DNA of 64,000 nt from an uncultured Bacteroidales bacterium (GTDB lineage: Bacteria; Bacteroidota; Bacteroidia; Bacteroidales; Paludibacteraceae), in NCBI GenBank assembly GCA_900319005.1, contig ONMV01000006.1, positions 1 through 64,000 of the forward strand, written 5' to 3'. A program made the translations under genes and the position numbers. The notes under the pieces were generated by a model. That model was not told the DNA's origin. It searched no databases and saw only the letters and a list, made by a program, of their open reading frames with translations. Position 1 is the stretch's first letter, and every line of letters begins with the position of its first letter. Positions 1 through 64,000 of the stretch are shown one piece after another.

Positions 1-96
1 GATGCATCGTGGTGTGTCGAAAGGGTGCGGTAAATGACCTCCTTTCGGCATCCAATGGACGCGCCCCTATTGATTCTCTCGATTCGGCAGACAATG

Positions 97-175
97 AGCG
101 ATACTGAACGATTATGTGGCGAAACATCCTGAGGAATATAAAGAATAATTGCTTATGAATCGTTTTATATACATA
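97..175 (+). repeat. Direct repeat copy 1 (RHS cassette boundary)
   Basis: The segment from GAGCGATACT through the first codons of the next gene recurs at about 1573-1653 with only a few changes. In one frame both copies read DYVAKHPEE(Y/F)KE and a stop, so this looks like the conserved tail of a coding sequence followed by six bases and an ATGAATCGTTTTATA start. In this copy the frame is closed by a TGA at 95-97, so only about 16 codons survive. The first 96 bases hold no gene I can support. Confidence 0.75.
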
Positions 176-793
176 TCGATATACTTAAGAATAATGCTAT
201 TGCTTGTGTCTATGTATAGTTTTGTTGCGTGCACAATGCAAAATCAACAAAAAAATAAAGTACATAGTAGTGATACAATATCAGTCATGAACAAGAACGA
301 TGAGTTAGATAGTGTGTTCATCGTTTCGCTTATTAAAGAAGACGAAGGAAGACGAAATATCTGGTCGTATGATTTTAAAGAATCAGAATATTCTCCGTTG
401 TTCTACGAGGCAATATGTGATGATGGCCTATATTTGTATCGTATTGTTAGGCAGAATCAGAAAATATCAGTGGTGATGCTCGAAGATGCAAATGTAGGTG
501 AAATTGAAGATTTTATACAAGGCAATACCGATACAACGGGGGTAGAATACAGGCATAATGGATACTACGATATTGTAGATGATTCAACAGTTAATATCTT
601 CTTTGATAAATTATATAGCAACTACAGCTATGTAAATAAATCTGAGATTTTTGATCCCATATATCATATAAAATGTATGCATAGTTATAAACTATCCGGA
701 GCAGAGTGGTATAGAACAAAAGCAGATACCACCATTATAGTTGACGAAAGAGCAAAGGCATTTTGTGAAGACATCTGGAAGTACACTGATTAG
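155..793 (+). CDS. Predicted lipoprotein, possible RHS-associated immunity protein
   Basis: 212 residues from the ATG at 155; the in-frame TTG at 149 lies in the repeat and is less likely. The N-terminus is a hydrophobic stretch ending in SFVAC, a lipobox that would lipidate Cys26, so the protein is probably anchored to a membrane. The rest is acidic and tyrosine-rich with no motif I recognise. The gene is AT-rich, follows the boundary repeat and lies upstream of an RHS-core stub. Immunity or effector-associated proteins are usual in such loci, but function here is inferred from position only. The first five residues, MNRFI, are shared with the gene at 1634. Confidence 0.6.
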   Translation: MNRFIYISIYLRIMLLLVSMYSFVACTMQNQQKNKVHSSDTISVMNKNDELDSVFIVSLIKEDEGRRNIWSYDFKESEYSPLFYEAICDDGLYLYRIVRQNQKISVVMLEDANVGEIEDFIQGNTDTTGVEYRHNGYYDIVDDSTVNIFFDKLYSNYSYVNKSEIFDPIYHIKCMHSYKLSGAEWYRTKADTTIIVDERAKAFCEDIWKYTD

Positions 794-836
794 CCTTTAT
801 ACACTTATGATAAATTACAGTAATTATCTATTATCT

Positions 837-1511
837 ATGAAACGGATTATTTATATATGCTTTAGTATTGCGTGGCCTATAAGTATTATTTCTGCACAAA
901 CTAAAACTTCAGAGTACGATGTGCAGAATTTAATAAGGTGTTACCACATAGAACGTGATAGTGGGACTTATGCAACAAAAAGAGCATACTTTGATGCATT
1001 CCCTACTACCTTTATTGACTTTAAAAATACTTTTGATTATGAAGAAGTTCTAAAAGATGAGACATATGGCCCTTTGTACGAAGAGTCATTTGAATATATT
1101 TCAGCTTTTTTTAACTTGTATAAGGATATCAACCTTTTTGATTTCTCTAATAAGGCTATCCGTATGTGTATAGATGGTGAATGGGATGCTGATGCTGTAA
1201 ACTATTTGCATTCAAATATTGTTAATATTATAACATCATCAAATCATGGTCAGGATTGTTATTACAATTATTTTGATATCCTTACATGTTACAATGACAC
1301 GGTGAAAGATACTTTTTTATCTTGTTTGACATTGCTTAGCGATGATGAAATTTTGTCATTCTGGAGATTCTATTTAGATGGAGTTGAGATAATTCCTATT
1401 GATGAAGATTTGTTTAAGCGAACAAAAAATATAATACAGAAAAATCCTAATTTAGTTCGTCAATTTGAAAAAGCGTATAATCAAATATCACAAAAAAGAC
1501 ATACAATATGA
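837..1511 (+). CDS. Secreted protein of unknown function in RHS locus
   Basis: 224 residues starting MKRIIYICFSIAW. A signal peptide ending near IISAQ predicts export. The frame is open further upstream to 741, but that would overlap the previous gene by 53 bases and bury the signal peptide, so the ATG at 837 is preferred. The mature part is acidic and aromatic-rich, with several Cys residues (LIRCYH, AIRMCIDG, GQDCYYN, LTCYND, LSCLTL), but no known domain. It is AT-rich like its neighbours. It may be an orphan immunity protein left after the toxin it paired with was displaced; this is inference. Confidence 0.6.
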   Translation: MKRIIYICFSIAWPISIISAQTKTSEYDVQNLIRCYHIERDSGTYATKRAYFDAFPTTFIDFKNTFDYEEVLKDETYGPLYEESFEYISAFFNLYKDINLFDFSNKAIRMCIDGEWDADAVNYLHSNIVNIITSSNHGQDCYYNYFDILTCYNDTVKDTFLSCLTLLSDDEILSFWRFYLDGVEIIPIDEDLFKRTKNIIQKNPNLVRQFEKAYNQISQKRHTI

Positions 1512-1627
1512 ACATTCTATGGGAAGGAGAATGTATTACTAACACACCTATCATTTCAGTTTGCATACAGCGAGCGATACTAAAGCGCGATTATGTGGCG
1601 AAACATCCTGAGGAATTTAAAGAATAA
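1508..1627 (+). pseudogene. Short coding remnant ending in the repeated tail
   Basis: An ATG overlapping the stop of the previous gene (ATGA) opens 39 codons ending RDYVAKHPEEFKE and a stop. The last 12 codons match the remnant at 110-148 except F for Y. The upstream part resembles nothing known and is probably fill. I read it as the displaced 3' end of an RHS-type gene rather than a working small protein; a short functional peptide cannot be excluded. Confidence 0.4.
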
Positions 1628-1653
1628 TTGCTTATGAATCGTTTTATACACAT
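1573..1653 (+). repeat. Direct repeat copy 2 (RHS cassette boundary)
   Basis: Second copy of the unit at 97-175: GAGCGATACT, the DYVAKHPEE-KE tail, AATTGCTT and ATGAATCGTTTTATA. The repeat ends inside the signal peptide codons of the following gene, so the two downstream genes share their first residues although their products are otherwise unrelated. This is the pattern expected if recombination at the shared segment inserted or duplicated a cassette. Confidence 0.75.
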
Positions 1654-2332
1654 TGTGCTCTTACTGACCTTCCCATGCCTAATCCCTTCGGCATTGGCTA
1701 CATGGCTATCCCCTGATCCCCTCATGGATAAGTATCCTAATATATCTCCGTATGCCTATTGTTCATGGAATCCGATAAAATATACCGATCCGGATGGAAG
1801 AGAAAAAATAATATCATTATTTCCCGCTGCGAAAAGTACGCCTGCAATAAAAAATGCGGTATCTGCATTCCCCGAAAATTCTAAAGTTATTCACGTATGG
1901 GCGCATGGTTATAGCAATGGTATTCAAACCTATAATCCCAAAACAGGTAAACCTGAAATGGTTACTTCACCTGAAGGTATGAATGCTTTCTTGATGGATC
2001 AAAGTGAAATATGGCAAACTAGAGAAACCTCAGATCCTTCCATTTTAGTATTACATTCTTGTTTGACCGGAGAAGGGGAAGGATCTATCGCTGAAAAAAT
2101 CTCCAAAGGTGAAAATTTTGAAAATGTAATTATTGTTGCTCCGTCTAGAGACGTGGTCGTGAAAGATGGCTTAGAATATGGACCTGCAGATAAAGATAAT
2201 TTAGAGAATATTGGAGAATGGAAGATGTTCTTAAACGGCAAAGTTGTCAATGCGTTTTCGGGTAAAAGTCAACCCATTTTTGATAATCCGCAACAACAAG
2301 TAGAACGTTATAAAAACAAAACGAATGAATAA
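1634..2332 (+). CDS. Secreted RHS-core stub with putative caspase-like C-terminal domain
   Basis: 232 residues. Residues 1-22 form a signal peptide ending SALA. Residues 24-55 are the end of an RHS repeat-associated core (WLSPDPLMDKYP, then PYAYCSWNPIKYTDPDG), the junction after which toxin domains sit in polymorphic RHS proteins. The C-terminal domain has VIHVWAHGY (His91) and ILVLHSCLTGEGEG (Cys143), a His-Gly then Ser-Cys arrangement after two hydrophobic strands as in clan CD (caspase, gingipain, CHAT) cysteine peptidases. The rest of the RHS shell is absent, so this is an orphan C-terminal cassette with its own export signal. Peptidase activity is inference from motif spacing. It overlaps the next gene by eight bases, typical of a toxin-immunity pair. 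Confidence 0.65.
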   Translation: MNRFIHIVLLLTFPCLIPSALATWLSPDPLMDKYPNISPYAYCSWNPIKYTDPDGREKIISLFPAAKSTPAIKNAVSAFPENSKVIHVWAHGYSNGIQTYNPKTGKPEMVTSPEGMNAFLMDQSEIWQTRETSDPSILVLHSCLTGEGEGSIAEKISKGENFENVIIVAPSRDVVVKDGLEYGPADKDNLENIGEWKMFLNGKVVNAFSGKSQPIFDNPQQQVERYKNKTNE

Positions 2333-3335
2333 TTTGAGATTTTATATAACGGTTATTTTCGTGATTTTTTGTAGAACACACATATTGGGTGTTCAGATGG
2401 ATTCTTTAACTATTGAAGAAATAGTAAAGAAAAACATTGTATATACTGATATAATATCCGAAGATTCTATAAAGATATGGACAAATGAGATTATATGCGA
2501 TGGAGATACTATAGCTTACTTTAAAATCATGCCGTATATTCCATATTACGATTTTTTTCAATATTCTATACATTTAGCAAATGAATATAATTATACAAAA
2601 GCCTATTATAATGCCTATCGCATTTTGGATATATGGTATAAATTGCATGATTGTGAAATGGACTCCATATCTTGGAATAATATTAAATTTTGGTTGGAAT
2701 GGGGAGCAGAAGCGGGCTGTTGCTGTTGCGATACGATACTCAATGTCGGATTCACTATCTCAGAGGAAGTTTTACGGCATCTTGATTCAATAAATTCTTT
2801 TGTATTTGTATTACCCGTCAAAGATATTCAAAACAGGGTGATTGATGGAGATCTCGTCTATGACAGCTTGAATATGGATTATGAGCAATTTTTACAATAT
2901 CGGAAACTAGCAGTGCAAAAAGGTATAAATGATTATTATATTATGATTAGCGCCTATGCCATTGGAACTGGGTATGAGGGCCTCTGTTATAGAGAATATC
3001 TCTTATATTCTATAAGCAGTTCTATTAAATGGCAACTACCTAATTCTTATGAAAGTGGCATTATGTGGCAACTTGACGATCTATATACGATTTGCGGTGT
3101 TATTAATAGGAAGAAAAAAGGTACCAATATCCATTATACTCGTTTGGGGCATTACGTGTTAGAAAAGGGATATAAAGCTGAAGATGGATATGCGTACATG
3201 CCATTAGCAGAATTATATTACAAGGGTATTCAGGTGATTCAAGATAAAGAATATGCAAAAAAAATATTACTGGAAATTTATCCGGAAAAAACAGTCATGA
3301 TTATGATGAATAATTGGGAAAATGACATAAAGTAA
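2325..3335 (+). CDS. Exported SLR-like protein, candidate immunity protein
   Basis: 336 residues with an N-terminal hydrophobic segment (FYITVIFVIF), so probably exported. The C-terminal part reads YAYMPLAELYYKGIQV, resembling one Sel1-like helical repeat, and earlier segments may be further degenerate repeats. A Cys132-Cys135 run (GCCCCD) is unusual. The start lies inside the end of the RHS-peptidase gene, implying translational coupling; together with shared low GC this suggests it protects the cell from that effector in the periplasm. Immunity function is an inference from position. Confidence 0.55.
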   Translation: MNNLRFYITVIFVIFCRTHILGVQMDSLTIEEIVKKNIVYTDIISEDSIKIWTNEIICDGDTIAYFKIMPYIPYYDFFQYSIHLANEYNYTKAYYNAYRILDIWYKLHDCEMDSISWNNIKFWLEWGAEAGCCCCDTILNVGFTISEEVLRHLDSINSFVFVLPVKDIQNRVIDGDLVYDSLNMDYEQFLQYRKLAVQKGINDYYIMISAYAIGTGYEGLCYREYLLYSISSSIKWQLPNSYESGIMWQLDDLYTICGVINRKKKGTNIHYTRLGHYVLEKGYKAEDGYAYMPLAELYYKGIQVIQDKEYAKKILLEIYPEKTVMIMMNNWENDIK

Positions 3336-3355
3336 TCCATTTGCCCACTTTTTTA

Positions 3356-3387
3356 TTTGGTCACTTCGCAAAAAAGCAGTACATTTG
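3356..3387 (+). promoter_or_regulatory. Bacteroidetes-type promoter for the gene at 3414
   Basis: TTTG at 3356-3359 and TACATTTG at 3380-3387 with a 20-base spacer match the -33 TTTG and -7 TAnnTTTG elements of the Bacteroidetes primary sigma factor. It marks the end of the RHS island. Confidence 0.8.
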
Positions 3388-3413
3388 CACCGTTTTTCAA
3401 AATCTAATGCTTT

Positions 3414-4172
3414 ATGAAAAAGTTTTTTTACACATTACTTGTATCCGTTGCAAACTTGGCAACGGGTTGGGCAGCAGACAAATTGCCGTCCCTCTGCGAT
3501 GAGTGGAATATAGTTGTACCACCTTTTACCGCGACCGATCCATTCCACACATATACTCAGTATCTGGAATCAGATACCATCATTAGTGGAAAATTATACG
3601 TCAAATTACTTCAAGAAGATTTATACAAAGGCGCTTTGCGCGAAGAAAGTAATGCCACAATATACTATATTCCTTCCGGAAGTACGCATGATTATTTATT
3701 ATACGCTTTCAATGCAAAAGAAGGCGATGTGTTAGATAATATATGGACAGGTGGTAATGAGGGGGATTTTCCGAATGGTAAAAGTGCCGTAGTTCAATCC
3801 GTTACCCAAACAACGCCAAGACAATTTGTGCTAAGTTCGATGGACGAACAGTCAGAAAACACCATATGCTTTCGTTGGATAGAAGGAATTGGAATGGATG
3901 GAGGGGCTGTTGGACAAGATTTTCCTTTGGGAATGCCAATAGACCCGTCCCCTGAACTTCTTTGCGCATATAAAAACGGCAATCAAGTATATTCTTCTCC
4001 TCTGGCAAAAATATACGGATGTCATATAGAAGGTTTTAATCCCCCTATCATAGAAGCACTATATCCGATAAACGCTTCCTCGCCATCCGCGGTCAAAACA
4101 CTTCATGATAGCCAAATCTTCATCCTCAGAGGGAATAATACATATACGCTTCAAGGACAAGAAGTAAAGTAA
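3414..4172 (+). CDS. Secreted protein with short T9SS-like C-terminal motif
   Basis: 252 residues with signal peptide MKKFFYTLLVSVANL to about GWAA. The middle contains beta-rich segments such as GDVLDNIW and ICFRWIEGIGMDGG found in exported Bacteroidales proteins of unknown role. The C-terminus, QIFILRGNNTYTLQGQEVK, resembles the last strands of type IX secretion sorting domains, though much shorter than the usual 70-80 residues. It has its own promoter and a terminator behind it, so it is a single-gene unit. Surface or secreted location is likely; activity unknown. Confidence 0.6.
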   Translation: MKKFFYTLLVSVANLATGWAADKLPSLCDEWNIVVPPFTATDPFHTYTQYLESDTIISGKLYVKLLQEDLYKGALREESNATIYYIPSGSTHDYLLYAFNAKEGDVLDNIWTGGNEGDFPNGKSAVVQSVTQTTPRQFVLSSMDEQSENTICFRWIEGIGMDGGAVGQDFPLGMPIDPSPELLCAYKNGNQVYSSPLAKIYGCHIEGFNPPIIEALYPINASSPSAVKTLHDSQIFILRGNNTYTLQGQEVK

Positions 4173-4225
4173 GCGTTCCGAAGGATAAGAAATAGTACGG
4201 AAAATATCAAAAACTGCAAAAAAAC

Positions 4226-4258
4226 TCCCGCATATATTTGCATATGTGGGATTTTTTT
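4226..4258. terminator. Intrinsic terminator, plus strand
   Basis: TCCCGCATAT and ATATGTGGGA (written on their own strand order) can form a 10-bp stem with one G-T pair around an ATTTGC loop, followed by seven T. A run of A on the 5' side makes it usable from both directions; it lies between two convergent genes. Confidence 0.8.
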
Positions 4259-4268
4259 GTACCTTTTT

Positions 4269-4910
4269 TTATTTCACTTTCCGTATAATAGTCAATCCGT
4301 CGCGCAGGGGAAGGATCACTTGCTCGAACCGTTCGTCCGCTGCTACATGGTCGTTGAAAGCCCGCAACCCGAGAGTCTGTTTGTCCTTGTCGTACGCGGG
4401 ATCCACTATGTGTCCGTCCCACAATGTGTTGTCCGCCAAAATGAAACCTCCTATCGGCACAAAGGGGTACAATGCCTCCAGATAAGCGCAATATTCCCGT
4501 TTGTCCGCATCGATAAACACCAACTCAAATTCCTTCACTCGTTCATTCGTTAACTCCTTCACTCGTTCAACGGCGTCTCCGATGATTAGCTCGATCTTGT
4601 CGCCTAGGGGACTACGTGCCAAATTCCGGCGAATCATCTCCTCCAACTCGTCGTTGTGCTCAATGGTCACCAACTTGCCTCCTTCCTCCAGTCCTTCCGC
4701 TAAGCAGAGTGCACTATAACCCGTGAATGTGCCTAACTCCAAAATATGCTTTGGACGAAGCATATGACTGATCATACTCAGAACTCTGCCTTGCACATGA
4801 CCGCTCAGCATATGAGGGTTCAAAACATGCAAGTGGGTCTCTCTTGTAATGGACGCCAAAATGTCGTTTTCTGGCGTAGAATGGGTCGAAATATACTCTT
4901 CAAGTGTCAT
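4269..4910 (-). CDS. SAM-dependent O-methyltransferase, family 3
   Basis: 213 residues, close to the usual 210-230 for cation-dependent catechol/caffeoyl-CoA-type O-methyltransferases. The SAM motif ILELGTFTGYSALCLAEGL is at about residues 56-74, the acidic SAM ligand follows in KLVTIEHNDE, and FVFIDAD-like metal-binding residues appear as LVFIDADKREY. Substrate unknown. Residues VKELTNERVKEFE, between the GDAV motif and the FIDAD strand, match a dispersed repeat (4532-4568) also found inside aroE, so they look like an in-frame insertion. Transcribed from a divergent promoter shared with the Lrp gene. Confidence 0.85.
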   Translation of the reverse strand: MTLEEYISTHSTPENDILASITRETHLHVLNPHMLSGHVQGRVLSMISHMLRPKHILELGTFTGYSALCLAEGLEEGGKLVTIEHNDELEEMIRRNLARSPLGDKIELIIGDAVERVKELTNERVKEFELVFIDADKREYCAYLEALYPFVPIGGFILADNTLWDGHIVDPAYDKDKQTLGLRAFNDHVAADERFEQVILPLRDGLTIIRKVK

Positions 4911-4929
4911 AATGTTACAAAAATCGCTG

Positions 4930-4960
4930 CAAAATTACAAAAAATCTTGCACATATGCAA
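4930..4960 (-). promoter_or_regulatory. Promoter of the O-methyltransferase gene
   Basis: On the minus strand TTG (4960-4958), a 20-base spacer and TAATTTTG (4937-4930) match the Bacteroidetes promoter. Its -33 element lies in the palindrome TTGCACATATGCAA at 4947-4960, whose other half is the -33 of the divergent Lrp promoter. Confidence 0.8.
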
Positions 4961-4977
4961 AAAAAGTTGTACCTTTG
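4946..4977 (+). promoter_or_regulatory. Promoter of the Lrp-family gene
   Basis: TTG at 4947-4949, a 20-base spacer and TACCTTTG at 4970-4977. It overlaps the divergent methyltransferase promoter, so the two genes could be controlled together, possibly by the Lrp protein itself (inference). Confidence 0.85.
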
Positions 4978-5006
4978 CACTCAAATTTTAACGTTTTACT
5001 AAAATA

Positions 5007-5465
5007 ATGGAAAAAATTGACGATTTAGACCGTAAGATTTTGAAGATAATCACCCAGAGTGCTCGCGTGCCTTTTAAGGATGTAGCGGAGCAATGTGGTG
5101 TCTCACGTGCTGCCGTACATCAACGCGTGCAGAAAATGTTCGATAATGGTATTATCACGGGTTCCAGTTACCACGTGCACCCCAAGTCGTTAGGTTACCA
5201 ACTCTGTGTGTATATAGGTATCACGATGGAGAAAGCATCGATGTACAACCAAGTCATTGCGGCGTTGGAGCAGATTCCTGAAGTAGTGGAGGCACAATAT
5301 ACGCTGGGCGCGTTCGGACTCCTTATTAAAGTATTCGCGCGCGATAATGAGCACCTCTTGCAGCTCCTTAATACGAAGATCCAAGAGATCCCGGGTGTCT
5401 CTAACACAACGACCCTTACCGCCCTCGCGCAACCCATTTATCGTCAATTACCGATCGAAATCTAA
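5007..5465 (+). CDS. Lrp/AsnC-family transcriptional regulator
   Basis: 152 residues, the usual length for the family. Residues 1-50 form the winged helix-turn-helix (IDDLDRKILKIITQ, then FKDVAEQCGVSRAAVHQRVQKM), and the C-terminal half is an RAM effector-binding domain (VVEAQYTLGAFGLLIKVFARD). Members sense amino acids or related metabolites and regulate nearby or global genes. The divergent methyltransferase is a plausible target because the promoters share a palindrome. The gene is followed after 38 bases, made of an iterated TTTAACAA word, by trpS. Confidence 0.92.
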   Translation: MEKIDDLDRKILKIITQSARVPFKDVAEQCGVSRAAVHQRVQKMFDNGIITGSSYHVHPKSLGYQLCVYIGITMEKASMYNQVIAALEQIPEVVEAQYTLGAFGLLIKVFARDNEHLLQLLNTKIQEIPGVSNTTTLTALAQPIYRQLPIEI

Positions 5466-5503
5466 CAATTTAACGATTTAACAATTTAACAATTTAACGT
5501 TTC

Positions 5504-6493
5504 ATGGAACGTGTCATTAGTGGAATAAGACCGACGGGAAACCTCCATTTGGGCAACTATTTCGGAGCTGTGAAATCCTTTGTGAAGATGCAGGATGAGT
5601 ATGATTGCATGTTCTTTATTGCAGATTGGCATTCTCTCACTACCCATCCTACACCGGAAAATATCCGTAAATCGGTTAAGACTATTCTTAGCGAGTATCT
5701 CGCCTGTGGTATAGACCCCGAGAAAGCACCTATTTACGTGCAATCCGATGTCAAGCAAGTTCTTGAACTCTATCTCTATCTCAATATGAACGCCTATCTC
5801 GGCGAACTCGAGCGCGTCACCTCTTTCAAGGAGAAAGTGCGTAAACAGCCTGATAATGTGAATGCAGGCTTGCTCACTTACCCCTGCTTGATGGCGGCGG
5901 ATATCTTGATGCACAAGGCGGACAAAGTGCCCGTAGGGAAGGACCAAGAGCAAAATATGGAAATGGCGAGACTCTTTGCTCGTCGTTTCAACCGCATTTA
6001 TAATGTGGACTACTTCAAAGAACCGGCTTCGTTCTATTTCGCGCATAAAGCAGTCAAAGTACCCGGGCTGGACGGAACAGGCAAAATGGGCAAGTCTGAA
6101 GGAAACTGTCTCTATCTATGCGATGACGAAAAGACCGTCACGAAGAAGATCATGCGAGCCGTGACCGATCAGGGACCGACACAGCTCAACCAAGAGAAAC
6201 CCGAGGTCATCCAAAACCTCTTTACCCTCTGCGAACTGATCTGCGGTAAGGATGCGGCGGAATACTACAACGATCTCTATAACAATATGCAGATCCGTTA
6301 TGGCGATATGAAAAAGCAGATGGCCGCCGATGCGAATGCACTTCTCGCACCTATTCGCGAGCGTATTCTTGCCTATTCCTCCGACGATGCTCTCCTTGAC
6401 CGAATCATGAGGCAGGGAGCTGAGAAAGCTGCTGCCCGCGCAGAAAAAACGATTGAGGAAGTAAGAGAGATCATCGGTTTTAGAAAAGTCTGA
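5504..6493 (+). CDS. trpS: Tryptophanyl-tRNA synthetase
   Basis: 329 residues, typical bacterial length. Charges tRNA-Trp with tryptophan using ATP. The class I signature PTGNLHLGNYFGA (HIGH variant) is at residues 10-22 and KMGKSEGN (KMSKS) at about 189-196. Cytoplasmic housekeeping enzyme; the C-terminal anticodon-binding helical region is complete. An ATG directly after a spacer of iterated AATTTAACG words is used. Confidence 0.97.
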   Translation: MERVISGIRPTGNLHLGNYFGAVKSFVKMQDEYDCMFFIADWHSLTTHPTPENIRKSVKTILSEYLACGIDPEKAPIYVQSDVKQVLELYLYLNMNAYLGELERVTSFKEKVRKQPDNVNAGLLTYPCLMAADILMHKADKVPVGKDQEQNMEMARLFARRFNRIYNVDYFKEPASFYFAHKAVKVPGLDGTGKMGKSEGNCLYLCDDEKTVTKKIMRAVTDQGPTQLNQEKPEVIQNLFTLCELICGKDAAEYYNDLYNNMQIRYGDMKKQMAADANALLAPIRERILAYSSDDALLDRIMRQGAEKAAARAEKTIEEVREIIGFRKV

Positions 6494-6507
6494 ATACTGA
6501 ATGATGT

Positions 6508-6747
6508 ATGCTGAAATCTAAAGTCATATTATTCCTCTCTGTCATCCTCTTCACCGCTTGTGCTACCGTAGGGCAAGCGCCGATGGACGACGCCTACTAT
6601 TGGGAAAATAATACGGGTTCTTCCTATAGTGAGGAGATAGCACCCGGTGTCGGAACTCAATCCGTTGCACCTTCTGCTCCCAAGCCCTCTTCCGTAGAGT
6701 ACACTAACGTTCAAGACACCACTGTCACAATTCGTATAAAGCGATGA
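6508..6747 (+). CDS. Small predicted lipoprotein
   Basis: 79 residues. MLKSKVILFLSVILFTAC is a lipoprotein signal with the lipobox FTAC (Cys18). The mature part is short, Ser/Pro-rich and ends TTVTIRIKR, with no known domain. Its stop overlaps the next gene by four bases (ATGA), so the two are probably translated together and the lipoprotein may accompany the outer-membrane barrel that follows; that link is inference. Confidence 0.7.
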   Translation: MLKSKVILFLSVILFTACATVGQAPMDDAYYWENNTGSSYSEEIAPGVGTQSVAPSAPKPSSVEYTNVQDTTVTIRIKR

Positions 6748-8078
6748 AACACCTCCGTTACATAGTATCCTTTGTCCTTTGTACCTTGTCCCTTTGTACT
6801 TGGTCTCAGGATTTTGCCCGTATGGGTGAGCGTTCGATCATGGGAACAGCGCGTTATGTAGGTATGTCGGGGGCAATGAGTGCCATCGGAGCAGATCCTT
6901 CTGCTACCTTGGATAATGTGGCTGGTCTGGGAATGTACAGACGTGCAGAGATTCTCGTTTCCTTTGATTATATGGCTGATAGAGCTTGGCAGGTCGGTGT
7001 TCCGGATACAAAGGGCAGGGCGCGTTTGTTCATGGCGCCGCAGGCGGCTTTGGTCCTCTCTTTTCCAACCAATAAAGTGTCTGGCATTCAATACCATAAC
7101 GTCCAGATCTCGTATCAGCGTATCCATGCCTACAACCGTGCGTTACGCGGCACGGCGGAGAATAGCCCCTCGCTCGGCGCACTCTTTGCTACTACTACCG
7201 CGAATTTGGGAGGGCCTTATTGTCAGGACCGACTTAATGCCTCTGAACAGATGGATCTCTTTGAGAGCGGCTATGTCAATGAGTATGCTTTCGATTGGGC
7301 AATGAATATCTCCAACCGCTGGTACGTCGGTGCGGGTCTGAGAATCAACTCTTTCTCTATGTCCTCGGAGGGCAAGTATCAGGAGTGGTTCGATCATTAT
7401 AACACGAAAGGCGACATGTTCTATAACTATAGCCAAACCCGCGTACTCTTTAATGGAGTAGGCGCATCTCTTGCTGTCGGGGCTATCTATCGTCCTGCGC
7501 AGTGGTTCCGTCTCGGTTTCGGATTGGAGACTCCTTCTGTCAGCACGTTTAGAACTTCAACTACAGGTTATTTCGAGGCGCAAGCTGATTCGGTAGCACC
7601 GGGTTCTTCCTCCACGAATTGGCCTAGGGAGTTCTCGGGATTCCATATGCCGCTCCATTTAAGCACTTCTGCGGCGTTCCAAATCACGAATTATGCGCTC
7701 TTGGCGTTCCAGTATGACTATTTCCATCAACCCGGAGAGATTGATCGTCATTCGCTTCGTACGGGTGTGGAGGTGGTGCCTTACCCGGGTGTGTACCTCA
7801 ATGCCGGATACGCCTACGAAAGTCCTTTCAGAAAGTCTTATCCCTTGAAGGAGATGGATATGTCACTTGAGCGGCAGGATACCTATTCCCTTCGTACCCA
7901 TCGTACACAGTATATATCTGGTGCCGTGGGATATAGAGGGCGTTATTTGATTGTTCAAGCAGCCTACCAATATCGCATGCAGCGAGTCAAAATATGGGCA
8001 CATGAAGCAGTCAATGCCCCTTATGACATCAATGCCGATACCCACCGTGTTGTAGTGACTATCGGCTGGCATCGTTAA
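6744..8078 (+). CDS. OmpP1/FadL-like outer-membrane protein
   Basis: 444 residues. After a signal peptide (IVSFVLCTLSLCTWSQ) the mature start GMSGAMSAIGADPSATLDNVAGLGMY is the conserved plug-hatch motif of FadL-like hydrophobic-substrate transporters, followed by alternating amphipathic beta strands and a final aromatic strand (VVVTIGWHR). Likely imports or exports hydrophobic small molecules across the outer membrane. The hydrophobic core of the signal peptide is encoded by an iterated word (6767-6805, CCTTTGTACCTTGTCCC) also seen in other signal peptides here. Confidence 0.8.
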   Translation: MKHLRYIVSFVLCTLSLCTWSQDFARMGERSIMGTARYVGMSGAMSAIGADPSATLDNVAGLGMYRRAEILVSFDYMADRAWQVGVPDTKGRARLFMAPQAALVLSFPTNKVSGIQYHNVQISYQRIHAYNRALRGTAENSPSLGALFATTTANLGGPYCQDRLNASEQMDLFESGYVNEYAFDWAMNISNRWYVGAGLRINSFSMSSEGKYQEWFDHYNTKGDMFYNYSQTRVLFNGVGASLAVGAIYRPAQWFRLGFGLETPSVSTFRTSTTGYFEAQADSVAPGSSSTNWPREFSGFHMPLHLSTSAAFQITNYALLAFQYDYFHQPGEIDRHSLRTGVEVVPYPGVYLNAGYAYESPFRKSYPLKEMDMSLERQDTYSLRTHRTQYISGAVGYRGRYLIVQAAYQYRMQRVKIWAHEAVNAPYDINADTHRVVVTIGWHR

Positions 8079-8079
8079 T

Positions 8080-8145
8080 AATAAATCGTCAATAATAATA
8101 AATCGTCAATAAATCGTAAATCGTCAATCGTCCAATCGTCAATAA
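8080..8145. repeat. CGTCAAT-word intergenic repeat
   Basis: Iterates of AATCGTCAAT, AATCGTAAAT and CGTCCAATCG follow the stop of the barrel gene and end at the structured RNA. The same words recur at 18121, 38399, 50326, 55925 and 62806. Confidence 0.8.
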
Positions 8146-8148
8146 GTT

Positions 8149-8341
8149 TAGCGTTCGATAACAATAGGAACCGGAAAACTCAACAAATTAACAACTAACC
8201 GAGTGCAAATGCTTCACTAATGGCGTGCCGGTACTCTACGCCGAGACCCCGTGCATTGGATTAGTTTACATTCCTAATCCCCGGGTAGCGATGCCTATTC
8301 TCAGGAAGTTTTCTCGAGCAAAGTTATCGAACGCTTTTTTT
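8149..8341 (+). ncRNA. Structured RNA with long closing stem, candidate 6S-like RNA
   Basis: GCGTTCGATAAC (8151-8162) pairs perfectly with GTTATCGAACGC (8323-8334), followed by seven T as in an intrinsic end. Inside, GAAAACT (8176-8182) can pair with AGTTTTC near 8309, ACTAACC plus AATGC (8194-8212) with GCATT-GG-a-TTAGT (8253-8265), and GGCGT (8222-8226) with ACGCC (8238-8242). The result is a rod of about 185-190 nt with internal bulges, the size and shape of 6S RNA, which binds RNA polymerase. No SRP, RNase P or tmRNA motif is present. Identity as 6S is inference; the folded RNA itself is well supported. Confidence 0.55.
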
Positions 8342-8439
8342 GTGCCCTAATGTAAATTAAATGAGGCACTTGCCCGGCAGTACGCCCTGTTCTACTCCAG
8401 TCCATTTTCTCCTAAAAATCAAATAAAAATGCGCGCACA

Positions 8440-8471
8440 CTTGCATATGTCAAAAAAAAGTAGTAACTTTG
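8440..8471 (+). promoter_or_regulatory. Promoter of the TPR membrane protein gene
   Basis: TTGCATATGTC at 8441 with TAACTTTG at 8464-8471 (20-base spacer), followed by GCAGCC. The bases between the RNA end (8341) and this promoter hold nothing I recognise. Confidence 0.85.
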
Positions 8472-8533
8472 CAGCCGATTTGTGTGTGTGCACAAAATTC
8501 ATTATTGTAAAACAATAAAAATATCTAAATAAA

Positions 8534-9214
8534 ATGGCAAAAAAGAAAGAAGAGTTCGTTAAACAGGACGAGCAATTACAGGAAGTAAACGATGCGCTCA
8601 CGGGCGCAGGTAAATGGATCGAGGACAACTCCAACCTCATCTCTTGGATCGTCTGCGGAATCGCAGTAGTGGTGATGGGTATCATCGCTATCAACCAGTA
8701 CGTGATCAAGCCGAAAGCGCTGGAGGCATCGAATGAGAATGCCAAGGCTGCCGCTTATTTCCAAGCCGGCGATTTTGAGAAAGCGCTCAACGGTGACGAT
8801 GCCGAGTGTATCGGTTTCGCTGCTATAGCAGATGAGTACCACAACCAGCAGGGCGAGCTCGCTGCTCTCTACGCAGGTATCTGCTATTTCGAGAAGGGCG
8901 AGTACGAAGAGGCTGCTAAGTACCTCAAGAAATTCTCTGCGGACGACCTCAATATCGATCCCGCTGCTCGTCAACTTCTGGGCGATGCGTATGTAGAGCT
9001 CGGAGAGTACAGCAAGGCTGCAAAAGCCTTCGAGTCTGCTGCTGAATCGGGCAACGACATCATCGCTCCGATGTCGCTTAAGAAAGCAGGTATCGTTTAT
9101 CTGCACGAAGGTGAGAACGGCAAGGCGCTCAAGGCTTTCAAGGCCATCAAGGAGAATTATCCCTCTTCAGCTGAAGCACAGGATATCGACAAATACATCG
9201 CTGTAGCTGAATAA
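8534..9214 (+). CDS. Membrane-anchored TPR protein (YfgM-like)
   Basis: 226 residues. A charged N-terminus is followed by one transmembrane helix (residues 39-57, LISWIVCGIAVVVMGIIAI), then helical tetratricopeptide repeats (AALYAGICYFEKGEYEEAAKYL, ARQLLGDAYVELGEYSKAAKAF and one more). The layout resembles YfgM-type periplasmic TPR proteins that assist exported proteins near the Sec translocon. The gene is two bases upstream of ribH, so they are co-transcribed, although no functional link is known. Confidence 0.75.
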   Translation: MAKKKEEFVKQDEQLQEVNDALTGAGKWIEDNSNLISWIVCGIAVVVMGIIAINQYVIKPKALEASNENAKAAAYFQAGDFEKALNGDDAECIGFAAIADEYHNQQGELAALYAGICYFEKGEYEEAAKYLKKFSADDLNIDPAARQLLGDAYVELGEYSKAAKAFESAAESGNDIIAPMSLKKAGIVYLHEGENGKALKAFKAIKENYPSSAEAQDIDKYIAVAE

Positions 9215-9215
9215 T

Positions 9216-9692
9216 ATGACAACAGATCTATCTAAATACGATGCGAACCAACTGCCTGGCGCTGATGTCCTCGGACGTCAGCGCTATGCAATTGTAGTGG
9301 CGGATTGGAATAGTGAAATCACTTATGCCATGGCACAAGGAGCCATCGATATCTTCATCAAACATGGCGTGCAGGAGGAAAATATCGACGTGATTCATGT
9401 GCCCGGGACGGTTGAACTGACTTATGGCGCAGCGCGTATCATGCGTGAGGAACACGTGGACGCAGTGGTGGTTATCGGCTGTGTTATTCAGGGCGAGACG
9501 CCGCATTTCGATTATGTGTGTCAGTCCGTGACTCAAGGGGTAGCTGTGCTCAATACGCAAGGTAAAGTGCCGGTGATCTTCTCCGTCCTCACGGTCCTCA
9601 ATAAGCAGCAAGCTCTGGACCGTTGTGGTGGCAAATTGGGCAACAAAGGTATCGAAGGCGCATATACCGCCATTAGAATGGCAAACCTCTAA
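9216..9692 (+). CDS. ribH: 6,7-dimethyl-8-ribityllumazine synthase
   Basis: 158 residues, the usual length. Condenses 5-amino-6-ribitylaminouracil with dihydroxybutanone phosphate in riboflavin synthesis. The family motifs are visible: IVVADWNSEIT at the N-terminus, VPGTVEL, IGCVIQGETPHFDYV with the active-site His, VIFSVLT and a C-terminal GNKGIEGA. Cytoplasmic and normally assembled as pentamers or icosahedra. It follows the TPR gene by one base and is followed by CGTACAT-word repeats. Confidence 0.96.
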   Translation: MTTDLSKYDANQLPGADVLGRQRYAIVVADWNSEITYAMAQGAIDIFIKHGVQEENIDVIHVPGTVELTYGAARIMREEHVDAVVVIGCVIQGETPHFDYVCQSVTQGVAVLNTQGKVPVIFSVLTVLNKQQALDRCGGKLGNKGIEGAYTAIRMANL

Positions 9693-9722
9693 TCGTACAT
9701 CGTAAATCGTACATCGTACATC
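9690..9722. repeat. CGTACAT-word intergenic repeat
   Basis: TAATCGTACATCGTAAATCG and two more CGTACAT units fill the gap between ribH and the aspartokinase gene. Confidence 0.7.
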
Positions 9723-9723
9723 T

Positions 9724-10956
9724 ATGAGGGTTTATAAGTTTGGTGGAGCCTCGGTGAAGGACGCTAATGGTGTCCGGAACGTGGAGAAAATAGTCCGAAT
9801 GGTGGAAGACGACCTTATGGTCGTTGTTTCTGCCATGGGAAAGACCACCAACGCACTTGAGCGAGTGGTGGAACTGCTTGATGCCGGAAAAGAAGAACAG
9901 GCACTATCTCAATGGGTAGATATCATCGATTTTCACGTAGCTATCATGAAAGAGTTGGGGCTCCAGCCCGGATCGGACATCCGTCTGCAAGGCGAGATCC
10001 CTTTTGACCCGACATTGCCTTTCGATGAGAACTACGACCAGATTGTTTCGCTCGGCGAGATTATGTCCACCCAGATAGTTGCGGTCTATCTCCTCAAACA
10101 AGGCCTTTCCGTCGAGTGGTGGAACATGCCCAAACTGCTTCGCACGGATAACACATGGCGCGAAGCTAAAGTGGATGACGCAACCAGTGCTGCCGTCATT
10201 CGTGCAGGGTGGGAGAGACCAAAACGTCCCAAGATTGTTGTCACGCAAGGATTCATCGGCGGAACGGCAGACGGCAAACGGACTACTCTCGGACGCGAAG
10301 GGTCCGACTACACCGCCGCACTGCTCGGTAACTATCTCGATGCCGAATCCGTCACCATATGGAAAGATGTGCCGGGTATCTTGAATGCCGATCCCCGTAT
10401 CGAACCGAACACGGTACTTATCCCTTCTCTTCGCTATCAGGATGCGGTCGAACTCAGCTATTCCGGCGCACAGATTATTCACCCAAAGACCATTCGTCCG
10501 CTTGAGAATAAACAAATCCCTTTGCTCGTAAAGCCCTTCGGTGACCCGACAGCGGAGGGTTCGCGTATCTCGGAAGATGGAGTGGGACCCATTGATGTGC
10601 CCGTTTATATCTGGCGCATGAACCAACTCCTTATCACTATGCGCGCGAGAGATTTTGCGTTCGTGCTGGAGGAAAGCCTGAGTGAGATCTTCGAAATCAT
10701 CCATCGTCATCGGCTCAAGGTGTCGCTTATACAATCCTCTGCCGTCACAATCTCCGTTTGCGTGGATAACACACGCTTTGTGGAGGATGCGATAGAGGAA
10801 CTGAAACAGCATTTCAACGTAACCTATAACGACCATCTCTCGCTTCTTACAATCCGCGGAACGACACCCGAGATCCTCGAGCGTGCCAAAGACGGCAGAA
10901 CGGTAATGTTAAGTCAAACAACTCGTCGTACCGCAAGGTTGGTTGTTAAGGAGTGA
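9724..10956 (+). CDS. lysC: Aspartate kinase, monofunctional
   Basis: 410 residues. Phosphorylates aspartate with ATP, the first step toward lysine, threonine and methionine. The kinase domain begins VYKFGGASV and carries TTLGREGSDYTAALL and the hinge IWKDVPGILNADPRI; YSGAQIIHPKTI is the conserved end of the domain. Two ACT regulatory domains follow (about 300-410), the second reduced. No homoserine dehydrogenase domain is fused. Probable feedback regulation through the ACT domains is inferred from the family. Confidence 0.93.
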   Translation: MRVYKFGGASVKDANGVRNVEKIVRMVEDDLMVVVSAMGKTTNALERVVELLDAGKEEQALSQWVDIIDFHVAIMKELGLQPGSDIRLQGEIPFDPTLPFDENYDQIVSLGEIMSTQIVAVYLLKQGLSVEWWNMPKLLRTDNTWREAKVDDATSAAVIRAGWERPKRPKIVVTQGFIGGTADGKRTTLGREGSDYTAALLGNYLDAESVTIWKDVPGILNADPRIEPNTVLIPSLRYQDAVELSYSGAQIIHPKTIRPLENKQIPLLVKPFGDPTAEGSRISEDGVGPIDVPVYIWRMNQLLITMRARDFAFVLEESLSEIFEIIHRHRLKVSLIQSSAVTISVCVDNTRFVEDAIEELKQHFNVTYNDHLSLLTIRGTTPEILERAKDGRTVMLSQTTRRTARLVVKE

Positions 10957-11000
10957 GGGAGTTAGAGAATTAGGGAATTAGAGAGTTAAGGAATTAGGGA
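10957..11000. repeat. GAGTTAG/GAATTAG-word intergenic repeat
   Basis: Iterates of GGGAGTTAGAGAATTAGGGA fill the gap after aspartokinase. The word differs from those elsewhere in the window but has the same phrase-like structure. Confidence 0.7.
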
Positions 11001-11013
11001 CGGATTTAAGATT

Positions 11014-12120
11014 ATGGAACATCTCAAACAAATTTTAAGTACAGAATATTGGGGCGATTTGGGTCGCACATTCTGGCAAGCAATGCACACGGCTAAATTC
11101 TGGCGTGAATTGTTTTTTATGACTGTGGGTATGAGTTTTGGAGCTGCAGCAGTCTATTATTTTCTGATTCCCAGCCATCTCATTGTGGGTTCTATCTCCG
11201 GTCTATCGATTGTACTGAACACACTCTGCGGGGGAACGGCAGATACTTTCTCCTACTGGGTAATGGGTATCAACGCTTTTCTCCTGCTCCTCGCTTTTGT
11301 ACTGATTGGCAATGAATTTGGCGCCAAAACGGTCTATACGGCAATGATCTTAGGTCCGCTTACTCAAGTTTGGGACCGCATTTATCCTTATACCAACTTG
11401 ACCCATAAAGTGATTGAGAACCCGGAGATTCTCGCCCAACTGCAGGCAGGGCAAACAGTCCTCGATGCACATAACAACCCTTACCTGCTCAGCCGTTCGG
11501 GCGAAGTGCTGGAACAAGTGCGGGATAGTGTGATGAGCGGTGGTCTCGGGATGGGAGACCTTTGGTTCGACCTCATCTGTTTTGTCCTCCTGCTCAGTAT
11601 CTGTCAGGCAACAATGTTCCGCATTAATGCCTCCACCGGAGGGCTGGATATTTTGGGTAAGATCGTGAATAAATATCTCCATTTCGATATCGGTACTTCG
11701 GTCGCTATCGGAGGTGTGATCATCTGCTGTACTGCCTTCTTAATCAACGACTTCCGTGTCGTGGTGATCGGTCTGCTGGGTACATGGATCAATGGTTTGG
11801 CAATCGATTATTTCACTGCTGCCATCAATAAGCGCAAACGTGTTTGCATCGTCTCTAACGAACCTGAACGAATCCGTAAGTATATCGTAGAAGATCTCGT
11901 GCGCGGGTGTTCATTATATAATGTAACAGGCGGATACAGCGGTGAGGAGCATATAGAGATCCAATCGCTGCTGACTCAGGATGAGTTTTCGTCCGTCATG
12001 GCTTTTATCCGCGAGAACAAAATCCAAGCCTTTATCACCGCAGGTAACTGCTCTGAGGTGTACGGACTTTGGATAAGACATAAGAAAATTCATGGCAAAA
12101 CAGTTATTGTCAATGAATAA
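11014..12120 (+). CDS. YitT-family membrane protein (DUF161 plus DUF2179)
   Basis: 368 residues, longer than the usual 280-300. Hydrophobic helices begin at about residue 35 (FFMTVGMSFGAAAVYYFLIP) with the family motif STGGLDILGKIVNKY at about 209, and the C-terminus is a DUF2179 domain (RVCIVSNEPERIRKYIVEDL, then FITAGNCSEVYG). About 60 residues between the third and fourth helices (YTNLTHKVIENPEI onward) look like an extra loop. Inner-membrane protein of unknown substrate; transport is assumed for the family but unproven. Confidence 0.85.
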   Translation: MEHLKQILSTEYWGDLGRTFWQAMHTAKFWRELFFMTVGMSFGAAAVYYFLIPSHLIVGSISGLSIVLNTLCGGTADTFSYWVMGINAFLLLLAFVLIGNEFGAKTVYTAMILGPLTQVWDRIYPYTNLTHKVIENPEILAQLQAGQTVLDAHNNPYLLSRSGEVLEQVRDSVMSGGLGMGDLWFDLICFVLLLSICQATMFRINASTGGLDILGKIVNKYLHFDIGTSVAIGGVIICCTAFLINDFRVVVIGLLGTWINGLAIDYFTAAINKRKRVCIVSNEPERIRKYIVEDLVRGCSLYNVTGGYSGEEHIEIQSLLTQDEFSSVMAFIRENKIQAFITAGNCSEVYGLWIRHKKIHGKTVIVNE

Positions 12121-12189
12121 TATGATGTAAGAAGGACAAATGTACGATTGACCATATTAGGTGAAAATATTATTATAAGTAAATATCAT

Positions 12190-13089
12190 ATGAAACCAAC
12201 ATTATTTATCTTGGCTGCCGGTATGGGTAGCCGTTATGGAGGACTGAAACAGTTAGATGGACTTGGCCCCAATGGCGAGACCATCATGGACTACAGCGTC
12301 TTTGATGCGCTGCGCGCGGGATTTGGGAAGATTGTGTTTGTTATCCGTAAGGATTTTGAAGCGGATTTCCGCGAGAAAGTGCTCTCTAAATATGCGGACA
12401 AAGTGCCCTGCGAAGTATGTTTCCAGTCTATCGACAAAGTGCCGGCAGGTTGCACATATAACCCCGATCGCGCTAAACCTTGGGGTACCAATCACGCCGT
12501 GCTGATGGGAAAAGACCTCATCCATGAACCTTTTGCGGTTATCAATGCCGATGATTTCTACGGCAAGGAGTCTTTCCAGGTTCTGGCAGATTACCTGCGT
12601 TCTATAGAAGGAACGCAAGGTCAATACTGCATGGTGGGGTATCGTGTATGCAACACGCTCAGCGAGAACGGCGCCGTTAGTCGTGGTGTTTGTTCCACCG
12701 ATACAAACGGCTTGCTGACAGATGTAGTCGAGCGTACGAAAATAGAGGATAAGAACGGGCAGATCGTCTTTACCGAAGATGGTATCGACACTCCCCTTGA
12801 TCCGCACACACCTGTCTCAATGAATATGTGGGGTTTCACACCGGAGTATTTCCAATACTCTGAAAAGGGATTCACGGATTTCCTCCAAAAACGCGGACAG
12901 GAACTCAAATCCGAATATTATATCCCAACGCTGGTGAATGACCTCATCGTGGCGGGCAAAGCTACCTGTAAAGTGCTTGACACCCCCTCCAAATGGTTTG
13001 GAGTCACTTATGCTGAGGATCGTCCACAAGTGGTGATGAAGATTAATCAACTCATCGCAAAGGGAGAATATCCCTCTAAATTATTCTAA
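12190..13089 (+). CDS. Sugar-phosphate nucleotidyltransferase-like protein
   Basis: 299 residues from the ATG at 12190; an upstream in-frame start at 12148 would add residues not seen in the family. The N-terminal LAAGMGSRYGGLKQL is the nucleotide-binding loop of NTP-transferase enzymes, and VINADDFYG carries the metal-binding Asp. The C-terminus (PSKWFGVTYAEDRP) is typical of a Bacteroidetes clade of uncharacterised members. It probably activates a sugar phosphate; the substrate cannot be read. galE and a phosphomannose isomerase follow, so surface polysaccharide precursors are the likely context. Confidence 0.8.
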   Translation: MKPTLFILAAGMGSRYGGLKQLDGLGPNGETIMDYSVFDALRAGFGKIVFVIRKDFEADFREKVLSKYADKVPCEVCFQSIDKVPAGCTYNPDRAKPWGTNHAVLMGKDLIHEPFAVINADDFYGKESFQVLADYLRSIEGTQGQYCMVGYRVCNTLSENGAVSRGVCSTDTNGLLTDVVERTKIEDKNGQIVFTEDGIDTPLDPHTPVSMNMWGFTPEYFQYSEKGFTDFLQKRGQELKSEYYIPTLVNDLIVAGKATCKVLDTPSKWFGVTYAEDRPQVVMKINQLIAKGEYPSKLF

Positions 13090-13109
13090 AAACTGAATAC
13101 GTAAAACTC

Positions 13110-14138
13110 ATGGCAAGAATACTTGTAACCGGTGGAACCGGATATATTGGCTCGCATACAACAGTCGAATTGATGCAGCAGGGCTACGACGTTACGATTA
13201 TAGATAACCTCAGCAACTCCTCCATAGATGTCTTGGATGGTATTTCGGAGATAGTTGGGCATAAACCCGACTTTGCAAACATTGACTGTGGTAATTTCGT
13301 GGATCTGGATAATGTCTTCAAACAGTTCCCCGATATAGTGGGAGTTATCCATTTTGCAGCCAGCAAGGCAGTTGGAGAGTCGGTCGAGAAACCGCTGCTC
13401 TATTATCGTAATAATGTAGGTAGTCTATGCACTCTGCTTGAGGTCATGCGACTTCATCAGGTGTCTAACCTCGTTTTCTCCTCTTCATGTACCGTGTATG
13501 GGCAACCCGATGCTGCCCATCTGCCTGTTGATGAGAACGCACCTATACAGAAAGCACTCTCTCCTTACGGAAATACAAAACAGATTAACGAGGAGATCAT
13601 CTGCGATGAAGCACACGCGGATAAGACCCTGCACGCTACAATCCTCCGTTATTTTAACCCAATCGGTGCTCACCCTTCGGCTAAGATCGGCGAATTGCCT
13701 AACGGCGTACCGCAGAACCTCCTGCCGTTCATTACCCAGACTGCTGCAGGATTACGTCCGGAGCTCAAGGTATTCGGTAATGATTACAACACTCCTGATG
13801 GTTCGTGTATCCGCGATTATATCTATGTTGTTGATTTAGCGAAAGCCCATGTAAAAGCGATTGAGCGGATGATCAACGTCAAGGACCGCGACCAAGTGGA
13901 GGTCTTCAACCTCGGTACAGGTACCGGTTTGAGCGTCCTCACTCTTATCAATGAGTTCGAAGAGGCTACCGGCATGAAGATCCCTTATACTATCGTCGGT
14001 CGTCGTGAAGGAGATATAGAACAAGTATGGGCTGAGCCTAGGAAAGCCAACGAAGTGCTGGGCTGGAAAGCAGACACTCCTATTCGCGACGTACTTGCTT
14101 CCGCTTGGGCTTGGGAGAAGCATATTAGAAAATTATAA
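13110..14138 (+). CDS. galE: UDP-glucose 4-epimerase
   Basis: 342 residues, the family norm. Interconverts UDP-glucose and UDP-galactose using bound NAD. The Rossmann motif GGTGYIGSHT is at residues 7-16, FAASKAVGESV and SSSCTVYG follow, and the catalytic Tyr-x-x-x-Lys is YGNTK. The C-terminal substrate domain is complete. It lies 20 bases after the nucleotidyltransferase and 27 before the isomerase, forming a sugar-nucleotide operon. Confidence 0.95.
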   Translation: MARILVTGGTGYIGSHTTVELMQQGYDVTIIDNLSNSSIDVLDGISEIVGHKPDFANIDCGNFVDLDNVFKQFPDIVGVIHFAASKAVGESVEKPLLYYRNNVGSLCTLLEVMRLHQVSNLVFSSSCTVYGQPDAAHLPVDENAPIQKALSPYGNTKQINEEIICDEAHADKTLHATILRYFNPIGAHPSAKIGELPNGVPQNLLPFITQTAAGLRPELKVFGNDYNTPDGSCIRDYIYVVDLAKAHVKAIERMINVKDRDQVEVFNLGTGTGLSVLTLINEFEEATGMKIPYTIVGRREGDIEQVWAEPRKANEVLGWKADTPIRDVLASAWAWEKHIRKL

Positions 14139-14165
14139 TTTTAATTTTGATTTTTCAACTTCTAA

Positions 14166-15161
14166 ATGCTGTATCCTTTTAAATTCAGAGCGCAGTTATT
14201 CCATAAAATCTGGGGAGGACAAACTATAGCCAGATGGTATGACCATGTACCCTCCGACTACGAGAATGTCGGAGAAGCTTGGGTTATGTCGGATGTAGAG
14301 AAATACCCGACCGAGGTCATCAACGGATCGCACGAAGGAGATACTTTGCAGGATTTGCTGGAGGTCTATATGGACGAACTGGTGGGAGAGAAAGTGTATG
14401 ATGTCTTCGGAAATCATTTTCCTCTCCTGCTCAAGTTCATTGATGCTACTGATGATCTCTCAATCCAAGTGCACCCTGATGATGATTATGCCCTGGAGAA
14501 TGAAGAGTCCTTGGGTAAGACTGAGATGTGGTACGTCCTTCCTTCACAAGGAGAAGCATCTATCTATCTCGGTTGGAACCAACAGATGACCCCCTCGCTT
14601 ATTCATGCAGCTATCTCGGATGGTTCTCTCGCGCGTTACCTGTGCGATTATAGGGTACGCGCGGGTGATGTAGCGTATATCCCTGCCGGTACGGTGCACG
14701 CGATGAGACGAGATACAATTGTGGCGGAGATCCAAGAGAATAGTGATATCACTTATCGTCTATACGACTATAACCGTGTCGGTAATGATGGTAAGATGAG
14801 ACCGCTTAAACTGGACAAAGCGCTTGAGGTTATGGACTTTGCGCCGGATAACAAGGCATCATTACTACACCCGGAACCCCTACTAAACGGTGCGGTTAAC
14901 TTGCAGAAAACTCCTTATTTCACCTCCAACCTGCTTACGCTCAACCGTGCAGTGCAGCGCGATTATGCGCCGCTGGACTCGTTTGTGGCGTATATGTGTG
15001 TGGAAGGAGCCTGTGCTGTCAAAGCCCTTGATGTCGAAAGCGATGACTCCGCTGTGATGCTTCGCGTTGGTGAAGCGGTACTCATTCCGGCTATTCTCAA
15101 TGACATCATCATTGAGCCACAGGGACAATGCCAACTCCTGGAGATTTATATGGAAATCTGA
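14166..15161 (+). CDS. manA: Mannose-6-phosphate isomerase, class I
   Basis: 331 residues. Interconverts mannose-6-phosphate and fructose-6-phosphate, feeding GDP-mannose or glycolysis. The zinc site is visible: Gln and His in SIQVHPDDDYA, Glu in GKTEMWYVL and His in PAGTVHAM. The short form without the extra C-terminal domain is normal for Bacteroidetes. Last gene of the sugar cluster, followed by a bidirectional terminator. Confidence 0.92.
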   Translation: MLYPFKFRAQLFHKIWGGQTIARWYDHVPSDYENVGEAWVMSDVEKYPTEVINGSHEGDTLQDLLEVYMDELVGEKVYDVFGNHFPLLLKFIDATDDLSIQVHPDDDYALENEESLGKTEMWYVLPSQGEASIYLGWNQQMTPSLIHAAISDGSLARYLCDYRVRAGDVAYIPAGTVHAMRRDTIVAEIQENSDITYRLYDYNRVGNDGKMRPLKLDKALEVMDFAPDNKASLLHPEPLLNGAVNLQKTPYFTSNLLTLNRAVQRDYAPLDSFVAYMCVEGACAVKALDVESDDSAVMLRVGEAVLIPAILNDIIIEPQGQCQLLEIYMEI

Positions 15162-15181
15162 TAATCGGGGAATGAAATTAT

Positions 15182-15211
15182 AAAAAAAAAGAGGCACGTG
15201 CCTCTTTTTTT
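15182..15211. terminator. Bidirectional intrinsic terminator
   Basis: GAGGCACGTGCCTC is a perfect 14-base palindrome flanked by nine A on the left and seven T on the right, so it works for manA on the plus strand and rsmD on the minus strand. It touches the stop codon of rsmD. Confidence 0.9.
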
Positions 15212-15740
15212 ATTGGAAGAAACTGAAATGTACACTTCCGTACGTTCGTGTCTCTATATGTCTGGGATGAGTTGTGAAATCGGTATCTTTTCCGTGCTCA
15301 ATGACGAGCCAACCATCTTCTTTGAGGATGTCCTGCCCTAAAATCACATTGGGCAGGGTGGGGAGTTCCTCCAAAGCATAAGGAGGGTCGGCAAAGATCA
15401 GGTCATACTTGGTACGGCAGGCATTCAAAAACTTAAACACATCTCCCCGGATTACACTAAGGTTCCTGATGCCTAACTGTTTACAACAACTGATGATCCA
15501 GTTCTGCTGCACATGTGCAATTTCTACCGCCGTTACATCCCGAGCACCGCGACTGACGCATTCAATACCTATACCTCCTGTACCGGCAAAGAGATCCAGC
15601 ACATCTATCCCCTCAAAATCGATCCGGTTATTGAGCAGATTAAACAGACTCTCTTTCGCAAAGTCGGTAGTCGGCCTTGCGGTGATATTTTTAGGGGGCG
15701 ACAATCGCCGCCCCCCATATATGCCACTAATAATTCTCAA
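15210..15740 (-). CDS. rsmD: 16S rRNA (guanine966-N2)-methyltransferase
   Basis: 176 residues. Methylates G966 in the small-subunit rRNA using SAM. DLFAGTGGIGIECVSRGA is the SAM loop and FADPPYAL the catalytic DPPY motif. The N-terminus MRIISGIYGGRRL matches the family start, but no ATG is available there: the initiator is a TTG that belongs to the ATTGAGAATT intergenic repeat. Arranged behind an exported-protein gene on the same strand. Confidence 0.92.
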   Translation of the reverse strand: MRIISGIYGGRRLSPPKNITARPTTDFAKESLFNLLNNRIDFEGIDVLDLFAGTGGIGIECVSRGARDVTAVEIAHVQQNWIISCCKQLGIRNLSVIRGDVFKFLNACRTKYDLIFADPPYALEELPTLPNVILGQDILKEDGWLVIEHGKDTDFTTHPRHIETRTYGSVHFSFFQ

Positions 15741-15762
15741 TTGTCAATTCTCAATTATCAAT
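15725..15762. repeat. TCTCAATT/TATCAATT-word repeat carrying the rsmD start
   Basis: Four iterates of (T/G)(C/A)TCAATT between rsmD and the preceding gene. The TTG start of rsmD (15740-15738) and the TAA stop of the upstream gene (15762) both lie at its edges. Confidence 0.75.
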
Positions 15763-16520
15763 TACTCCCAGTTTCCTGCGTTGTTGTTCGGAGCGTAGAT
15801 ATCACCTACTTTGAGACCGGCATAGTGGTCGAGCTTGGTCTCGCGGTCAATGAGGTTCACCAACTCCTGCTCGTTGAGGTCGCTCAGATAGCTCTCGAAC
15901 GGAGCACGTGCCTCAAAGAGCGGAACGCGGATACCCTGACTGGTCTTATAATCGTTGTTTACCTCTACTTCGAAATGCTTACCATTGCTGAACGGAATCT
16001 CTACGATAGCATTGATTGTGTTCTCGTCGTACTCGCCTTTATAGAGCGAGGCGAGCATGTTCAGCTCAATCGTATCACGACGGAAACCTGCTAAACCATT
16101 CTTTTTTACATCAGCATCGTTCTCCCAGATATATGCGTACAAAGCATCGCTATCCTCAAACGAACCATTCTTCAGCGCTTTTTTCTTCGCCTCATTCAGA
16201 ATCTTAACAGCTTTCGGCTCTGTCAGACCTGCCTCTAACTGCTTATCTGTCAAACTTCCTTCCTTCAGCACCTCTTTCTTAGGAGCATTCTTGAGGAACA
16301 TGAGCAGTGTGTCCATGTTGGCGGTGAATACTCCATTCTGGTGATGGTATTCCACCTCCGCAGTACGCAGATCAACCAGATGTTTGATAACACTTACTTC
16401 ACGCTGAGCACGCGTGTCCTCGAACTTAATAGGAGTAGTAACGCTCTGTACGCAGAATACTGCCATCACGATAGCTGCGATAGTCAGCGCACAAATTAAA
16501 ATCGGTCTTGTTGTTTTCAT
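15762..16520 (-). CDS. Membrane-anchored conserved protein of unknown function
   Basis: 252 residues. One N-terminal transmembrane helix (residues 7-27, ILICALTIAAIVMAVFCVQS) with the rest probably outside the cytoplasm. The segment REVSVIKHLVDLRTAEVEYHHQNG followed by FTANMDTLL resembles the region after the anchor in type II pseudopilin-like proteins, but no prepilin cleavage site is seen. I do not recognise a named family. It has its own promoter, divergent from the RSH gene. Confidence 0.65.
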   Translation of the reverse strand: MKTTRPILICALTIAAIVMAVFCVQSVTTPIKFEDTRAQREVSVIKHLVDLRTAEVEYHHQNGVFTANMDTLLMFLKNAPKKEVLKEGSLTDKQLEAGLTEPKAVKILNEAKKKALKNGSFEDSDALYAYIWENDADVKKNGLAGFRRDTIELNMLASLYKGEYDENTINAIVEIPFSNGKHFEVEVNNDYKTSQGIRVPLFEARAPFESYLSDLNEQELVNLIDRETKLDHYAGLKVGDIYAPNNNAGNWE

Positions 16521-16613
16521 TATTGGTATAATTTTTATATTTATTTCTGAAAAATAGCTGTCCTTTAATCGATTTTCTTAACTAATCGTATGATTATTTT
16601 TTGAAAATCGCCG

Positions 16614-16645
16614 CAAAGGTACAAAAAAATTTTGATATATGCAAA
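16614..16645 (-). promoter_or_regulatory. Promoter of the membrane-anchored protein gene
   Basis: Minus-strand TTG (16644-16642), 20-base spacer and TACCTTTG (16621-16614). It overlaps the divergent RSH promoter. Confidence 0.85.
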
Positions 16646-16661
16646 AAAAATCGTAACTTTG
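16631..16661 (+). promoter_or_regulatory. Promoter of the RSH gene
   Basis: TTG at 16632-16634, 19-base spacer and TAACTTTG at 16654-16661, followed by GCAGCG. It places transcription start near 16668 and excludes an upstream start at 16632, leaving the ATG at 16686. Confidence 0.85.
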
Positions 16662-16685
16662 CAGCGTTTTTTTAAAAACTCACTT

Positions 16686-18125
16686 ATGGAAGATAGTAAT
16701 AAGGTCTTATATTCGATACTTAATGAGCGTTTGGAGCTTCTCCGCCAATTGGACTCGGAGGGGGATTCTGAGCGTAGAAGGCACATCGCCCGCGAGACGC
16801 AAAATCTCCATGCCCCGATGGCTCACCGTTTGGGTCTGTACCAGATCAAGACGGAGATGGAGGACCTGGCGCTGAAATTTCTCGACTACGATACCTATAA
16901 ATATATAGCACACGCGCTGAATGCCAAAAAAGCGGAGCGCGAGGCATATATCGCTTCGTTCATTGCCCCCTTGGAGGCGAAGCTCAAGGCGGAAGGATTT
17001 ACGTTCACAATCAAGGGACGTCCCAAATCGATTCACTCTATCTACCATAAGATGCAAGCCCAGCATTGTGATGTGGATAAGATATACGATTTGTTCGCTA
17101 TACGTATCATTTTGGACTCTCCGCCGGAGAAAGAGAAATCGGATTGCTGGCAGGTTTATTCGCTCATTACGGATATCTTTCCGCCTAACCCCAAGCGGTT
17201 ACGCGATTGGTTATCCGTTCCCAAAGAAAACGGCTATGAGTCGCTTCATACGACAGTACTCGGTCCCGATCAACGATGGGTAGAGGTGCAGATCCGTACA
17301 CGAAGGATGGACGAGGTAGCAGAGCAAGGCGTAGCTGCACACTGGGCATACAAAGGAGTCAAAGGCGCGATTGTGAACAAAGATCGTGGAGACGTCTATG
17401 TCTTCACGCCTACAGGTGACCTGCGTCGCCTGCCTGAAGGAGCTACCGTGCTCGACTTTGCGTATTCGATCCATACGGACATCGGCTCGCACTGCGTGGG
17501 AGGTACTATTCGTAATCAGAACGTCTCTATCCGCCAGAAGTTGCAGAATGGTGACCAGGTGTCCGTCATGACCTCGCCTAACCAGCACCCTAATGCTGAT
17601 TGGCTCAATATAGTGGTCTCCACAAAGGCGAAGAATAAGATCCGCCAAGCGCTTAAGGAGGTTGAGTATAAACAGGCTGCTGAGGGAAAAGAAATCATTG
17701 ATCGTAAGTTCAAGAACTGGAAAATCAATTACACCGAAGGGGACATTACCAAGATGGCAACCCGTTTAGGCTATAAAGCGGTCTCAGATATGTACCAATC
17801 GGTGGCTACGGGAAAAGAGGATATCCAGCGTTTGAGAGATGTCCTGTTAGAACCCGAAGAACCTTCTTCTATCCCGCGCGAACATACAGAGTATGTCGAT
17901 CGCTCGGAGCTGAAGGGCTTAGCGATAGAGGTGGATATGAACGTTAAGAATGTGGATTATAACCTCTCCAAATGCTGTAACCCACAGCCCGGAGACCCTA
18001 TTTTTGCGTTCGTCTCCGTGCTCAAGGGAATCCGTATCCACCGTTGTGATTGTCCTAATGCCGAAGATATCCAAACCCGCTATCCTTATCGTGTTTTACC
18101 TGCCCGCTGGGCGAAGAAATCGTAA
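16686..18125 (+). CDS. Short RelA/SpoT homologue: (p)ppGpp synthetase without hydrolase domain
   Basis: 479 residues against about 730 for full-length RSH enzymes. It begins inside what is normally the end of the HD hydrolase ([12 protein letters not shown] replaces the usual IKLADRLHNMR), then [21 protein letters not shown]. The synthetase domain is intact: [56 protein letters not shown] domain ([24 protein letters not shown]) and the CC/zinc-finger region ([21 protein letters not shown]) follow, and it ends at LPARWAKKS without the ACT domain. It should therefore make (p)ppGpp but not degrade it. A full-length Rel elsewhere would be expected. First gene of a plus-strand operon with recR. 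Confidence 0.85.
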
Positions 18126-18147
18126 ATCGTCAAATTGTAAATTGTCC
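18121..18147. repeat. CGTCAAT-word repeat carrying the recR start
   Basis: AAATCGTCAAATTGTAAATT follows the RSH stop; the TTG used to start recR at 18142 is the last TTG of the repeat. Confidence 0.65.
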
Positions 18148-18756
18148 GACTATCCTTCCATAGTATTAGAGCAGGCGGTGAACCAGATGGCATCGCTGCC
18201 CGGAGTAGGGCGCAGAACCGCTCTGCGCTTGGTCTTGCATCTGTTACGTCAAACGGACGAAGAGGTAGAGTCGTTCTCCAATGCTTTTATCCGTCTCAAG
18301 AAAGATGTCGTTTATTGTCGCGAATGTCATAATATCTCCGATACGGAGATTTGTCCAATTTGCGGTTCACCGCGTCGGGACCATACGACGATCTGCGTTG
18401 TAGAGAACGTGCAGGACGTAATGTCCATTGAGAATACGGGTCAGTACACCGGTGTGTACCACGTTCTTGGCGGAGTGATCTCTCCGATGGAAGGAATAGG
18501 ACCGAAAGATATAGAGATTGATTCTCTCATGGAAAGGCTCGCTAAAGGAGAGGTGGAGGAGATTATTCTTGCGCTGCCTACCACCATGGAGGGAGACACT
18601 ACCAATTTTTATATCTACCGGCGAATACAAAATGCCGGTTTGGATATTAAGATCTCTCAGATCGCACGAGGAATAGCGGTGGGTAACCAGCTTGAATATA
18701 CGGACGAGATCACCCTCGGGCGTTCTATCGTCAACCGAACAGAATTTAAAGGATAA
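18142..18756 (+). CDS. recR: Recombination mediator protein RecR
   Basis: 204 residues from a TTG at 18142 ([13 protein letters not shown]), matching the normal RecR length and N-terminus; no ATG is near. Works with RecF and RecO to load RecA on gapped DNA. A helix-hairpin-helix ([15 protein letters not shown]), a four-Cys zinc finger (CREC and CPIC about 15 residues apart), and a Toprim domain ([15 protein letters not shown]) are all present. The start codon comes from an intergenic repeat between it and the RSH gene. Confidence 0.94.
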
Positions 18757-18763
18757 ACAATAT

Positions 18764-19201
18764 ATGGAACAGAAAATTATTCGCCATCTTAATTGGATTT
18801 ATTATGGGGTCATGATCGCTGCAATCGTGGCTTATACGGTAATGTATTATGTCGTGTCAAAGGGCTTTCTTGAGTTCTACGACCCTAATTCTTCATTAGG
18901 TCAAGCGCTTCAATTTGTTATTATCATCACGGCATTGATGTGTATTCCGTTCGGGCTGTATCTTATCAAATGGAAGAAACCGAAAACACTGGAAGAATAT
19001 GAACAATTAGCATCCATTCGTATCTTAGTTGTGGGGGGCATCATGATTCCTGCTATCTTGATTTATTTTCTGTTAGGATGTTATCGTCCTATGATCTGGG
19101 TGGCTGCTATCAGTGCTGTAGCATGGTATTTCACCAAACCTACGCTTGGTAAGTTGGAGCAGGAGATGAAACCCGAAGATCCGAACATGCCTACGTATTA
19201 G
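18764..19201 (+). CDS. Integral membrane protein, four predicted helices
   Basis: 145 residues from the ATG at 18764, seven bases after recR. Four hydrophobic stretches (WIYYGVMIAAIVAYTVMYYV, ALQFVIIITALMCIPFGLYL, ILVVGGIMIPAILIYFLLG and MIWVAAISAVAWYF) suggest a small inner-membrane protein. The tail is acidic. No family recognised; Bacteroidales often carry such a gene beside recR. Confidence 0.7.
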   Translation: MEQKIIRHLNWIYYGVMIAAIVAYTVMYYVVSKGFLEFYDPNSSLGQALQFVIIITALMCIPFGLYLIKWKKPKTLEEYEQLASIRILVVGGIMIPAILIYFLLGCYRPMIWVAAISAVAWYFTKPTLGKLEQEMKPEDPNMPTY

Positions 19202-19232
19202 TTTTCAATTTTCATTTTTCAATTTTCAATCC
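19202..19232. repeat. TTTTCAATTTTCA-word intergenic repeat
   Basis: GTTTTCAATTTTCATTTTTC and one more unit fill the gap between the membrane protein and the HAD-like gene. Confidence 0.65.
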
Positions 19233-19234
19233 GC

Positions 19235-19657
19235 ATGATAATAGCTTGTGATTTTGATGGTACGATTGTGACCCACGAGTACCCGAAGATCGGTAAACCA
19301 ATCCCGTTTGCCATTCAGACATTGAAAAAACTGCAGGAGGAGGATCATCATCAGATCATCCTTTGGACTGTACGTGAAGGCGAATTGCTGCAAGAAGCAG
19401 TGGACTATTGTAAATCCAAAGGACTCGAGTTCTACGCTGTTAATTCAAACTATCCGGAGGAAGAACCCGAGCATAAGCCTGCCCGCAAACTGGTGGCGGA
19501 CTTGTGGATAGATGATCGCAATTTAGGCGGTCTGCCGGATTGGGGAGTTATCTATAACATGATTCATACGGGGCATTGTTTCGAACCTGCACCGCAGGGA
19601 AATATGGAGGATCTGCGCCCCAAGAAAAAAGGTTTCTTTGCCCGTTTGTTTGATTAA
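19235..19657 (+). CDS. HAD-like hydrolase
   Basis: 140 residues. The N-terminal CDFDGTIV (Asp6, Asp8) is the nucleophile motif of haloacid-dehalogenase phosphatases; IILWTVREG supplies the conserved Thr and ADLWIDDRN the acidic metal site. There is no cap domain. Small members like this are common in Bacteroidales, with unknown natural phosphate substrates. It follows the membrane protein on the same strand. Confidence 0.82.
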   Translation: MIIACDFDGTIVTHEYPKIGKPIPFAIQTLKKLQEEDHHQIILWTVREGELLQEAVDYCKSKGLEFYAVNSNYPEEEPEHKPARKLVADLWIDDRNLGGLPDWGVIYNMIHTGHCFEPAPQGNMEDLRPKKKGFFARLFD

Positions 19658-19667
19658 ATCGTACATC

Positions 19668-20156
19668 GTGCATATTTCTTTGCGAAAAATAGAACCTTCC
19701 GATTTGCCTTTTCTCTATCGTTGGGAGAACGATGCTGCCGTATGGTCGGATGGGGCAAATCACAATCCGCTGTCTCAGCAGGATTTGCGGGAATATATAT
19801 CTTCCACTACCGGCGATATCTACAAAGACGATCAATTGAGGTTGATCATTTGTCAAGAAAACTCCACTATCGGTTGCATTGATCTCTTTGACTTCGATCC
19901 GCGTAATGGGCGCGCCGCGATAGGGATGTATATCGCACCCGAGTACCGCGGGCAAGGGATTGGACGTGAGGCGGTGCGTTTGCTGGAAGAATATGCCTTC
20001 GGATTTCTTCATCTGCGCCTTATTTATGCGGTGATCGCTACGCGTAACGAAGTCTGCTCAGCGCTTTATCGCAATGCCGGTTATACCGCCTCTTCCGTCT
20101 TGCCTTCATGGACCTTGGAGAGCGATGCCGTACTTTGGTTCAAAGAGGCGCATTGA
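19668..20156 (+). CDS. GNAT-family N-acetyltransferase
   Basis: 162 residues from a GTG at 19668 (MHISLRKIEPSDLPFLYRWEND), the usual start for RimJ-type acetyltransferases. The acetyl-CoA loop is in IGMYIAPEYRGQGIGREAVRLLEE, with the RGQGIG motif. Likely acetylates a protein N-terminus or a small amine; target not readable. The start codon lies in a CGTACATCGTGCAT repeat. Confidence 0.85.
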   Translation: MHISLRKIEPSDLPFLYRWENDAAVWSDGANHNPLSQQDLREYISSTTGDIYKDDQLRLIICQENSTIGCIDLFDFDPRNGRAAIGMYIAPEYRGQGIGREAVRLLEEYAFGFLHLRLIYAVIATRNEVCSALYRNAGYTASSVLPSWTLESDAVLWFKEAH

Positions 20157-20170
20157 TCAATAAAATTAGA

Positions 20171-22459
20171 ATGAGAAAAATAGTTAGTGTATTAGTCTTA
20201 GCGCTTTGTTGCGTAGTGCATTTGTGGGCACAAGAGGAGTATGATGCCCATTTGGTAGGCCATGTTTTGGATGAGAGAACAGGAGAACACTTGCCTTTCG
20301 TGAATGTGCAGGTGAAGGGAACGAATATAGGTACCGTTACCGACGAGTCGGGGCACTTCTTTATGAAAAACCTGCCCTTGGGAAAGCAGGTGATTGTCTT
20401 TTCTTATGTGGGTTATGAGAGTGTAGAACTGCCCGTACGTATTGAGCAGAACAAGACGGTGGAACTGAAAGCGGCTATCCACGAACTGACGCAATTCCTT
20501 AACAGTGTGGTTGTTACTGCCAACAGGTATGAGACCAAACGGCAGGAGGCATCTACCATAGTGAATGTTCTCTCGCCTAAACTCTTTGAGACTACCGCTG
20601 TTGCTTGCGTTGCGGATGTGCTGAATTTTCAGCCCGGCTTGCGGGTAGAGAACACTTGCTCCAACTGCGGCAAAACCGAGCTCCGAATTAATGGTCTTCA
20701 AGGCCAGTACACCCAGATCCTCATGGATAGCCGACCGGTCTTCTCCAGTATGGCGTCTGTTTATGGTTTGGAGCAGGTTCCGGCAGCGATGATAGATCGC
20801 ATAGAGGTCATCCGTGGTGGAGGATCCGCGATGTATGGAGCCAATGCAATCGGAGGTGTGGTCAATATCATCACGAAGGAGCCCGTACGCAATTTCTTGA
20901 ATATATCCAATACCTCCATGGTCAACGAGCATGCCGGTTATGATATCCATACGGATCTCAATGCCTCGGTTTTGAGCGAGAACCGCAAGATGGGAGCTTA
21001 TGTCTTTGCCAGTCATCGTACCCGAAGCGCTTATGACCGAGATGATGACGGGTTCAGCGAAGTTCCCAAGATGCGCTCCACTACTGCAGGCGCGCGTGCG
21101 TTTTTTAAGACAAGCGCATATAGTAAGATCACCGCTGAGTATCATCACACTACGGATTTTCGCAGAGGAGGTAACCGTTTTGAGTTTGAACCCCACCAAG
21201 CTGACATAGCCGAGCAGTTACGTCATAATATCGATGGGGGTCAACTCTCATTCGATTGGTTCTCTTCTGATAACAAACATTTTGTGTCGGCTTATTCCGC
21301 CTTGCAGCATATAAGCCGCGAGAGCTATTTCGGAGCGGGTAGGGACACTTCAGCCTATGGACGCAGTACAGACTTGACCTCCATCACCGGTATGCAGTAT
21401 CGTTTCTCGTATCCCTGCGGACGTGCGAAAGGGGATCTGACCGTAGGAGCGGAATATACATTCAATGGATTGCACGACCGTATGGTGGGTTATAACCGCG
21501 ACATTTCGCAGAATGTGCATGTGGTGGGTGCTTATGCCCAGAATGAGTGGAAACAAGAGAATTGGTCGGTACTGGTCGGCGCTCGCATGGAGAAGCATAA
21601 TCTGCTCAAGACAGTGGTCTGCAATCCCCGTGCTACTTTCCGATATACTCCTCTGGATGGTCTGGTACTCCGTACCGGATACAGCAGCGGTTATCGTGCC
21701 CCGCAGACCTACGATGAGGACCTGCATGTGGCTGCGGTGGGAGGAAATGTGTCCCTCATCCGCTTGGACCCGAACCTCAAACCCGAGTACTCGCATAGCG
21801 CAACGCTCAGCGCCGATTGGTACCGCCAATTCGGTCATTGGGAAGTAAACCTTACTGCGGAGGGTTTTTTCACTTATTTGCAAGATGTATTCTTCTTGCG
21901 AGAGGATGGAAATGATGAAGCTGGAAATATCCTCTTCACCCGCACGAATGCCAAGGCTGCGTGGGTGGGAGGACTTAACCTTGAGGGTAAACTCTCCCTT
22001 CTACTCTCCAGTTTCAATTTTCAACTCTCTGCGGGCTATACGTATCAGCAAAGCCGCTATACGGAGGCACAGAAATGGAGTCCTGTTGTGTCGCCTGATG
22101 CACGCATGTTCCATACTCCCGATCATTATGGCTATATCTTGCTGGATCTTCAGCCGGTTAAGGACTTCACAATCTCCATTAACGGAAAGGCGAACGGCTC
22201 GATGCTCGTACCTCACTTGCAGGGATTTATTCCCGAGGACAGAATGGAGCAGACCCCTGTTTTCTGGGATATGAGTATCCGTCTGGCATACGATGTGCAT
22301 CTCTATAAGCAGTACTGTCTGGAGATCAGTTGCGGTGTAAAAAATATCCTCGACCAATTCCAAAGGGATATTGATCGAGGAGAACTCAGGGACGCCGGTT
22401 ACATCTATGGTCCGACGGTTCCGCGTACGTATTTCGCCGGCGTCAGTCTCAAACTGTAA
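20171..22459 (+). CDS. TonB-dependent outer-membrane receptor
   Basis: 762 residues. A signal peptide ending HLWAQ precedes a carboxypeptidase-like regulatory domain (GHVLDERTGEHLPFVNVQVKG), a plug (VVVTANRYETKRQEA to VNIITKEPV) and a 22-strand-type barrel ending YFAGVSLKL. The plug contains NTCSNCGKTELRING, a Cys-x-x-Cys pair that recurs in a Bacteroidetes subgroup of these receptors. It imports a ligand, possibly a metal chelate or cofactor, with TonB energy. No SusD partner follows, arguing against glycan uptake. Residues SSFNFQLS in a barrel loop match a dispersed repeat word. Confidence 0.9.
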   Translation: MRKIVSVLVLALCCVVHLWAQEEYDAHLVGHVLDERTGEHLPFVNVQVKGTNIGTVTDESGHFFMKNLPLGKQVIVFSYVGYESVELPVRIEQNKTVELKAAIHELTQFLNSVVVTANRYETKRQEASTIVNVLSPKLFETTAVACVADVLNFQPGLRVENTCSNCGKTELRINGLQGQYTQILMDSRPVFSSMASVYGLEQVPAAMIDRIEVIRGGGSAMYGANAIGGVVNIITKEPVRNFLNISNTSMVNEHAGYDIHTDLNASVLSENRKMGAYVFASHRTRSAYDRDDDGFSEVPKMRSTTAGARAFFKTSAYSKITAEYHHTTDFRRGGNRFEFEPHQADIAEQLRHNIDGGQLSFDWFSSDNKHFVSAYSALQHISRESYFGAGRDTSAYGRSTDLTSITGMQYRFSYPCGRAKGDLTVGAEYTFNGLHDRMVGYNRDISQNVHVVGAYAQNEWKQENWSVLVGARMEKHNLLKTVVCNPRATFRYTPLDGLVLRTGYSSGYRAPQTYDEDLHVAAVGGNVSLIRLDPNLKPEYSHSATLSADWYRQFGHWEVNLTAEGFFTYLQDVFFLREDGNDEAGNILFTRTNAKAAWVGGLNLEGKLSLLLSSFNFQLSAGYTYQQSRYTEAQKWSPVVSPDARMFHTPDHYGYILLDLQPVKDFTISINGKANGSMLVPHLQGFIPEDRMEQTPVFWDMSIRLAYDVHLYKQYCLEISCGVKNILDQFQRDIDRGELRDAGYIYGPTVPRTYFAGVSLKL

Positions 22460-22468
22460 GCGTTTCTA

Positions 22469-24144
<1,676 letters not shown>

Positions 24145-24152
24145 TGGACTAG

Positions 24153-24428
24153 TTAATTGATTTTCGCCAAAACATCGCTTTGACGCATGATAAGGAATTT
24201 CTCGCCGTCCAGTTCGAGTTCTGTTCCGGCATATTTTCCGTAAAGCACTCGGTCGCCGGCTTTGAGGACCATCTCTTCGTCTTTGGTTCCGTTTCCTACA
24301 GCCAATACTTCACCGCGAAGCGGTTTCTCTTTGGCACTATCGGGAATGATGATCCCGCCTACTGTCTTCTCTTCTGCAGCCGCAGGTTTTATCAGCACGC
24401 GGTCTGCTAATGGTTGAATCTTACTCAT
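24153..24428 (-). CDS. groS: Co-chaperonin GroES (Hsp10)
   Basis: 91 residues from the ATG at 24428 ([15 protein letters not shown]); the frame extends upstream but the family starts here. Caps the GroEL chamber. [18 protein letters not shown] holds the mobile loop and [16 protein letters not shown] the conserved C-terminal strands. First gene of the groES-groEL operon. Confidence 0.97.
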
Positions 24429-24483
24429 AATATATTTGTTTTTAGTCGTTATTTGTTTGTCGTTAGCCCAAGAGAGGGCTATT

Positions 24484-24507
24484 ATTCTCAATTATCAATT
24501 GTCAACT
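24484..24507. repeat. ATTATCAATT-word repeat in the groES leader
   Basis: TTCTCAATTATCAATTGTCA lies between the groES start and the sigma-54-like promoter described next, partly overlapping its -12 side. Confidence 0.55.
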
Positions 24508-24543
24508 TTCGTGCCAAACGCTCCTCTTCTGCCATTTTGGCAG
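24503..24543 (-). promoter_or_regulatory. Candidate sigma-54-like promoter and inverted repeat of groESL
   Basis: On the minus strand CTGCCA-AAA-TGGCAG (24543-24529) is a perfect inverted repeat, followed 12 bases later by TGGCACGAAAGTTGA (24516-24502). This is GG-N10-GA where sigma-54 promoters need GG-N10-GC, so it is one base off consensus. The arrangement suggests an operator or activator site plus promoter for the chaperonin operon; it is inference from motif shape. Confidence 0.45.
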
Positions 24544-24554
24544 ATAGATGTCAT

Positions 24555-24583
24555 AAAAAATGTCCGAGCCAAAGGCCCGGACA
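24555..24583 (-). terminator. Terminator of hpf
   Basis: TGTCCGAGCC and GGCCCGGACA form a 10-bp stem with one mismatch around AAA; on the minus strand it is followed by six T. It lies five codons' length past the hpf stop, isolating it from groESL. Confidence 0.85.
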
Positions 24584-24587
24584 AGTG

Positions 24588-24863
24588 TTATGCGTTTTTG
24601 CGGCGTTCCAGCTGCGACTCCAGCGCAGTCAAACATGCGTCAATACCTTCTTCGAACGTATCTGCCGTTTTCTCCGCGAACAGACCAGCGATACGAATCT
24701 TTACCTCTTTGTTGTTATTTGTCTGAGGCTTAACCACCGACATACGGATTTCCACTTTGTCATCTCCGTTCAGGTGACGCTCAAAACGATTCATCTTTTT
24801 TTCGATAAATTGCTCCAGTTTGTCTGCCATTTCAAAATTTACGGCATTGATTGTAACGTTCAT
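24588..24863 (-). CDS. hpf: Ribosome hibernation-promoting factor, short form
   Basis: 91 residues, the short HPF/YfiA length. Binds the 30S decoding centre in stationary phase and stabilises inactive ribosomes. The beta-alpha-beta fold is recognisable: VTINAVNFEMADKLEQFIEKKM, then VEIRMSVVKP, VKIRIAGLFAEKT and TFEEGIDACLTALESQLERRK. Single gene with its own promoter and terminator. Confidence 0.88.
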   Translation of the reverse strand: MNVTINAVNFEMADKLEQFIEKKMNRFERHLNGDDKVEIRMSVVKPQTNNNKEVKIRIAGLFAEKTADTFEEGIDACLTALESQLERRKNA

Positions 24864-24899
24864 AGTAGTATGTTTTTAAGGGTTAAACTAAATTTTCTG

Positions 24900-24931
24900 C
24901 AAATTTACAGCTTTTTTTTGATATATGCAAG
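24900..24931 (-). promoter_or_regulatory. Promoter of hpf
   Basis: Minus-strand TTGCATATAT (from 24930), 20-base spacer and TAAATTTG (24907-24900) followed by CAG. Confidence 0.8.
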
Positions 24932-25053
24932 TTTTTGCACAAATTTATTTCTGTACGGTGATATATTCTTTTCTAAAATAGTGTGGTTGTGTTAATTAGA
25001 ACAGATGCAAAAAAAGGAATTTTATTCAGTTTAGAAAAAAAATATGTAAAAAA

Positions 25054-25085
25054 TTTGCATATGTGCGAAAATTGTTGTACCTTTG
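25054..25085 (+). promoter_or_regulatory. Promoter of the SRP RNA gene
   Basis: TTGCATATGTG at 25055, 20-base spacer and TACCTTTG at 25078-25085, followed by CAGCCG. Confidence 0.85.
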
Positions 25086-25112
25086 CAGCCGTTTTTGAAA
25101 AAAGTGAATTTT

Positions 25113-25215
25113 AGGCAGGTGCTATACGACCAGCTCCCTCTGAACTCCCCCAGGACTTGACCGTAGCAAGGGTAGGAGGTTGTAGCGGTGCGATGTAGTT
25201 AGCCTGCCTTTTTTT
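25113..25215 (+). ncRNA. ffs: Signal recognition particle 4.5S RNA
   Basis: AGGCAGG (25113-25119) pairs with CCTGCCT (25203-25209), followed by a T run. Within, GGTGCTATACGACC near the 5' end and GGTGCGATGTAG near the 3' end match conserved positions of bacterial small SRP RNA, and CCCAGGACTTGACCGTAGCA matches the domain IV internal loop (CAGG on one side, AGCA on the other). It guides Ffh and FtsY in membrane protein targeting. Length about 97 nt fits the small bacterial type. The gap on its left (24932-25053) holds nothing else I recognise. Confidence 0.85.
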
Positions 25216-25219
25216 GTGT

Positions 25220-26623
25220 CTATTTCATTCGTTGGCCTTGTACATTGTATTTTGCCCCTTGGTACATCAAATAAAGAACCCCATTCTCCATGACCTTTGT
25301 ACATTGTTCTTTATTCCCTTGTACATCCTCTACTCCTGAAGGAATCGACATCTTATAGGCTTTCCATGCGTCTGGGATTCCATAGCCGTATTGTTTCGTG
25401 TCTGGCGTTGTATATCGGTCTGCAGATCGGATGATGCGGTCTCGTATCTGCATAGCGTTTTCATTGGGTAAAGCAGACCAAAGGGATGCAGCCATGCCGG
25501 CTAAAAGCGGCGTTGCATAACTGGTACCATTACTTTGTACAATCGTTTCGTTCGAGTTGATAAGTGTTGCAGCTACGCCAACCGCACATACTTCGGGCTT
25601 AATACGTCCGTCCGCAGAAGGTCCCCAACTGGAGAATTTGCCAATGATGCTGTCGGTTCCAATCGCTCCAACGGTCAGAATACTGTCTGCATCAGCAGGT
25701 ACGCTCATAGTACGCCAATTTTCATCATTGCCTTCATTGCCTGCTGCCACGCACACAAGCATTCCTTTGCGCGCAGCAATAGTAGCCGCACGGCTGACAC
25801 GCGTGGTGATGCCATCCAAAGCAGACTTAGGCAAAGACCACTCGGTCTTGTCAAACTTCGCGTAACCCAGCGATACAGAGAAGACGTTCACACCCAGCGA
25901 ATCGGCTTTCTCAAGCGCGGCTACCAGATTATCCATCTCTTTTGGACTCTCTGTTTCGCTCTCTTCGGAGCGCATTAAGTAATACTGCGCTTTAGAAGCA
26001 GCACTATAGTACGAGTCTTGAATACCCGAGATGACACTGAGACAGCGCGTGCCATGTTCGCCTGTGCTGCCGTAGAAATCATCTTTATCATCCGTCAAAT
26101 CAAAATGTCCGAGTTCCAAGTCTTTCTGGCGGAAACAGGAGAGCGTATTTGCGTTATAGAAACCTCCATCGCAGATAGCCATTAGTATTCCTTGTCCTTC
26201 GAATCCCGCTTCATGCAAAGGGAGCAAGTTATAGGTCCCGAGTTGTTCGTCCGTCCAATGAAAATCATCGTTGGCCTGTGCGCGCCTGCGGTTCTTGAGC
26301 GGAGCATACACAGCTGCATCATTGTCGTCACGCGTCATCTCAACGCCGGTCACGAACTTGAGTGCTGCTATATTTTCGGCTGTCAAACTATCCATCTCCA
26401 CCGTAGCCCCGTTAAACCAACGGCTGACATGGTGAACTTTAGCACCGGCTTGACGTACTTGGTTGAGGTACATACCGCTTACCGGATAATCCATAGCATC
26501 CGTAGGAATATTCCACTTGGCGCGTTGCTCTACGGCACGAGGCGATAATTGCGGAGCTGTCTTCTCCGGTTTATCCGTGAAGGACACGAAATAAACATGA
26601 AATAAAATCAGTAATGCTATCAT
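25220..26623 (-). CDS. Secreted subtilisin-like serine protease (S8)
   Basis: 467 residues with an N-terminal hydrophobic export segment (MIALLILFHVYFVSF). The triad is visible: Asp in LMAICDGGFYN, His in STGEHGTRCLSVISG, Ser in NGTSYATPLLAG, with the oxyanion Asn in CVAAGNEGND. Residues 20-110 form an N-terminal prodomain-like region. The C-terminus YQGAKYNVQGQRMK resembles the end of T9SS sorting domains. Four TTTGTACATTGT-like words (25234-25328) encode the tail, so part of it derives from a dispersed repeat. It overlaps rlmD by four bases. Confidence 0.88.
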   Translation of the reverse strand: MIALLILFHVYFVSFTDKPEKTAPQLSPRAVEQRAKWNIPTDAMDYPVSGMYLNQVRQAGAKVHHVSRWFNGATVEMDSLTAENIAALKFVTGVEMTRDDNDAAVYAPLKNRRRAQANDDFHWTDEQLGTYNLLPLHEAGFEGQGILMAICDGGFYNANTLSCFRQKDLELGHFDLTDDKDDFYGSTGEHGTRCLSVISGIQDSYYSAASKAQYYLMRSEESETESPKEMDNLVAALEKADSLGVNVFSVSLGYAKFDKTEWSLPKSALDGITTRVSRAATIAARKGMLVCVAAGNEGNDENWRTMSVPADADSILTVGAIGTDSIIGKFSSWGPSADGRIKPEVCAVGVAATLINSNETIVQSNGTSYATPLLAGMAASLWSALPNENAMQIRDRIIRSADRYTTPDTKQYGYGIPDAWKAYKMSIPSGVEDVQGNKEQCTKVMENGVLYLMYQGAKYNVQGQRMK

Positions 26624-28044
26624 TTTAATTCTAATTTAACTACGTTTTCTACATGTTGAGTATGGGGAAACATATCTACCGGTTGCACTTTAGTTACGCG
26701 ATATTTGGCATCGAGCAACGCCAGATCGCGAGCCTGCGTAGCAGGGTTGCAACTCACATAGACGATGCGTTTGGGCTCTGCGTTCAGAATCACATTCACC
26801 ACATCTTCGTGCATTCCTGCGCGGGGAGGATCGGTGATGATGACGTCCGGACGACCGTATTGTGCTACAAAGTCATCATTGAGAATATCCTTCATGTCTC
26901 CTGAAAAGAAGAGCGTGTTTTGGATTTCGTTAATTGACGAATTGACCTTTGCGTCTTCAATCGCTTCCGGCACATATTCAATACCGATCACTTGTCGTGC
27001 CTGCCGAGCTACGAAATTAGCGATGGTTCCGGTACCCGTATATAAATCATACACCAATTCGTTTCCACTCAACTCGGCAAACTCTCGTGCTACTTTATAG
27101 AGCTCATACGCCTGTTCGGTATTGGTCTGGTAGAAAGATTTTGGACCTACTTTAAATAGCAACCCCTCCATCTCCTCCATAATATGATCTTGTCCGAAAT
27201 AGCATTTTACCTCCAAATCTCCAATCGTGTCGTTGAATTTGGTATTCTCCACATAAAGCAGGGAGATGATCTCCGGAAATTCCGTGTGCAGGAACTCTAA
27301 GAAATTATTAATTTTTAATTTTTCATTTTTAATTTCGGTACCGAAAACAACAATTAGCATCAGCTCGCCTTTATGGTTGTTCCGCAAAATAAGCGTGCGG
27401 AGTAATCCCTCATGCGTGTGTTCGTTATAGAACGTGAGCCCGTGCGTGCGGGCATACTCGCGTACACTGTTCCGGATACGGTTGTTAATCTCCGGCATCA
27501 AGTGGCACTCCTCTATATCCAGCACTTTGTCAAACGCGCCTGGGATATGAAAACCTAAGCCGGGTTCTGGTTTTAATTCTTCATTTTTAATTTTTAATTC
27601 TTCCAACTCGTTGGAAGTAAGCCATTTGCGGTCTGCACAGGTGAATTCGAGTTTGTTACGATATTCGTAGATATGCTTCGAGCCGAGGATGGGAGATATC
27701 TCCGGCAACTCGATTTTGCCGATTCGGGTGAGGTTGTCTACTATCTGTTGCTGCTTGTAACGAATCTGCTCTTCGTAGGGCAGAATTTGCCATTTGCAAC
27801 CCCCGCATACTCCGAAATGCTTGCACCTCGCTTCGCAACGCACCGGACTGGGTTTAACTACTCGGAGTACTTTCGCCTCCATGAAAGAGTGCTTCTTTTT
27901 TGTCACTTGCAGATCCACAACATCGCCCGGCACGCAGTTCGGCACGAATGTGACGATATCATTGATGCGCACAAGGGCTTTGCCTTCGGCTGCTACGCCG
28001 GTGATCTCTATGTTCTCAAAAATCGGTAAGTTCTTCTTTTTCAT
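26620..28044 (-). CDS. rlmD: 23S rRNA (uracil-C5)-methyltransferase, RlmD/RumA type
   Basis: 474 residues from the ATG at 28044. An N-terminal TRAM domain precedes an iron-sulfur cluster site (CEARCKHFGVCGGCKW) and a SAM domain with DLYTGTGTIANF and the catalytic IVYVSCNPATQ; ITDPPRAGMH is the family DPPR motif. Methylates a uracil in 23S rRNA (or tRNA in relatives). Two insertions, ELKIKNEELK (27571-27602) and EIKNEKLKINN (27305-27336), match an intergenic repeat word and interrupt otherwise conserved stretches. Overlaps the subtilase and the amidase by four bases each. Confidence 0.9.
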   Translation of the reverse strand: MKKKNLPIFENIEITGVAAEGKALVRINDIVTFVPNCVPGDVVDLQVTKKKHSFMEAKVLRVVKPSPVRCEARCKHFGVCGGCKWQILPYEEQIRYKQQQIVDNLTRIGKIELPEISPILGSKHIYEYRNKLEFTCADRKWLTSNELEELKIKNEELKPEPGLGFHIPGAFDKVLDIEECHLMPEINNRIRNSVREYARTHGLTFYNEHTHEGLLRTLILRNNHKGELMLIVVFGTEIKNEKLKINNFLEFLHTEFPEIISLLYVENTKFNDTIGDLEVKCYFGQDHIMEEMEGLLFKVGPKSFYQTNTEQAYELYKVAREFAELSGNELVYDLYTGTGTIANFVARQARQVIGIEYVPEAIEDAKVNSSINEIQNTLFFSGDMKDILNDDFVAQYGRPDVIITDPPRAGMHEDVVNVILNAEPKRIVYVSCNPATQARDLALLDAKYRVTKVQPVDMFPHTQHVENVVKLELK

Positions 28045-30263
28045 TGTACTAACCATTCTATGGAATGTCTGTATAGATTGTCAAAATCCGTAGTCGCTTC
28101 CAACGGGAAACCAAAGACGAGAGTCGTGGGTGTAGCGACTGCTGCCGGAACTCGCATGTCCAGATACGTAGCCCAAACAGATCCCTCCTCCGGCTTGAGT
28201 CCTTCCGGATGAGCCGTGAATAATTGGGTATCGTTGGGCGATAGTAGGAGAGTGAAGGGACGTTTGGGCGCGTTCTTGTATCGTAGTTGCACTTTGCCGG
28301 AACGGGTTGCTTGCGCAGCATAATAGGAAGCATGCAGATTGCGTTTGGTCCATTTCGGATCGAGCGCAGAGAGATGATCCGTACTAAGCAGCAGACGTCC
28401 GCCTTGTTTCAAGTATTCGGATAGTAACGGTAGGTAATCCGCCTTCACCGGCATTCTGTTTCGTCCGCATATATAATCCACCGCGGCAAACGAACTGTCT
28501 AACCTCGCCATTTCTGCTGTGCAGGAGACATAGGACAATCCCATCTGTTGAAGCGCGCGACCATGCAAAACGGCATAATCGTGGGTGTTACCTATCGTCA
28601 ATTGACCTGCATGGTCTCGGTAGCACGAACCCCATCCACAGTTGTCGTCATTCGTCCATGTGTCCGCGCGCCGATAATTCCATTGTTCGCCGATATAAGC
28701 ACATGAGAAACCATCTTCGCACGCGTAACTGCCGGGCACGATGCCGGCAAAAGTGGAGTCGGCAAACCAATCCGGACCATAGACCTCGTCAAAACCATCC
28801 ACCACAAGAATGGTGGGATTCTCTTCTTTCTCGCTTATATACGAACTGATAATCGGCGAGGGGAGGGATAGACCGCCTTCGTTGCCTGCCACTACATAAT
28901 AACTATAACGGACACCGCGTTTGTTTTCCAGACGAACTTGCGTATTAGTCACTTGCTGCACATCCCACTCTCCATTGTCCGCCTGCGTATAGACCATGTA
29001 ATACGTTGGTCTGGCGGACATCTCGAGCGTATCTATTGGCGCTTTCCATTTCAGCAGGCCGTCTTTCCCGATACATAGCTGCTCTACCGGTAAGGGCTGG
29101 ACGCTGGCGTCCGGACCATTGAGGTAACGCAGGATACCTTTATATACCGCGCGCGAAGCGGCAAAGCGGAATTTGGGATTCAGACCATACTTCATATCCG
29201 CCATATTCTTATGGCTGAGTAGCTCAAGAATCATACTCGGTACAACGGGCACGCGGCTCTCGCAGTAGTTCGCTTCTTTCAGTTGTCGGCGTGTCCAATG
29301 AGGCACTATATGTTGCAGATCTTCAGTCACTTGGGTTTGAATCCAATCTGCTAGGTTTCTATTGGCTTTTTCACGATCACGTCCGTTACGGAGAGTCGTT
29401 TTGCCATCATCATCGTGAGCCGTATAAATAGCCAAGGTTCCAACGATAGTACTATCGTCTCCGCTATCCAGACCATCCGTATGGAAAGCCAAACAAAGAT
29501 CCGCCGGACTCTCCAACGAATTGACCCACATCGCGCGACATTTCATGTCATCCTTGTATTCATCGCCCTCGTACAGATTCCAAAGCGTGCTGTCAGCTCC
29601 TTGCGAGAGCAACCAATAGCGTGCGCCTTCGGTCCATTGCGGCATACCGGAAACGCCCCTCTCTTGTTGCTCTATACCGGCGCGAGGCATCAAAACCGTT
29701 GCCCCGGCATTCTCCAACATCCGTTTGATAAGACGCACATATTCTTGCGAATAGAGATCTTCAACCGTCGTCCAAAGTGTGGCTCGTTGCCAAATCCATT
29801 CATTGCGGTTATGGTTGAAATAGAGCCCGTGGGAAGGGTATATGACAATTTGGCGGTTGGTCAGATCGGCTCTGTTTGTTTGACCGTTCTTCGGACTATT
29901 TGAGCGTTTCGCTGTTTGTCGGGCGCAATCGGTGATGAGGTTTTCGATATTCGTATTGCCGGAAAGGATAGTGACCTCTCCTTTCGTATTACCAAGTACC
30001 CACATACTGATGCGCCCTTTGATATCTGCCACATTTTCAGGGGTCCAACGTACGTCTCGGAGTGTTTTGTTCGTGCAAAGGGTTATTCTCTTTCCGCTCA
30101 CTCGGAGTTGTTTGACACGTACAGGCGGAGACCATACACGGGAAAAACCGGTGTAAGCAGTAAGCGAATCGCCTAACTCCTGCATGCCGATTTGAGCTTT
30201 AGCTGGGCAAAGAAGCAGGGATATGAAACAAAATACTATGATTCGCTTAGAAATCCTCATCAC
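28041..30263 (-). CDS. Exported amidase_3-like protein with extra C-terminal domain
   Basis: 740 residues with signal peptide to about PAKAQ. The N-terminal half has the zinc amidase_3 pattern: IVIYPSHGLYFNHN (His), E-rich LIKRMLENAGATVLMPRAG, LAFHTDGLDSGD (His) and SMILELLSHKN (Glu), so it probably cleaves the amide between muramic acid and the peptide stem. A fibronectin-like region (about 420-490) is followed by a domain with ILVVDGFDEVYGPDWF and a flavodoxin-like end (LPLLSEYLKQGGRLLLSTDH). This layout is often labelled xanthan lyase in Bacteroidetes, a name without support here. Overlaps the next gene by 17 bases. Confidence 0.7.
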   Translation of the reverse strand: MMRISKRIIVFCFISLLLCPAKAQIGMQELGDSLTAYTGFSRVWSPPVRVKQLRVSGKRITLCTNKTLRDVRWTPENVADIKGRISMWVLGNTKGEVTILSGNTNIENLITDCARQTAKRSNSPKNGQTNRADLTNRQIVIYPSHGLYFNHNRNEWIWQRATLWTTVEDLYSQEYVRLIKRMLENAGATVLMPRAGIEQQERGVSGMPQWTEGARYWLLSQGADSTLWNLYEGDEYKDDMKCRAMWVNSLESPADLCLAFHTDGLDSGDDSTIVGTLAIYTAHDDDGKTTLRNGRDREKANRNLADWIQTQVTEDLQHIVPHWTRRQLKEANYCESRVPVVPSMILELLSHKNMADMKYGLNPKFRFAASRAVYKGILRYLNGPDASVQPLPVEQLCIGKDGLLKWKAPIDTLEMSARPTYYMVYTQADNGEWDVQQVTNTQVRLENKRGVRYSYYVVAGNEGGLSLPSPIISSYISEKEENPTILVVDGFDEVYGPDWFADSTFAGIVPGSYACEDGFSCAYIGEQWNYRRADTWTNDDNCGWGSCYRDHAGQLTIGNTHDYAVLHGRALQQMGLSYVSCTAEMARLDSSFAAVDYICGRNRMPVKADYLPLLSEYLKQGGRLLLSTDHLSALDPKWTKRNLHASYYAAQATRSGKVQLRYKNAPKRPFTLLLSPNDTQLFTAHPEGLKPEEGSVWATYLDMRVPAAVATPTTLVFGFPLEATTDFDNLYRHSIEWLVQ

Positions 30264-30810
30264 TCATGTCACTGTGCGACTTTTTGTTCTTATCTGCTGC
30301 TTCTTGATAAGATTTGTACAGATCGGCTGCCATTTTCGGTTGATAGCCCTCAGCGATGTCGTAGTCCTTGGCATCGTTCTCTTTGAATACCACACGTACT
30401 TTGATGATCGCAATGCCGGCTTCGAGTTTCTCAATCACCTCCGGCGTTACTTCATATTCCGTAACGGTCTCGTAATACGAGATGGTGGCAGTGCCGTTTT
30501 TCTTGCTGTACTTACGGGTGCTCACTTGCGAACCGGCAACGCGGTTGAGACGCATGGCGTTTCCGTCTGCAAAACGAACCAACACACGCGAAGCGTCGGT
30601 GAACTCATTGTAGTTGTTTACGTTGACGGTCTGCACGAGAAGGGTAGTGATGTCCACTCCGTCAACGTGCGCCTGAGCGAATGCTAACTGCGGCTTCAGG
30701 TTCTTGTTAACTGATGCATCAACGTGAATAAACTTGCCGCGTTCAGCAGCATTGACACTCATTGTAGCGGCAAGCACAAAGGCTGCCAATACAGAAAATA
30801 CCTTTTTCAT
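30247..30810 (-). CDS. Exported protein of unknown function
   Basis: 187 residues. MKKVFSVLAAFVLAATMSVNAAE is a signal peptide. The mature protein is beta-rich (VDITTLLVQTVNVNNYNEF, ASRVLVRFADGNAMRL, ISYYETVTEYEVTPEVIEKL) and ends in a charged tail KNKKSHSDMSDEDF. I do not recognise the family. Its end overlaps the amidase start by 17 bases, suggesting translational coupling. Confidence 0.65.
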   Translation of the reverse strand: MKKVFSVLAAFVLAATMSVNAAERGKFIHVDASVNKNLKPQLAFAQAHVDGVDITTLLVQTVNVNNYNEFTDASRVLVRFADGNAMRLNRVAGSQVSTRKYSKKNGTATISYYETVTEYEVTPEVIEKLEAGIAIIKVRVVFKENDAKDYDIAEGYQPKMAADLYKSYQEAADKNKKSHSDMSDEDF

Positions 30811-30821
30811 TTGTAATATTT

Positions 30822-31712
30822 TTATTTAATTTTTAATTTCCTATTGACAGACCGCACTCGGTATCCGGCGGTGCGCAATTGTTCCAATAATCCTTTCTCT
30901 CCTCCTATATAGATGGCATTGAGCGTGATAAAACATGCACCTTTTCTCAAATGTGGCGCCAATCGTTTCACCCATTGTTCGTTGCGTTGACAGTATACTT
31001 GATAGTCCGAATAGGAGATGGAGGTCGTGTTGTTGGGACCCTCTATCTGGTACGCAATATCCGTCAGCCGTCCGTTTCGGTACATCTCTTTGATTGCCCG
31101 TTCTTGTTTTACTTCGTTATCCGGATATTCAATCACTTTGAGCAATTCTTTACACTGCCATTCAAAAGGTTCGCGGTCAAAAAGCATGTACATCGTTTCG
31201 CCGATATTGTCCAATCCGATTACCGGCATATTCTTCTGCGCAGCTATGTTTTCAAAGAAATTCTCCATTGATTTTTGCTCGTCATACTGCAACCATTTTC
31301 TCATCAATTCAGTCCGGAACATCTCCGTTAAATAGGCGGGTTTCATTCGGCATAATTGATCTAAACTCATGCCTAAGTTTATACGAAGAGCGTCGTCAAT
31401 ATATTTATAATCACTTTCGCTGTAATAGCTGCGCAATTTGGTAGAGTCGGGTAGTACGGCGGCTTGGCGTAATGCGGCGAGGGCTTCGTAGTCCTGCATG
31501 GCAAATTCAGTAATGACCGTTTTGCACTTGCTGAAACATTTGAACACATTCGGAATGGTATCCAAAAACTGCATATCCACCATGCGGTTAGTGGCTAAGA
31601 GGTACGACTTTTGTTTTGTTCCGTTGCCCGAAATCTCATAGAGCAATTGGGAATAGGTACAAAGGGACAATGTACCAAGTACCAAAATTAATATGTATCG
31701 TTTAATTTCCAA
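30822..31712 (-). CDS. TraB/GumN-like exported protein, degenerate motif
   Basis: 296 residues. Resembles TraB/GumN (TIKI-like) proteins: SYLLATNRM at the position of the usual GT.H motif, a Glu in TVITEFAMQ, and the C-terminal RNEQWVKRLAPHL then GACFITLNAIYIGGEKGLLEQLRTAGYRV. The His of the GT.H motif is replaced, so metal-dependent catalysis is doubtful. Start is TTG inside a TTTTCAATT-type repeat; the signal peptide (YILILVLGTLSLCTYSQ) and the last residues KLKIK also come from repeat words. Confidence 0.75.
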   Translation of the reverse strand: MEIKRYILILVLGTLSLCTYSQLLYEISGNGTKQKSYLLATNRMVDMQFLDTIPNVFKCFSKCKTVITEFAMQDYEALAALRQAAVLPDSTKLRSYYSESDYKYIDDALRINLGMSLDQLCRMKPAYLTEMFRTELMRKWLQYDEQKSMENFFENIAAQKNMPVIGLDNIGETMYMLFDREPFEWQCKELLKVIEYPDNEVKQERAIKEMYRNGRLTDIAYQIEGPNNTTSISYSDYQVYCQRNEQWVKRLAPHLRKGACFITLNAIYIGGEKGLLEQLRTAGYRVRSVNRKLKIK

Positions 31713-31772
31713 TTTTCAAATTTCAAATCTCAAATTCTCTACCCCCCTCTGAGAGGGGGTCGGGTGGGGTTC
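31713..31772. repeat. Composite intergenic repeat with GGGTGGGG word
   Basis: TTTCAAATTTCAAATCTCAA is followed by CCCCCCTCTGAGAGGGGGTC and GGTGGGG. The second word is the same type as the one found in-frame inside recN and the DUF1015 gene. Confidence 0.7.
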
Positions 31773-33761
31773 TTACTTAAATCGTGACAGCAAATTATAT
31801 GCTTGATAAATTCCCAGTTCACCGGCTTTGGATAGATCGGCAAGTCCTTTCTCGTTCTCGCCGGTATAGATATATGTCAGTCCGCGGTTGAAATACGCTT
31901 CTGCCAATTCGGGATCTACCGAGATAGCTTTGGTGTAGTTTTCTATTGCATCTTTCCATTCGTGTTGCGCACAGAGGGTATTTGCTTTGTTGTAATAGGC
32001 AAAGGAGAAATCCGGTTGCATCGCAATCACCTGATCATAGTCGCGCAGCATAATGTCATAGTCCATATTGGCGGTCGCCACTTTTTCCCCGTTAGCGCGT
32101 TGGTATTCTACTAACCGGTATCGCCAGTTCGCGCGGCAGAAAGTAGCGATGACAGTAAGCGGCGATTTGGCTTCAGTCAGCGAGAGCGCGCGTGTGCAAT
32201 CATCAATAGCGCTCGTATAGTCCTGTACGATTGCAAACTCCATGGCGCGCGCGAAATAGAGGTCGGCATTGGGCGCTCGGTCAATGCGGTTGGAAAGCTG
32301 CGTGATCTCAGCAAAATGAAAATCTACCATTTCTGCCGTCAACGCCAATTCCTGACTCGTGAAACGCATCGCAGCAGGCATAATACCGTTCTGGTTGATG
32401 TATTCCACCAGATGATGATAGTAATTCGTACTTCGGAGCGTCAGGTCTTTGCTGTAATAACTGAGCACAATATGGGCTTCGTTCACTACATCCTGATAGC
32501 GTTTCTGTACGGCGCCTCGAGCTGGAGAACGATATTTTTCCTCATCTTCCGATAGCTCAGTCTGTTTCTGCGCCATTGAGGAGGAGAACTCCTTGCGTCG
32601 GTCTCTTTTGGGCGGCTGTGCGTCCGCAATCTGAATATCCGTATTGGGTTGAGCGGCTTGGATATCCTCTTTGCGTTGCTCTAAGTCATAGGCCTGTTTG
32701 CGGTATTTATATGCCTCCTTGGTATGTCCCTGATGTGTCTCTGCTTGGGCAGCCATATAATAAGCCGGCAGGAAATACGGGTAGCGAGCAATAAGCGTAT
32801 TCATATCTTCTACTACCTCTTTCCATTGCTTCAGTTGCATCTCCACTAATCCTCTTTGGTAACGCATTTCTGTCCGTTCGGGAGCCAACTCAATCGCCGT
32901 CTGCAGATCTTCCAACGCATTATTGTAATCGCCCACTTCCTGACGCAAAACACCTCGGTTATAATAAACATCGGCATCTTGGGGAGCAATCTTTACCGCT
33001 TGGTCATAATCCGAAAGCGCGCCGCGATAGTTATGACGGTGGTAATGGATGATGCCCCTGTTCGTGAAATCGCCCGCCCATTTGGAGCCAAGATTGATAG
33101 CTTGCGTCAGTTGCACATAGGCTTTGTCCTCTTCGTTGAGCATGAGGTTCGTCACACCTAAAGCCGACCATACAGCGGGGTTCGTTTTGTCATATTCTGC
33201 CGCTTGCTCCAATGCGCTGAGCGCCGCCAGAGTATCTCGTTTGGCTAAGCAGATTCGTCCTTTTTCGCTCCAAAAAGAAGCGGAATGAGGCTCGCGATGC
33301 AAGAGAAGTTCGATATCTTCGAGTGCCTCATCATAGCGTTTGAGTTGCGCACGCGTGTCTGCGCGCAATAACAAATAGGTGTGATTCTCCGGAGAGAAAA
33401 ACAATGCTTGCGTATAGTCCGACTCTGCTTTTTCCCATTCTTCCAGACGATAGTATATAAATCCGCGAGTGTAGTAATATCCGGGCGAGAAAGGATTATG
33501 GTCTATCGCCGTATTGCAATCCTTGAGTGCTCCCTGAAAATCCTCCAACTGAATCTTGGCGATAGAGCGGTAAAAATAGGGTTCGGTCAAATACGGCTTG
33601 AGACGAATAACCTGATTGAAATATTGAATAGACAGCACGTAATCCTCATAGTACAAAGCATTCTTACCAATCGCCGTAATACGGTCGGTATTCAACTGCG
33701 CAAAAGTACCAAGTGACAAAGTACCAAGTACAAGGGTTAATATGTATCGTTTAATTTTCAA
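31773..33761 (-). CDS. Exported TPR protein
   Basis: 662 residues. After a signal peptide (RYILTLVLGTLSLGTFAQ) come at least ten tetratricopeptide repeats, for example FYRSIAKIQLEDFQGALKD, YYTRGFIYYRLEEWEKAESD, VYYNRGVLRQEVGDYNNALED and AYFNRGLTYIYTGENEKGLAD. A low-complexity linker (QKQTELSEDEEKYRSPARG) separates two repeat blocks. It is probably a periplasmic scaffold. The TTG start and the signal peptide share a repeat of more than 40 bases with the TraB-like gene downstream: both read M-(K/E)-IKRYIL-LVLGTLSL. Confidence 0.82.
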   Translation of the reverse strand: MKIKRYILTLVLGTLSLGTFAQLNTDRITAIGKNALYYEDYVLSIQYFNQVIRLKPYLTEPYFYRSIAKIQLEDFQGALKDCNTAIDHNPFSPGYYYTRGFIYYRLEEWEKAESDYTQALFFSPENHTYLLLRADTRAQLKRYDEALEDIELLLHREPHSASFWSEKGRICLAKRDTLAALSALEQAAEYDKTNPAVWSALGVTNLMLNEEDKAYVQLTQAINLGSKWAGDFTNRGIIHYHRHNYRGALSDYDQAVKIAPQDADVYYNRGVLRQEVGDYNNALEDLQTAIELAPERTEMRYQRGLVEMQLKQWKEVVEDMNTLIARYPYFLPAYYMAAQAETHQGHTKEAYKYRKQAYDLEQRKEDIQAAQPNTDIQIADAQPPKRDRRKEFSSSMAQKQTELSEDEEKYRSPARGAVQKRYQDVVNEAHIVLSYYSKDLTLRSTNYYHHLVEYINQNGIMPAAMRFTSQELALTAEMVDFHFAEITQLSNRIDRAPNADLYFARAMEFAIVQDYTSAIDDCTRALSLTEAKSPLTVIATFCRANWRYRLVEYQRANGEKVATANMDYDIMLRDYDQVIAMQPDFSFAYYNKANTLCAQHEWKDAIENYTKAISVDPELAEAYFNRGLTYIYTGENEKGLADLSKAGELGIYQAYNLLSRFK

Positions 33762-33793
33762 TTATCAACTATCAACTATCAATTATCAATTAC
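33757..33793. repeat. ATTATCAACT-word repeat carrying the TPR gene start
   Basis: TTTTCAATTATCAACTATCA and two more units separate the PBP1A stop from the TPR gene; the TTG start (33761-33759) lies in the first unit. Confidence 0.75.
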
Positions 33794-36060
33794 CTGCATC
33801 CTTCATTGGGGTCAAACCAAGCCGGAATATCAAATTGTTCATTGGGACTGTAACCCAATTCCGGATCGGCCAGCACTTTCTGCATATAAATCGCGCAGAT
33901 AGGCAAAGCCATCGAAGCGCCCTGTCCTTCTGCCATTGTATCAAAATGTATGCCACGATCTTCTCCGCCGACCCAGGTTCCGCTCACTAATGAGGGTGTG
34001 AAGCACATAAACCAACCGTCGGAGTTATTGTTCGTCGTACCGGTTTTGCCGCCCATCGGAGCCGTGATTCCATATTTGAAGCGAACACGGACACCCGTTC
34101 CGTGATCCAATACCGCGCGCAGCATATAAATCATCTTGTATGCAGTCGTCTCGCTGATAATCTCATGTGTGCGAGGAGTGAAAGAAGCGATGATATTTCC
34201 CTTGTTATCTTCGATTCGGGTTACGTAGAGCGGTTCGGTACGAATACCCTTGTTCGCAAAAGTCGTATAGGCGTCCACCATCTCTTCTACGCTCACTTCG
34301 CACGGACCCAGACAGAGCGAAACTACCGGATCCAATTGACCTTGAATACCGAAGGACTGCATCATCTTCACTAATTGTTCGGGAGTGAAGAGCGACATCA
34401 GATAAGCGGAGATCCAGTTGGACGAGTACTGAAGACCCCATGTGAGGGTGACGGTGTCGCCTTTGTATTTGTCATGCGTGTCGCGCGGTGTCCATTCTAC
34501 GCCGTTTCCGTCAACTAAGGTAATCGGCTCATTCACAGTCTTGTCGCACGGCCACATACCTTCGTCCATTGCCAGCGTGTAAAGATAGGGTTTGACGGTT
34601 GATCCCACTTGACGGCGACCTTTTGTGGTCATGTCGTATTGGAAATGGGAGAAATTAGGACCGCCCACATAGGCTTTTACATGACCTGTATGCGGGTCCA
34701 TCGACATGAATCCGCAGCGCAGATAACTCTTCTGCCATTTGATCGAATCGTACGGACTCATTACCGTATCTATCATGCCGCGGTCGTAAGTGAATACTTG
34801 CATCTCGCGCGGGGTCATGAAAGCCGCCTGAATTGAATCGGCGCTTATGCCGGCTTTTTTCATCATCCGGTATCGGTCGGTCTGTTTCATGGAGCGGTTC
34901 ATGATACCTTTGATCTCCTCTTTGGTCAGCGATGAAGAGAATGGAGCGGATTTCTTGCGCTTGAGTTCCTTGAAGAACGATTTCTGCTGAGCTTGCATAT
35001 GTTCGCTTACTGCCTCTTCCGCATAGCGCTGCATGCGAGAATCAAGCGTCGTGTAGATTTTCAAACCATCCTGGTAAATATCGTATTTGCTGCCATCGGG
35101 TTTCTTGTTTTTCTCGCAAAAACCGTATAAAGGATTATTGTCCCAGTTCCAACGGTCAATCTTGTATTGCTGTTTGTTCCAATCGAAATAATCACTCTCT
35201 TTGGGCTCTTTGGCGGTCAGCACGCCTCGCAAATACTCGCGGAAATAGGGTGCAATACCTTGTTTGTGATCCACCGAACTATAGTGCAACTCAATCGGAA
35301 GAGCCGCTATCGAATCGCGTGTTGCCTCGTCTATATACCCGTATTTCTCCATTTGGCTCAGTACGGTGTTGCGGCGGTTAGTTGCGCGCTCGGGATGACG
35401 AACGGGGTTATACAACGACGGGTTCTTACACATGCCCACTAATGTAGCGGCTTGCTCTAATTTGAGTTCGCCCGGAGTAGTGGAGAAATAAACCTGAGAT
35501 GCCGATTGAATACCCACGGCGTTGTATAGAAAATCAAACTGATTGAGGTACATCAGCAGGATCTCGTCCTTCGAATACAGCCTTTCCAGCTTCGTGGCAA
35601 TCACCCATTCGATCGGTTTCTGCATCGCGCGCTCGAAAATATTGTTCGCCCGAGGAGACCATAACTGCTTTGCCAGCTGCTGGGTGAGGGTAGAACCACC
35701 GCCCGCACGACCGAGTTTGAGTACCGCGCGGAACATCGACTTGAAATCCACGCCCGTGTGTTTGTAAAAACGAGCGTCCTCGGTGGCAATTAACGCGTTA
35801 ATCAGGTTCGGCGACAAATCCGTGTATTGCACGCCGATACGGTTCTCATAGCGGTAATACCGCCCAAGTGACTGCATGTCGGACGAGATAATCTCGCTCG
35901 CGAACGTGTTTTTCGGATTTTGCAACTCCTCCAACGGCGGCAAATAACCCAACGCACCTTTGGTAATCAACCAAATGACCAGAAAAGCAACTGTCATCCC
36001 GCCGAGGAATAATCCCCAGAACCACAATAAGAATGGTTTGTACCAACTCTTCGTTTTCAT
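33790..36060 (-). CDS. mrcA: Penicillin-binding protein 1A (bifunctional)
   Basis: 756 residues. A short cytoplasmic tail and transmembrane helix (about 10-34) precede the GT51 glycosyltransferase with the catalytic Glu94 in ATEDARFYKHTGVD and GGSTLTQQLAKQL. The transpeptidase carries the Ser-x-x-Lys in GSTVKPYLY, YSSNWIS and KTGTTNNNSDGWF. Polymerises and cross-links peptidoglycan at the inner membrane. It overlaps hemW by four bases. Confidence 0.95.
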   Translation of the reverse strand: MKTKSWYKPFLLWFWGLFLGGMTVAFLVIWLITKGALGYLPPLEELQNPKNTFASEIISSDMQSLGRYYRYENRIGVQYTDLSPNLINALIATEDARFYKHTGVDFKSMFRAVLKLGRAGGGSTLTQQLAKQLWSPRANNIFERAMQKPIEWVIATKLERLYSKDEILLMYLNQFDFLYNAVGIQSASQVYFSTTPGELKLEQAATLVGMCKNPSLYNPVRHPERATNRRNTVLSQMEKYGYIDEATRDSIAALPIELHYSSVDHKQGIAPYFREYLRGVLTAKEPKESDYFDWNKQQYKIDRWNWDNNPLYGFCEKNKKPDGSKYDIYQDGLKIYTTLDSRMQRYAEEAVSEHMQAQQKSFFKELKRKKSAPFSSSLTKEEIKGIMNRSMKQTDRYRMMKKAGISADSIQAAFMTPREMQVFTYDRGMIDTVMSPYDSIKWQKSYLRCGFMSMDPHTGHVKAYVGGPNFSHFQYDMTTKGRRQVGSTVKPYLYTLAMDEGMWPCDKTVNEPITLVDGNGVEWTPRDTHDKYKGDTVTLTWGLQYSSNWISAYLMSLFTPEQLVKMMQSFGIQGQLDPVVSLCLGPCEVSVEEMVDAYTTFANKGIRTEPLYVTRIEDNKGNIIASFTPRTHEIISETTAYKMIYMLRAVLDHGTGVRVRFKYGITAPMGGKTGTTNNNSDGWFMCFTPSLVSGTWVGGEDRGIHFDTMAEGQGASMALPICAIYMQKVLADPELGYSPNEQFDIPAWFDPNEGCR

Positions 36061-37151
36061 ATCATCAGATCTTCAATTATTCGATTTAAAACATGTATGC
36101 CTTTTTGTGTGGCAACCAACCGCCCGTCGTCCGTCTCCCGTAATAGCGGATTCTTACCTGTCATTCTCGTTACCATCTCGTTCGCATTACGTACGTCCAC
36201 GTCCGATAGGAGGATCCCCTTATTCGTTCTCAGCCCCAGCATGATCCGCTCGTTGTACAGGTCTTTGTCGTTTAGTGTCTCGCTCTCGCGAACCAAAGTC
36301 CCGTTCTCTATCCCCGTTATATACGCCTCCAAATCATCGGGATTCCAACTCCGAACACGTCCTATATAACTGTGCGCTCCGGCTCCTATGCCTATATACG
36401 GCGTGCCGTCCCAATAACTGCTGTTATGCTTCGCTTCATAGCCCGGAAGCGCAAAATTGCTCACCTCGTAATGCACAAAACCCGCTTCTTTGAGCCGCTC
36501 GCAGAGGGTGTCGTACATCGCGTTCTCTGTCTCTTCGTCTATCGGTATGATATCTCCTTTGTCTCGCATCCGGGTCAACATCGTCCCTTCTTCGTACATC
36601 AGTCCGTAAGACGAAATATGTTGTACGCCGAGCCCCAATGCCGTCTCTATATCCGCTTTCCATTGCGCCATCGTCTGACCCGGCAGCGCGTACATCAAAT
36701 CAATGGAGATGTTCTCAAACCCCGCTTCTTGCACCATATGTACTGCGTCTATCGCTTGCTGTGCGTTGTGCCGCCGACCGATGAACCGTAATAACTCATC
36801 CTGAAACGATTGAATACCCATCGACAGTCGGTTAACTCCCAGCGCTCTTAATCCCCGCAAGTATTCCTCTGTCGCATCGCCGGGATTGATCTCCATCGTA
36901 TATTCTTCTATGCAAGCCCTGGGCAAATCTTGGTTTAGTGCTGTCACCGATTCCAAAGTGAGCGTGCTTGGAGTGCCTCCTCCGATATAAATTGTCCGTA
37001 TCGGTTCGCCTGCTTCGTCTTTTCGCGCTTTAATCTCCTTGCATAATGCCGCCACATATTCCTCTTGCCTCCCCAACAGCGTCGTGGAGTAAAAATCGCA
37101 ATACAGACATCTCTTCTTGCAAAACGGTATATGTACGTATATCCCAGCCAT
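36057..37151 (-). CDS. hemW: Heme chaperone HemW-like radical SAM protein
   Basis: 364 residues. HIPFCKKRCLYCDFYS holds the CxxxCxxC cluster site with the extra Cys-free HemW pattern, and TIYIGGGTPSTL, LGVNRLSMGIQSFQ and GQTMAQWKADI follow. The C-terminus has the HemW_C winged domain (LNDKDLYNERIMLGLRTNKGI). Related to HemN but members of this clade insert heme rather than oxidise coproporphyrinogen; assignment is by motif pattern. Confidence 0.88.
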   Translation of the reverse strand: MAGIYVHIPFCKKRCLYCDFYSTTLLGRQEEYVAALCKEIKARKDEAGEPIRTIYIGGGTPSTLTLESVTALNQDLPRACIEEYTMEINPGDATEEYLRGLRALGVNRLSMGIQSFQDELLRFIGRRHNAQQAIDAVHMVQEAGFENISIDLMYALPGQTMAQWKADIETALGLGVQHISSYGLMYEEGTMLTRMRDKGDIIPIDEETENAMYDTLCERLKEAGFVHYEVSNFALPGYEAKHNSSYWDGTPYIGIGAGAHSYIGRVRSWNPDDLEAYITGIENGTLVRESETLNDKDLYNERIMLGLRTNKGILLSDVDVRNANEMVTRMTGKNPLLRETDDGRLVATQKGIHVLNRIIEDLMI

Positions 37152-37176
37152 CCACTAATCCACTAACCCACTAATC
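37149..37176. repeat. CCACTAAT-word intergenic repeat
   Basis: CCACTAATCCACTAACCCAC and one more unit lie between rarA and hemW; the last codons of rarA run into it. Confidence 0.6.
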
Positions 37177-38391
37177 CTTCTTCCAAAAAGTCGTTCCCAC
37201 CAGTTCATCCGGCAAATACTGTTGTTCCACCCAGTGTCCCGGAAAATCATGCGGATATAAGTATCCGTCGTTATAACCGAGATCTTTCATTAGACTCGTC
37301 GGCGCGTTGCGAAGATGTAATGGAACAGGCAGATTGCCCGTTTCGCGCACTTTTGCCTGCGCTTCGTCTATTGCCAAATACGCCGAGTTGTCTTTCTTAC
37401 AGGTCGCTAAATAGATCGTCGTTTCCGCTAAAGGAATGCGCCCTTCCGGCCAACCGATCTTGTTCACTACGTCGAAACACGTGTTCGCTAACAACATCGC
37501 ATTCGGGTTCGCTAAACCGATATCTTCGCTCGCCAAAATAACCAACCGACGCGCGATGAACTTCGGATCTTCGCCGCCTTCTATCATGCGTGCGAGCCAA
37601 TAAATAGCAGCCTGCGGGTCACTTCCGCGAACCGATTTGATGAACGCCGAAATGATATCGTAGTGCATCTCTCCGTCTTTGTCGTAAGCCACGGGGTTTT
37701 GCTGCAACTGCTTGGTGACGGTCTCGTTTGTAATCTCTTTCACGCCGCTGTTGGCTACCAACTCAATGATGTTCAGCAATTTCCGTGCATCGCCTCCGCT
37801 GAAACGCAATAACGCCTCGTTCTCTTTGACCTCTATTCCCAACGAACGGATGTATTCATCTTTGGTCAGCACGCGGTTGAGCAGTTCCAGCAGATCCTCT
37901 TTGGCTAACGATTTGAGCACATACACTTGGCATCGGCTCAAGAGCGGCGTTATGACCTCAAAACTCGGGTTCTCCGTCGTCGCGCCGACCAGCGTGATCG
38001 TTCCTTCTTCCACGGCTCCCAAGAGACTGTCTTGTTGGCTCTTGCTGAAACGGTGGATCTCATCAATAAACAGAATCGGGCTGCGACCGTCCGTCGGGGC
38101 AAACAATCCGCTGTTCATCGAGGCGTTCCGTTTCGCTTTGTCAATTACGTCCCGAACTTCCTTCACGCCGCTCGTAACAGCGCTCAGCGTGTAGAACGGA
38201 CGCTGTAACTGATGTGCAATAATCCTTGCTAAGGTCGTCTTGCCCACGCCCGGAGGACCCCACAGAATGAACGAAGCGATATTCCCGCTCTCAATCATCT
38301 GCCTCAGGATCGCTCCTTCACCCACCAGATGTTTCTGTCCTATGTATTCGTCCAGCGTCTTCGGACGCATTCGTTCTGCTAATGGCAACAT
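37171..38391 (-). CDS. rarA: Replication-associated recombination protein RarA (MgsA)
   Basis: 406 residues, the normal length. AAA+ ATPase acting at stalled replication forks. Walker A is ILWGPPGVGKTTLA, Walker B LFIDEIHRF, then the sensor VGATTENPSFEV and arginine-finger region LLSRCQVYVL. The C-terminal tetramerisation domain (HYDIISAFIKSVRGSDPQAAIYWLARM) is complete. recN lies upstream on the same strand across a 141-base repeat array. Confidence 0.95.
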   Translation of the reverse strand: MLPLAERMRPKTLDEYIGQKHLVGEGAILRQMIESGNIASFILWGPPGVGKTTLARIIAHQLQRPFYTLSAVTSGVKEVRDVIDKAKRNASMNSGLFAPTDGRSPILFIDEIHRFSKSQQDSLLGAVEEGTITLVGATTENPSFEVITPLLSRCQVYVLKSLAKEDLLELLNRVLTKDEYIRSLGIEVKENEALLRFSGGDARKLLNIIELVANSGVKEITNETVTKQLQQNPVAYDKDGEMHYDIISAFIKSVRGSDPQAAIYWLARMIEGGEDPKFIARRLVILASEDIGLANPNAMLLANTCFDVVNKIGWPEGRIPLAETTIYLATCKKDNSAYLAIDEAQAKVRETGNLPVPLHLRNAPTSLMKDLGYNDGYLYPHDFPGHWVEQQYLPDELVGTTFWKKD

Positions 38392-38398
38392 AAAGTGT

Positions 38399-38541
38399 AT
38401 TTACGATTTACAAATTTACAATTGACGATTTATTGACGATTTACCGCTTTGCGGGATTTACGATTTACGCGGCGGACAATCGTCAATTATTTTCAATCGT
38501 CCATCAATCGTACCTCGTCAATCGTCCAATCGTCAATTATT
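38399..38541. repeat. Long CGTCAAT-word repeat array, copy A
   Basis: About 140 bases of ATTTACGATTTATTGACGAT, a short CGCTTTGCGG core, ATTTACGATTTACGCGG and GACAATCGTCAATTATTTTC, ending in CAATCGTACCTCGTCAATCG. Copies with the same order of words occur at 50326-50463 and 62806-62936. All three lie just upstream of a minus-strand start codon (here rarA) and run up to the stop of the preceding gene (here recN). Confidence 0.85.
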
Positions 38542-40143
38542 ATTTAACAATTCCTGTGCTGTTTGAACCGCCGCCTCGCTTACGTCTTTTCCGCTCAGCA
38601 TAGAGGCAATCTCCGTGATCCGCTCTGTATCCGTCAAACGGCTGATATGGGTCTCCGTCCGTTTGTCCGTATCGGCTTTATAGACCTTGTAATGGCTCTC
38701 GCCCTGTGCGGCTATCTGCGGCAAATGGGTGATCGCGATGATCTGGCGGCTCTTTGACATCTCTTTCATGATCTTCGCCATCTGCGTCGCTATGTTGCCG
38801 CTCACACCGGTGTCTATCTCGTCGAAGATGATGGTCGGCAACCCTTTGGTCGAAGCAATCAACGCCTTGATACAGAGCATCAATCGGCTTATCTCACCGC
38901 CGGAAGCTACTTCGCTCACTGCCCGCAGGCTCTGATTGAGGTTCGCCGCAAAGAGGATCTGCACTTCGTCACAACCGTTCGGAGTAAAATCCGGAGCGGG
39001 TAGAATAGGGACCTCTATTTTCGCGTGCGCCACACCCAAACTCTGCAAACCGCTTATTAACCGCTCGCATATCTGCGGAACAACCGCTTTGCGGCTCTTG
39101 GTTAACGCCTCTGCAGCTTTCGTTAACGCCTTTTTCTCCGTCTCGACTGTTTTCTTCGCTTGCTCGATATCGAAATCGAAACTGTCCAAACGGTTCACTT
39201 GTTCCGCTAACTCGTCCCGCATAGCGATCAGTTCGTCAACCGTCTCTGCGCTGAACTTATGTTTCAGTTCCTCCAACGCACCTATTCGTTCCTCCACCCA
39301 TTCCAAGCGCTGCGGATCCATCTCTATGTGGTTCAGTTTGCGTTCCGCCTCTTCGGCGATGTCTTGTATCTCTATCCGCGCACTCTCGATCCGTTCTTGC
39401 AGATCGCTTGCCGCTTCGTCCAGCCGACATGCCCGAAGAGCCTCTAACGCGCTCCCTTGTTCGCCGCTCAACGCCTCTAAAGCCGTTTCCAACGCCGTAC
39501 GGATCTCCTCTGCGTGGCTCAAACGGTATTGCTCGTCCTCCAATTCTTCCAACTCGCCGGCTTCCAAATGCGCCTCGTCCAAGAGCTTGTAGCGGTATTG
39601 GATATAATCGGCATCCTGCTGACTTTTCTTTGCCAAACTCTGTAACTTATGCAACTCCTCGCACGCTGCCAAATACCGCTCGTACTGACTACCGTACGCC
39701 TCTGATAGCCCTCCGTTCTGCGCGATAGCATCTACTACCTCCAACTGAAAATCCGCATTCTCAATCAGCAGATTTGCGTGCTGGCTATGTATATCTATGA
39801 GTTTGTTCGCCAAACTCTTCAACTCCTGCAGCGTCACCAAACTGTCATCCACAAAAGACCGGCTCTTCCCATTCGCATACAGTTCGCGACGGATGATCAT
39901 CTCTCCCTCCTTTGAGGGGAGGGTTGGGGTGGGGTTATTAAACACCGCTTCAATTATACATTTCTCTTCTCCGTCCGTAATAGCCTTGCTATCTGCGCGC
40001 GCACCCATCACCAAAGCCAGCGCACCGAGGATAATACTCTTTCCTGCTCCTGTCTCACCGGTTAGCACCGAAAAACCATCTGTAAAATCAATATCCAGAT
40101 GGCTTATCAGCGCATAGTTCTGTATGTGTAAATGCCTTAACAT
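38533..40143 (-). CDS. recN: DNA repair protein RecN
   Basis: 536 residues from the ATG at 40143 (MLRHLHIQNYALI), the family start; an upstream frame extension is not conserved. SMC-like ATPase for double-strand break repair: Walker A GETGAGKSIILGAL, long coiled coil in the middle, and ABC signature VASGGEISRLMLCIKAL with Walker B PTIIFDEIDTGVSG. Near residue 70 the segment NPTPTLPSKEGE (39903-39938) interrupts the conserved arm; the same peptide type is encoded in the DUF1015 gene and the word also occurs in an intergenic gap. Confidence 0.95.
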   Translation of the reverse strand: MLRHLHIQNYALISHLDIDFTDGFSVLTGETGAGKSIILGALALVMGARADSKAITDGEEKCIIEAVFNNPTPTLPSKEGEMIIRRELYANGKSRSFVDDSLVTLQELKSLANKLIDIHSQHANLLIENADFQLEVVDAIAQNGGLSEAYGSQYERYLAACEELHKLQSLAKKSQQDADYIQYRYKLLDEAHLEAGELEELEDEQYRLSHAEEIRTALETALEALSGEQGSALEALRACRLDEAASDLQERIESARIEIQDIAEEAERKLNHIEMDPQRLEWVEERIGALEELKHKFSAETVDELIAMRDELAEQVNRLDSFDFDIEQAKKTVETEKKALTKAAEALTKSRKAVVPQICERLISGLQSLGVAHAKIEVPILPAPDFTPNGCDEVQILFAANLNQSLRAVSEVASGGEISRLMLCIKALIASTKGLPTIIFDEIDTGVSGNIATQMAKIMKEMSKSRQIIAITHLPQIAAQGESHYKVYKADTDKRTETHISRLTDTERITEIASMLSGKDVSEAAVQTAQELLNNN

Positions 40144-40203
40144 GTATCTACTCTTTTTACATCGGGATTGTATTAGAAAATACAATACATTCAAAAAATC
40201 GTA

Positions 40204-40235
40204 CAAAGGTACAACAAATTTTGCATATATGCAAG
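40204..40235 (-). promoter_or_regulatory. Promoter of recN
   Basis: Minus-strand TTGCATATATG (from 40234), 20-base spacer and TACCTTTG (40211-40204). Confidence 0.82.
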
Positions 40236-40240
40236 CGTTC

Positions 40241-40375
40241 GGGGATTTTTTTGAGAAATTGAGCGATTTATCGCGTCTTAAAGGTCACAGAGTACCTATC
40301 GGGAGTTCACTCACGGATAGACGCTCAGGAACCTTTGAGGATAGACGGTAGTCTTATTTCTCAAAAAAAATCCCC
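40241..40375. repeat. 135-base inverted-repeat element, possible structured RNA
   Basis: GGGGATTTTTTTGAGAAAT (40241-40259) is the reverse complement of ATTTCTCAAAAAAAATCCCC (40356-40375) apart from one extra A. The 96-base interior contains GGATAGACG twice and CTATC/GATAG pairing. No reading frame of note. It could be a small mobile inverted-repeat element or a hairpin RNA; direction cannot be read from the sequence. Confidence 0.55.
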
Positions 40376-40422
40376 GCCCATGCTCATATATCCCGCAAAA
40401 TGCGACCGTACTTTCGAAGGGG

Positions 40423-40480
40423 CCCCATCTTTGATGGGGGAGGAGGTCGAAGTTACAACAAAAAAAATGACATGTGCAAT
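40423..40480 (-). promoter_or_regulatory. Candidate minus-strand promoter and leader hairpin
   Basis: On the minus strand TTGCACATGTCATTTTTTTT (from 40479) and TAACTTCG (40455-40448) resemble the promoters of this window with one mismatch, followed by the hairpin CCCCATC-AAA-GATGGGG (40439-40423). A transcript would run through the inverted-repeat element toward recN. The rest of the gap, 40481-40705, contains scattered TTGTCC words and no supported gene. Confidence 0.4.
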
Positions 40481-40705
40481 AGTTGAGTGCATTTTGTCCC
40501 TATTTTGTCCTTTTCCTTGATACTTGGTTTAAGATTTGTACTTCCGTCGAAATGCTCGCCTAATAAATGGAAGGAGGTTGAAAGGGTAAGAGGCGCAAGT
40601 GCTCTAAAAAAGGAGGGCGAGAGTTTTCCTCCCACCCTAAATGTTTACACATCGGAATAATCCTTATTGTGTATGTCATTCAAAAAGTTTTATATGCCAA
40701 TAAAT

Positions 40706-41596
40706 TTAGTCCGGTTTTGCATATAAAATATCTGCTGCAGCAGGTGCCATGCTGCGATTAGAGTGTGCAGCGTTCGGTAATGTGCGCAACTGCCAATGAA
40801 AAGGAATGTTCTTCCGTGCGGCATAATTCTCTGCTGTTTTGAAGAAATTATTTCCTCTTTCAAATCTATTAGAACCTTGCCTGTCTGCCTCATCCGATAC
40901 ATTCAGATAGGAGTCCCGTATCGTATCCCCCTCCGCGAGAAAGACAATTAGATTTTTCTGAAACACCTTCTTAGAAATAGATGAAGGGCCTCCAATATTT
41001 CTAAGTCCATACGGAAAATCCTGTTTTCCCGAGACAAAAGAATATGTGCCGGCATTTGCTGCTACTGCTCTGTCCAAATACGGGGAATCATAAAACAACA
41101 CTAATCGATGTACAAATTGCGCACCGGCAGAATGACCGTATATATTGTAGGTTTTGTCTGCTATGTCAAATTTTTGCACAAAGGCCTTGAATATGGCATC
41201 TATTTGGGTGTAAGTCATTTCCTCTTCATAATTTAGAATGCCTTTTGAACACACATTGCCTAACTGATACATTGCAGAAGGGAAATTAGTCTTGTCAAAC
41301 ATAGGCGCCAGTATGATTAAGCCGTATTGCTCTGCTTTCGCTTCCCATGATTCGCAGTAACTATCGGCATTTCTATTTACTCCGTGCATGACAAATTGCA
41401 CTTTCATATTTTGAACGTCCCCTTCAAGCGGGATATAATAATACACTCTAATTTTGGTGCCTTTAAACTTTCCATCACAATTGAAATAAAAGAATGAAGC
41501 ACCTCTATAAAGGTCGGGAATAGTATTTTCAGCAGCGACTATCGTTGCCGTCAAAATTCCTAATGAAAATAATATACATTTCAGATATTTATTCAT
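40706..41596 (-). CDS. Exported alpha/beta-hydrolase (esterase-like)
   Basis: 296 residues with a signal peptide ending IVAAE. The nucleophile elbow is IYGHSAGAQF (Ser in GHSAG), preceded by QFVMHGVNRNADSY, the oxyanion-side strand, and followed by a His in PNAAHSNRS near the C-terminus. Similar to secreted polyhydroxybutyrate-depolymerase- or feruloyl-esterase-like proteins; the substrate is unknown. It is downstream of the restriction enzyme gene on the same strand with a 25-base gap; moderately AT-rich. Confidence 0.75.
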   Translation of the reverse strand: MNKYLKCILFSLGILTATIVAAENTIPDLYRGASFFYFNCDGKFKGTKIRVYYYIPLEGDVQNMKVQFVMHGVNRNADSYCESWEAKAEQYGLIILAPMFDKTNFPSAMYQLGNVCSKGILNYEEEMTYTQIDAIFKAFVQKFDIADKTYNIYGHSAGAQFVHRLVLFYDSPYLDRAVAANAGTYSFVSGKQDFPYGLRNIGGPSSISKKVFQKNLIVFLAEGDTIRDSYLNVSDEADRQGSNRFERGNNFFKTAENYAARKNIPFHWQLRTLPNAAHSNRSMAPAAADILYAKPD

Positions 41597-41621
41597 ATTC
41601 TATGCGGTGTGTAGTTTGGAT

Positions 41622-44600
41622 CTATCGTTGCTCAATCAGCTTGCGTTCTTCTTCTGTGAGACCATAGAGGTTATAGACGCGTGTGTCAATCTCGGCATCT
41701 GTGGCGGAGATAGCAGAGCTGAGTTCGGTACAAGCGGTTTTGCATTGATTGAAATAGTCCTCCCATTCGTCCTGCTGAACCAAGGAAAGTTTGATTTTCT
41801 GCTTTTTGAGTTCGGCAACAAAGCCTGCAAAATCCAAGGTGTCAAAGGATTCCAACGTGCCGGTAATTTTAATGTCCGGCATGTTGTCTTGCAAACGACG
41901 GATAAACCGTGCACGCTTGGCTTGGAGGTCTTTATTCAAGGAGAGCATTTTGTCGGCGAGGTCAATAAAAGGCTGCTGGTCTTCGGGAATATTAGGTATT
42001 CCAAAAGGCCCAACATATTCGGGAGTAAGTCTATATGCATCACCGCTTAGTGCAGTACTTGTATTTTTTATAAAGAACCAAAACAAACTAGAATTTAGTA
42101 TTGCGAGAAATACCTTTTCATTAACATTCTTAACTTTTTCATTAAATACTAAATTATGGATAGCAGGTCCATGAAATATATCACCAACTATATCATACGC
42201 GATACGGTTTTTAACTAACATATCTGGTATTAATATTTTGGTATGCTCATATTCATTGAGGTTTCTAGCAGCAGAATATTTATAGAAAGTATCTTCGGTT
42301 AATGCAACTTTACGCGTCATTAAGGCATTTTTATTTTCGAGTAGATAATTATATCCTAATGGATACAATGCACTCAATGTTTGCAAAGGAATCAGCTCTT
42401 TTACTCCTAAAGAATTAGTATGATATGGGAAAATTAAATATTTTGTAGTTCTATTAATATTATATCGTTTTACATCTTCGCCATACACAAATGGTCTTAA
42501 CAATGCTTTTTCTATTTGGATAATATTCCCACTATCAGTTTTTACTGTAGCTATCAATCCATCTTCATGTATCAAATCTACTAGAAAAATTTTATCGTTC
42601 CCAGTAGATGAGCCCTTTGAAATCTTCTCTGTGATTCTTTCAAGATTATTTGGCTGTTTTCTTATTTTATCAATTATCGCTGAAATTTCTGGAGTCATAA
42701 AAGTCCATGTATGTATTGACAACTCTGACTCGGGAAAAACAGAATAATCCTTATTTTCTATAGCTTTGGTATCTTCTTTTAGTTTAAATCTTCTGTATTT
42801 AAAAGTTTCGCTTTGCTCCTTAAGAAAAATTAAAGTCGTATATGTGGTTGCTCCCTCAAATATTTGGTTAGTTGTGAAATCATCAATTTCATAGACTAAT
42901 TTTCGAAGATTTAAGTAGTTTCTTATTTTTTGGCCATTTTCAGCAGTAAAGAATTTATTAGGCAAAATAAATCCTAATAATCCATCCTTACGTAATAAAA
43001 TGGAGCCTTTGTAAAGGAATAGCAAATATAAATCAATATTACCTTCAGCGCACTCATTATATTCAATAGAATAGTAATCAGTTTGAGCTTTATCCATAGT
43101 TTGTACCCTCACATACGGCGGATTACCGATGACGACATCGAAACCGCCTTTGGCGAAGACTTGTGGGAATTCGGCTTGCCAGTTGAAGGCTTTTTCGCCG
43201 GCTATTTCGGGATCAGAGATAAGCGAGTTACCACATTTGATGTTGTTATTGAGCGAGGAGAGTTTGCGGTGAGGTTTAGCGGTACGCAGCCAAAGAGCCA
43301 AACGGGCTATCTCGACACTCTCTTCATTGATGTCCACGCCGTAGAGGTTGTTTTCGAGGATGCTGTTTTCGATATTGGGGAAGATGAGTTCCGAGCCGGT
43401 CAGTTTGGCTTCCATCTCATCAATGAGCTTATGCTCCGCCATGAGGAACTGGAGTGCGGCATTGAGGAAGGCGCCCGAACCGCAAGCAGGGTCGCAAATG
43501 GTTATACCTAACAACCATTCACGGTATGCGGTCAGTTGGTCCAGAAGCCTTTTCTTCGTTGCCGTCTGGCGGTTCTTGTCGGCGAAATACTCTTGTTCGT
43601 CAATCCCCATTTCGGCTTTCTTATCGGAACAGAGTTTGCCGACGGTGTTCTCGACGATGTATTTGGTGATATACTGCGGTGTGTAGAAGACTCCATCGCG
43701 TTTGCGTTTGGAGACGGAAGGTGTTTCTCCGGCATTGATTTGCGCGGTTACTTCTTCTATCTCGTTGAGGGAGTTTTCGAAGATATGTCCGAGGATGTTG
43801 ACATCGACATCCGTAGAGTAATCATAGTCCGCCAGTTTGCGTGTGAAGCGTGCCAGTACATCGTCGCTAATCTTCAGTCCGTCCAATACCTCATCCGGTT
43901 TGAAGAGTCCGCCGTTATACGCGAAGATCTCGTATTTCTTACCCTGCCAGCCGGTGTTCATGTAGCCGAAATACTTCTTGATACGGCTGTAAAGCGGCAC
44001 GTACTCGTCCATTTCTTTGAGCTGCTCCCACTGGTTGAGGATTTCCACCATGGAGTTAGGCGGCAGCAATCCGCTGTCCTCGGCAAAGAAGATAAAAAGC
44101 AGACGGTCTAACAGCTTCTGCGTCTTCTTAAAAAGCAGCAGCTGCCACTCCTTGTCCTTTGCCGCGGAATTAGATGCCGCTTCTCCGTCAATTAGTCCGG
44201 AATTGTATTCCGGTTTATTATTAGCCAATATATCCGCGAAGATCTCCCGTTTGAATGCAGAGTAGTCTTTGTATAGTTTCTGGGTGACCTCGTCCTCGTT
44301 GCTCACACTGTCTTGCTTGGCTTGGAGGGGTTTGTCGGCTTGTATATTCGCCCATGATAAGCAGAAATAGAGTAATCGGAACTGCTCTTGGGTTATCGTG
44401 AAGAGGTTCCATTCGATATGCTCGACGGCGTTGTCAATATAAAAACGCAGTTTCTCAAAATTGGAGATGACGACGTATTTGGTGTCCTTGTGTTGGCTCT
44501 TATAGCCGAAAGCCTGCCGCTCTACGTGGCTGAGGTCGGTGGTTTTATGGTCTTTGAGTTCGATGACACCGATGACCTTGCCGTCTCTCAGAATAGCACC

Positions 44601-44861
44601 GTCAGCTTTCTTGGCGTCGGTCTCGTTCTTTTGCTCGGTAATGAGGTTGAAATCGGGCATCGGGTTGAGCGTGTAGCCAAAGACCTTGACGAAGAGTTCG
44701 CGCAGAAAGCCCTCTTGGAACTGCTCCTCTTTGGACGCGCGGATATTCTCCTGTACGGCAGGATTGAGGAAATAGGCTTTGTAGGTTTCCCACGCTTTGT
44801 CAATCAGCTCTGCATCCTGTGCAGCGAGGTATTTCTTGATGACACTATTCTGAAAAAACAT
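41622..44861 (-). CDS. Type IIG restriction-modification enzyme
   Basis: 1079 residues combining nuclease, methylase and specificity. The N-terminal nuclease shows KKADGAILRDGKVIGVIELKDHKT, an Asp then Glu-x-Lys PD-(D/E)xK site at about residues 85-108. The adenine methylase has FYTPQYIT, DPACGSGAFLNAAL and VVIGNPPYVR (motif IV NPPY). The C-terminal part (about 700-960) is the target-recognition domain with TALSGDAYRLTPEYVGPFGIPN. One 60-base line in that part (42061) has 15 G/C against 32 in the methylase (43141), so the specificity region looks imported. No partner R or S genes are beside it. Confidence 0.88.
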   Translation of the reverse strand: MFFQNSVIKKYLAAQDAELIDKAWETYKAYFLNPAVQENIRASKEEQFQEGFLRELFVKVFGYTLNPMPDFNLITEQKNETDAKKADGAILRDGKVIGVIELKDHKTTDLSHVERQAFGYKSQHKDTKYVVISNFEKLRFYIDNAVEHIEWNLFTITQEQFRLLYFCLSWANIQADKPLQAKQDSVSNEDEVTQKLYKDYSAFKREIFADILANNKPEYNSGLIDGEAASNSAAKDKEWQLLLFKKTQKLLDRLLFIFFAEDSGLLPPNSMVEILNQWEQLKEMDEYVPLYSRIKKYFGYMNTGWQGKKYEIFAYNGGLFKPDEVLDGLKISDDVLARFTRKLADYDYSTDVDVNILGHIFENSLNEIEEVTAQINAGETPSVSKRKRDGVFYTPQYITKYIVENTVGKLCSDKKAEMGIDEQEYFADKNRQTATKKRLLDQLTAYREWLLGITICDPACGSGAFLNAALQFLMAEHKLIDEMEAKLTGSELIFPNIENSILENNLYGVDINEESVEIARLALWLRTAKPHRKLSSLNNNIKCGNSLISDPEIAGEKAFNWQAEFPQVFAKGGFDVVIGNPPYVRVQTMDKAQTDYYSIEYNECAEGNIDLYLLFLYKGSILLRKDGLLGFILPNKFFTAENGQKIRNYLNLRKLVYEIDDFTTNQIFEGATTYTTLIFLKEQSETFKYRRFKLKEDTKAIENKDYSVFPESELSIHTWTFMTPEISAIIDKIRKQPNNLERITEKISKGSSTGNDKIFLVDLIHEDGLIATVKTDSGNIIQIEKALLRPFVYGEDVKRYNINRTTKYLIFPYHTNSLGVKELIPLQTLSALYPLGYNYLLENKNALMTRKVALTEDTFYKYSAARNLNEYEHTKILIPDMLVKNRIAYDIVGDIFHGPAIHNLVFNEKVKNVNEKVFLAILNSSLFWFFIKNTSTALSGDAYRLTPEYVGPFGIPNIPEDQQPFIDLADKMLSLNKDLQAKRARFIRRLQDNMPDIKITGTLESFDTLDFAGFVAELKKQKIKLSLVQQDEWEDYFNQCKTACTELSSAISATDAEIDTRVYNLYGLTEEERKLIEQR

Positions 44862-44914
44862 AGCTAATACATTTTATCATTTTCTCATTTGCGCATTTGT
44901 TCAAATTTTACGTG

Positions 44915-44947
44915 CAAAGGTACAACTTTTATTCTGAATCACGCAAA
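44915..44947 (-). promoter_or_regulatory. Promoter of the restriction-modification gene
   Basis: Minus-strand TTGCG (from 44946), 21-base spacer and TACCTTTG (44922-44915). Confidence 0.75.
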
Positions 44948-44960
44948 TAAATTACAACTA

Positions 44961-45872
44961 TTATTGATTGATTCGATCAAAAGTGTTTTGTCGGGTGGGG
45001 TCGATGTCCATTAGGATCTCATACACCTTTTTCTTCTCCTTGTCGGTTCCTTTGCTGAAGATGTCCACCATCTCATCCGCCTTGGCATCCAAAAATGTAT
45101 TGATCACATATGTAGCGGGACGAGCACGATAAGATTCTCTGAGAACCGGCATCCCCTCCGCGATACGGGCACGCGCATTTGCCACATTATTGCTCATCTC
45201 GTCCAAGCCCAAACGATGGTACTCATAGTAATAATTGCGGTATTTCTTGAATGCTTCGTCAATCAGGTTATTCGTCAGAGCATAGCGGTTTCTGTTGCTA
45301 TCAAAAGCTAACCATCCACGCTGCTCTTGGTCGTTCATCGAAGCCGATTGACATGCATTCACAATATCTTCGCATTGCTGGAAGAAAGGTGTACCGCCCA
45401 AGCGTTGAAAACTATCTTGGTCATGACCGATGATGAGGTAGCAGTAGTACGCCAACATCGCCGTCAGGTTCGTCGTGAACGTGTTTTGCTGATACTCAAT
45501 GCGGTCGTACTCTTGGTAAGTAAAATTGAAGTTTTTATCCACAAAATTGATTAGCGGCGTGGTGTATGTAGAGCCATACACGGGACGGCGGCTCTGTAAC
45601 GTCATGTCGCAAACGAACATATCTTCAGTCTTCGATTTGACCACAATAAGCATGCTGCACTCGATTTTCTCATGCTCCGCATAACTCATATTAGTCCATC
45701 GGTTATGGTTCATGTATTCCTCGATGGCGGTCTTGAGCGTTGAGAAAATCTGCTTGTTAGTTCCCTCAATCATGTCCGAATTGACGGTCACGGAGCAGTT
45801 GAGTTCCTGCGCCTTTGTCTGGCTTACAATCAATGTCAGCAGACAAAATAAGATGAAAGTTATTCTTTTCAC
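44961..45872 (-). CDS. porD: Type IX secretion system protein PorD (DUF4835)
   Basis: 303 residues from a GTG at 45872 (MKRITFILFCLLTLIVSQTKAQ), giving a clean signal peptide. The mature start ELNCSVTVNSDMIEGTNKQIF, then LQSRRPVYGSTYTTPLINF and YYCYLIIGHDQDSFQRLGGTPFF are the DUF4835/PorD signature. PorD is a periplasmic protein needed for type IX secretion in Bacteroidetes. The start codon lies in an ATAATTGG/ATTATCCA repeat that could also initiate a TTG six codons upstream. Confidence 0.85.
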   Translation of the reverse strand: MKRITFILFCLLTLIVSQTKAQELNCSVTVNSDMIEGTNKQIFSTLKTAIEEYMNHNRWTNMSYAEHEKIECSMLIVVKSKTEDMFVCDMTLQSRRPVYGSTYTTPLINFVDKNFNFTYQEYDRIEYQQNTFTTNLTAMLAYYCYLIIGHDQDSFQRLGGTPFFQQCEDIVNACQSASMNDQEQRGWLAFDSNRNRYALTNNLIDEAFKKYRNYYYEYHRLGLDEMSNNVANARARIAEGMPVLRESYRARPATYVINTFLDAKADEMVDIFSKGTDKEKKKVYEILMDIDPTRQNTFDRINQ

Positions 45873-45873
45873 A

Positions 45874-45942
45874 ATTATCCAATTATCCAATTGTCAATTA
45901 TCAATTATCAATTATCAATTATCAATTATCAATTATAATTCA
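45874..45942. repeat. ATTATCAATT-word tandem repeat
   Basis: Two ATTATCCA units and then six ATTATCAATT-type units in a row, the longest tandem run of this word in the window. It separates porD from the DUF4831 gene and has no spacers. Confidence 0.85.
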
Positions 45943-46989
45943 CTTGCTAATTGATTTAATATTGCCGGTTTTCTCATCAAAGACAATCACAGGCAGGTTT
46001 GCACCGGTGAACAAATCCCTGCTCAGCGGAACATCTACTCCGAATTGCGCAACAGAGATCGTACGTTTGTTCATTACGCGACCTTTGTATAACACGTTCA
46101 CGTCACAACTGCCGGGTAAGTTATATACAATCTGCGAAAGTGCCGGCGCTTTCTGTTTTTTACCCGTTACGGCAGGGGGCATAAGGGTTTGCTTTTGCGC
46201 TTTTAACGCCACCTTGATCGTGTCGGCATCTACGTTCTCCGCGTCTGTAAAACCATTCTCATCGGAGAAGAAATAGAGTTTATCTGCCTGCTCCGGATTC
46301 AAGCTCACATGCTTATGACATATTCTTTTGCTTCTCTTGCCCATGAATAGTTCCGTGAGCGCTTGTTCCTGCTTGTCCAATTCTGCCAGCACTAATTTCA
46401 TTGCCTCGCCGTCCGCGGGAGCGTGCTCTACTTCGCCGTTGAGCAAGTACATACGCGTCTCACGAAGATGGAAAATCTGCTTAGCTACCTCATGTGCTTG
46501 GGCCATCGGAGTAGCTGCTTTGAGCACTTCTTCCGGATAAGGCGCAATGCGATTCTGCATCGTTTTCGGTTTATCTTTCTCTCGCGTTGAGTTGTAGATA
46601 TTACTTGCTGCTTTCTTCTCCTGCGCCATCGGGACATTATAACCTGTCAGAAGACCTTTCCCGTTGATAGTGAGCAACATAGGAATGCCTCCTTCAGCCG
46701 TCACTTTGTGCGGACGGTCGTAGTCAGTGGAGGTGGAAGTGGTGATCTGTACACTCTTCAGTGCATATTCTTTTTTGTTCTCTTTCACCGCATCTGTCGC
46801 GCCTAACATCGCTTCCGCGTAAGAGGCGTATATGCCGGGTTCGAAGGTCTCGACGGTGTATTTGAAATCCAGCGAGATAGAAGTCTTCGGACTGTAATAC
46901 ACCAAAGCCGGTTCGTCTTGTTTCACTACTTGTGCGTTTGCCCCGCACAACATACATGCTCCCAGGAGCACTAAAAAGATCTTTTTCAT
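45940..46989 (-). CDS. DUF4831-family exported protein
   Basis: 349 residues with signal peptide MKKIFLVLLGACMLCGANAQ. The pattern VVKQDEPALVYYSPKTSISLDFKYTVETFEPGIYASYAEAMLG and the central QIFHLRETRMYLLNGEVEHAPADG are typical of the DUF4831 group found in Bacteroidales. Probable periplasmic or surface location; function unknown. It is upstream of porD, so a link to envelope biogenesis is possible. Confidence 0.78.
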   Translation of the reverse strand: MKKIFLVLLGACMLCGANAQVVKQDEPALVYYSPKTSISLDFKYTVETFEPGIYASYAEAMLGATDAVKENKKEYALKSVQITTSTSTDYDRPHKVTAEGGIPMLLTINGKGLLTGYNVPMAQEKKAASNIYNSTREKDKPKTMQNRIAPYPEEVLKAATPMAQAHEVAKQIFHLRETRMYLLNGEVEHAPADGEAMKLVLAELDKQEQALTELFMGKRSKRICHKHVSLNPEQADKLYFFSDENGFTDAENVDADTIKVALKAQKQTLMPPAVTGKKQKAPALSQIVYNLPGSCDVNVLYKGRVMNKRTISVAQFGVDVPLSRDLFTGANLPVIVFDEKTGNIKSISK

Positions 46990-46998
46990 ATCTCTGAA

Positions 46999-47034
46999 AT
47001 ATTAATTATTCATTATTCATTATTCATTATTCCA
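46999..47034. repeat. ATTATTCATT-word repeat
   Basis: ATTAATTATTCATTATTCAT and one more unit between DUF4831 and aroE; the last codons of aroE (WNNE) are encoded in it. Confidence 0.65.
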
Positions 47035-47736
47035 AATCTTCCATGCTACTTTCGCTTGTCCGAAGAGCATCTCCATGCCGTTTTTGATGCGTGCGCCTTG
47101 CGCTTTGCCCTTTTGCAGGAAAAGCGTTTCTTCGGGGTTATACACGCAATCGAACAACAAATGTCGTGCCGAAATCCATTCGTACGGAATCGCGGGGTAT
47201 GTATTTTCCTCGGGCGCCATGCCAAGCGGCGTACAATTGACGATGACCGTATATTCGTTCATCAGCTCTTCGGTCAACTGGTCGTAACCCAACATGCCCT
47301 CTTTCGGCGTACGGCTGACGAGAGTGGGGGAGAGCCCTAATTTTTTCAGACCGTAACAAACCGCCTTTGACGCGCCGCCGGTACCGAGTACCAAGGCTTT
47401 GTGGTCATTCTCGCCCAATAAAGGCCGGATCGACTCCATGAAACCGATACAATCGGTGTTGTATCCGACCCGTTTATGAACCACATTGACCGCTCCCACA
47501 GCTTCCGCCGTTTCGTCCAGCTGCTCCAGATACGGAATGATGGCTTGCTTGTACGGCATCGTGACATTCATACCGTCCAATGTGTCCAGCAACTCGTTCA
47601 TTCGTTCATTCGTTAACTCCTTCATCGGATAGAGCGAGTACTCCGCCTCTATCTTTTCTGTTGCAAATCTCTCGTTGAAATACTTCGCCGAGAAGGAGTG
47701 CAATAATGGAAATCCTATGATACCAAAGTGACGCAT
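47020..47736 (-). CDS. aroE: Shikimate dehydrogenase
   Basis: 238 residues, shorter than the usual 270. Reduces dehydroshikimate to shikimate with NADPH. HSFSAKYFNERF is the shikimate-binding start, NVTMPYKQAIIPYL carries the catalytic Lys, and LGTGGASKAVCYGL the nucleotide loop. Residues MKELTNERMNELLD (47593-47625) match the dispersed NERxxE word also seen in the O-methyltransferase. Overlaps tilS by 22 bases. Confidence 0.92.
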   Translation of the reverse strand: MRHFGIIGFPLLHSFSAKYFNERFATEKIEAEYSLYPMKELTNERMNELLDTLDGMNVTMPYKQAIIPYLEQLDETAEAVGAVNVVHKRVGYNTDCIGFMESIRPLLGENDHKALVLGTGGASKAVCYGLKKLGLSPTLVSRTPKEGMLGYDQLTEELMNEYTVIVNCTPLGMAPEENTYPAIPYEWISARHLLFDCVYNPEETLFLQKGKAQGARIKNGMEMLFGQAKVAWKIWNNE

Positions 47737-48596
47737 AATTTTCCTTTTTTTATCGTTGCTTTATGGGTCTTGGAGGTGAATGTTTTGCCTCCTTCTCCTT
47801 TTTGCAACGCATCGTAAATTTTATCTATTTCTGCGAAATTATATTCGCGAAGTTGTTCGTAAAGTCGCGCGATACCTTCTTCGCGCGACTTATTACCCTC
47901 TATCATATCTACGTACCCTTGCATATATTCCGCCGTTTGAGCCATGTGCTCGATCTCTGTTTTGGAGTAGTTCTTGAGCTGCTCGCGGATCGCATTCCGG
48001 GTAATCGAGGTGTCCGAATTAGTGCTGTCTGTCACCCAATTGAGGTGCCTTTTGTCTTTCAAATAATGTTCAATATATCCTCTCGTTGTACAGAGCAGCG
48101 GACGCACAATAGGCACGCTCTCCGGCACGATGGGATTAGCGCTCACGGGGCGCATTCCGGCAAGTCCGCGGATACCTGTTCCGCGTTTGAGATTGAGCAA
48201 AATGGTCTCCGCCTGATCGTTCTGATGATGGGCTACACAAACCGCTTGACAGCCATGTTTGCGTGCCATTTCATCAAACCATCTATACCGTAACTCCCGT
48301 GCTGCAACCTCAATACTCACTTCATGCGTACGCGTGTATTCGATGGTGTCAAAATCCGTGACCTCCAACTCCACGTTCATTTGCTTGCACAAATCCCGCA
48401 CGAAAGCTTCATCGCGGTTGCTCTCTTCGCCCCGCAGGTGAAAATTGCAATGTGCCGCAACGCACGTATATCCGGCTCGCAGGAGCACATCGAGCAGGCT
48501 CACGCTATCCGCTCCGCCGCTCAATGCCACCAACACAGGTTTGTCTTTCTGTAACAATCCCCGCTGCCGAATATATGTGGTTACTCTGCGTAACAA
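47715..48596 (-). CDS. tilS: tRNA(Ile)-lysidine synthase, short form
   Basis: 293 residues against 420-450 usual. Converts C34 of tRNA-Ile2 to lysidine so that AUA is read. The PP-loop ALSGGADSVSLLDVLL, CHFHLRGEES-like HCNFHLRGEESNRDEAF and AHHQNDQAETILLNL are present, along with the RPLL motif (VRPLLCTTRGYI). The C-terminal TilS domains are mostly missing, leaving a short tail. Start is TTG at the edge of an ATTGAGAATTG repeat. Confidence 0.88.
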   Translation of the reverse strand: MLRRVTTYIRQRGLLQKDKPVLVALSGGADSVSLLDVLLRAGYTCVAAHCNFHLRGEESNRDEAFVRDLCKQMNVELEVTDFDTIEYTRTHEVSIEVAARELRYRWFDEMARKHGCQAVCVAHHQNDQAETILLNLKRGTGIRGLAGMRPVSANPIVPESVPIVRPLLCTTRGYIEHYLKDKRHLNWVTDSTNSDTSITRNAIREQLKNYSKTEIEHMAQTAEYMQGYVDMIEGNKSREEGIARLYEQLREYNFAEIDKIYDALQKGEGGKTFTSKTHKATIKKGKLCVTLVS

Positions 48597-48597
48597 T

Positions 48598-48640
48598 TCT
48601 CAACTCTCAATTTTCAATTCTCAATTTTCAATTCTCAATT
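48598..48640. repeat. TCTCAATTTTCAATT-word repeat
   Basis: Five units between ettA and tilS. The final residues of EttA (LIEN and stop) are encoded by its last unit. Confidence 0.75.
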
Positions 48641-50307
48641 AGTCCGCGGTAGCGAACACGTTTCGGTTCGCACGCTTCTTCACCCAGACGCATCTTCTTG
48701 TTCTCCTCGTATTCCGAGTAACTGCCTTCGAACCAGAACACTTTGCCGTCTCCTTCATACGCGAGGATGTGCGTACAGATACGGTTGAGGAACCAACGGT
48801 CGTGCGAGATGACTACCGCACAGCCGGCGAAGTTCTCCAAACCTTCCTCCAACGCACGCAGCGTGTTCACGTCAATATCGTTGGTCGGCTCATCGAGCAG
48901 GAGCACGTTGGCTTCTGATTTGAGTGTCAGCGCCAAATGCAACCTGTTCCGCTCACCACCGGAGAGCACACCGCATTTCTTCTCTTGGTCTGCGCCGGTG
49001 AAGTTGAAACGGCTCAAATAAGCACGCGCGTTAATCTCTCTTCCTGCTACACGGATGAACTCCGTTCCGCCGCTGATGGTCTCAAAAACGGACTTGTTAG
49101 GGTCTATATCTGCGTGTTGCTGATCGACATAACCGATCTTCACGGTCTCGCCAACGGAGAATGTACCTTTGTCAGCTTTCTCGGAACCGATGATCATACG
49201 GAAGAGGGTTGTCTTACCGGCTCCGTTCGGACCGATAACACCCACAATACCATTGGGCGGCAACATGAAATTGAGATCCTCAAAGAGCAACCTGTCGCCA
49301 AATGACTTTGCTACACCCTCGGCGTTAATGACCTTGTTACCCAGACGCGGACCGTTCGGAATGAAGATCTCGAGTTTCTCCTCGCGCTCTTTCTGTTCCT
49401 CGTTCAACATGCGGTCGTACGACTCCAAACGCGCTTTCTGCTTTGCGTGACGAGCTTTCGGCGCCATACGGATCCACTCCAACTCGCGCTCCAAAGTCTT
49501 GCGTCGTTTGGATGCTTGTTTCTCCTCCTGTGCCATACGGTTCGTCTTCTGCTCAAGCCACGACGAGTAATTGCCTTTCCATGGAATACCTTCTCCTCGA
49601 TCCAGTTCAAGAATCCAACCTGCCACATTATCAAGGAAATAGCGGTCGTGCGTGATACAGATCACTGTTCCGGCATATTGCTGTAAGTGTTGCTCTAACC
49701 AATCGATACTCTCCGCATCCAAATGGTTCGTCGGCTCGTCCAAGAGCAGCACATCCGGCTGTTGAAGCAACAGACGACAGAGCGCTACACGACGTCTTTC
49801 ACCTCCCGAAAGGGTAGTGACACTCGCGTCATCCGGCGGACAGCGAAGTGCATCCATCGCGCGATCCAACTTCTGGTCGATGTTCCATGCGTCGGCAGCG
49901 TCTAACTTATCTTGCAACTCAGCTTGACGAGCCAAGAGTTTGTCAAAATCCGCGTCCGGCTCCGCAAAAGCCATGTTAATATCGTCGTACTCTTTCAACA
50001 TGTCCATGATCGGCTGCACACCTTCTTGAACGACCTCGCGCACGGTCTTATTCGGATCCAGTTTCGGGTCTTGCTCGAGGTAGCCGACACTATATCCCGG
50101 ACTCCAAACAACCTCGCCTTGGTACTCTTTCTCGATACCGGCGATGATCTTCAACAAGGTGGATTTACCTGCGCCGTTCAGACCGATGATACCGATCTTC
50201 GCGCCATAAAAGAAACTCAGGTAGATATTCTTTAATACCTGTTTTTGGGGACCAAAACTCTTACTCAGTCCCACCATCGAAAAAATAATCTTCTTATCGT
50301 CTGCCAT
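48628..50307 (-). CDS. ettA: ABC-F energy-dependent translational throttle EttA
   Basis: 559 residues, the EttA length. Two ABC domains: Walker A GLNGAGKSTLL and signature TLSGGERRRVALCR in the first, GPNGAGKTTLF and VLSGGERNRLHLAL in the second, joined by the charged linker with the P-site tRNA-interaction helices (RMAPKARHAKQKARLESYD). Binds the ribosomal E site and gates translation with ATP/ADP ratio. No transmembrane region. Flanked on both sides by dispersed repeats. Confidence 0.93.
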   Translation of the reverse strand: MADDKKIIFSMVGLSKSFGPQKQVLKNIYLSFFYGAKIGIIGLNGAGKSTLLKIIAGIEKEYQGEVVWSPGYSVGYLEQDPKLDPNKTVREVVQEGVQPIMDMLKEYDDINMAFAEPDADFDKLLARQAELQDKLDAADAWNIDQKLDRAMDALRCPPDDASVTTLSGGERRRVALCRLLLQQPDVLLLDEPTNHLDAESIDWLEQHLQQYAGTVICITHDRYFLDNVAGWILELDRGEGIPWKGNYSSWLEQKTNRMAQEEKQASKRRKTLERELEWIRMAPKARHAKQKARLESYDRMLNEEQKEREEKLEIFIPNGPRLGNKVINAEGVAKSFGDRLLFEDLNFMLPPNGIVGVIGPNGAGKTTLFRMIIGSEKADKGTFSVGETVKIGYVDQQHADIDPNKSVFETISGGTEFIRVAGREINARAYLSRFNFTGADQEKKCGVLSGGERNRLHLALTLKSEANVLLLDEPTNDIDVNTLRALEEGLENFAGCAVVISHDRWFLNRICTHILAYEGDGKVFWFEGSYSEYEENKKMRLGEEACEPKRVRYRGLIEN

Positions 50308-50325
50308 AATTATATATTTACGATT

Positions 50326-50463
50326 TACATATTTACGATTTTACGATTTATTGACGATTTACCGCTTCGCAGTTTATTTACGATTTTACGCTGCTGACAA
50401 TCGTCAATTATAATCAATCGTCAATCAATCATACCTCGTCAATCGTCAAATCGTCAATTAATT
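50326..50463. repeat. Long CGTCAAT-word repeat array, copy B
   Basis: Same word order as the array at 38399: TTACGATTTATTGACGATTT, a CGCTTCGCAG core, GACAATCGTCAATTATAATC and TACCTCGTCAATCGTCAAAT. It lies upstream of ettA and ends at the stop of tex, so even the position relative to minus-strand genes is conserved. Confidence 0.85.
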
Positions 50464-52544
50464 CGCTTTAGGCTCAATTGTATTCTTCCTCGCGCGCGAT
50501 CTATATCTATTACGCGCACGCGCACATGTTGATGCAGTTTGACCACTTCCTGCGGGTTCGTCACACGCCGGTCTGCCATTTCGGAGATATGAATGAGTCC
50601 GTCTTTGTGTACGCCCAGATCCACGAACGCGCCAAAAGCACTAATATTCGTTACAATGCCCGGCAAGATCATGCCTGCCTGCAGGTCGTCTATCGTGTGT
50701 ACGTGTTCATCAAAATGAAACTCTTCCGTTTCGCCGCGGGGATCACGTCCGGGCTGTGCTAACTCTTTCAAAATATCCGTCAAGGTCGGAAGCCCCACTT
50801 CTGCGGTCACGTATTTGCTCAAATCAATCTGATCCCGCAACTCTTTCTTGGCAATCAGATCCGCGACAGAACATTTCTGATCTTTTGCCATCTTCTCCAC
50901 GATTCCGTAACTCTCTGGGTGTACAGCGCTGTTATCCAACGGATTAGCTCCTTTCAACCGCAAGAATCCAGCTGCCTGTTCAAAAGTCTTAGCACCGAGT
51001 TTCGGCACTTTCAACAACTCTTTGCGACTTCCGAAAGCCCCATGTTCCGCACGGTAATCTACGATATTCTGCGCTAACATCGGTCCCAAACCGGAAATAT
51101 AGGTCAGCAGATGTTTGCTCGCGGTATTGACATCTACTCCCACATAATTGACCACGCTTTCCACGGTCTGCTGCAAGCTCTCGCGCAACTCGGTCTGGTC
51201 CACATCGTGCTGGTATTGCCCGACACCGATGGATTTGGGTTCAATCTTCACCAACTCCGCCAGCGGGTCAATCAGCCGTCTTCCGATACTTACTGCTCCA
51301 CGCACGGTTACATCCTCATCGGGAAACTCATCCCGCGCAATCTTACTCGCGCTATACACCGATGCCCCGGCTTCACTCACGACAAAGACCTGGGGTTTGA
51401 TATCTGAAGACTGATGGATGATTGCAAAACGAACCATTTCCTCACATTCGCGGCTTGCTGTTCCGTTCCCGATAGCGATGGCTTCGATCTTGTATTTCTC
51501 AATCAACTCCTGCAGTTTCTGCGTGCTTTGAGGATTATGCAGATATACGACATCGTGCATCAACAAATCCCCTTGCTCATTCAGCACAACGGTCTTGCAG
51601 CCCGTCCGGAATCCCGGATCCAATGCCAGCACGCGTTTTTGACCTAAGGGTGCGCCTAATAATAACTGCCGAAGATTCTCTGTAAACACGCGAATAGCCT
51701 CTTCGTCTGCTTTCTCTTTGGAAAGTGCAGCAAACTCGGTCTCGATAGCCGGTTTCAGGAGTCGTTTATAACCGTCCTCCATCGCCAACTCCACTTGATA
51801 AGCTGTGTCGTTATTCGCCCGCAACCAGATGTTCGCTAATTTATCTAACGCTTTCTCCGTGTCCGGCGAGATGTCCACACGCAGAAATCCTTCAGTCTCT
51901 GCGCGGCGAATAGCCAATAACTGATGGCTTTTGATATGTTTGAGTGGGCACTTGAAATCAAAATAATCCTTGTAGTTCTGTGCCTCTGGGCTGTCACATT
52001 TTGTCTTCACCGCCTTGCAACTCAGCATGGCGGTATAACTGAACTCGCGTCGGATAGCATTTCTGCTTTTCTCGTCTTCCGCGATCCGCTGCGCAATGAT
52101 ATCTCGTGCACCTTGCAGCGATTCCTCATCCGGCAGTTTCATCGGACGTTGTTTGAGAATCTCTTCAGCCAAAGGCAACAATCCTTTCTCTATCGCTATG
52201 TCGGCACGGGTTTTCCTATGCGGTTTGTACGGCAGGTAGATATCCTCCAGCTCCGTAGCATCCCAGCAATCCGCTATACGTTGCCGTAATTCGTCATTCG
52301 TAATTTGTAATTCATCTAACCGCGCATAGATGGTCTCTTTGCGTTTGGCTAATTCCTGCAACTTTCCGTATTGTGTCTGAATAGCGGCGATCTGCACTTC
52401 GTCAAGACTGCCTGTCCTCTCTTTTCGGTAACGAGCAATAAAAGGAATCGTCGCTCCTTCGTCCAGCAAAGTCAGTACGGCATCTACTTGCCGCTCGCTG
52501 ATGTTTGTGTTACCGCCTATTATATGTGCAAAAGGTGAAGTCAT
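50454..52544 (-). CDS. tex: Tex family RNA-binding protein
   Basis: 696 residues, complete for the family. An N-terminal Tex_N helical region, a YqgF-like RNase H fold (LALDPGFRTGCKTVVL), helix-hairpin-helix repeats (HLLTYISGLGPMLAQNIVDYR) and a C-terminal S1 domain (GMILPGIVTNISAFGAFVDLG, then GLIHISEM) are in order. Affects transcription and RNA metabolism. Residues LQITNDELRQR derive from a dispersed repeat (52286-52318). Its start overlaps the folA stop by 35 bases. Confidence 0.93.
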   Translation of the reverse strand: MTSPFAHIIGGNTNISERQVDAVLTLLDEGATIPFIARYRKERTGSLDEVQIAAIQTQYGKLQELAKRKETIYARLDELQITNDELRQRIADCWDATELEDIYLPYKPHRKTRADIAIEKGLLPLAEEILKQRPMKLPDEESLQGARDIIAQRIAEDEKSRNAIRREFSYTAMLSCKAVKTKCDSPEAQNYKDYFDFKCPLKHIKSHQLLAIRRAETEGFLRVDISPDTEKALDKLANIWLRANNDTAYQVELAMEDGYKRLLKPAIETEFAALSKEKADEEAIRVFTENLRQLLLGAPLGQKRVLALDPGFRTGCKTVVLNEQGDLLMHDVVYLHNPQSTQKLQELIEKYKIEAIAIGNGTASRECEEMVRFAIIHQSSDIKPQVFVVSEAGASVYSASKIARDEFPDEDVTVRGAVSIGRRLIDPLAELVKIEPKSIGVGQYQHDVDQTELRESLQQTVESVVNYVGVDVNTASKHLLTYISGLGPMLAQNIVDYRAEHGAFGSRKELLKVPKLGAKTFEQAAGFLRLKGANPLDNSAVHPESYGIVEKMAKDQKCSVADLIAKKELRDQIDLSKYVTAEVGLPTLTDILKELAQPGRDPRGETEEFHFDEHVHTIDDLQAGMILPGIVTNISAFGAFVDLGVHKDGLIHISEMADRRVTNPQEVVKLHQHVRVRVIDIDRARGRIQLSLKRIN

Positions 52545-52998
52545 ACGGGTTCTTTTCGTCTGCTTGGTGTTCCTCGGAACTAATCAATTTCCATTCGGTC
52601 TCTTTGATCTCAGGGAAGAACGTATCGGCATCGTCCCAACTATGATGAATATGCGTGATATACAATTTATCCGCTATCGGCATCATCTGCCGGTAAACCA
52701 TTCCGCCGCCGATAACAAAGGCTTCTTCTTCGCCTTGCACTTTGGCGCATAACTCATCCAATGAATAAACGGCTTCGGCTCCTTCAAAAGTCTTGCCTTG
52801 CACATCGGTCAGCACGATGTTCCGCCTATTTGGCAGCGGATGTTTGGGTAGCGAATAGAATGTCCGCTCGCCCATGAGTACGGTTTTCCCGCTTGTGATC
52901 TCCTTGAAATGTTTCAAGTCCGCCGGAAGATGACACAGCAAATCGCCTTTCTTCCCGATGGCATAATTCTCTGCTACTGCTACTATAATGGAAATCAT
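52510..52998 (-). CDS. folA: Dihydrofolate reductase
   Basis: 162 residues. Reduces dihydrofolate with NADPH. ISIIVAVAENYAIGKKGDLLCHLPADLKHFK is the conserved N-terminal substrate region, VLMGERTFYSLP the NADPH loop and FVIGGGMVYRQMMP the second dinucleotide motif. Directly follows thyA across an AATTTTTAATT repeat, the usual pairing of thymidylate and folate genes. Confidence 0.95.
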   Translation of the reverse strand: MISIIVAVAENYAIGKKGDLLCHLPADLKHFKEITSGKTVLMGERTFYSLPKHPLPNRRNIVLTDVQGKTFEGAEAVYSLDELCAKVQGEEEAFVIGGGMVYRQMMPIADKLYITHIHHSWDDADTFFPEIKETEWKLISSEEHQADEKNPYDFTFCTYNRR

Positions 52999-53037
52999 AA
53001 TTCGTAATTCTTAATTCTTAATTTTTAATTTTTAATT
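52999..53037. repeat. TAATTCTTAATTTTTAATT-word repeat
   Basis: ATAATTCGTAATTCTTAATT and TTTAATT units fill the thyA-folA gap. Confidence 0.7.
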
Positions 53038-53831
53038 TAAACCGACACTTGTCCGGCAATGTGGGGATGCGGGTCATATCCCTCTAATTGAAAATCCTCG
53101 TATTGGAAACCGAACAAGTCCTTAACATCGGGATTGATCACCATCTTCGGCAAAGCCCGCGGCTCGCGTGTCAACTGCAGTTTCACTTGCTCCAAGTGGT
53201 TCAGATAGATATGTGCGTCGCCCAAGGTATGTACAAAATCTCCGCATTGCAGCCCTGTTACTTGTGCCATCATTTGGAGCAGTAACGCATAGCTGGCAAT
53301 ATTAAACGGCACGCCGAGGAAAATATCCGCACTACGTTGATAGAGTTGCAGACTCAGTTTACCGTCCGCTACATAGAACTGAAACAGGCAATGACAGGGC
53401 GGCAAAGCCATCTTCTCCACTTCTGCCACATTCCATGCGCTCACCATCATCCTTCGGCTGTCGGGATTCTTCTTGATCATCTCCACGATATTGGCAATCT
53501 GGTCTATCGTACCGCCGTTATAATCGGGCCAACTTCTCCATTGATGCCCATAGACAGGTCCAAGCTCTCCATTCTCATCTGCCCATTCGTTCCAGATGCG
53601 CACGCCGTGTTCCTGCAAATACTTCACGTTCGTATCTCCTTGAAGGAACCACAGCAGCTCATATATGATCGATTTCAGATGCAGTTTCTTGGTGGTCAAA
53701 AGCGGAAAACCGTCCTCCATCTTAAAACGCATCTGATGTCCGAAAACAGAGATCGTTCCTGTTCCCGTCCGGTCATGTTTAACTGTGCCTTCCTCCAGCA
53801 CTCTCTTGCATAAATCCAAATATTGTTGCAT
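53037..53831 (-). CDS. thyA: Thymidylate synthase
   Basis: 264 residues, the standard length. Converts dUMP to dTMP using methylene-tetrahydrofolate. [30 protein letters not shown]-like [14 protein letters not shown], the catalytic Cys in [12 protein letters not shown], and [14 protein letters not shown] with HIYLNHLEQ are visible. Ends with the conserved C-terminal strand ([10 protein letters not shown], last residue Val). Pairs with folA downstream. Confidence 0.96.
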
Positions 53832-53837
53832 AAATCG

Positions 53838-55910
53838 TCAATAAAGTTTATACGTTGTTTTCAACACCTTAAACTCTGTCCGTCGGTTGATCTGGTTGCA
53901 TATCTCCTGCTTGTCTGCCGGCAGACTTAGGATAAACGTCTCATCCAAGGCTTGCTCTACCGGTATCCACGAATAACGTTTATTAAGCGCTTTATCGGCA
54001 ATCACAGGCTTCGTTTTACCATAACCCACCGGTGTCAGACGTTCTTTCTCAATACCTTTTTTGATCAGGTAATCGCAGCAACTCTGCGCACGTTTTTGAC
54101 TCAAATCTAGGTTGAACTGATCATTACCCACCAAATCCGTGTGTGCGCTCAACTCAATCGTGATATTGGGGTTGTCATTCAGCAACTTAACTAACTGCTC
54201 CAACTCCCCTTCGCTGGCTTTGGTCACTTCCCATTTACCGAACTCATAGAAGATATTCTCCATCTTTACCGGCCTGCTTATCGGGTTAAGCATAAAGTTC
54301 ATCGTGTATGTCTTGCTGTCTTTCAGATCAAAGGTGTTCCATTGTTCTTTGGCATTCAGGTGTCCGCGTGCGGTCGCTAACATCACATACTTGACATCAC
54401 GTTTGATCTTGATCTTGTAACTGCCGTCTCGACGGGCGTTCACGCGGTTGTTCGTACCATCAGAGCCCACAATACGCAGTTTGGCGTCGGAGAGCGGATT
54501 GCCTTCCTCGTCCGTTACCACTCCTTCCGCAAAAAACTCCATCTCCGGCAGTCGGAAAGCATAAATCTTGTCATAACCTTTCTTTTCTCCGCGGTTGGAA
54601 GAGAAATAACCGTCCTGACTGTTTCCGGCGAATGTGATTCCGAAATCGTCGCCGGTTCCGTTGAACGGTGCTCCCATGTTATATAGCACCCACACAATGG
54701 AGTCGGTGAATGTGCTGTCTATTGTCGCTTTGAAAATATCCAAACCGCCGTAACCCGGATGACCGTTCGATGCGAAATAGAGTGTCCCATCGGCATGCAC
54801 GTACGGGTACATCTCATTGGCGGACGTGTTGATACCGCTGCCTAAGTTCTGCACGTTGACCCATTCGTTATTGTCCTTTTCTGCCATCCAAATATCTTTG
54901 CCCCCGATGCCGTTGGGCGCGTCACTCACGAAATAAAGCGTGTCGCCCGAAGGACTCAACGCCGGATGACCAACCGTGATCGAACTATCCGCAAACAACT
55001 TCACCTCCTGAGGTTCGCTCCATTCGCCGCTCGCACGTTCGCTGTAATAGATCTTCGCACCCAGATCCTTCCCGTTGATTGGTTTGGAATAGGTGAAGTA
55101 CATTCCTCTTCCGTCGCGGGTGAACGAACAAACACCTATCTCAGCGTTTCCGGCTTGTTTGCCGCCCGTCGAGTCGTTCTCCTGCTCTTTTTCCGGCGAG
55201 TCGTACAGACCCTCCGCCAACTCTATCTCTACCCATTCGCCGGCGGCATCCTTACGAGTCTGGTATAACTGAAAGAGTTGCTGACCCGTTACGTTACTCG
55301 GGCGCTTTAGGGTCTTCTTGCCTCCTTTCGGCTTCTCCTGACGGTTGGAAGTGAACATCAACGCATCGGATTTGTCGCCGATAAACATTGGCGCGAAGTT
55401 ACTTGTATGCCTCTGATTGAACTGCTTCGCTTCGCTAATCTTGTAGCGCGAACCCTCTTTCTTCCACTCGTCAATCTTTCCGCAAGCGTATTTACCGGCT
55501 TTCGCTACGTAGTTATCCGGATGTTTTTCCAGATATAACTCATAACTCTTGGCAGCATCTTTGTACTTGCCTTGGTATTGGAGCACCTGACCTGCATGCA
55601 GAAAGATTGTGGAATCCTGCAAATGATATTTGCATCGCAGCGCACTCTGGTAAGCGTTAGCTGCACGGGGATTATTAAGAATTCGGTAACACTCGCCTTG
55701 ACGATATGCTACATAACCTTTCAACTGACGATCTTTCTTGGCGCTCAGTCGTCCGTAACATTGTTTGTAGATATCTGCTGCGGTGTAATACTCACCGATG
55801 GCGAATTTCTTATCTGCCCGTTTGATACGTTGCTGCACGCTACATCCGGACAACACCACAGCCATCATCCCCACCGCACAAAGGAATAATATGTTTCTTC
55901 TATTTTTCAA
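53838..55910 (-). CDS. porE: Type IX secretion lipoprotein PorE
   Basis: 690 residues from a TTG at 55910 (MKNRRNILFLCAVGMMAVVLSGC), which yields a clean lipobox LSGC. Domain order fits PorE: TPR-like N-terminus (FAIGEYYTAADIYKQCYGRL), a WD40-like propeller (HPALSPSGDTLYFVSD, YPYVHADGTLYFASN), a carboxypeptidase-like domain (GVVTDEEGNPLSDAKLRIVG) and a C-terminal OmpA peptidoglycan-binding domain (SAHTDLVGNDQFNLDLSQKRAQ). PorE anchors the T9SS ring to the cell wall. The in-frame upstream codons come from a repeat, so a longer start is unlikely. Confidence 0.88.
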   Translation of the reverse strand: MKNRRNILFLCAVGMMAVVLSGCSVQQRIKRADKKFAIGEYYTAADIYKQCYGRLSAKKDRQLKGYVAYRQGECYRILNNPRAANAYQSALRCKYHLQDSTIFLHAGQVLQYQGKYKDAAKSYELYLEKHPDNYVAKAGKYACGKIDEWKKEGSRYKISEAKQFNQRHTSNFAPMFIGDKSDALMFTSNRQEKPKGGKKTLKRPSNVTGQQLFQLYQTRKDAAGEWVEIELAEGLYDSPEKEQENDSTGGKQAGNAEIGVCSFTRDGRGMYFTYSKPINGKDLGAKIYYSERASGEWSEPQEVKLFADSSITVGHPALSPSGDTLYFVSDAPNGIGGKDIWMAEKDNNEWVNVQNLGSGINTSANEMYPYVHADGTLYFASNGHPGYGGLDIFKATIDSTFTDSIVWVLYNMGAPFNGTGDDFGITFAGNSQDGYFSSNRGEKKGYDKIYAFRLPEMEFFAEGVVTDEEGNPLSDAKLRIVGSDGTNNRVNARRDGSYKIKIKRDVKYVMLATARGHLNAKEQWNTFDLKDSKTYTMNFMLNPISRPVKMENIFYEFGKWEVTKASEGELEQLVKLLNDNPNITIELSAHTDLVGNDQFNLDLSQKRAQSCCDYLIKKGIEKERLTPVGYGKTKPVIADKALNKRYSWIPVEQALDETFILSLPADKQEICNQINRRTEFKVLKTTYKLY

Positions 55911-55911
55911 T

Positions 55912-55972
55912 CGTTCAATATTTTCATTCGTCAATAAATCGTACCTCGTCAATCGTCCAATCGTCAATTTAG
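55912..55972. repeat. CGTCAATCGT-word repeat upstream of porE
   Basis: AATCGTTCAATATTTTCATT then TCGTCAATCGTCCAATCG. The TTG start of porE lies at its left edge and the last codons of the DUF1015 gene (HELN) at its right edge. Confidence 0.75.
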
Positions 55973-57307
55973 TTCGTGAACTATGAGTCCGCTCCGCAAC
56001 TTCGGCTCAAACCAAGTGGTCTTCGGCGGCATAATATTCCCGCTATCTGCGATGTCGATGATCTGTTGCATCGTAACTGGGTAGAGTGCTAACGCCATTT
56101 TCATTTCGCCGCTATCTACTCGCCGCTGCAACTCGCCCAATCCGCGAATACCGCCCACGAAATCTATCCGTTTGTCCGACCTGAGGTCCTTTATACCCAA
56201 TATCTTATCCAAAATCAAGTTGCTGGAGATCGTCACATCGAGAACCCCGATAGGATCTGCATCATTATATCGTCCTTCTTTAGCCGTCAGCGAGTACCAT
56301 TTCCCGCCTAAGTACAAACTGAAGTTATGCAACCCCTTCGGCTTTACCTCTGAGAAGTCATTCGTGCCGTTCGACGTCTCGTGATCACGTGATCTCGTGA
56401 TCTCGGAAACCTCAAAATCTGCTCCAAGGGCTTTCAAAAACTCTTCCTCGCTGAGTCCGTTCAGGTCCTTCACTACGCGGTTGTAATCGATGATATTCAG
56501 CTGATTATCAGGGAAGCACACCGCTAAGAAATACTCGTACTCGGGATTATTAATTTTTAATTTTTCATTTTTAATTTTTAATTCCCTTCCGACTCCCGCA
56601 GCGGCAGCACTTCGGTGGTGTCCGTCCGCAATATACATCGCCGGTATCTCGGCAAAGATTTCCGTGATTCGGTCGATGGTCTTCTTGTCGTTGATGACCC
56701 AGAACGTGTGTCGGAATCCTTCCGGAGCTGCTACGAAATCATATTCTGGCGTACCCTTGGTCACTTCCGCAACGATCGCATCCAGATCATCACGATGCGG
56801 ATAAGCAAAGAACACCGGCTCCATGTTCGCATTCAATGTTCGGACATGCTTCATCCGGTCTTCCTCTTTGTCGCGACGAGTCAACTCATGCTTCTTGATT
56901 CGTCCCTCCAAGTAATCATCCACCCACGCGCCGACTACCAAACCATACTGAGTCTTGCTGTTTTTGCCGGAAAGACCTTCCTTTCCTCCCTCCTTTTGGG
57001 GAAGGGTCGGGGAGAGGTTCATCGTCTGCGCATAAACATAATAATGCTCCTCCTGATCTTGCTCTAACCAGCCTTTCAACCGAAAACGCTTGTATTGCTG
57101 CAATGCCTCATTATAGACGCGAGGGTCATGTTCGTCTGTTCCTTCTGGAAAATTGATCTCCGGCTTGATGATGTGATACAGACTCATCTCATTACCCATC
57201 GCTTCCGCACGTGCCTCTTCACTATTGAGTACATCATACGGACGGCTACTCACTTTTTCCACCAACTCTTTCGGCGGACGGATTCCTTTAAAAGGTTTGA
57301 TTTTCAT
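55964..57307 (-). CDS. DUF1015-family protein with multiple inserted repeats
   Basis: 447 residues. The family signature GIRPPKELVEKVSSRPYDVL at the start, HVRTLNANMEPVFFAYPH, MYIADGHHRSAAAAG and a C-terminal DKILGIKDLRSDKRIDFVGG identify it; role unknown, often near sugar or serine metabolism. At least three segments do not fit the family and match repeat words: SPTLPQKEGGKEGL (56983-57018), LKIKNEKLKIN (56548-56584) and ITRSRDHETSNG (56380-56405, GTGATCACGTGATC words). It is the most repeat-invaded gene in the window. Confidence 0.85.
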   Translation of the reverse strand: MKIKPFKGIRPPKELVEKVSSRPYDVLNSEEARAEAMGNEMSLYHIIKPEINFPEGTDEHDPRVYNEALQQYKRFRLKGWLEQDQEEHYYVYAQTMNLSPTLPQKEGGKEGLSGKNSKTQYGLVVGAWVDDYLEGRIKKHELTRRDKEEDRMKHVRTLNANMEPVFFAYPHRDDLDAIVAEVTKGTPEYDFVAAPEGFRHTFWVINDKKTIDRITEIFAEIPAMYIADGHHRSAAAAGVGRELKIKNEKLKINNPEYEYFLAVCFPDNQLNIIDYNRVVKDLNGLSEEEFLKALGADFEVSEITRSRDHETSNGTNDFSEVKPKGLHNFSLYLGGKWYSLTAKEGRYNDADPIGVLDVTISSNLILDKILGIKDLRSDKRIDFVGGIRGLGELQRRVDSGEMKMALALYPVTMQQIIDIADSGNIMPPKTTWFEPKLRSGLIVHELN

Positions 57308-57309
57308 AA

Positions 57310-57398
57310 AATCATTTACGATTTTGTCATTTATATTTATTTGTTCAAATTAGCCAAATGGTACATAAATGGTACATGGTAAATGAACAAATGGTACA
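57310..57398. repeat. AAATGGTACAT-word repeat downstream of bactofilin
   Basis: AAATGGTACATAAATGGTAC and two more units close the bactofilin gene and separate it from the DUF1015 gene. Confidence 0.65.
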
Positions 57399-57764
57399 TT
57401 ATGCCTTCTTCTCAATAGAAGGCGCACCGCCCATCTTGCAGGTTCCGTTGAACAATGCACCCGGTTCTACGATCAGCGTCTTGGTATGTACATCGCCGTT
57501 GATCTTGCCGTTTGCGCGAAGACTCAACTGTTGTGCACAGGTGATCTTGCCTTCCATCAGACCTAATATCTCTGCGTTCGTGCAAACAACGGTACCTTTG
57601 ATACGACCGGCCTCGCCGATAACTACCTTACCGTTGCAATTCAGATCGCCCTCTATCAGACCATCGATACGAAAATCGCTATCTGCTGTAATGTTTCCCA
57701 CAATCTTACTTCCTGCGGTCAATGCGTTGAACATCATGCCGCTTTGTTGTTTGTCATTTGCCAT
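57399..57764 (-). CDS. Bactofilin
   Basis: 121 residues. The beta-helix pattern of bactofilins is clear: SKIVGNITADSDFRIDGLIEGDLNCNGKVVIGEAGRIKGTVVC, then KITCAQQLSLRANGKINGDV. Bactofilins form filaments at the membrane and shape peptidoglycan synthesis. Preceded by a leader with repeats of ACGCGTGCATTTT. The last codon KA and the stop come from an AAATGGTACATTAT word. Confidence 0.9.
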   Translation of the reverse strand: MANDKQQSGMMFNALTAGSKIVGNITADSDFRIDGLIEGDLNCNGKVVIGEAGRIKGTVVCTNAEILGLMEGKITCAQQLSLRANGKINGDVHTKTLIVEPGALFNGTCKMGGAPSIEKKA

Positions 57765-57769
57765 AATTC

Positions 57770-57916
57770 CTATGTTTTTAGTATTAATTCCTTATTCTTT
57801 TTGTGTGTCTTTTTGTGCGTTCCTATACATACGCACGCGTGCATTTTACATCTACTCACGCGTGCATTTTTAATATTCGCACGCGTCATTTTTATCCCTT
57901 TTACGTGCACGCACAT
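57770..57916 (-). CDS. Short basic upstream reading frame in the bactofilin leader
   Basis: 48 codons starting MCVHVKGIKMTRANI and ending KNKELILKT five bases before bactofilin. It begins only about ten bases after the promoter. The peptide is rich in Lys, His and Cys and is encoded mainly by the ACGCGTGCATTTT repeats (57832, 57856, 57878). It may be a leader peptide or a chance frame. Confidence 0.3.
   Translation of the reverse strand: MCVHVKGIKMTRANIKNARVSRCKMHACVCIGTHKKTHKKNKELILKT
57832..57914. repeat. ACGCGTGCATTTT direct repeats in bactofilin leader
   Basis: CGCACGCGTGCATTTT at 57832, CTCACGCGTGCATTTT at 57856, CGCACGCGTCATTTTT at 57878 and ACGTGCACGCAC at 57903, spaced 24 and 22 bases. 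The spacing is close to two helical turns, as for a multi-site binding protein, but function is unknown. Confidence 0.6.
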
Positions 57917-57926
57917 AATTCGGCTG

Positions 57927-57958
57927 CAAAGATACAAAAAAAAAATGACATATGCAAA
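57927..57958 (-). promoter_or_regulatory. Promoter of bactofilin
   Basis: Minus-strand TTGCATATGTCATTTTTTTT (from 57957), 20-base spacer and TATCTTTG (57934-57927) then CAGCCG. Confidence 0.85.
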
Positions 57959-58029
57959 TTTGTATGCCTTTTTTCTAAAATTATCCCGAAACTCCTCCCT
58001 GAATATCCCTTGTATTTCACCTTCTTCCA

Positions 58030-58070
58030 ACACAGGATTAACACAGCATTAACACAGCATTAACACAAGA
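58030..58070. repeat. Three tandem ATTAACACAGC units
   Basis: GGATTAACACAGCATTAACA continues for a third unit. It lies upstream of prsW, outside the promoter. The rest of the gap between bactofilin and prsW has no gene. Confidence 0.7.
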
Positions 58071-58143
58071 TATTCGGAATGTCACAAATGCGTAACCGAA
58101 AAACCACCGCAAAACCCGAACATCAAAAATTATCGCGCAAAAA

Positions 58144-58175
58144 CTTGTGTATGTCAGATTTTTATTGTACTTTTG
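58144..58175 (+). promoter_or_regulatory. Promoter of prsW
   Basis: TTGTGTATGTC at 58145, 20-base spacer and TACTTTTG at 58168-58175, followed by CACCCG. Confidence 0.8.
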
Positions 58176-58222
58176 CACCCGAATTGGCTGAATCCGAACA
58201 CACACATTAATCAGACATATCT

Positions 58223-58906
58223 ATGTATATCATGCTTATTGCGGCATTGTTGCCGGCCTTGTTACTCTTTCTTTACATCTGGAAAAAAGATGCTCAACCG
58301 GAGCCGTTCAAATGGCTATTCCGAGCCTTGCTTGCGGGTGTAATCATCTGTATTCCTGTTGCTTGCGTGGAGAATGTTATCCTTCATTGGCTCTTCGTAG
58401 GGGGTGAACCAACTACGCTCTTCGGTACGACCATTGAAGCCTTTTGCGTGGCTGCTATTCCGGAAGAAACTGCCAAACTGATAGCCTTATGGCTCGTCTT
58501 GCGCAAAAACCCTTATTTTGATGAGCATTTCGATGCCATCGTGTATGCCGTTTGTGTCGGACTCGGCTTTGCGGCAATTGAGAATGTGGCATATGTATTC
58601 TCTAGCGGAGAAGGGTGGGCTACGGTAGCTATTATGCGTGCTTTGCTCGCTGTTCCGGGACATTATGCATTTGCTATCCTAATGGGGTATTATTATGCCA
58701 TCTATCATTTCGTTGATCATTCTTCACAAACGGCTCTCAAGGTCCTGCTCATACCCATCTTGGCGCATGGAGTCTATGACGCGTTGGCGATGAGCGGATC
58801 CGTTGATCCGGTTGCCGGGGGAATATGTTTCTCTGCGCTCATTTATTTCTGTATTAAACTGCAGAAAGCTGCTAAAATGAAAGTAAACGAACTCGTAGCG
58901 CACTAA
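58223..58906 (+). CDS. PrsW-family intramembrane protease
   Basis: 227 residues with about seven hydrophobic helices. PEETAKLIALWL carries the EExxK motif, GLGFAAIENVAY and VPGHYAFAI supply further conserved acidic and His residues, and ILAHGVYDALAM the last active-site His and Asp. PrsW-type glutamic proteases cut anti-sigma factors in the membrane; the target here is unknown. Single gene with its own promoter and a terminator that overlaps the next promoter. Confidence 0.88.
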   Translation: MYIMLIAALLPALLLFLYIWKKDAQPEPFKWLFRALLAGVIICIPVACVENVILHWLFVGGEPTTLFGTTIEAFCVAAIPEETAKLIALWLVLRKNPYFDEHFDAIVYAVCVGLGFAAIENVAYVFSSGEGWATVAIMRALLAVPGHYAFAILMGYYYAIYHFVDHSSQTALKVLLIPILAHGVYDALAMSGSVDPVAGGICFSALIYFCIKLQKAAKMKVNELVAH

Positions 58907-58929
58907 AAATAGATAAATATACTTCAAAA

Positions 58930-58964
58930 ATGGCATACCCTCTTGTGTATGTCATTTTTTTTTT
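58930..58964 (+). terminator. Terminator of prsW overlapping the next promoter
   Basis: ATGGCATAC and GTATGTCAT form a 9-bp stem (one G-T) around CCTCTTGT, followed by ten T. Its right arm is the -33 region of the promoter at 58942-58973, so one sequence ends one transcript and starts the next. Confidence 0.75.
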
Positions 58965-58973
58965 GTACCTTTG
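58942..58973 (+). promoter_or_regulatory. Promoter of the small membrane protein gene
   Basis: TTGTGTATGTCATTTTTTTT at 58943, 20-base spacer and TACCTTTG at 58966-58973, followed by CAGCCG. Confidence 0.85.
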
Positions 58974-58994
58974 CAGCCGCAAAGGTTTTGAACG

Positions 58995-59204
58995 ATGAAA
59001 ACAATACTATTAACTATTGGTTTTTTGGCGGTAGCAATGCTGTTACTCTGTGTTGGAGTTATTCTGCGTAAGGATCATTCTTTCCGCTCCCAGCATATTC
59101 ATCAGAACGAGCGCCTAAAAAAGGATAATATCCATTGTGCGAAGACCATGGACAAAGAGGCCGAACGGAAAGCCGCAAGGAAATTAGACATAACAAAATT
59201 ATAG
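58995..59204 (+). CDS. Small membrane protein
   Basis: 69 residues. One N-terminal helix (LLTIGFLAVAMLLLCVGVIL) and a basic cytoplasmic or periplasmic tail with SFRSQHIHQNERLKKDNIHCAKTMDKEAERK. The H..N....K..I.C.....D pattern occurs in short Bacteroidetes membrane proteins of unknown role. Next gene is a Skp-like protein 70 bases on, after a GCCTAT-word repeat. Confidence 0.7.
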   Translation: MKTILLTIGFLAVAMLLLCVGVILRKDHSFRSQHIHQNERLKKDNIHCAKTMDKEAERKAARKLDITKL

Positions 59205-59210
59205 TTCTGC

Positions 59211-59252
59211 CTATTCCTGCCTATGAAGGCCTATAGCGGCCTATAAAATCGA
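59211..59252. repeat. GCCTAT-word repeat
   Basis: TGCCTATTCCTGCCTATGAA and GGCCTATAGCGGCCTATAAA, four or five GCCTAT units between two small genes. Confidence 0.7.
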
Positions 59253-59274
59253 AATCAATTAAAACAATTTAAAT

Positions 59275-59901
59275 ATGAACAACATTCAAACATTAATCAA
59301 TTCTGTTTTGGCAGCATGTGTGGTTGCCTTGTTTATTCTTTTCTTTGTCAGCAAACCCAAGTCATCGAATCCGGTTACGCAAGAGGTACAAGCGCAGGGT
59401 GAGTTGATGCCCATCGCAATCATCAACACCGATTCGATCCTCAAGCACTACACCTTGGCGGTTGAAGCTTCGGAAAAACTCATGAATCGTTATGAGGAAT
59501 CTACCGTAAAACTGGATACCAAGGCTAAATCGCTCCAGAAAGAGTACGACACTTTCCAACGCGACGTGATGGATTTTCAACGTAAAGTGGAGGCTAACGC
59601 TTTCCTTAGTCGTGAGCGTGCCGAGAGCGAGCAATCCAAATTGCAGAGGAAAGAGCAGCAACTCATGGCAAAACAGCAAGAACTGGAGAATCTCCGCCAG
59701 AAACTGAGCGCTGACTTCATGGCAGAGCAGAACGAGTTGACACAACAACTTCAGGATTCCGTGCAACAATATCTCCGCGAGTACAACGCCGATGGTCACT
59801 ATCATCTCGTCCTTAACGATGCCGTACTCATGAATAAAGTTGCCGGCTATGACATCACTAACCAAGTGATCGAAGCCCTCAACGCACGTTATAAGAAGTA
59901 A
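59275..59901 (+). CDS. OmpH/Skp-like periplasmic protein
   Basis: 208 residues. An N-terminal anchor (VLAACVVALFILFFVSK) is followed by IAIINTDSILKHYTLAVEASEKLM and a long coiled coil rich in Glu and Gln (SKLQRKEQQLMAKQQELENLRQKL), ending with a short beta segment (YHLVLNDAVLMNKVAGYDIT). This is the Skp/OmpH layout, a chaperone for outer-membrane proteins, here membrane-anchored. The Wzi-like barrel that follows could be a client (inference). Confidence 0.85.
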   Translation: MNNIQTLINSVLAACVVALFILFFVSKPKSSNPVTQEVQAQGELMPIAIINTDSILKHYTLAVEASEKLMNRYEESTVKLDTKAKSLQKEYDTFQRDVMDFQRKVEANAFLSRERAESEQSKLQRKEQQLMAKQQELENLRQKLSADFMAEQNELTQQLQDSVQQYLREYNADGHYHLVLNDAVLMNKVAGYDITNQVIEALNARYKK

Positions 59902-59920
59902 TTGAAAACGGAAAATTGAA

Positions 59921-59926
59921 AGGAGG
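59921..59926 (+). promoter_or_regulatory. Shine-Dalgarno-like site
   Basis: AGGAGG seven bases before the ATG at 59934. Clear Shine-Dalgarno sites are rare in this lineage; here the sequence also belongs to an intergenic GAAAATTGAAAGG word. It selects the ATG over the TTG at 59916. Confidence 0.5.
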
Positions 59927-59933
59927 AAAGACG

Positions 59934-61805
59934 ATGAATACAAATCAATCAAAATATCTTCAGAACTGGGGACTTGTTCTCCTTTCATTTTTCATCTTTC
60001 ACCTTTCACCTTCCTATGCTCAACGTATTCCGCAGGCGTTGGAGTACACGGAGATCTATGATTTCTTGGAGGAACTGACTACCGATGGAATCATCCATTC
60101 CAATGCTGCCATCAAACCCTATACACGCGATGCTATCGCACGTATGTTAGCAGAGGCACAGACCAAGGACTCGCTCCTCAATCGTCGGCAACGCGATGAT
60201 CTGCAGTTCTATATGCAGGATTACGCGTTGGAGCTCGATACGCTGCCCACGTATTATTCCTATGGGCATCGTCATGTCACGCAATGGAAAACAAACGTCT
60301 CGAACCTCAGTCTGGCGGACCCGAGTCTGCATATCCTGACTAAGAACAAAATCTTCAAAATGCGTGTCCGTCCGATCCTTGGTATGGACCTGACGTACAA
60401 TACCAAAGGGCTGCTCCAACATCGATGGTATGGTATTGATATCCAGATGGATATAGCCAAACATCTGTCTATCTGGGGTTCTATCCGTGATAATAGTTGG
60501 GGCGGTTTGGGAGTGAACGGCTCGAAGATCCATTTCGGTTGGACGCGCGTCGGAGACCGGATGGTGGGAATACCTGCCCTCAATAATATACCGGGTGTGC
60601 AATACAAGGAAGCAAACTACGGTGGTGATTTCTCGGATTCACGTGGCGGTATCTCTTTATATACATGGTGGGGATCTGTCGGTATTCAGCGGGAGCGAAT
60701 CCAATGGGGGGATGCACAACATTGCTCTAACATCCTTTCTGCGCATAATCCGGCTGTCCCGATGTTCACAATCCAACTCACACCCTGCAAATGGTTTCAG
60801 TTCGATTATTTCCATGCATGGCTGCCTTCGAACGTGATTGATTCCACCTATTACTATGTGGAGCGGCAGGAAGAAGATGTCTTTCAGCGTGAGTATCGTC
60901 CCCAGAATAAATTCATGGCGGCGAATATGTTCACCTTCATGCCAATTAAGTATATCCAGTTCTCTTTCGGTAACTCGATTATTTATGCCGAACGGAGTGT
61001 GCAAGCGCAGTTCTTTATCCCCTTCGCATTCTTCAAATCACTCGACCACCTTTTTACAAAAGGTGTGAACTCCGAGAACCAGAACTCGCAAGTCTTTGCT
61101 TCGATTTCCATCCGACCGACCGATCATCTGCGCTTGTATGGCTCATTCTTCTTGGATGAGTTCAAGTTTGCACGACTCAAACCATCCAATCCGGAGCATA
61201 ATCCGATCTCCTATCTGGTGGGGTTCAATTGGAGCGGTTGGCCGGTAAAAGGACTCAGTCTTAGAGGTGAGTTCATGCGCGCGTACATAGCGTGCTACAC
61301 GCATTCTATTAAGGTGCTTGAATATACCTCCAATAGTTTCAACATGGGACATTACATGGGCGATAACGCACAGAGTATCTTCCTCCAACTCGCCTATCGT
61401 CCCACACGCTCATTGCGTCTGACACTTGATTTCACGCAGGATACCAAATATCGTGCCTTCGATTATGTGCGTAAGAACATCGCAGGTACGCGTATTCCGG
61501 ATCCTATTATTGCACAGAAACCCTTCTCGGAGAAGATTTGGCGCAATAACCAACTCCGGTTCCGTGCTATCTATGAAGTGTTCAATAACTGCTACGCGCA
61601 TGTCGATTTTACGTACAGCAATATACGTGCTTATACGCCTTCTTCGCCCCGTATTGAAGGAGAAGACCGCGGATGGTATGCGGATGGTTCGTCTATGGAA
61701 TTGGCAGGTGATGAACTGAAAAAGTACTACTTAGACAAATACACCCCTGCATATCTGCAAGGGAGTAAGTTCACATTCACTTGTGGGCTGAGTTTCGGCT
61801 TCTAA
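59934..61805 (+). CDS. Outer-membrane barrel, capsule-assembly Wzi-like
   Basis: 623 residues. The signal peptide LVLLSFFIFHLSPSYAQ is encoded by repeat words (TTTCATTTTTCATCTTTC, 59979-60012). The mature part begins RIPQALEYTEIYDFLEELTTDGIIHSNAA and then alternates beta strands (MRVRPILGMDLTYNTKG, HLSIWGSIRDNSWGG, FTCGLSFGF at the end), the pattern of Wzi-like outer-membrane proteins that hold surface polysaccharide. Family assignment is tentative because no hallmark motif is visible. Confidence 0.7.
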   Translation: MNTNQSKYLQNWGLVLLSFFIFHLSPSYAQRIPQALEYTEIYDFLEELTTDGIIHSNAAIKPYTRDAIARMLAEAQTKDSLLNRRQRDDLQFYMQDYALELDTLPTYYSYGHRHVTQWKTNVSNLSLADPSLHILTKNKIFKMRVRPILGMDLTYNTKGLLQHRWYGIDIQMDIAKHLSIWGSIRDNSWGGLGVNGSKIHFGWTRVGDRMVGIPALNNIPGVQYKEANYGGDFSDSRGGISLYTWWGSVGIQRERIQWGDAQHCSNILSAHNPAVPMFTIQLTPCKWFQFDYFHAWLPSNVIDSTYYYVERQEEDVFQREYRPQNKFMAANMFTFMPIKYIQFSFGNSIIYAERSVQAQFFIPFAFFKSLDHLFTKGVNSENQNSQVFASISIRPTDHLRLYGSFFLDEFKFARLKPSNPEHNPISYLVGFNWSGWPVKGLSLRGEFMRAYIACYTHSIKVLEYTSNSFNMGHYMGDNAQSIFLQLAYRPTRSLRLTLDFTQDTKYRAFDYVRKNIAGTRIPDPIIAQKPFSEKIWRNNQLRFRAIYEVFNNCYAHVDFTYSNIRAYTPSSPRIEGEDRGWYADGSSMELAGDELKKYYLDKYTPAYLQGSKFTFTCGLSFGF

Positions 61806-62797
61806 CGATACTTGGCTTCGTCGCAGTCGCCTAACATCGACCAGTATGATTCATAGCGGGAAATAGCTATCTCGCCTTTCTCAAGAGCCTCCTGCACTGC
61901 GCAGTGAGGCTCATTTGTATGTGTGCAATTAGCAAAACGGCATGCTCTGCCTATTCGGAAAATCTCTGGGAAATAGTGACTTACCTCTTCTCGCTCAAAA
62001 TCGATTGTTCCGAAGCCCTTAATCCCGGGAGTATCTATTATAGAGGAAGGATGAAAAGTGAAAGGTGAAAGGCTTCCTTCTTCCTTCGTCCTTTCATTTT
62101 TTCCCTCTAAGAAATACATTTCCGAGAAAGTGGTGGTGTGCATACCTTTGTCGTGAGCGTCGGAGATCTTACCGGTACGCGTCATCTCGCGTCCGAAGAG
62201 TGCATTGAGAAGTGTACTCTTACCAACACCTGAATTACCGGAGAGCAGGGTAGTCTTTCCTTTAAGCAGCGGAAGAAGTTCTGAGGGATGAAGACTGATG
62301 GCTGATAACTCCGCCGTCTGATAACCGATAGACTCATAGAGTGTGCGCAGTTCGTTCATGTATGCCTTCTCTTCATCGGTTAACAAATCTATCTTGTTGA
62401 AAATCAATATTGCTTTTACCCGATAGGCCTCACAAGTTGCCAAAAAACGATCAATAAAAGTAGTACTTGTCACAGGGTGATTCACCGTCACGATGAGTGC
62501 CGCTTGGTCGATGTTTGCCGCGAGAATATGGCTCTCCTTGCTCAAGTTAGTCGAGCGACGGATAATATAATTCCTCCGCTCACACACCTCGGTTATCCAA
62601 GAGGTCGACTGACATTTGTCCTTTGTACATGGTACATTGTCCCTTTGTACTTCCACATAGTCTCCGACGGCGACAGGATTAGTCGAACGGATACCACGAA
62701 TGCGGAAATTGCCTTTGATTCGGCATTCCACATTCGTACCATCGTCCAGCCGGACGATGTAACTGCTACCCGTGGATTTGACAACTAAGCCTTTCAA
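61802..62797 (-). CDS. rsgA: Small ribosomal subunit biogenesis GTPase RsgA
   Basis: 331 residues from a TTG at 62797 (MKGLVVKSTGSSYIV). Circularly permuted GTPase with N-terminal OB fold, G4 IFNKIDLL, G1 LSGNSGVGKSTLL, G3 IDTPGIKGFG and a C-terminal zinc site (CRFANCTHTNEPHC). Two inserts match repeats: DNVPCTKDKCQSTSW in the OB fold (62613-62652) and GKNERTKEEGSLSPFTFHPSS just before the G3 motif (62051-62112). The start codon also lies in a repeat. Confidence 0.93.
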   Translation of the reverse strand: MKGLVVKSTGSSYIVRLDDGTNVECRIKGNFRIRGIRSTNPVAVGDYVEVQRDNVPCTKDKCQSTSWITEVCERRNYIIRRSTNLSKESHILAANIDQAALIVTVNHPVTSTTFIDRFLATCEAYRVKAILIFNKIDLLTDEEKAYMNELRTLYESIGYQTAELSAISLHPSELLPLLKGKTTLLSGNSGVGKSTLLNALFGREMTRTGKISDAHDKGMHTTTFSEMYFLEGKNERTKEEGSLSPFTFHPSSIIDTPGIKGFGTIDFEREEVSHYFPEIFRIGRACRFANCTHTNEPHCAVQEALEKGEIAISRYESYWSMLGDCDEAKYR

Positions 62798-62805
62798 ATT
62801 ATTTA

Positions 62806-62936
62806 CGATTTAACGATTTAACGATTTACGATTTATTGACGAGTTTTATTAATTTACGATTTACGCGGTGGACAATCGTCGATTATTTTCAATCGTCCAT
62901 CAATCGTACCTCGTCAATCGTCCAATCGTCAATCAC
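62806..62936. repeat. Long CGTCAAT-word repeat array, copy C
   Basis: ACGATTTAACGATTTACGAT, ATTTACGATTTACGCGGTGG, ACAATCGTCGATTATTTTCA and CAATCGTACCTCGTCAATCG in the same order as copies A (38399) and B (50326). It lies upstream of rsgA and ends at the stop of frr. Confidence 0.85.
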
Positions 62937-63499
62937 TATACCGTCATAATCTCTTTTTCCTTGGCGGCGTAGAGGGCTTCGACTTTAGCGACGTATTTGT
63001 CGTGGGTCTTTTGCATGTCCTCTTCGGCATCTTTCTCGATATCTTCGCTCAGACCGTTCTTGACGAGTTTCTTGAACTCCTCAATCGCATCGCGACGTGC
63101 GTTGCGGATAGACATCTTCGCGTTCTCGCTCTCTGCCTTACATTGCTTGCAGAGCTCGCGACGGCGTTCCTCTGTCAGCGGCGGAAGGATCAGACGGATG
63201 GTCTCGCCGTTGTTAGACGGAGCGAGTCCGATGTTCGAATTGATGATCGCACGCTCGATCTCACCGATGAGTTTCTTCTCCCACGGGGTGATGGCGATAG
63301 TACGTGCGTCCGGCGTAGTGATCGTAGCGCAGTTGGCTAAAGGAGACATAGCTCCGTAGTAGTCAATCTTGATCGGATCGAGAATACGCGGGTTTGCTTT
63401 ACCTGCACGGATGTGCTGAAGGGTGTCGTCCAAGTGAGCGACTGCGTTCTGCATTTGCTCTTCGGCTGCAGACTCAAATAATTCTAATTCGTCGTTCAT
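62936..63499 (-). CDS. frr: Ribosome recycling factor
   Basis: 187 residues from the ATG at 63499. Splits the post-termination ribosome with EF-G. HLDDTLQHIRAGKANPRILDPIKIDYYG is the conserved N-terminal helix and loop, LPPLTEERRRELCKQCKAESENAKMSIRNARRDA the C-terminal helix. Follows pyrH on the minus strand, the standard pyrH-frr order. Confidence 0.96.
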   Translation of the reverse strand: MNDELELFESAAEEQMQNAVAHLDDTLQHIRAGKANPRILDPIKIDYYGAMSPLANCATITTPDARTIAITPWEKKLIGEIERAIINSNIGLAPSNNGETIRLILPPLTEERRRELCKQCKAESENAKMSIRNARRDAIEEFKKLVKNGLSEDIEKDAEEDMQKTHDKYVAKVEALYAAKEKEIMTV

Positions 63500-63575
63500 A
63501 CAATTATCAATTATCAACTATCAAAATTTGACTTGTCAAATAATCGTGCCCCTTTGGGGCTAAGAACTATCAATT
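63498..63575. repeat. ATTATCAATT-word repeat in the pyrH-frr gap
   Basis: ACAATTATCAATTATCAACT and a second block CTATCAATTGTC, separated by AATCGTGCCCCTTTGGGGCT. CCCCTTTGGGG could form a small hairpin. Confidence 0.65.
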
Positions 63576-63576
63576 G

Positions 63577-64000
63577 TCACGGAGTGACCAAAGTGCCTAT
63601 TTGTTCTCCGTTGATGACTTTCTCTAAGTTACCGTACTGATCCATGTTGAAGACATAGATAGGCAGACCGTTTTCTTTTGCCATCGCGGTAGCGGTTACG
63701 TCCATGACCTTCAAACCACGTCTGATGACCTCGTCATAACATATCTCGGTGAACTTCGTAGCGGTCGGGTCTTTTTCGGGATCGGCGGTGTAGATTCCGT
63801 CCACGCGCGTACCTTTAAGCATAACGTCGGCTTTAATCTCCAGTGCGCGGAGAGACGAACCGGTGTCGGTGGTAAAATAGGGTGCTCCTGTTCCTCCGGC
63901 GAGAATGACTACATTGCCTTTCTCAAGCAAACGTTGCGCTTTGGCAGGGCTGTAGAAATCGCCAATCGGCTCCATGCGGATAGAGGTCAGTACACGAACC
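63577..64000 (-). CDS. pyrH: Uridylate kinase, C-terminal part
   Basis: Only the last 141 codons are in the window; the frame is open through 64000 and reads VRVLTSIRMEPIGDF at the edge. Phosphorylates UMP to UDP. NVVILAGGTGAPYFTTDTGSSLRALEIKADVMLKGT, GIYTADPEKDP and VFNMDQYGNLEKVINGEQIGTLV are the family signature. The apparent ATG at 63975 is an internal Met, not the start. Truncated by the window edge, not a pseudogene. Confidence 0.96.
   Translation of the reverse strand, partial: VRVLTSIRMEPIGDFYSPAKAQRLLEKGNVVILAGGTGAPYFTTDTGSSLRALEIKADVMLKGTRVDGIYTADPEKDPTATKFTEICYDEVIRRGLKVMDVTATAMAKENGLPIYVFNMDQYGNLEKVINGEQIGTLVTP

Follow-up and report, generated by a model that had tools for sequence, protein, structure and literature searches.

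What occupies positions 38399-38541 of the DNA stretch analysed here (the window, 64,000 nt; contig C17 of a 2.18-Mb draft genome), between two genes that we take, from their sequences, to be recN-like and RarA/MgsA-like? A preliminary description treated the locus as one of many intergenic gaps filled with short, imperfectly iterated words that fit no known family, and proposed a genome-wide process that makes or spreads such words. We compared the window with 40 relatives, including 24 in the same genus; judged on the RarA/MgsA-like protein, the nearest named one is a metagenome-assembled genome from uncultured Bacteroidales (92% identical; L039).

A dispersed element with inverted arms

A search of the genome with 38399-38541 as the query returned 49 matches, including a few places that were matched on both strands. 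Eighteen matches, the query among them, span 125 nt or more of its 143 nt and are termed near-full copies; the others of these are 75–89% identical. Three further copies cover at least 100 nt. Alignment of the copies revealed sharp ends and two inverted arms. One, the G-arm (ATTGACGATTGGACGATTGACGAGGTACGATTGAT...), hardly varies among the 19 copies aligned, which come from three genomes; the other, the T-arm (...AAATCGTCAATAAATCGTAAATCGTAAAT), is looser. A hairpin of the CCGCTTCGCGG type may also be present. The statement in the preliminary description that terminal inverted repeats are lacking is therefore wrong at this locus. Its statement that target duplications are lacking agrees with the data at the element, where a duplication of at least 4 nt was found in 1 of 16 copies, against 8.75% of mispaired flanks; the element thus has the terminal inverted repeats and dispersed copies of a miniature inverted-repeat transposable element (MITE) and lacks its target duplication. 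The window copy folds with z = −4.15 as RNA and z = −2.60 as DNA, and RNAalifold put compensatory pairs in the element at 0 of 15.

The copies are oriented with their neighbours. Seventeen near-full copies are flanked on both sides by genes of a single strand, and 16 of them have the G-arm first along transcription, in agreement with both neighbours (the exception is L193); L198, between opposed genes, and L194, with one called neighbour, match the nearer and the only gene, respectively. Ten partial copies were checked (L199-L208), and five of the six that could be scored agree, with L200 disagreeing. Relatives have no element at the site of 38399-38541; their two genes overlap by 13 nt or are separated by a short gap. 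The element is confined to part of the genus. At E 0.001, with no more than 21 candidates scored in any one genome, the query found some match in 25 of 41 genomes, but many of these are short stretches of words.

IVP genes between the same arms

In three relatives the two arms enclose a gene. In genome G021 (L254), a T-arm and three G-arms flank one 124-codon gene, between frames that look to us like lptB and xth. The gene belongs to TIGR02436 ('four helix bundle protein') and Pfam PF05635 (23S_rRNA_IVP; hereafter IVP) and is related to PDB 2RLD. Here and at two further loci (L293 in G043 and L294 in G046), the G-arm is upstream of the IVP gene and the T-arm downstream, in the order seen in the element that has no open reading frame (ORF). 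In the longer forms found, the sole gene between these arms is an IVP gene and not a transposase gene. The three full forms have inside them the S23/IVP frame that some rRNA intervening sequences (IVS) contain; the window copy has no such frame and sits between two protein-coding frames, not in an rRNA gene. An IVP-bearing form was not found in the 64-kb window, and only one IVP gene of the window's genome exceeds the cut-off (C21, L222). It shares its site with the IVP gene of G046 and has inverted arms made of GTACGAT words.

A site with an element in one species can be no more than a short gap in the next (582 versus 17 nt from gene to gene between matches, and 408 versus 6 nt). One orthologous site contains an IVP gene with arms of its own in G053 (L244) and the ORF-less element (the L188 copy) in the window's genome; at other sites the gap of the unoccupied species contains words of its own. 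A second arm style, in which GACCGCTNCGCT units are linked by ACAGA words, was seen at the IVP loci L234, L257, L258 and L227 of the genus, and also in IVP-less gaps (G002).

Table 1 Positions of the element copies, their neighbours and the word arrays in the window
Feature	Position	Strand	Remarks
TTTGTCC/TTTGTAC words in the 5′ region of the gene at 6744	6768-6805	+	Probably signal-peptide codons (by eye)
Partial element copy or word array (query 80-139)	8084-8143	.	As G-arm: against its two + strand neighbours
ATCGTAC array, fills a 31-nt gap	9692-9722	+	
Bacteroidales small SRP RNA (RF04183)	25106-25213	+	The window's only Rfam match at the gathering threshold
TTGATAA/TTGATAG array	33753-33792	-	
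ATTAGTGG array	37150-37177	-	A single GATTAGTGG at the stop/start overlap in relatives L039 and L140
RarA/MgsA-like AAA ATPase gene	37171-38391	-	Downstream neighbour of the element copy
Full element copy	38399-38541	-	G-arm first along transcription; overlaps the end of the upstream gene
recN-like gene	38533-40206	-	Upstream neighbour of the element copy, overlapped by it
TTGATAA array (sense)	45872-45940	-	G002, G006 and G015 have a 4-nt stop/start overlap here
ATGAATA array	47000-47032	-	
TTGAGAA/TTGAAAA array	48594-48640	-	
Second element copy	50316-50460	-	88% identical
AATTAAG/AATTAAA array	52998-53037	-	
Partial element copy, G-arm part (query 79-140)	55908-55969	-	
AAATGGTACAT-type gap	57308-57398	-	G004 ortholog (L283): IVP between ATGAATA- and ATGATTA-type arms
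CTTTCAC words	59977-60012	+	In a probable signal-peptide coding region
Third element copy	62801-62933	-	86% identical

Private inverted arms around many IVP genes

We scored the 260-nt upstream flank of each IVP gene of the genus against its downstream flank. Of the 81 rows over the cut-off, 70 were fetched and L252 (broken frame) was dropped, leaving 69 genes, among which the choice of frame is uncertain at L279, L290 and L292 and doubtful at L253, and L243 and L291 are represented by a piece of the frame, with a stop inside the match. An inverted flank match with a score of at least 28 was present at 37 of the 69 genes and a direct one at 11; the proportion reaching this score was 2.26% both among 398 control genes and among 1016 mispaired flanks. 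The words are private to each gene, as pairing a flank with that of another IVP gene of the same genome gave such a score in only 6 of 164 cases. A protein gene was called on each side at 63 of the 69 genes; of these 63, both neighbours share the strand of the IVP gene at 60, and the upstream neighbour does so at all 63. The corresponding numbers for 188 controls are 116 and 145. The ends are complementary in sequence, as in an IVS; energy gave a weaker signal, with RNA duplexes between the flanks falling under the mispaired 5% line at 14 of 68 IVP genes and 11 of 190 controls. At sites common to two species the upstream arms are mostly closer to each other than to their own partners, which gives no support for concerted change of the arms.

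IVP genes are widespread in Bacteroidota: PF05635 matched in 193 of 247 genomes and exceeded the family cut-off in 183 (up to 16 matches each). At 30 of these loci (the best-scoring ones, one per genome; at L311 a stop inside the match left a piece of the frame for use), inverted arms were found at 14, direct ones at 3 and reverse-only ones at none, with 2.87% for mispaired flanks; the upstream gene was on the other strand in 2 of 30, as called by a program trained on another genus. IVP matches also occur in 25 plasmid records, 14 of them from Nostoc or Planktothrix, and we sampled 12 (10 cyanobacterial, 1 Chloroflexota and 1 Bernardetia). Inverted scores of at least 38 were found at 8 of these 12 (null 95%, 36.8), although 38 was also reached by 1 of 12 scores in the reverse-only control and by 4 of 12 in the direct one, so that the controls are not clean. 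The arms are perfect or near-perfect heptamer arrays at the plasmid IVP genes of Nostoc ATCC 53789, Dolichospermum and Nostoc HK-01. Recurrences of 6-mers at a distance of 7 nt numbered 28.3 per kb in the IVP flanks of the genus and 104.5 per kb in those of plasmids, against 8.7 per kb in control flanks from word-rich genomes; the flanks of the Bacteroidota sample had 6.8 per kb at 7 nt, 8.5 at 8 nt and 18.7 at 14 nt, with 2.5 at 7 nt in outer sequence. In several bacterial phyla, IVP genes often lie between mirror-image arrays of 7-nt words. The plasmid genes are not locked to the sense of their surroundings: both annotated neighbours are on the IVP strand at 7 of 12 and the upstream neighbour is opposite at 3 of 12, at one of which, in Anabaena (between cas2 and cas1), both neighbours are opposite.

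Several plasmid IVP genes stand among defence-type genes (L365, Planktothrix p1; L368, Gloeocapsa; L374, Chlorohelix; L370, Anabaena pANACY.01; L372, Pseudanabaena pPg_04). One lies between DISARM drmD and an MmeI-like gene, two lie between DUF1156 and Swt1-HEPN genes, one precedes cas1, and one is placed between cas2 and cas1 but on the other strand. In Nostoc ATCC 53789 pNsp_b (L376) the IVP gene is upstream of a XisH-family gene; an earlier study describes a similar distribution of TAACTGA repeats and XisH/XisI in cyanobacteria (PMC4679880).

Repeated words beyond the element

TRF listed many arrays with periods of 7, 8 or 11 nt in the gaps of the window (Table 1). We counted nearest recurrences of 6-mers in 464 kb (the window plus 400 kb), taking gaps of 20–120 nt and dinucleotide shuffles as the null. 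The 92 short codirectional gaps had 172 recurrences at a distance of 7 nt against 5.3 in shuffled sequence, 85 against 3.8 at 14 nt, 39 against 4.5 at 8 nt and 13 against 4.3 at 11 nt; distances of 5, 6, 9, 10, 12 and 13 nt were under the shuffled mean. Genome-wide, threefold CAATTNT (at most one mismatch) matched 203 times and the reversed pattern 0 times. The word enrichment that the preliminary description had offered as a check is thus clear, and the iteration it reported is real. That iteration does not extend to 'most' gaps, since among gaps of 5–400 nt TRF arrays of period 6–12 were present in 63 of 174 between codirectional genes, in 1 of 19 between divergent genes and in 4 of 16 between convergent genes. 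The units run head to tail without spacers, as had been reported, and so differ from the regular repeats and unique spacers of CRISPR arrays; in having tandem 7-nt intergenic units above chance they qualify as heptamer repeats of the STRR/TAACTGA type. Cyanobacterial STRR sequences are intergenic tandem heptamer repeats.

The words change from species to species. The same gene pair in another species has other words, or a stop/start overlap with no words, and where arrays were present on both sides of an orthologous comparison, 3 of 39 gaps (7.7%) shared words at 11/12, against 5.6% of unrelated gaps; inheritance of words at orthologous gaps was rejected on this count. Only 6.5% of 369 orthologous gap pairs were of equal length, some of them overlong because the small custom Markov caller used for the gene calls trims starts in places. 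Array pairs within a genome shared words about twice as often as pairs between genomes (11.7% versus 5.6%). The habit is patchy, with more than 1.2 distance-7 recurrences per kb in 10 of 80 loci around rarA, and a period of 11 is favoured over 7 in the congeneric G009 (L153) and G049 (L354-L355). The alignment of orthologous gaps foreseen in the preliminary description hence bore out the species-specific mix of words in each gap and gave little sign of words common to orthologous gaps. Its main interpretation, a genome-wide making or spreading of words, is upheld by the species-specific words, the within-genome sharing and the dispersed element; what has to be given up is the absence of inverted repeats and the lack of any known family. 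An assembly artefact is unlikely, because the same kind of arrays occurs in genomes of separate origin, cultured ones included.

The excess at 7 nt is present in convergent gaps (20 against 0.1, and 43 against 2.1) and divergent gaps (74 against 8.7) as well. It also appears when 518 genes are examined over their initial 90 nt (136 against 12.6; inner stretches, 55 against 23.4), where some starts extended into upstream sequence: among 14 genes from this test, about seven looked by eye like signal peptides, three looked mixed and four looked like upstream sequence. Probable signal-peptide regions in the window (Table 1) and in other genes are made of the 7-nt words TTTGTCC, CTTTCAC and ACACCAT, which encode largely hydrophobic residues whichever of several frames is read. 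The array at 37150-37177 looks like an in-place tandem duplication of the stop/start junction, a reading that rests on the two relatives with a single unit there. Taken together, the words in signal-peptide codons, the junction duplication and the gap words indicate that a 7-nt-biased word-making process acts widely, and the words at gene 5′ ends and in convergent gaps require this process to be wider than the inverted-arm element. Among arrays in general, inverted word pairs at 13/14 or better number 12 of 277 (controls, 3 and 1; direct pairs, 12), a small excess. Elsewhere in the window's genome, near-perfect inverted repeats of 20-odd bp lie at C34:90936-91037 and at C27:136703-136727 and its flanks; their arms are themselves 7/8-nt tandem units whose order is shifted between arms.

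Plain heptamer slippage could account for much of this. A quirk of replication or repair would duplicate units of 7–8 (or 11) nt, which would survive at stop/start junctions, where the frame is irrelevant, and in signal peptides, where every frame is acceptable; IVP genes would merely be located in gaps of this kind. The excess in convergent and divergent gaps and at gene starts, the junction GATTAGTGG apparently duplicated in place and the rarity of inherited words all accord with it, as does the appearance by eye of 10/11-nt units in the arms of one IVP gene (L240) of G009, a species with 11-nt words. So does the number of IVP genes, which was rejected as the cause of word density: across 29 congeneric genomes, with the IVP numbers tallied by hand, the correlation was not significant (Spearman's rho 0.22, p 0.26), and G003 (75% complete), with no IVP hit, is still word-rich (1.87 distance-7 recurrences per kb). 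Because IVP number fails to predict word density, many gap words may be plain heptamer slippage, which is a serious rival for most of them. As an account of the whole it is a reasonable second choice, as it leaves unexplained the inverted private words around IVP genes (37 of 69 against 2.3%; 37 inverted against 11 direct), the 140-bp element in 18 near-full copies and the orientation bias of that element.

Could the words instead act in translation, as all-frame stops and A-rich unstructured leaders for reinitiation or coupling, akin to the role proposed for TAACTGA? Strand bias and position speak for this: twofold TTGANAA in codirectional gaps is sense in 43 cases and antisense in 7, 42 of the 107 units contain TGA when read in sense, against 10 in antisense and 21.7 after shuffling, and many arrays adjoin start codons. 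Stop codons of any kind, however, occur in 82 of 107 sense units, barely above the shuffled 77.1 ± 3.5 (antisense, 38 against 50.8), and a stop-codon function of the words was rejected on this result. With arrays in convergent gaps too, and words that are not conserved at orthologous junctions, we regard a translational signal as unlikely.

A probable intervening-sequence-like element

REP elements (and BIMEs) are hairpins with a GTAG-type motif and a RAYT partner. It seems improbable that the element is a MITE derived from a DNA transposon, or that it is of REP type and mobilised in trans by, for example, a Y1/RAYT transposase: it is dispersed and short, with inverted arms and sharp ends, and the genome has two Y1_Tnp matches just above the curated cut-off (28.6 and 25.8 bits versus 23), but IVP, not a transposase, is the gene seen between the same arms, the element has no target duplication and an operon-sense orientation has no reason under a transposon.

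We consider it somewhat probable (roughly 0.58) that 38399-38541 is an ORF-less, MITE-like relic of an intervening-sequence-like element that lies between protein genes, whose full form is arm–IVP–arm, and that other gap words are of like make. The features that point this way, apparent from comparison of the genomes, are the inverted arms, the private words, the orientation bias, the IVP gene between the same arms and the occupied and unoccupied sites; the plasmid IVP genes, not being sense-locked, lower our confidence. The full element would consist of an upstream arm, an IVP/S23 four-helix-bundle gene of about 125 codons and a downstream arm, the two arms being inverted copies of each other built from tandem 7–8-nt words that each element has to itself. 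Both forms, full and ORF-less, lie between codirectional genes in operon sense in this genus. They would be co-transcribed with the operon, and the arms would pair in the mRNA to form a long stem-loop. RNase III may then excise the element, as happens with rRNA intervening sequences, which would make an intercistronic insertion almost silent. Since tandem words can pair in several registers, the arms could grow, shrink and drift and yet still pair. The remaining gap words would stem from species-specific tandem duplication of 7 nt (11 nt in some species) at gene junctions, and some of the remaining arrays may be relics of such elements.

A far-reaching extension, to which we give less credence than to slippage and which we offer tentatively, is that IVP genes mark RNA-level selfish elements that span phyla: intergenic stem-loops with private heptamer arms, cut from mRNA by RNase III, whose solo or ORF-less arms would be a main source of heptamer repeats in cyanobacteria and Bacteroidota, and whose Avd-like IVP would copy or remake the arms. 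The origin of cyanobacterial and Bacteroidetes heptamer repeats is not agreed, and IVP genes are reported to have no known function (PMC4990558). The inverted private words around IVP genes connect the two and bring both within reach of tests in strains of Nostoc, Flavobacterium or Bacteroides that can be cultured; a search of the open-access literature yielded no paper that connects heptamer arms with IVP genes.

Comparison with known systems

The verdict that the repeats fit no known family needs revision, as heptamer repeats have been described (PMC4679880) and the element resembles rRNA intervening sequences (PMC4990558). Among other repeats, the GGGAATC/GGGGAYT repeats of Xanthomonas and Nostoc are over-represented intergenic heptamers whose length varies among close relatives, as here (PMC4692102, which also mentions a heptamer excess in a 2007 survey); those repeats are G-rich and were studied for quadruplex formation, whereas the present words are mostly A/T-rich and varied. 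The BrickBuilt MITE of Porphyromonas gingivalis, with 19 forms in one genome (PMC4596501), is likewise an intergenic Bacteroidales repeat with tandem units and small inverted ends, but has a 23-nt unit with leader and tail subunits in place of inverted arrays of 7–8-nt words. PF05635 is reported to resemble Avd, the accessory protein of diversity-generating retroelements (DGRs) (PMC10053308).

TAACTGA heptamer repeats are known from Beggiatoaceae, cyanobacteria and some Bacteroidetes, and a translational role has been proposed for them (PMC4679880). Like the present words, they are intergenic tandem heptamers, often near start codons, strain-specific and subject to indels in 7-nt steps. A single dominant word per genome holds for the Beggiatoaceae case and not for all heptamer repeats; the present genome has many words, and private ones at each IVP gene, and differs in the inverted arms around that gene. 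The terms S23, helix bundle and intervening are absent from the main text of PMC4679880.

Intervening sequences of rRNA, as outlined in PMC4990558, have complementary ends, sometimes contain an S23p frame and are cut from the transcript by RNase III. The present elements differ from those of 23S rRNA in lying between protein genes and not in rRNA, in having arms of tandem private 7–8-nt words and in their dispersed ORF-less copies; what they have in common with them is an S23/IVP frame within complementary borders, a patchy distribution between strains and, for the elements of this genus, placement in the sense direction.
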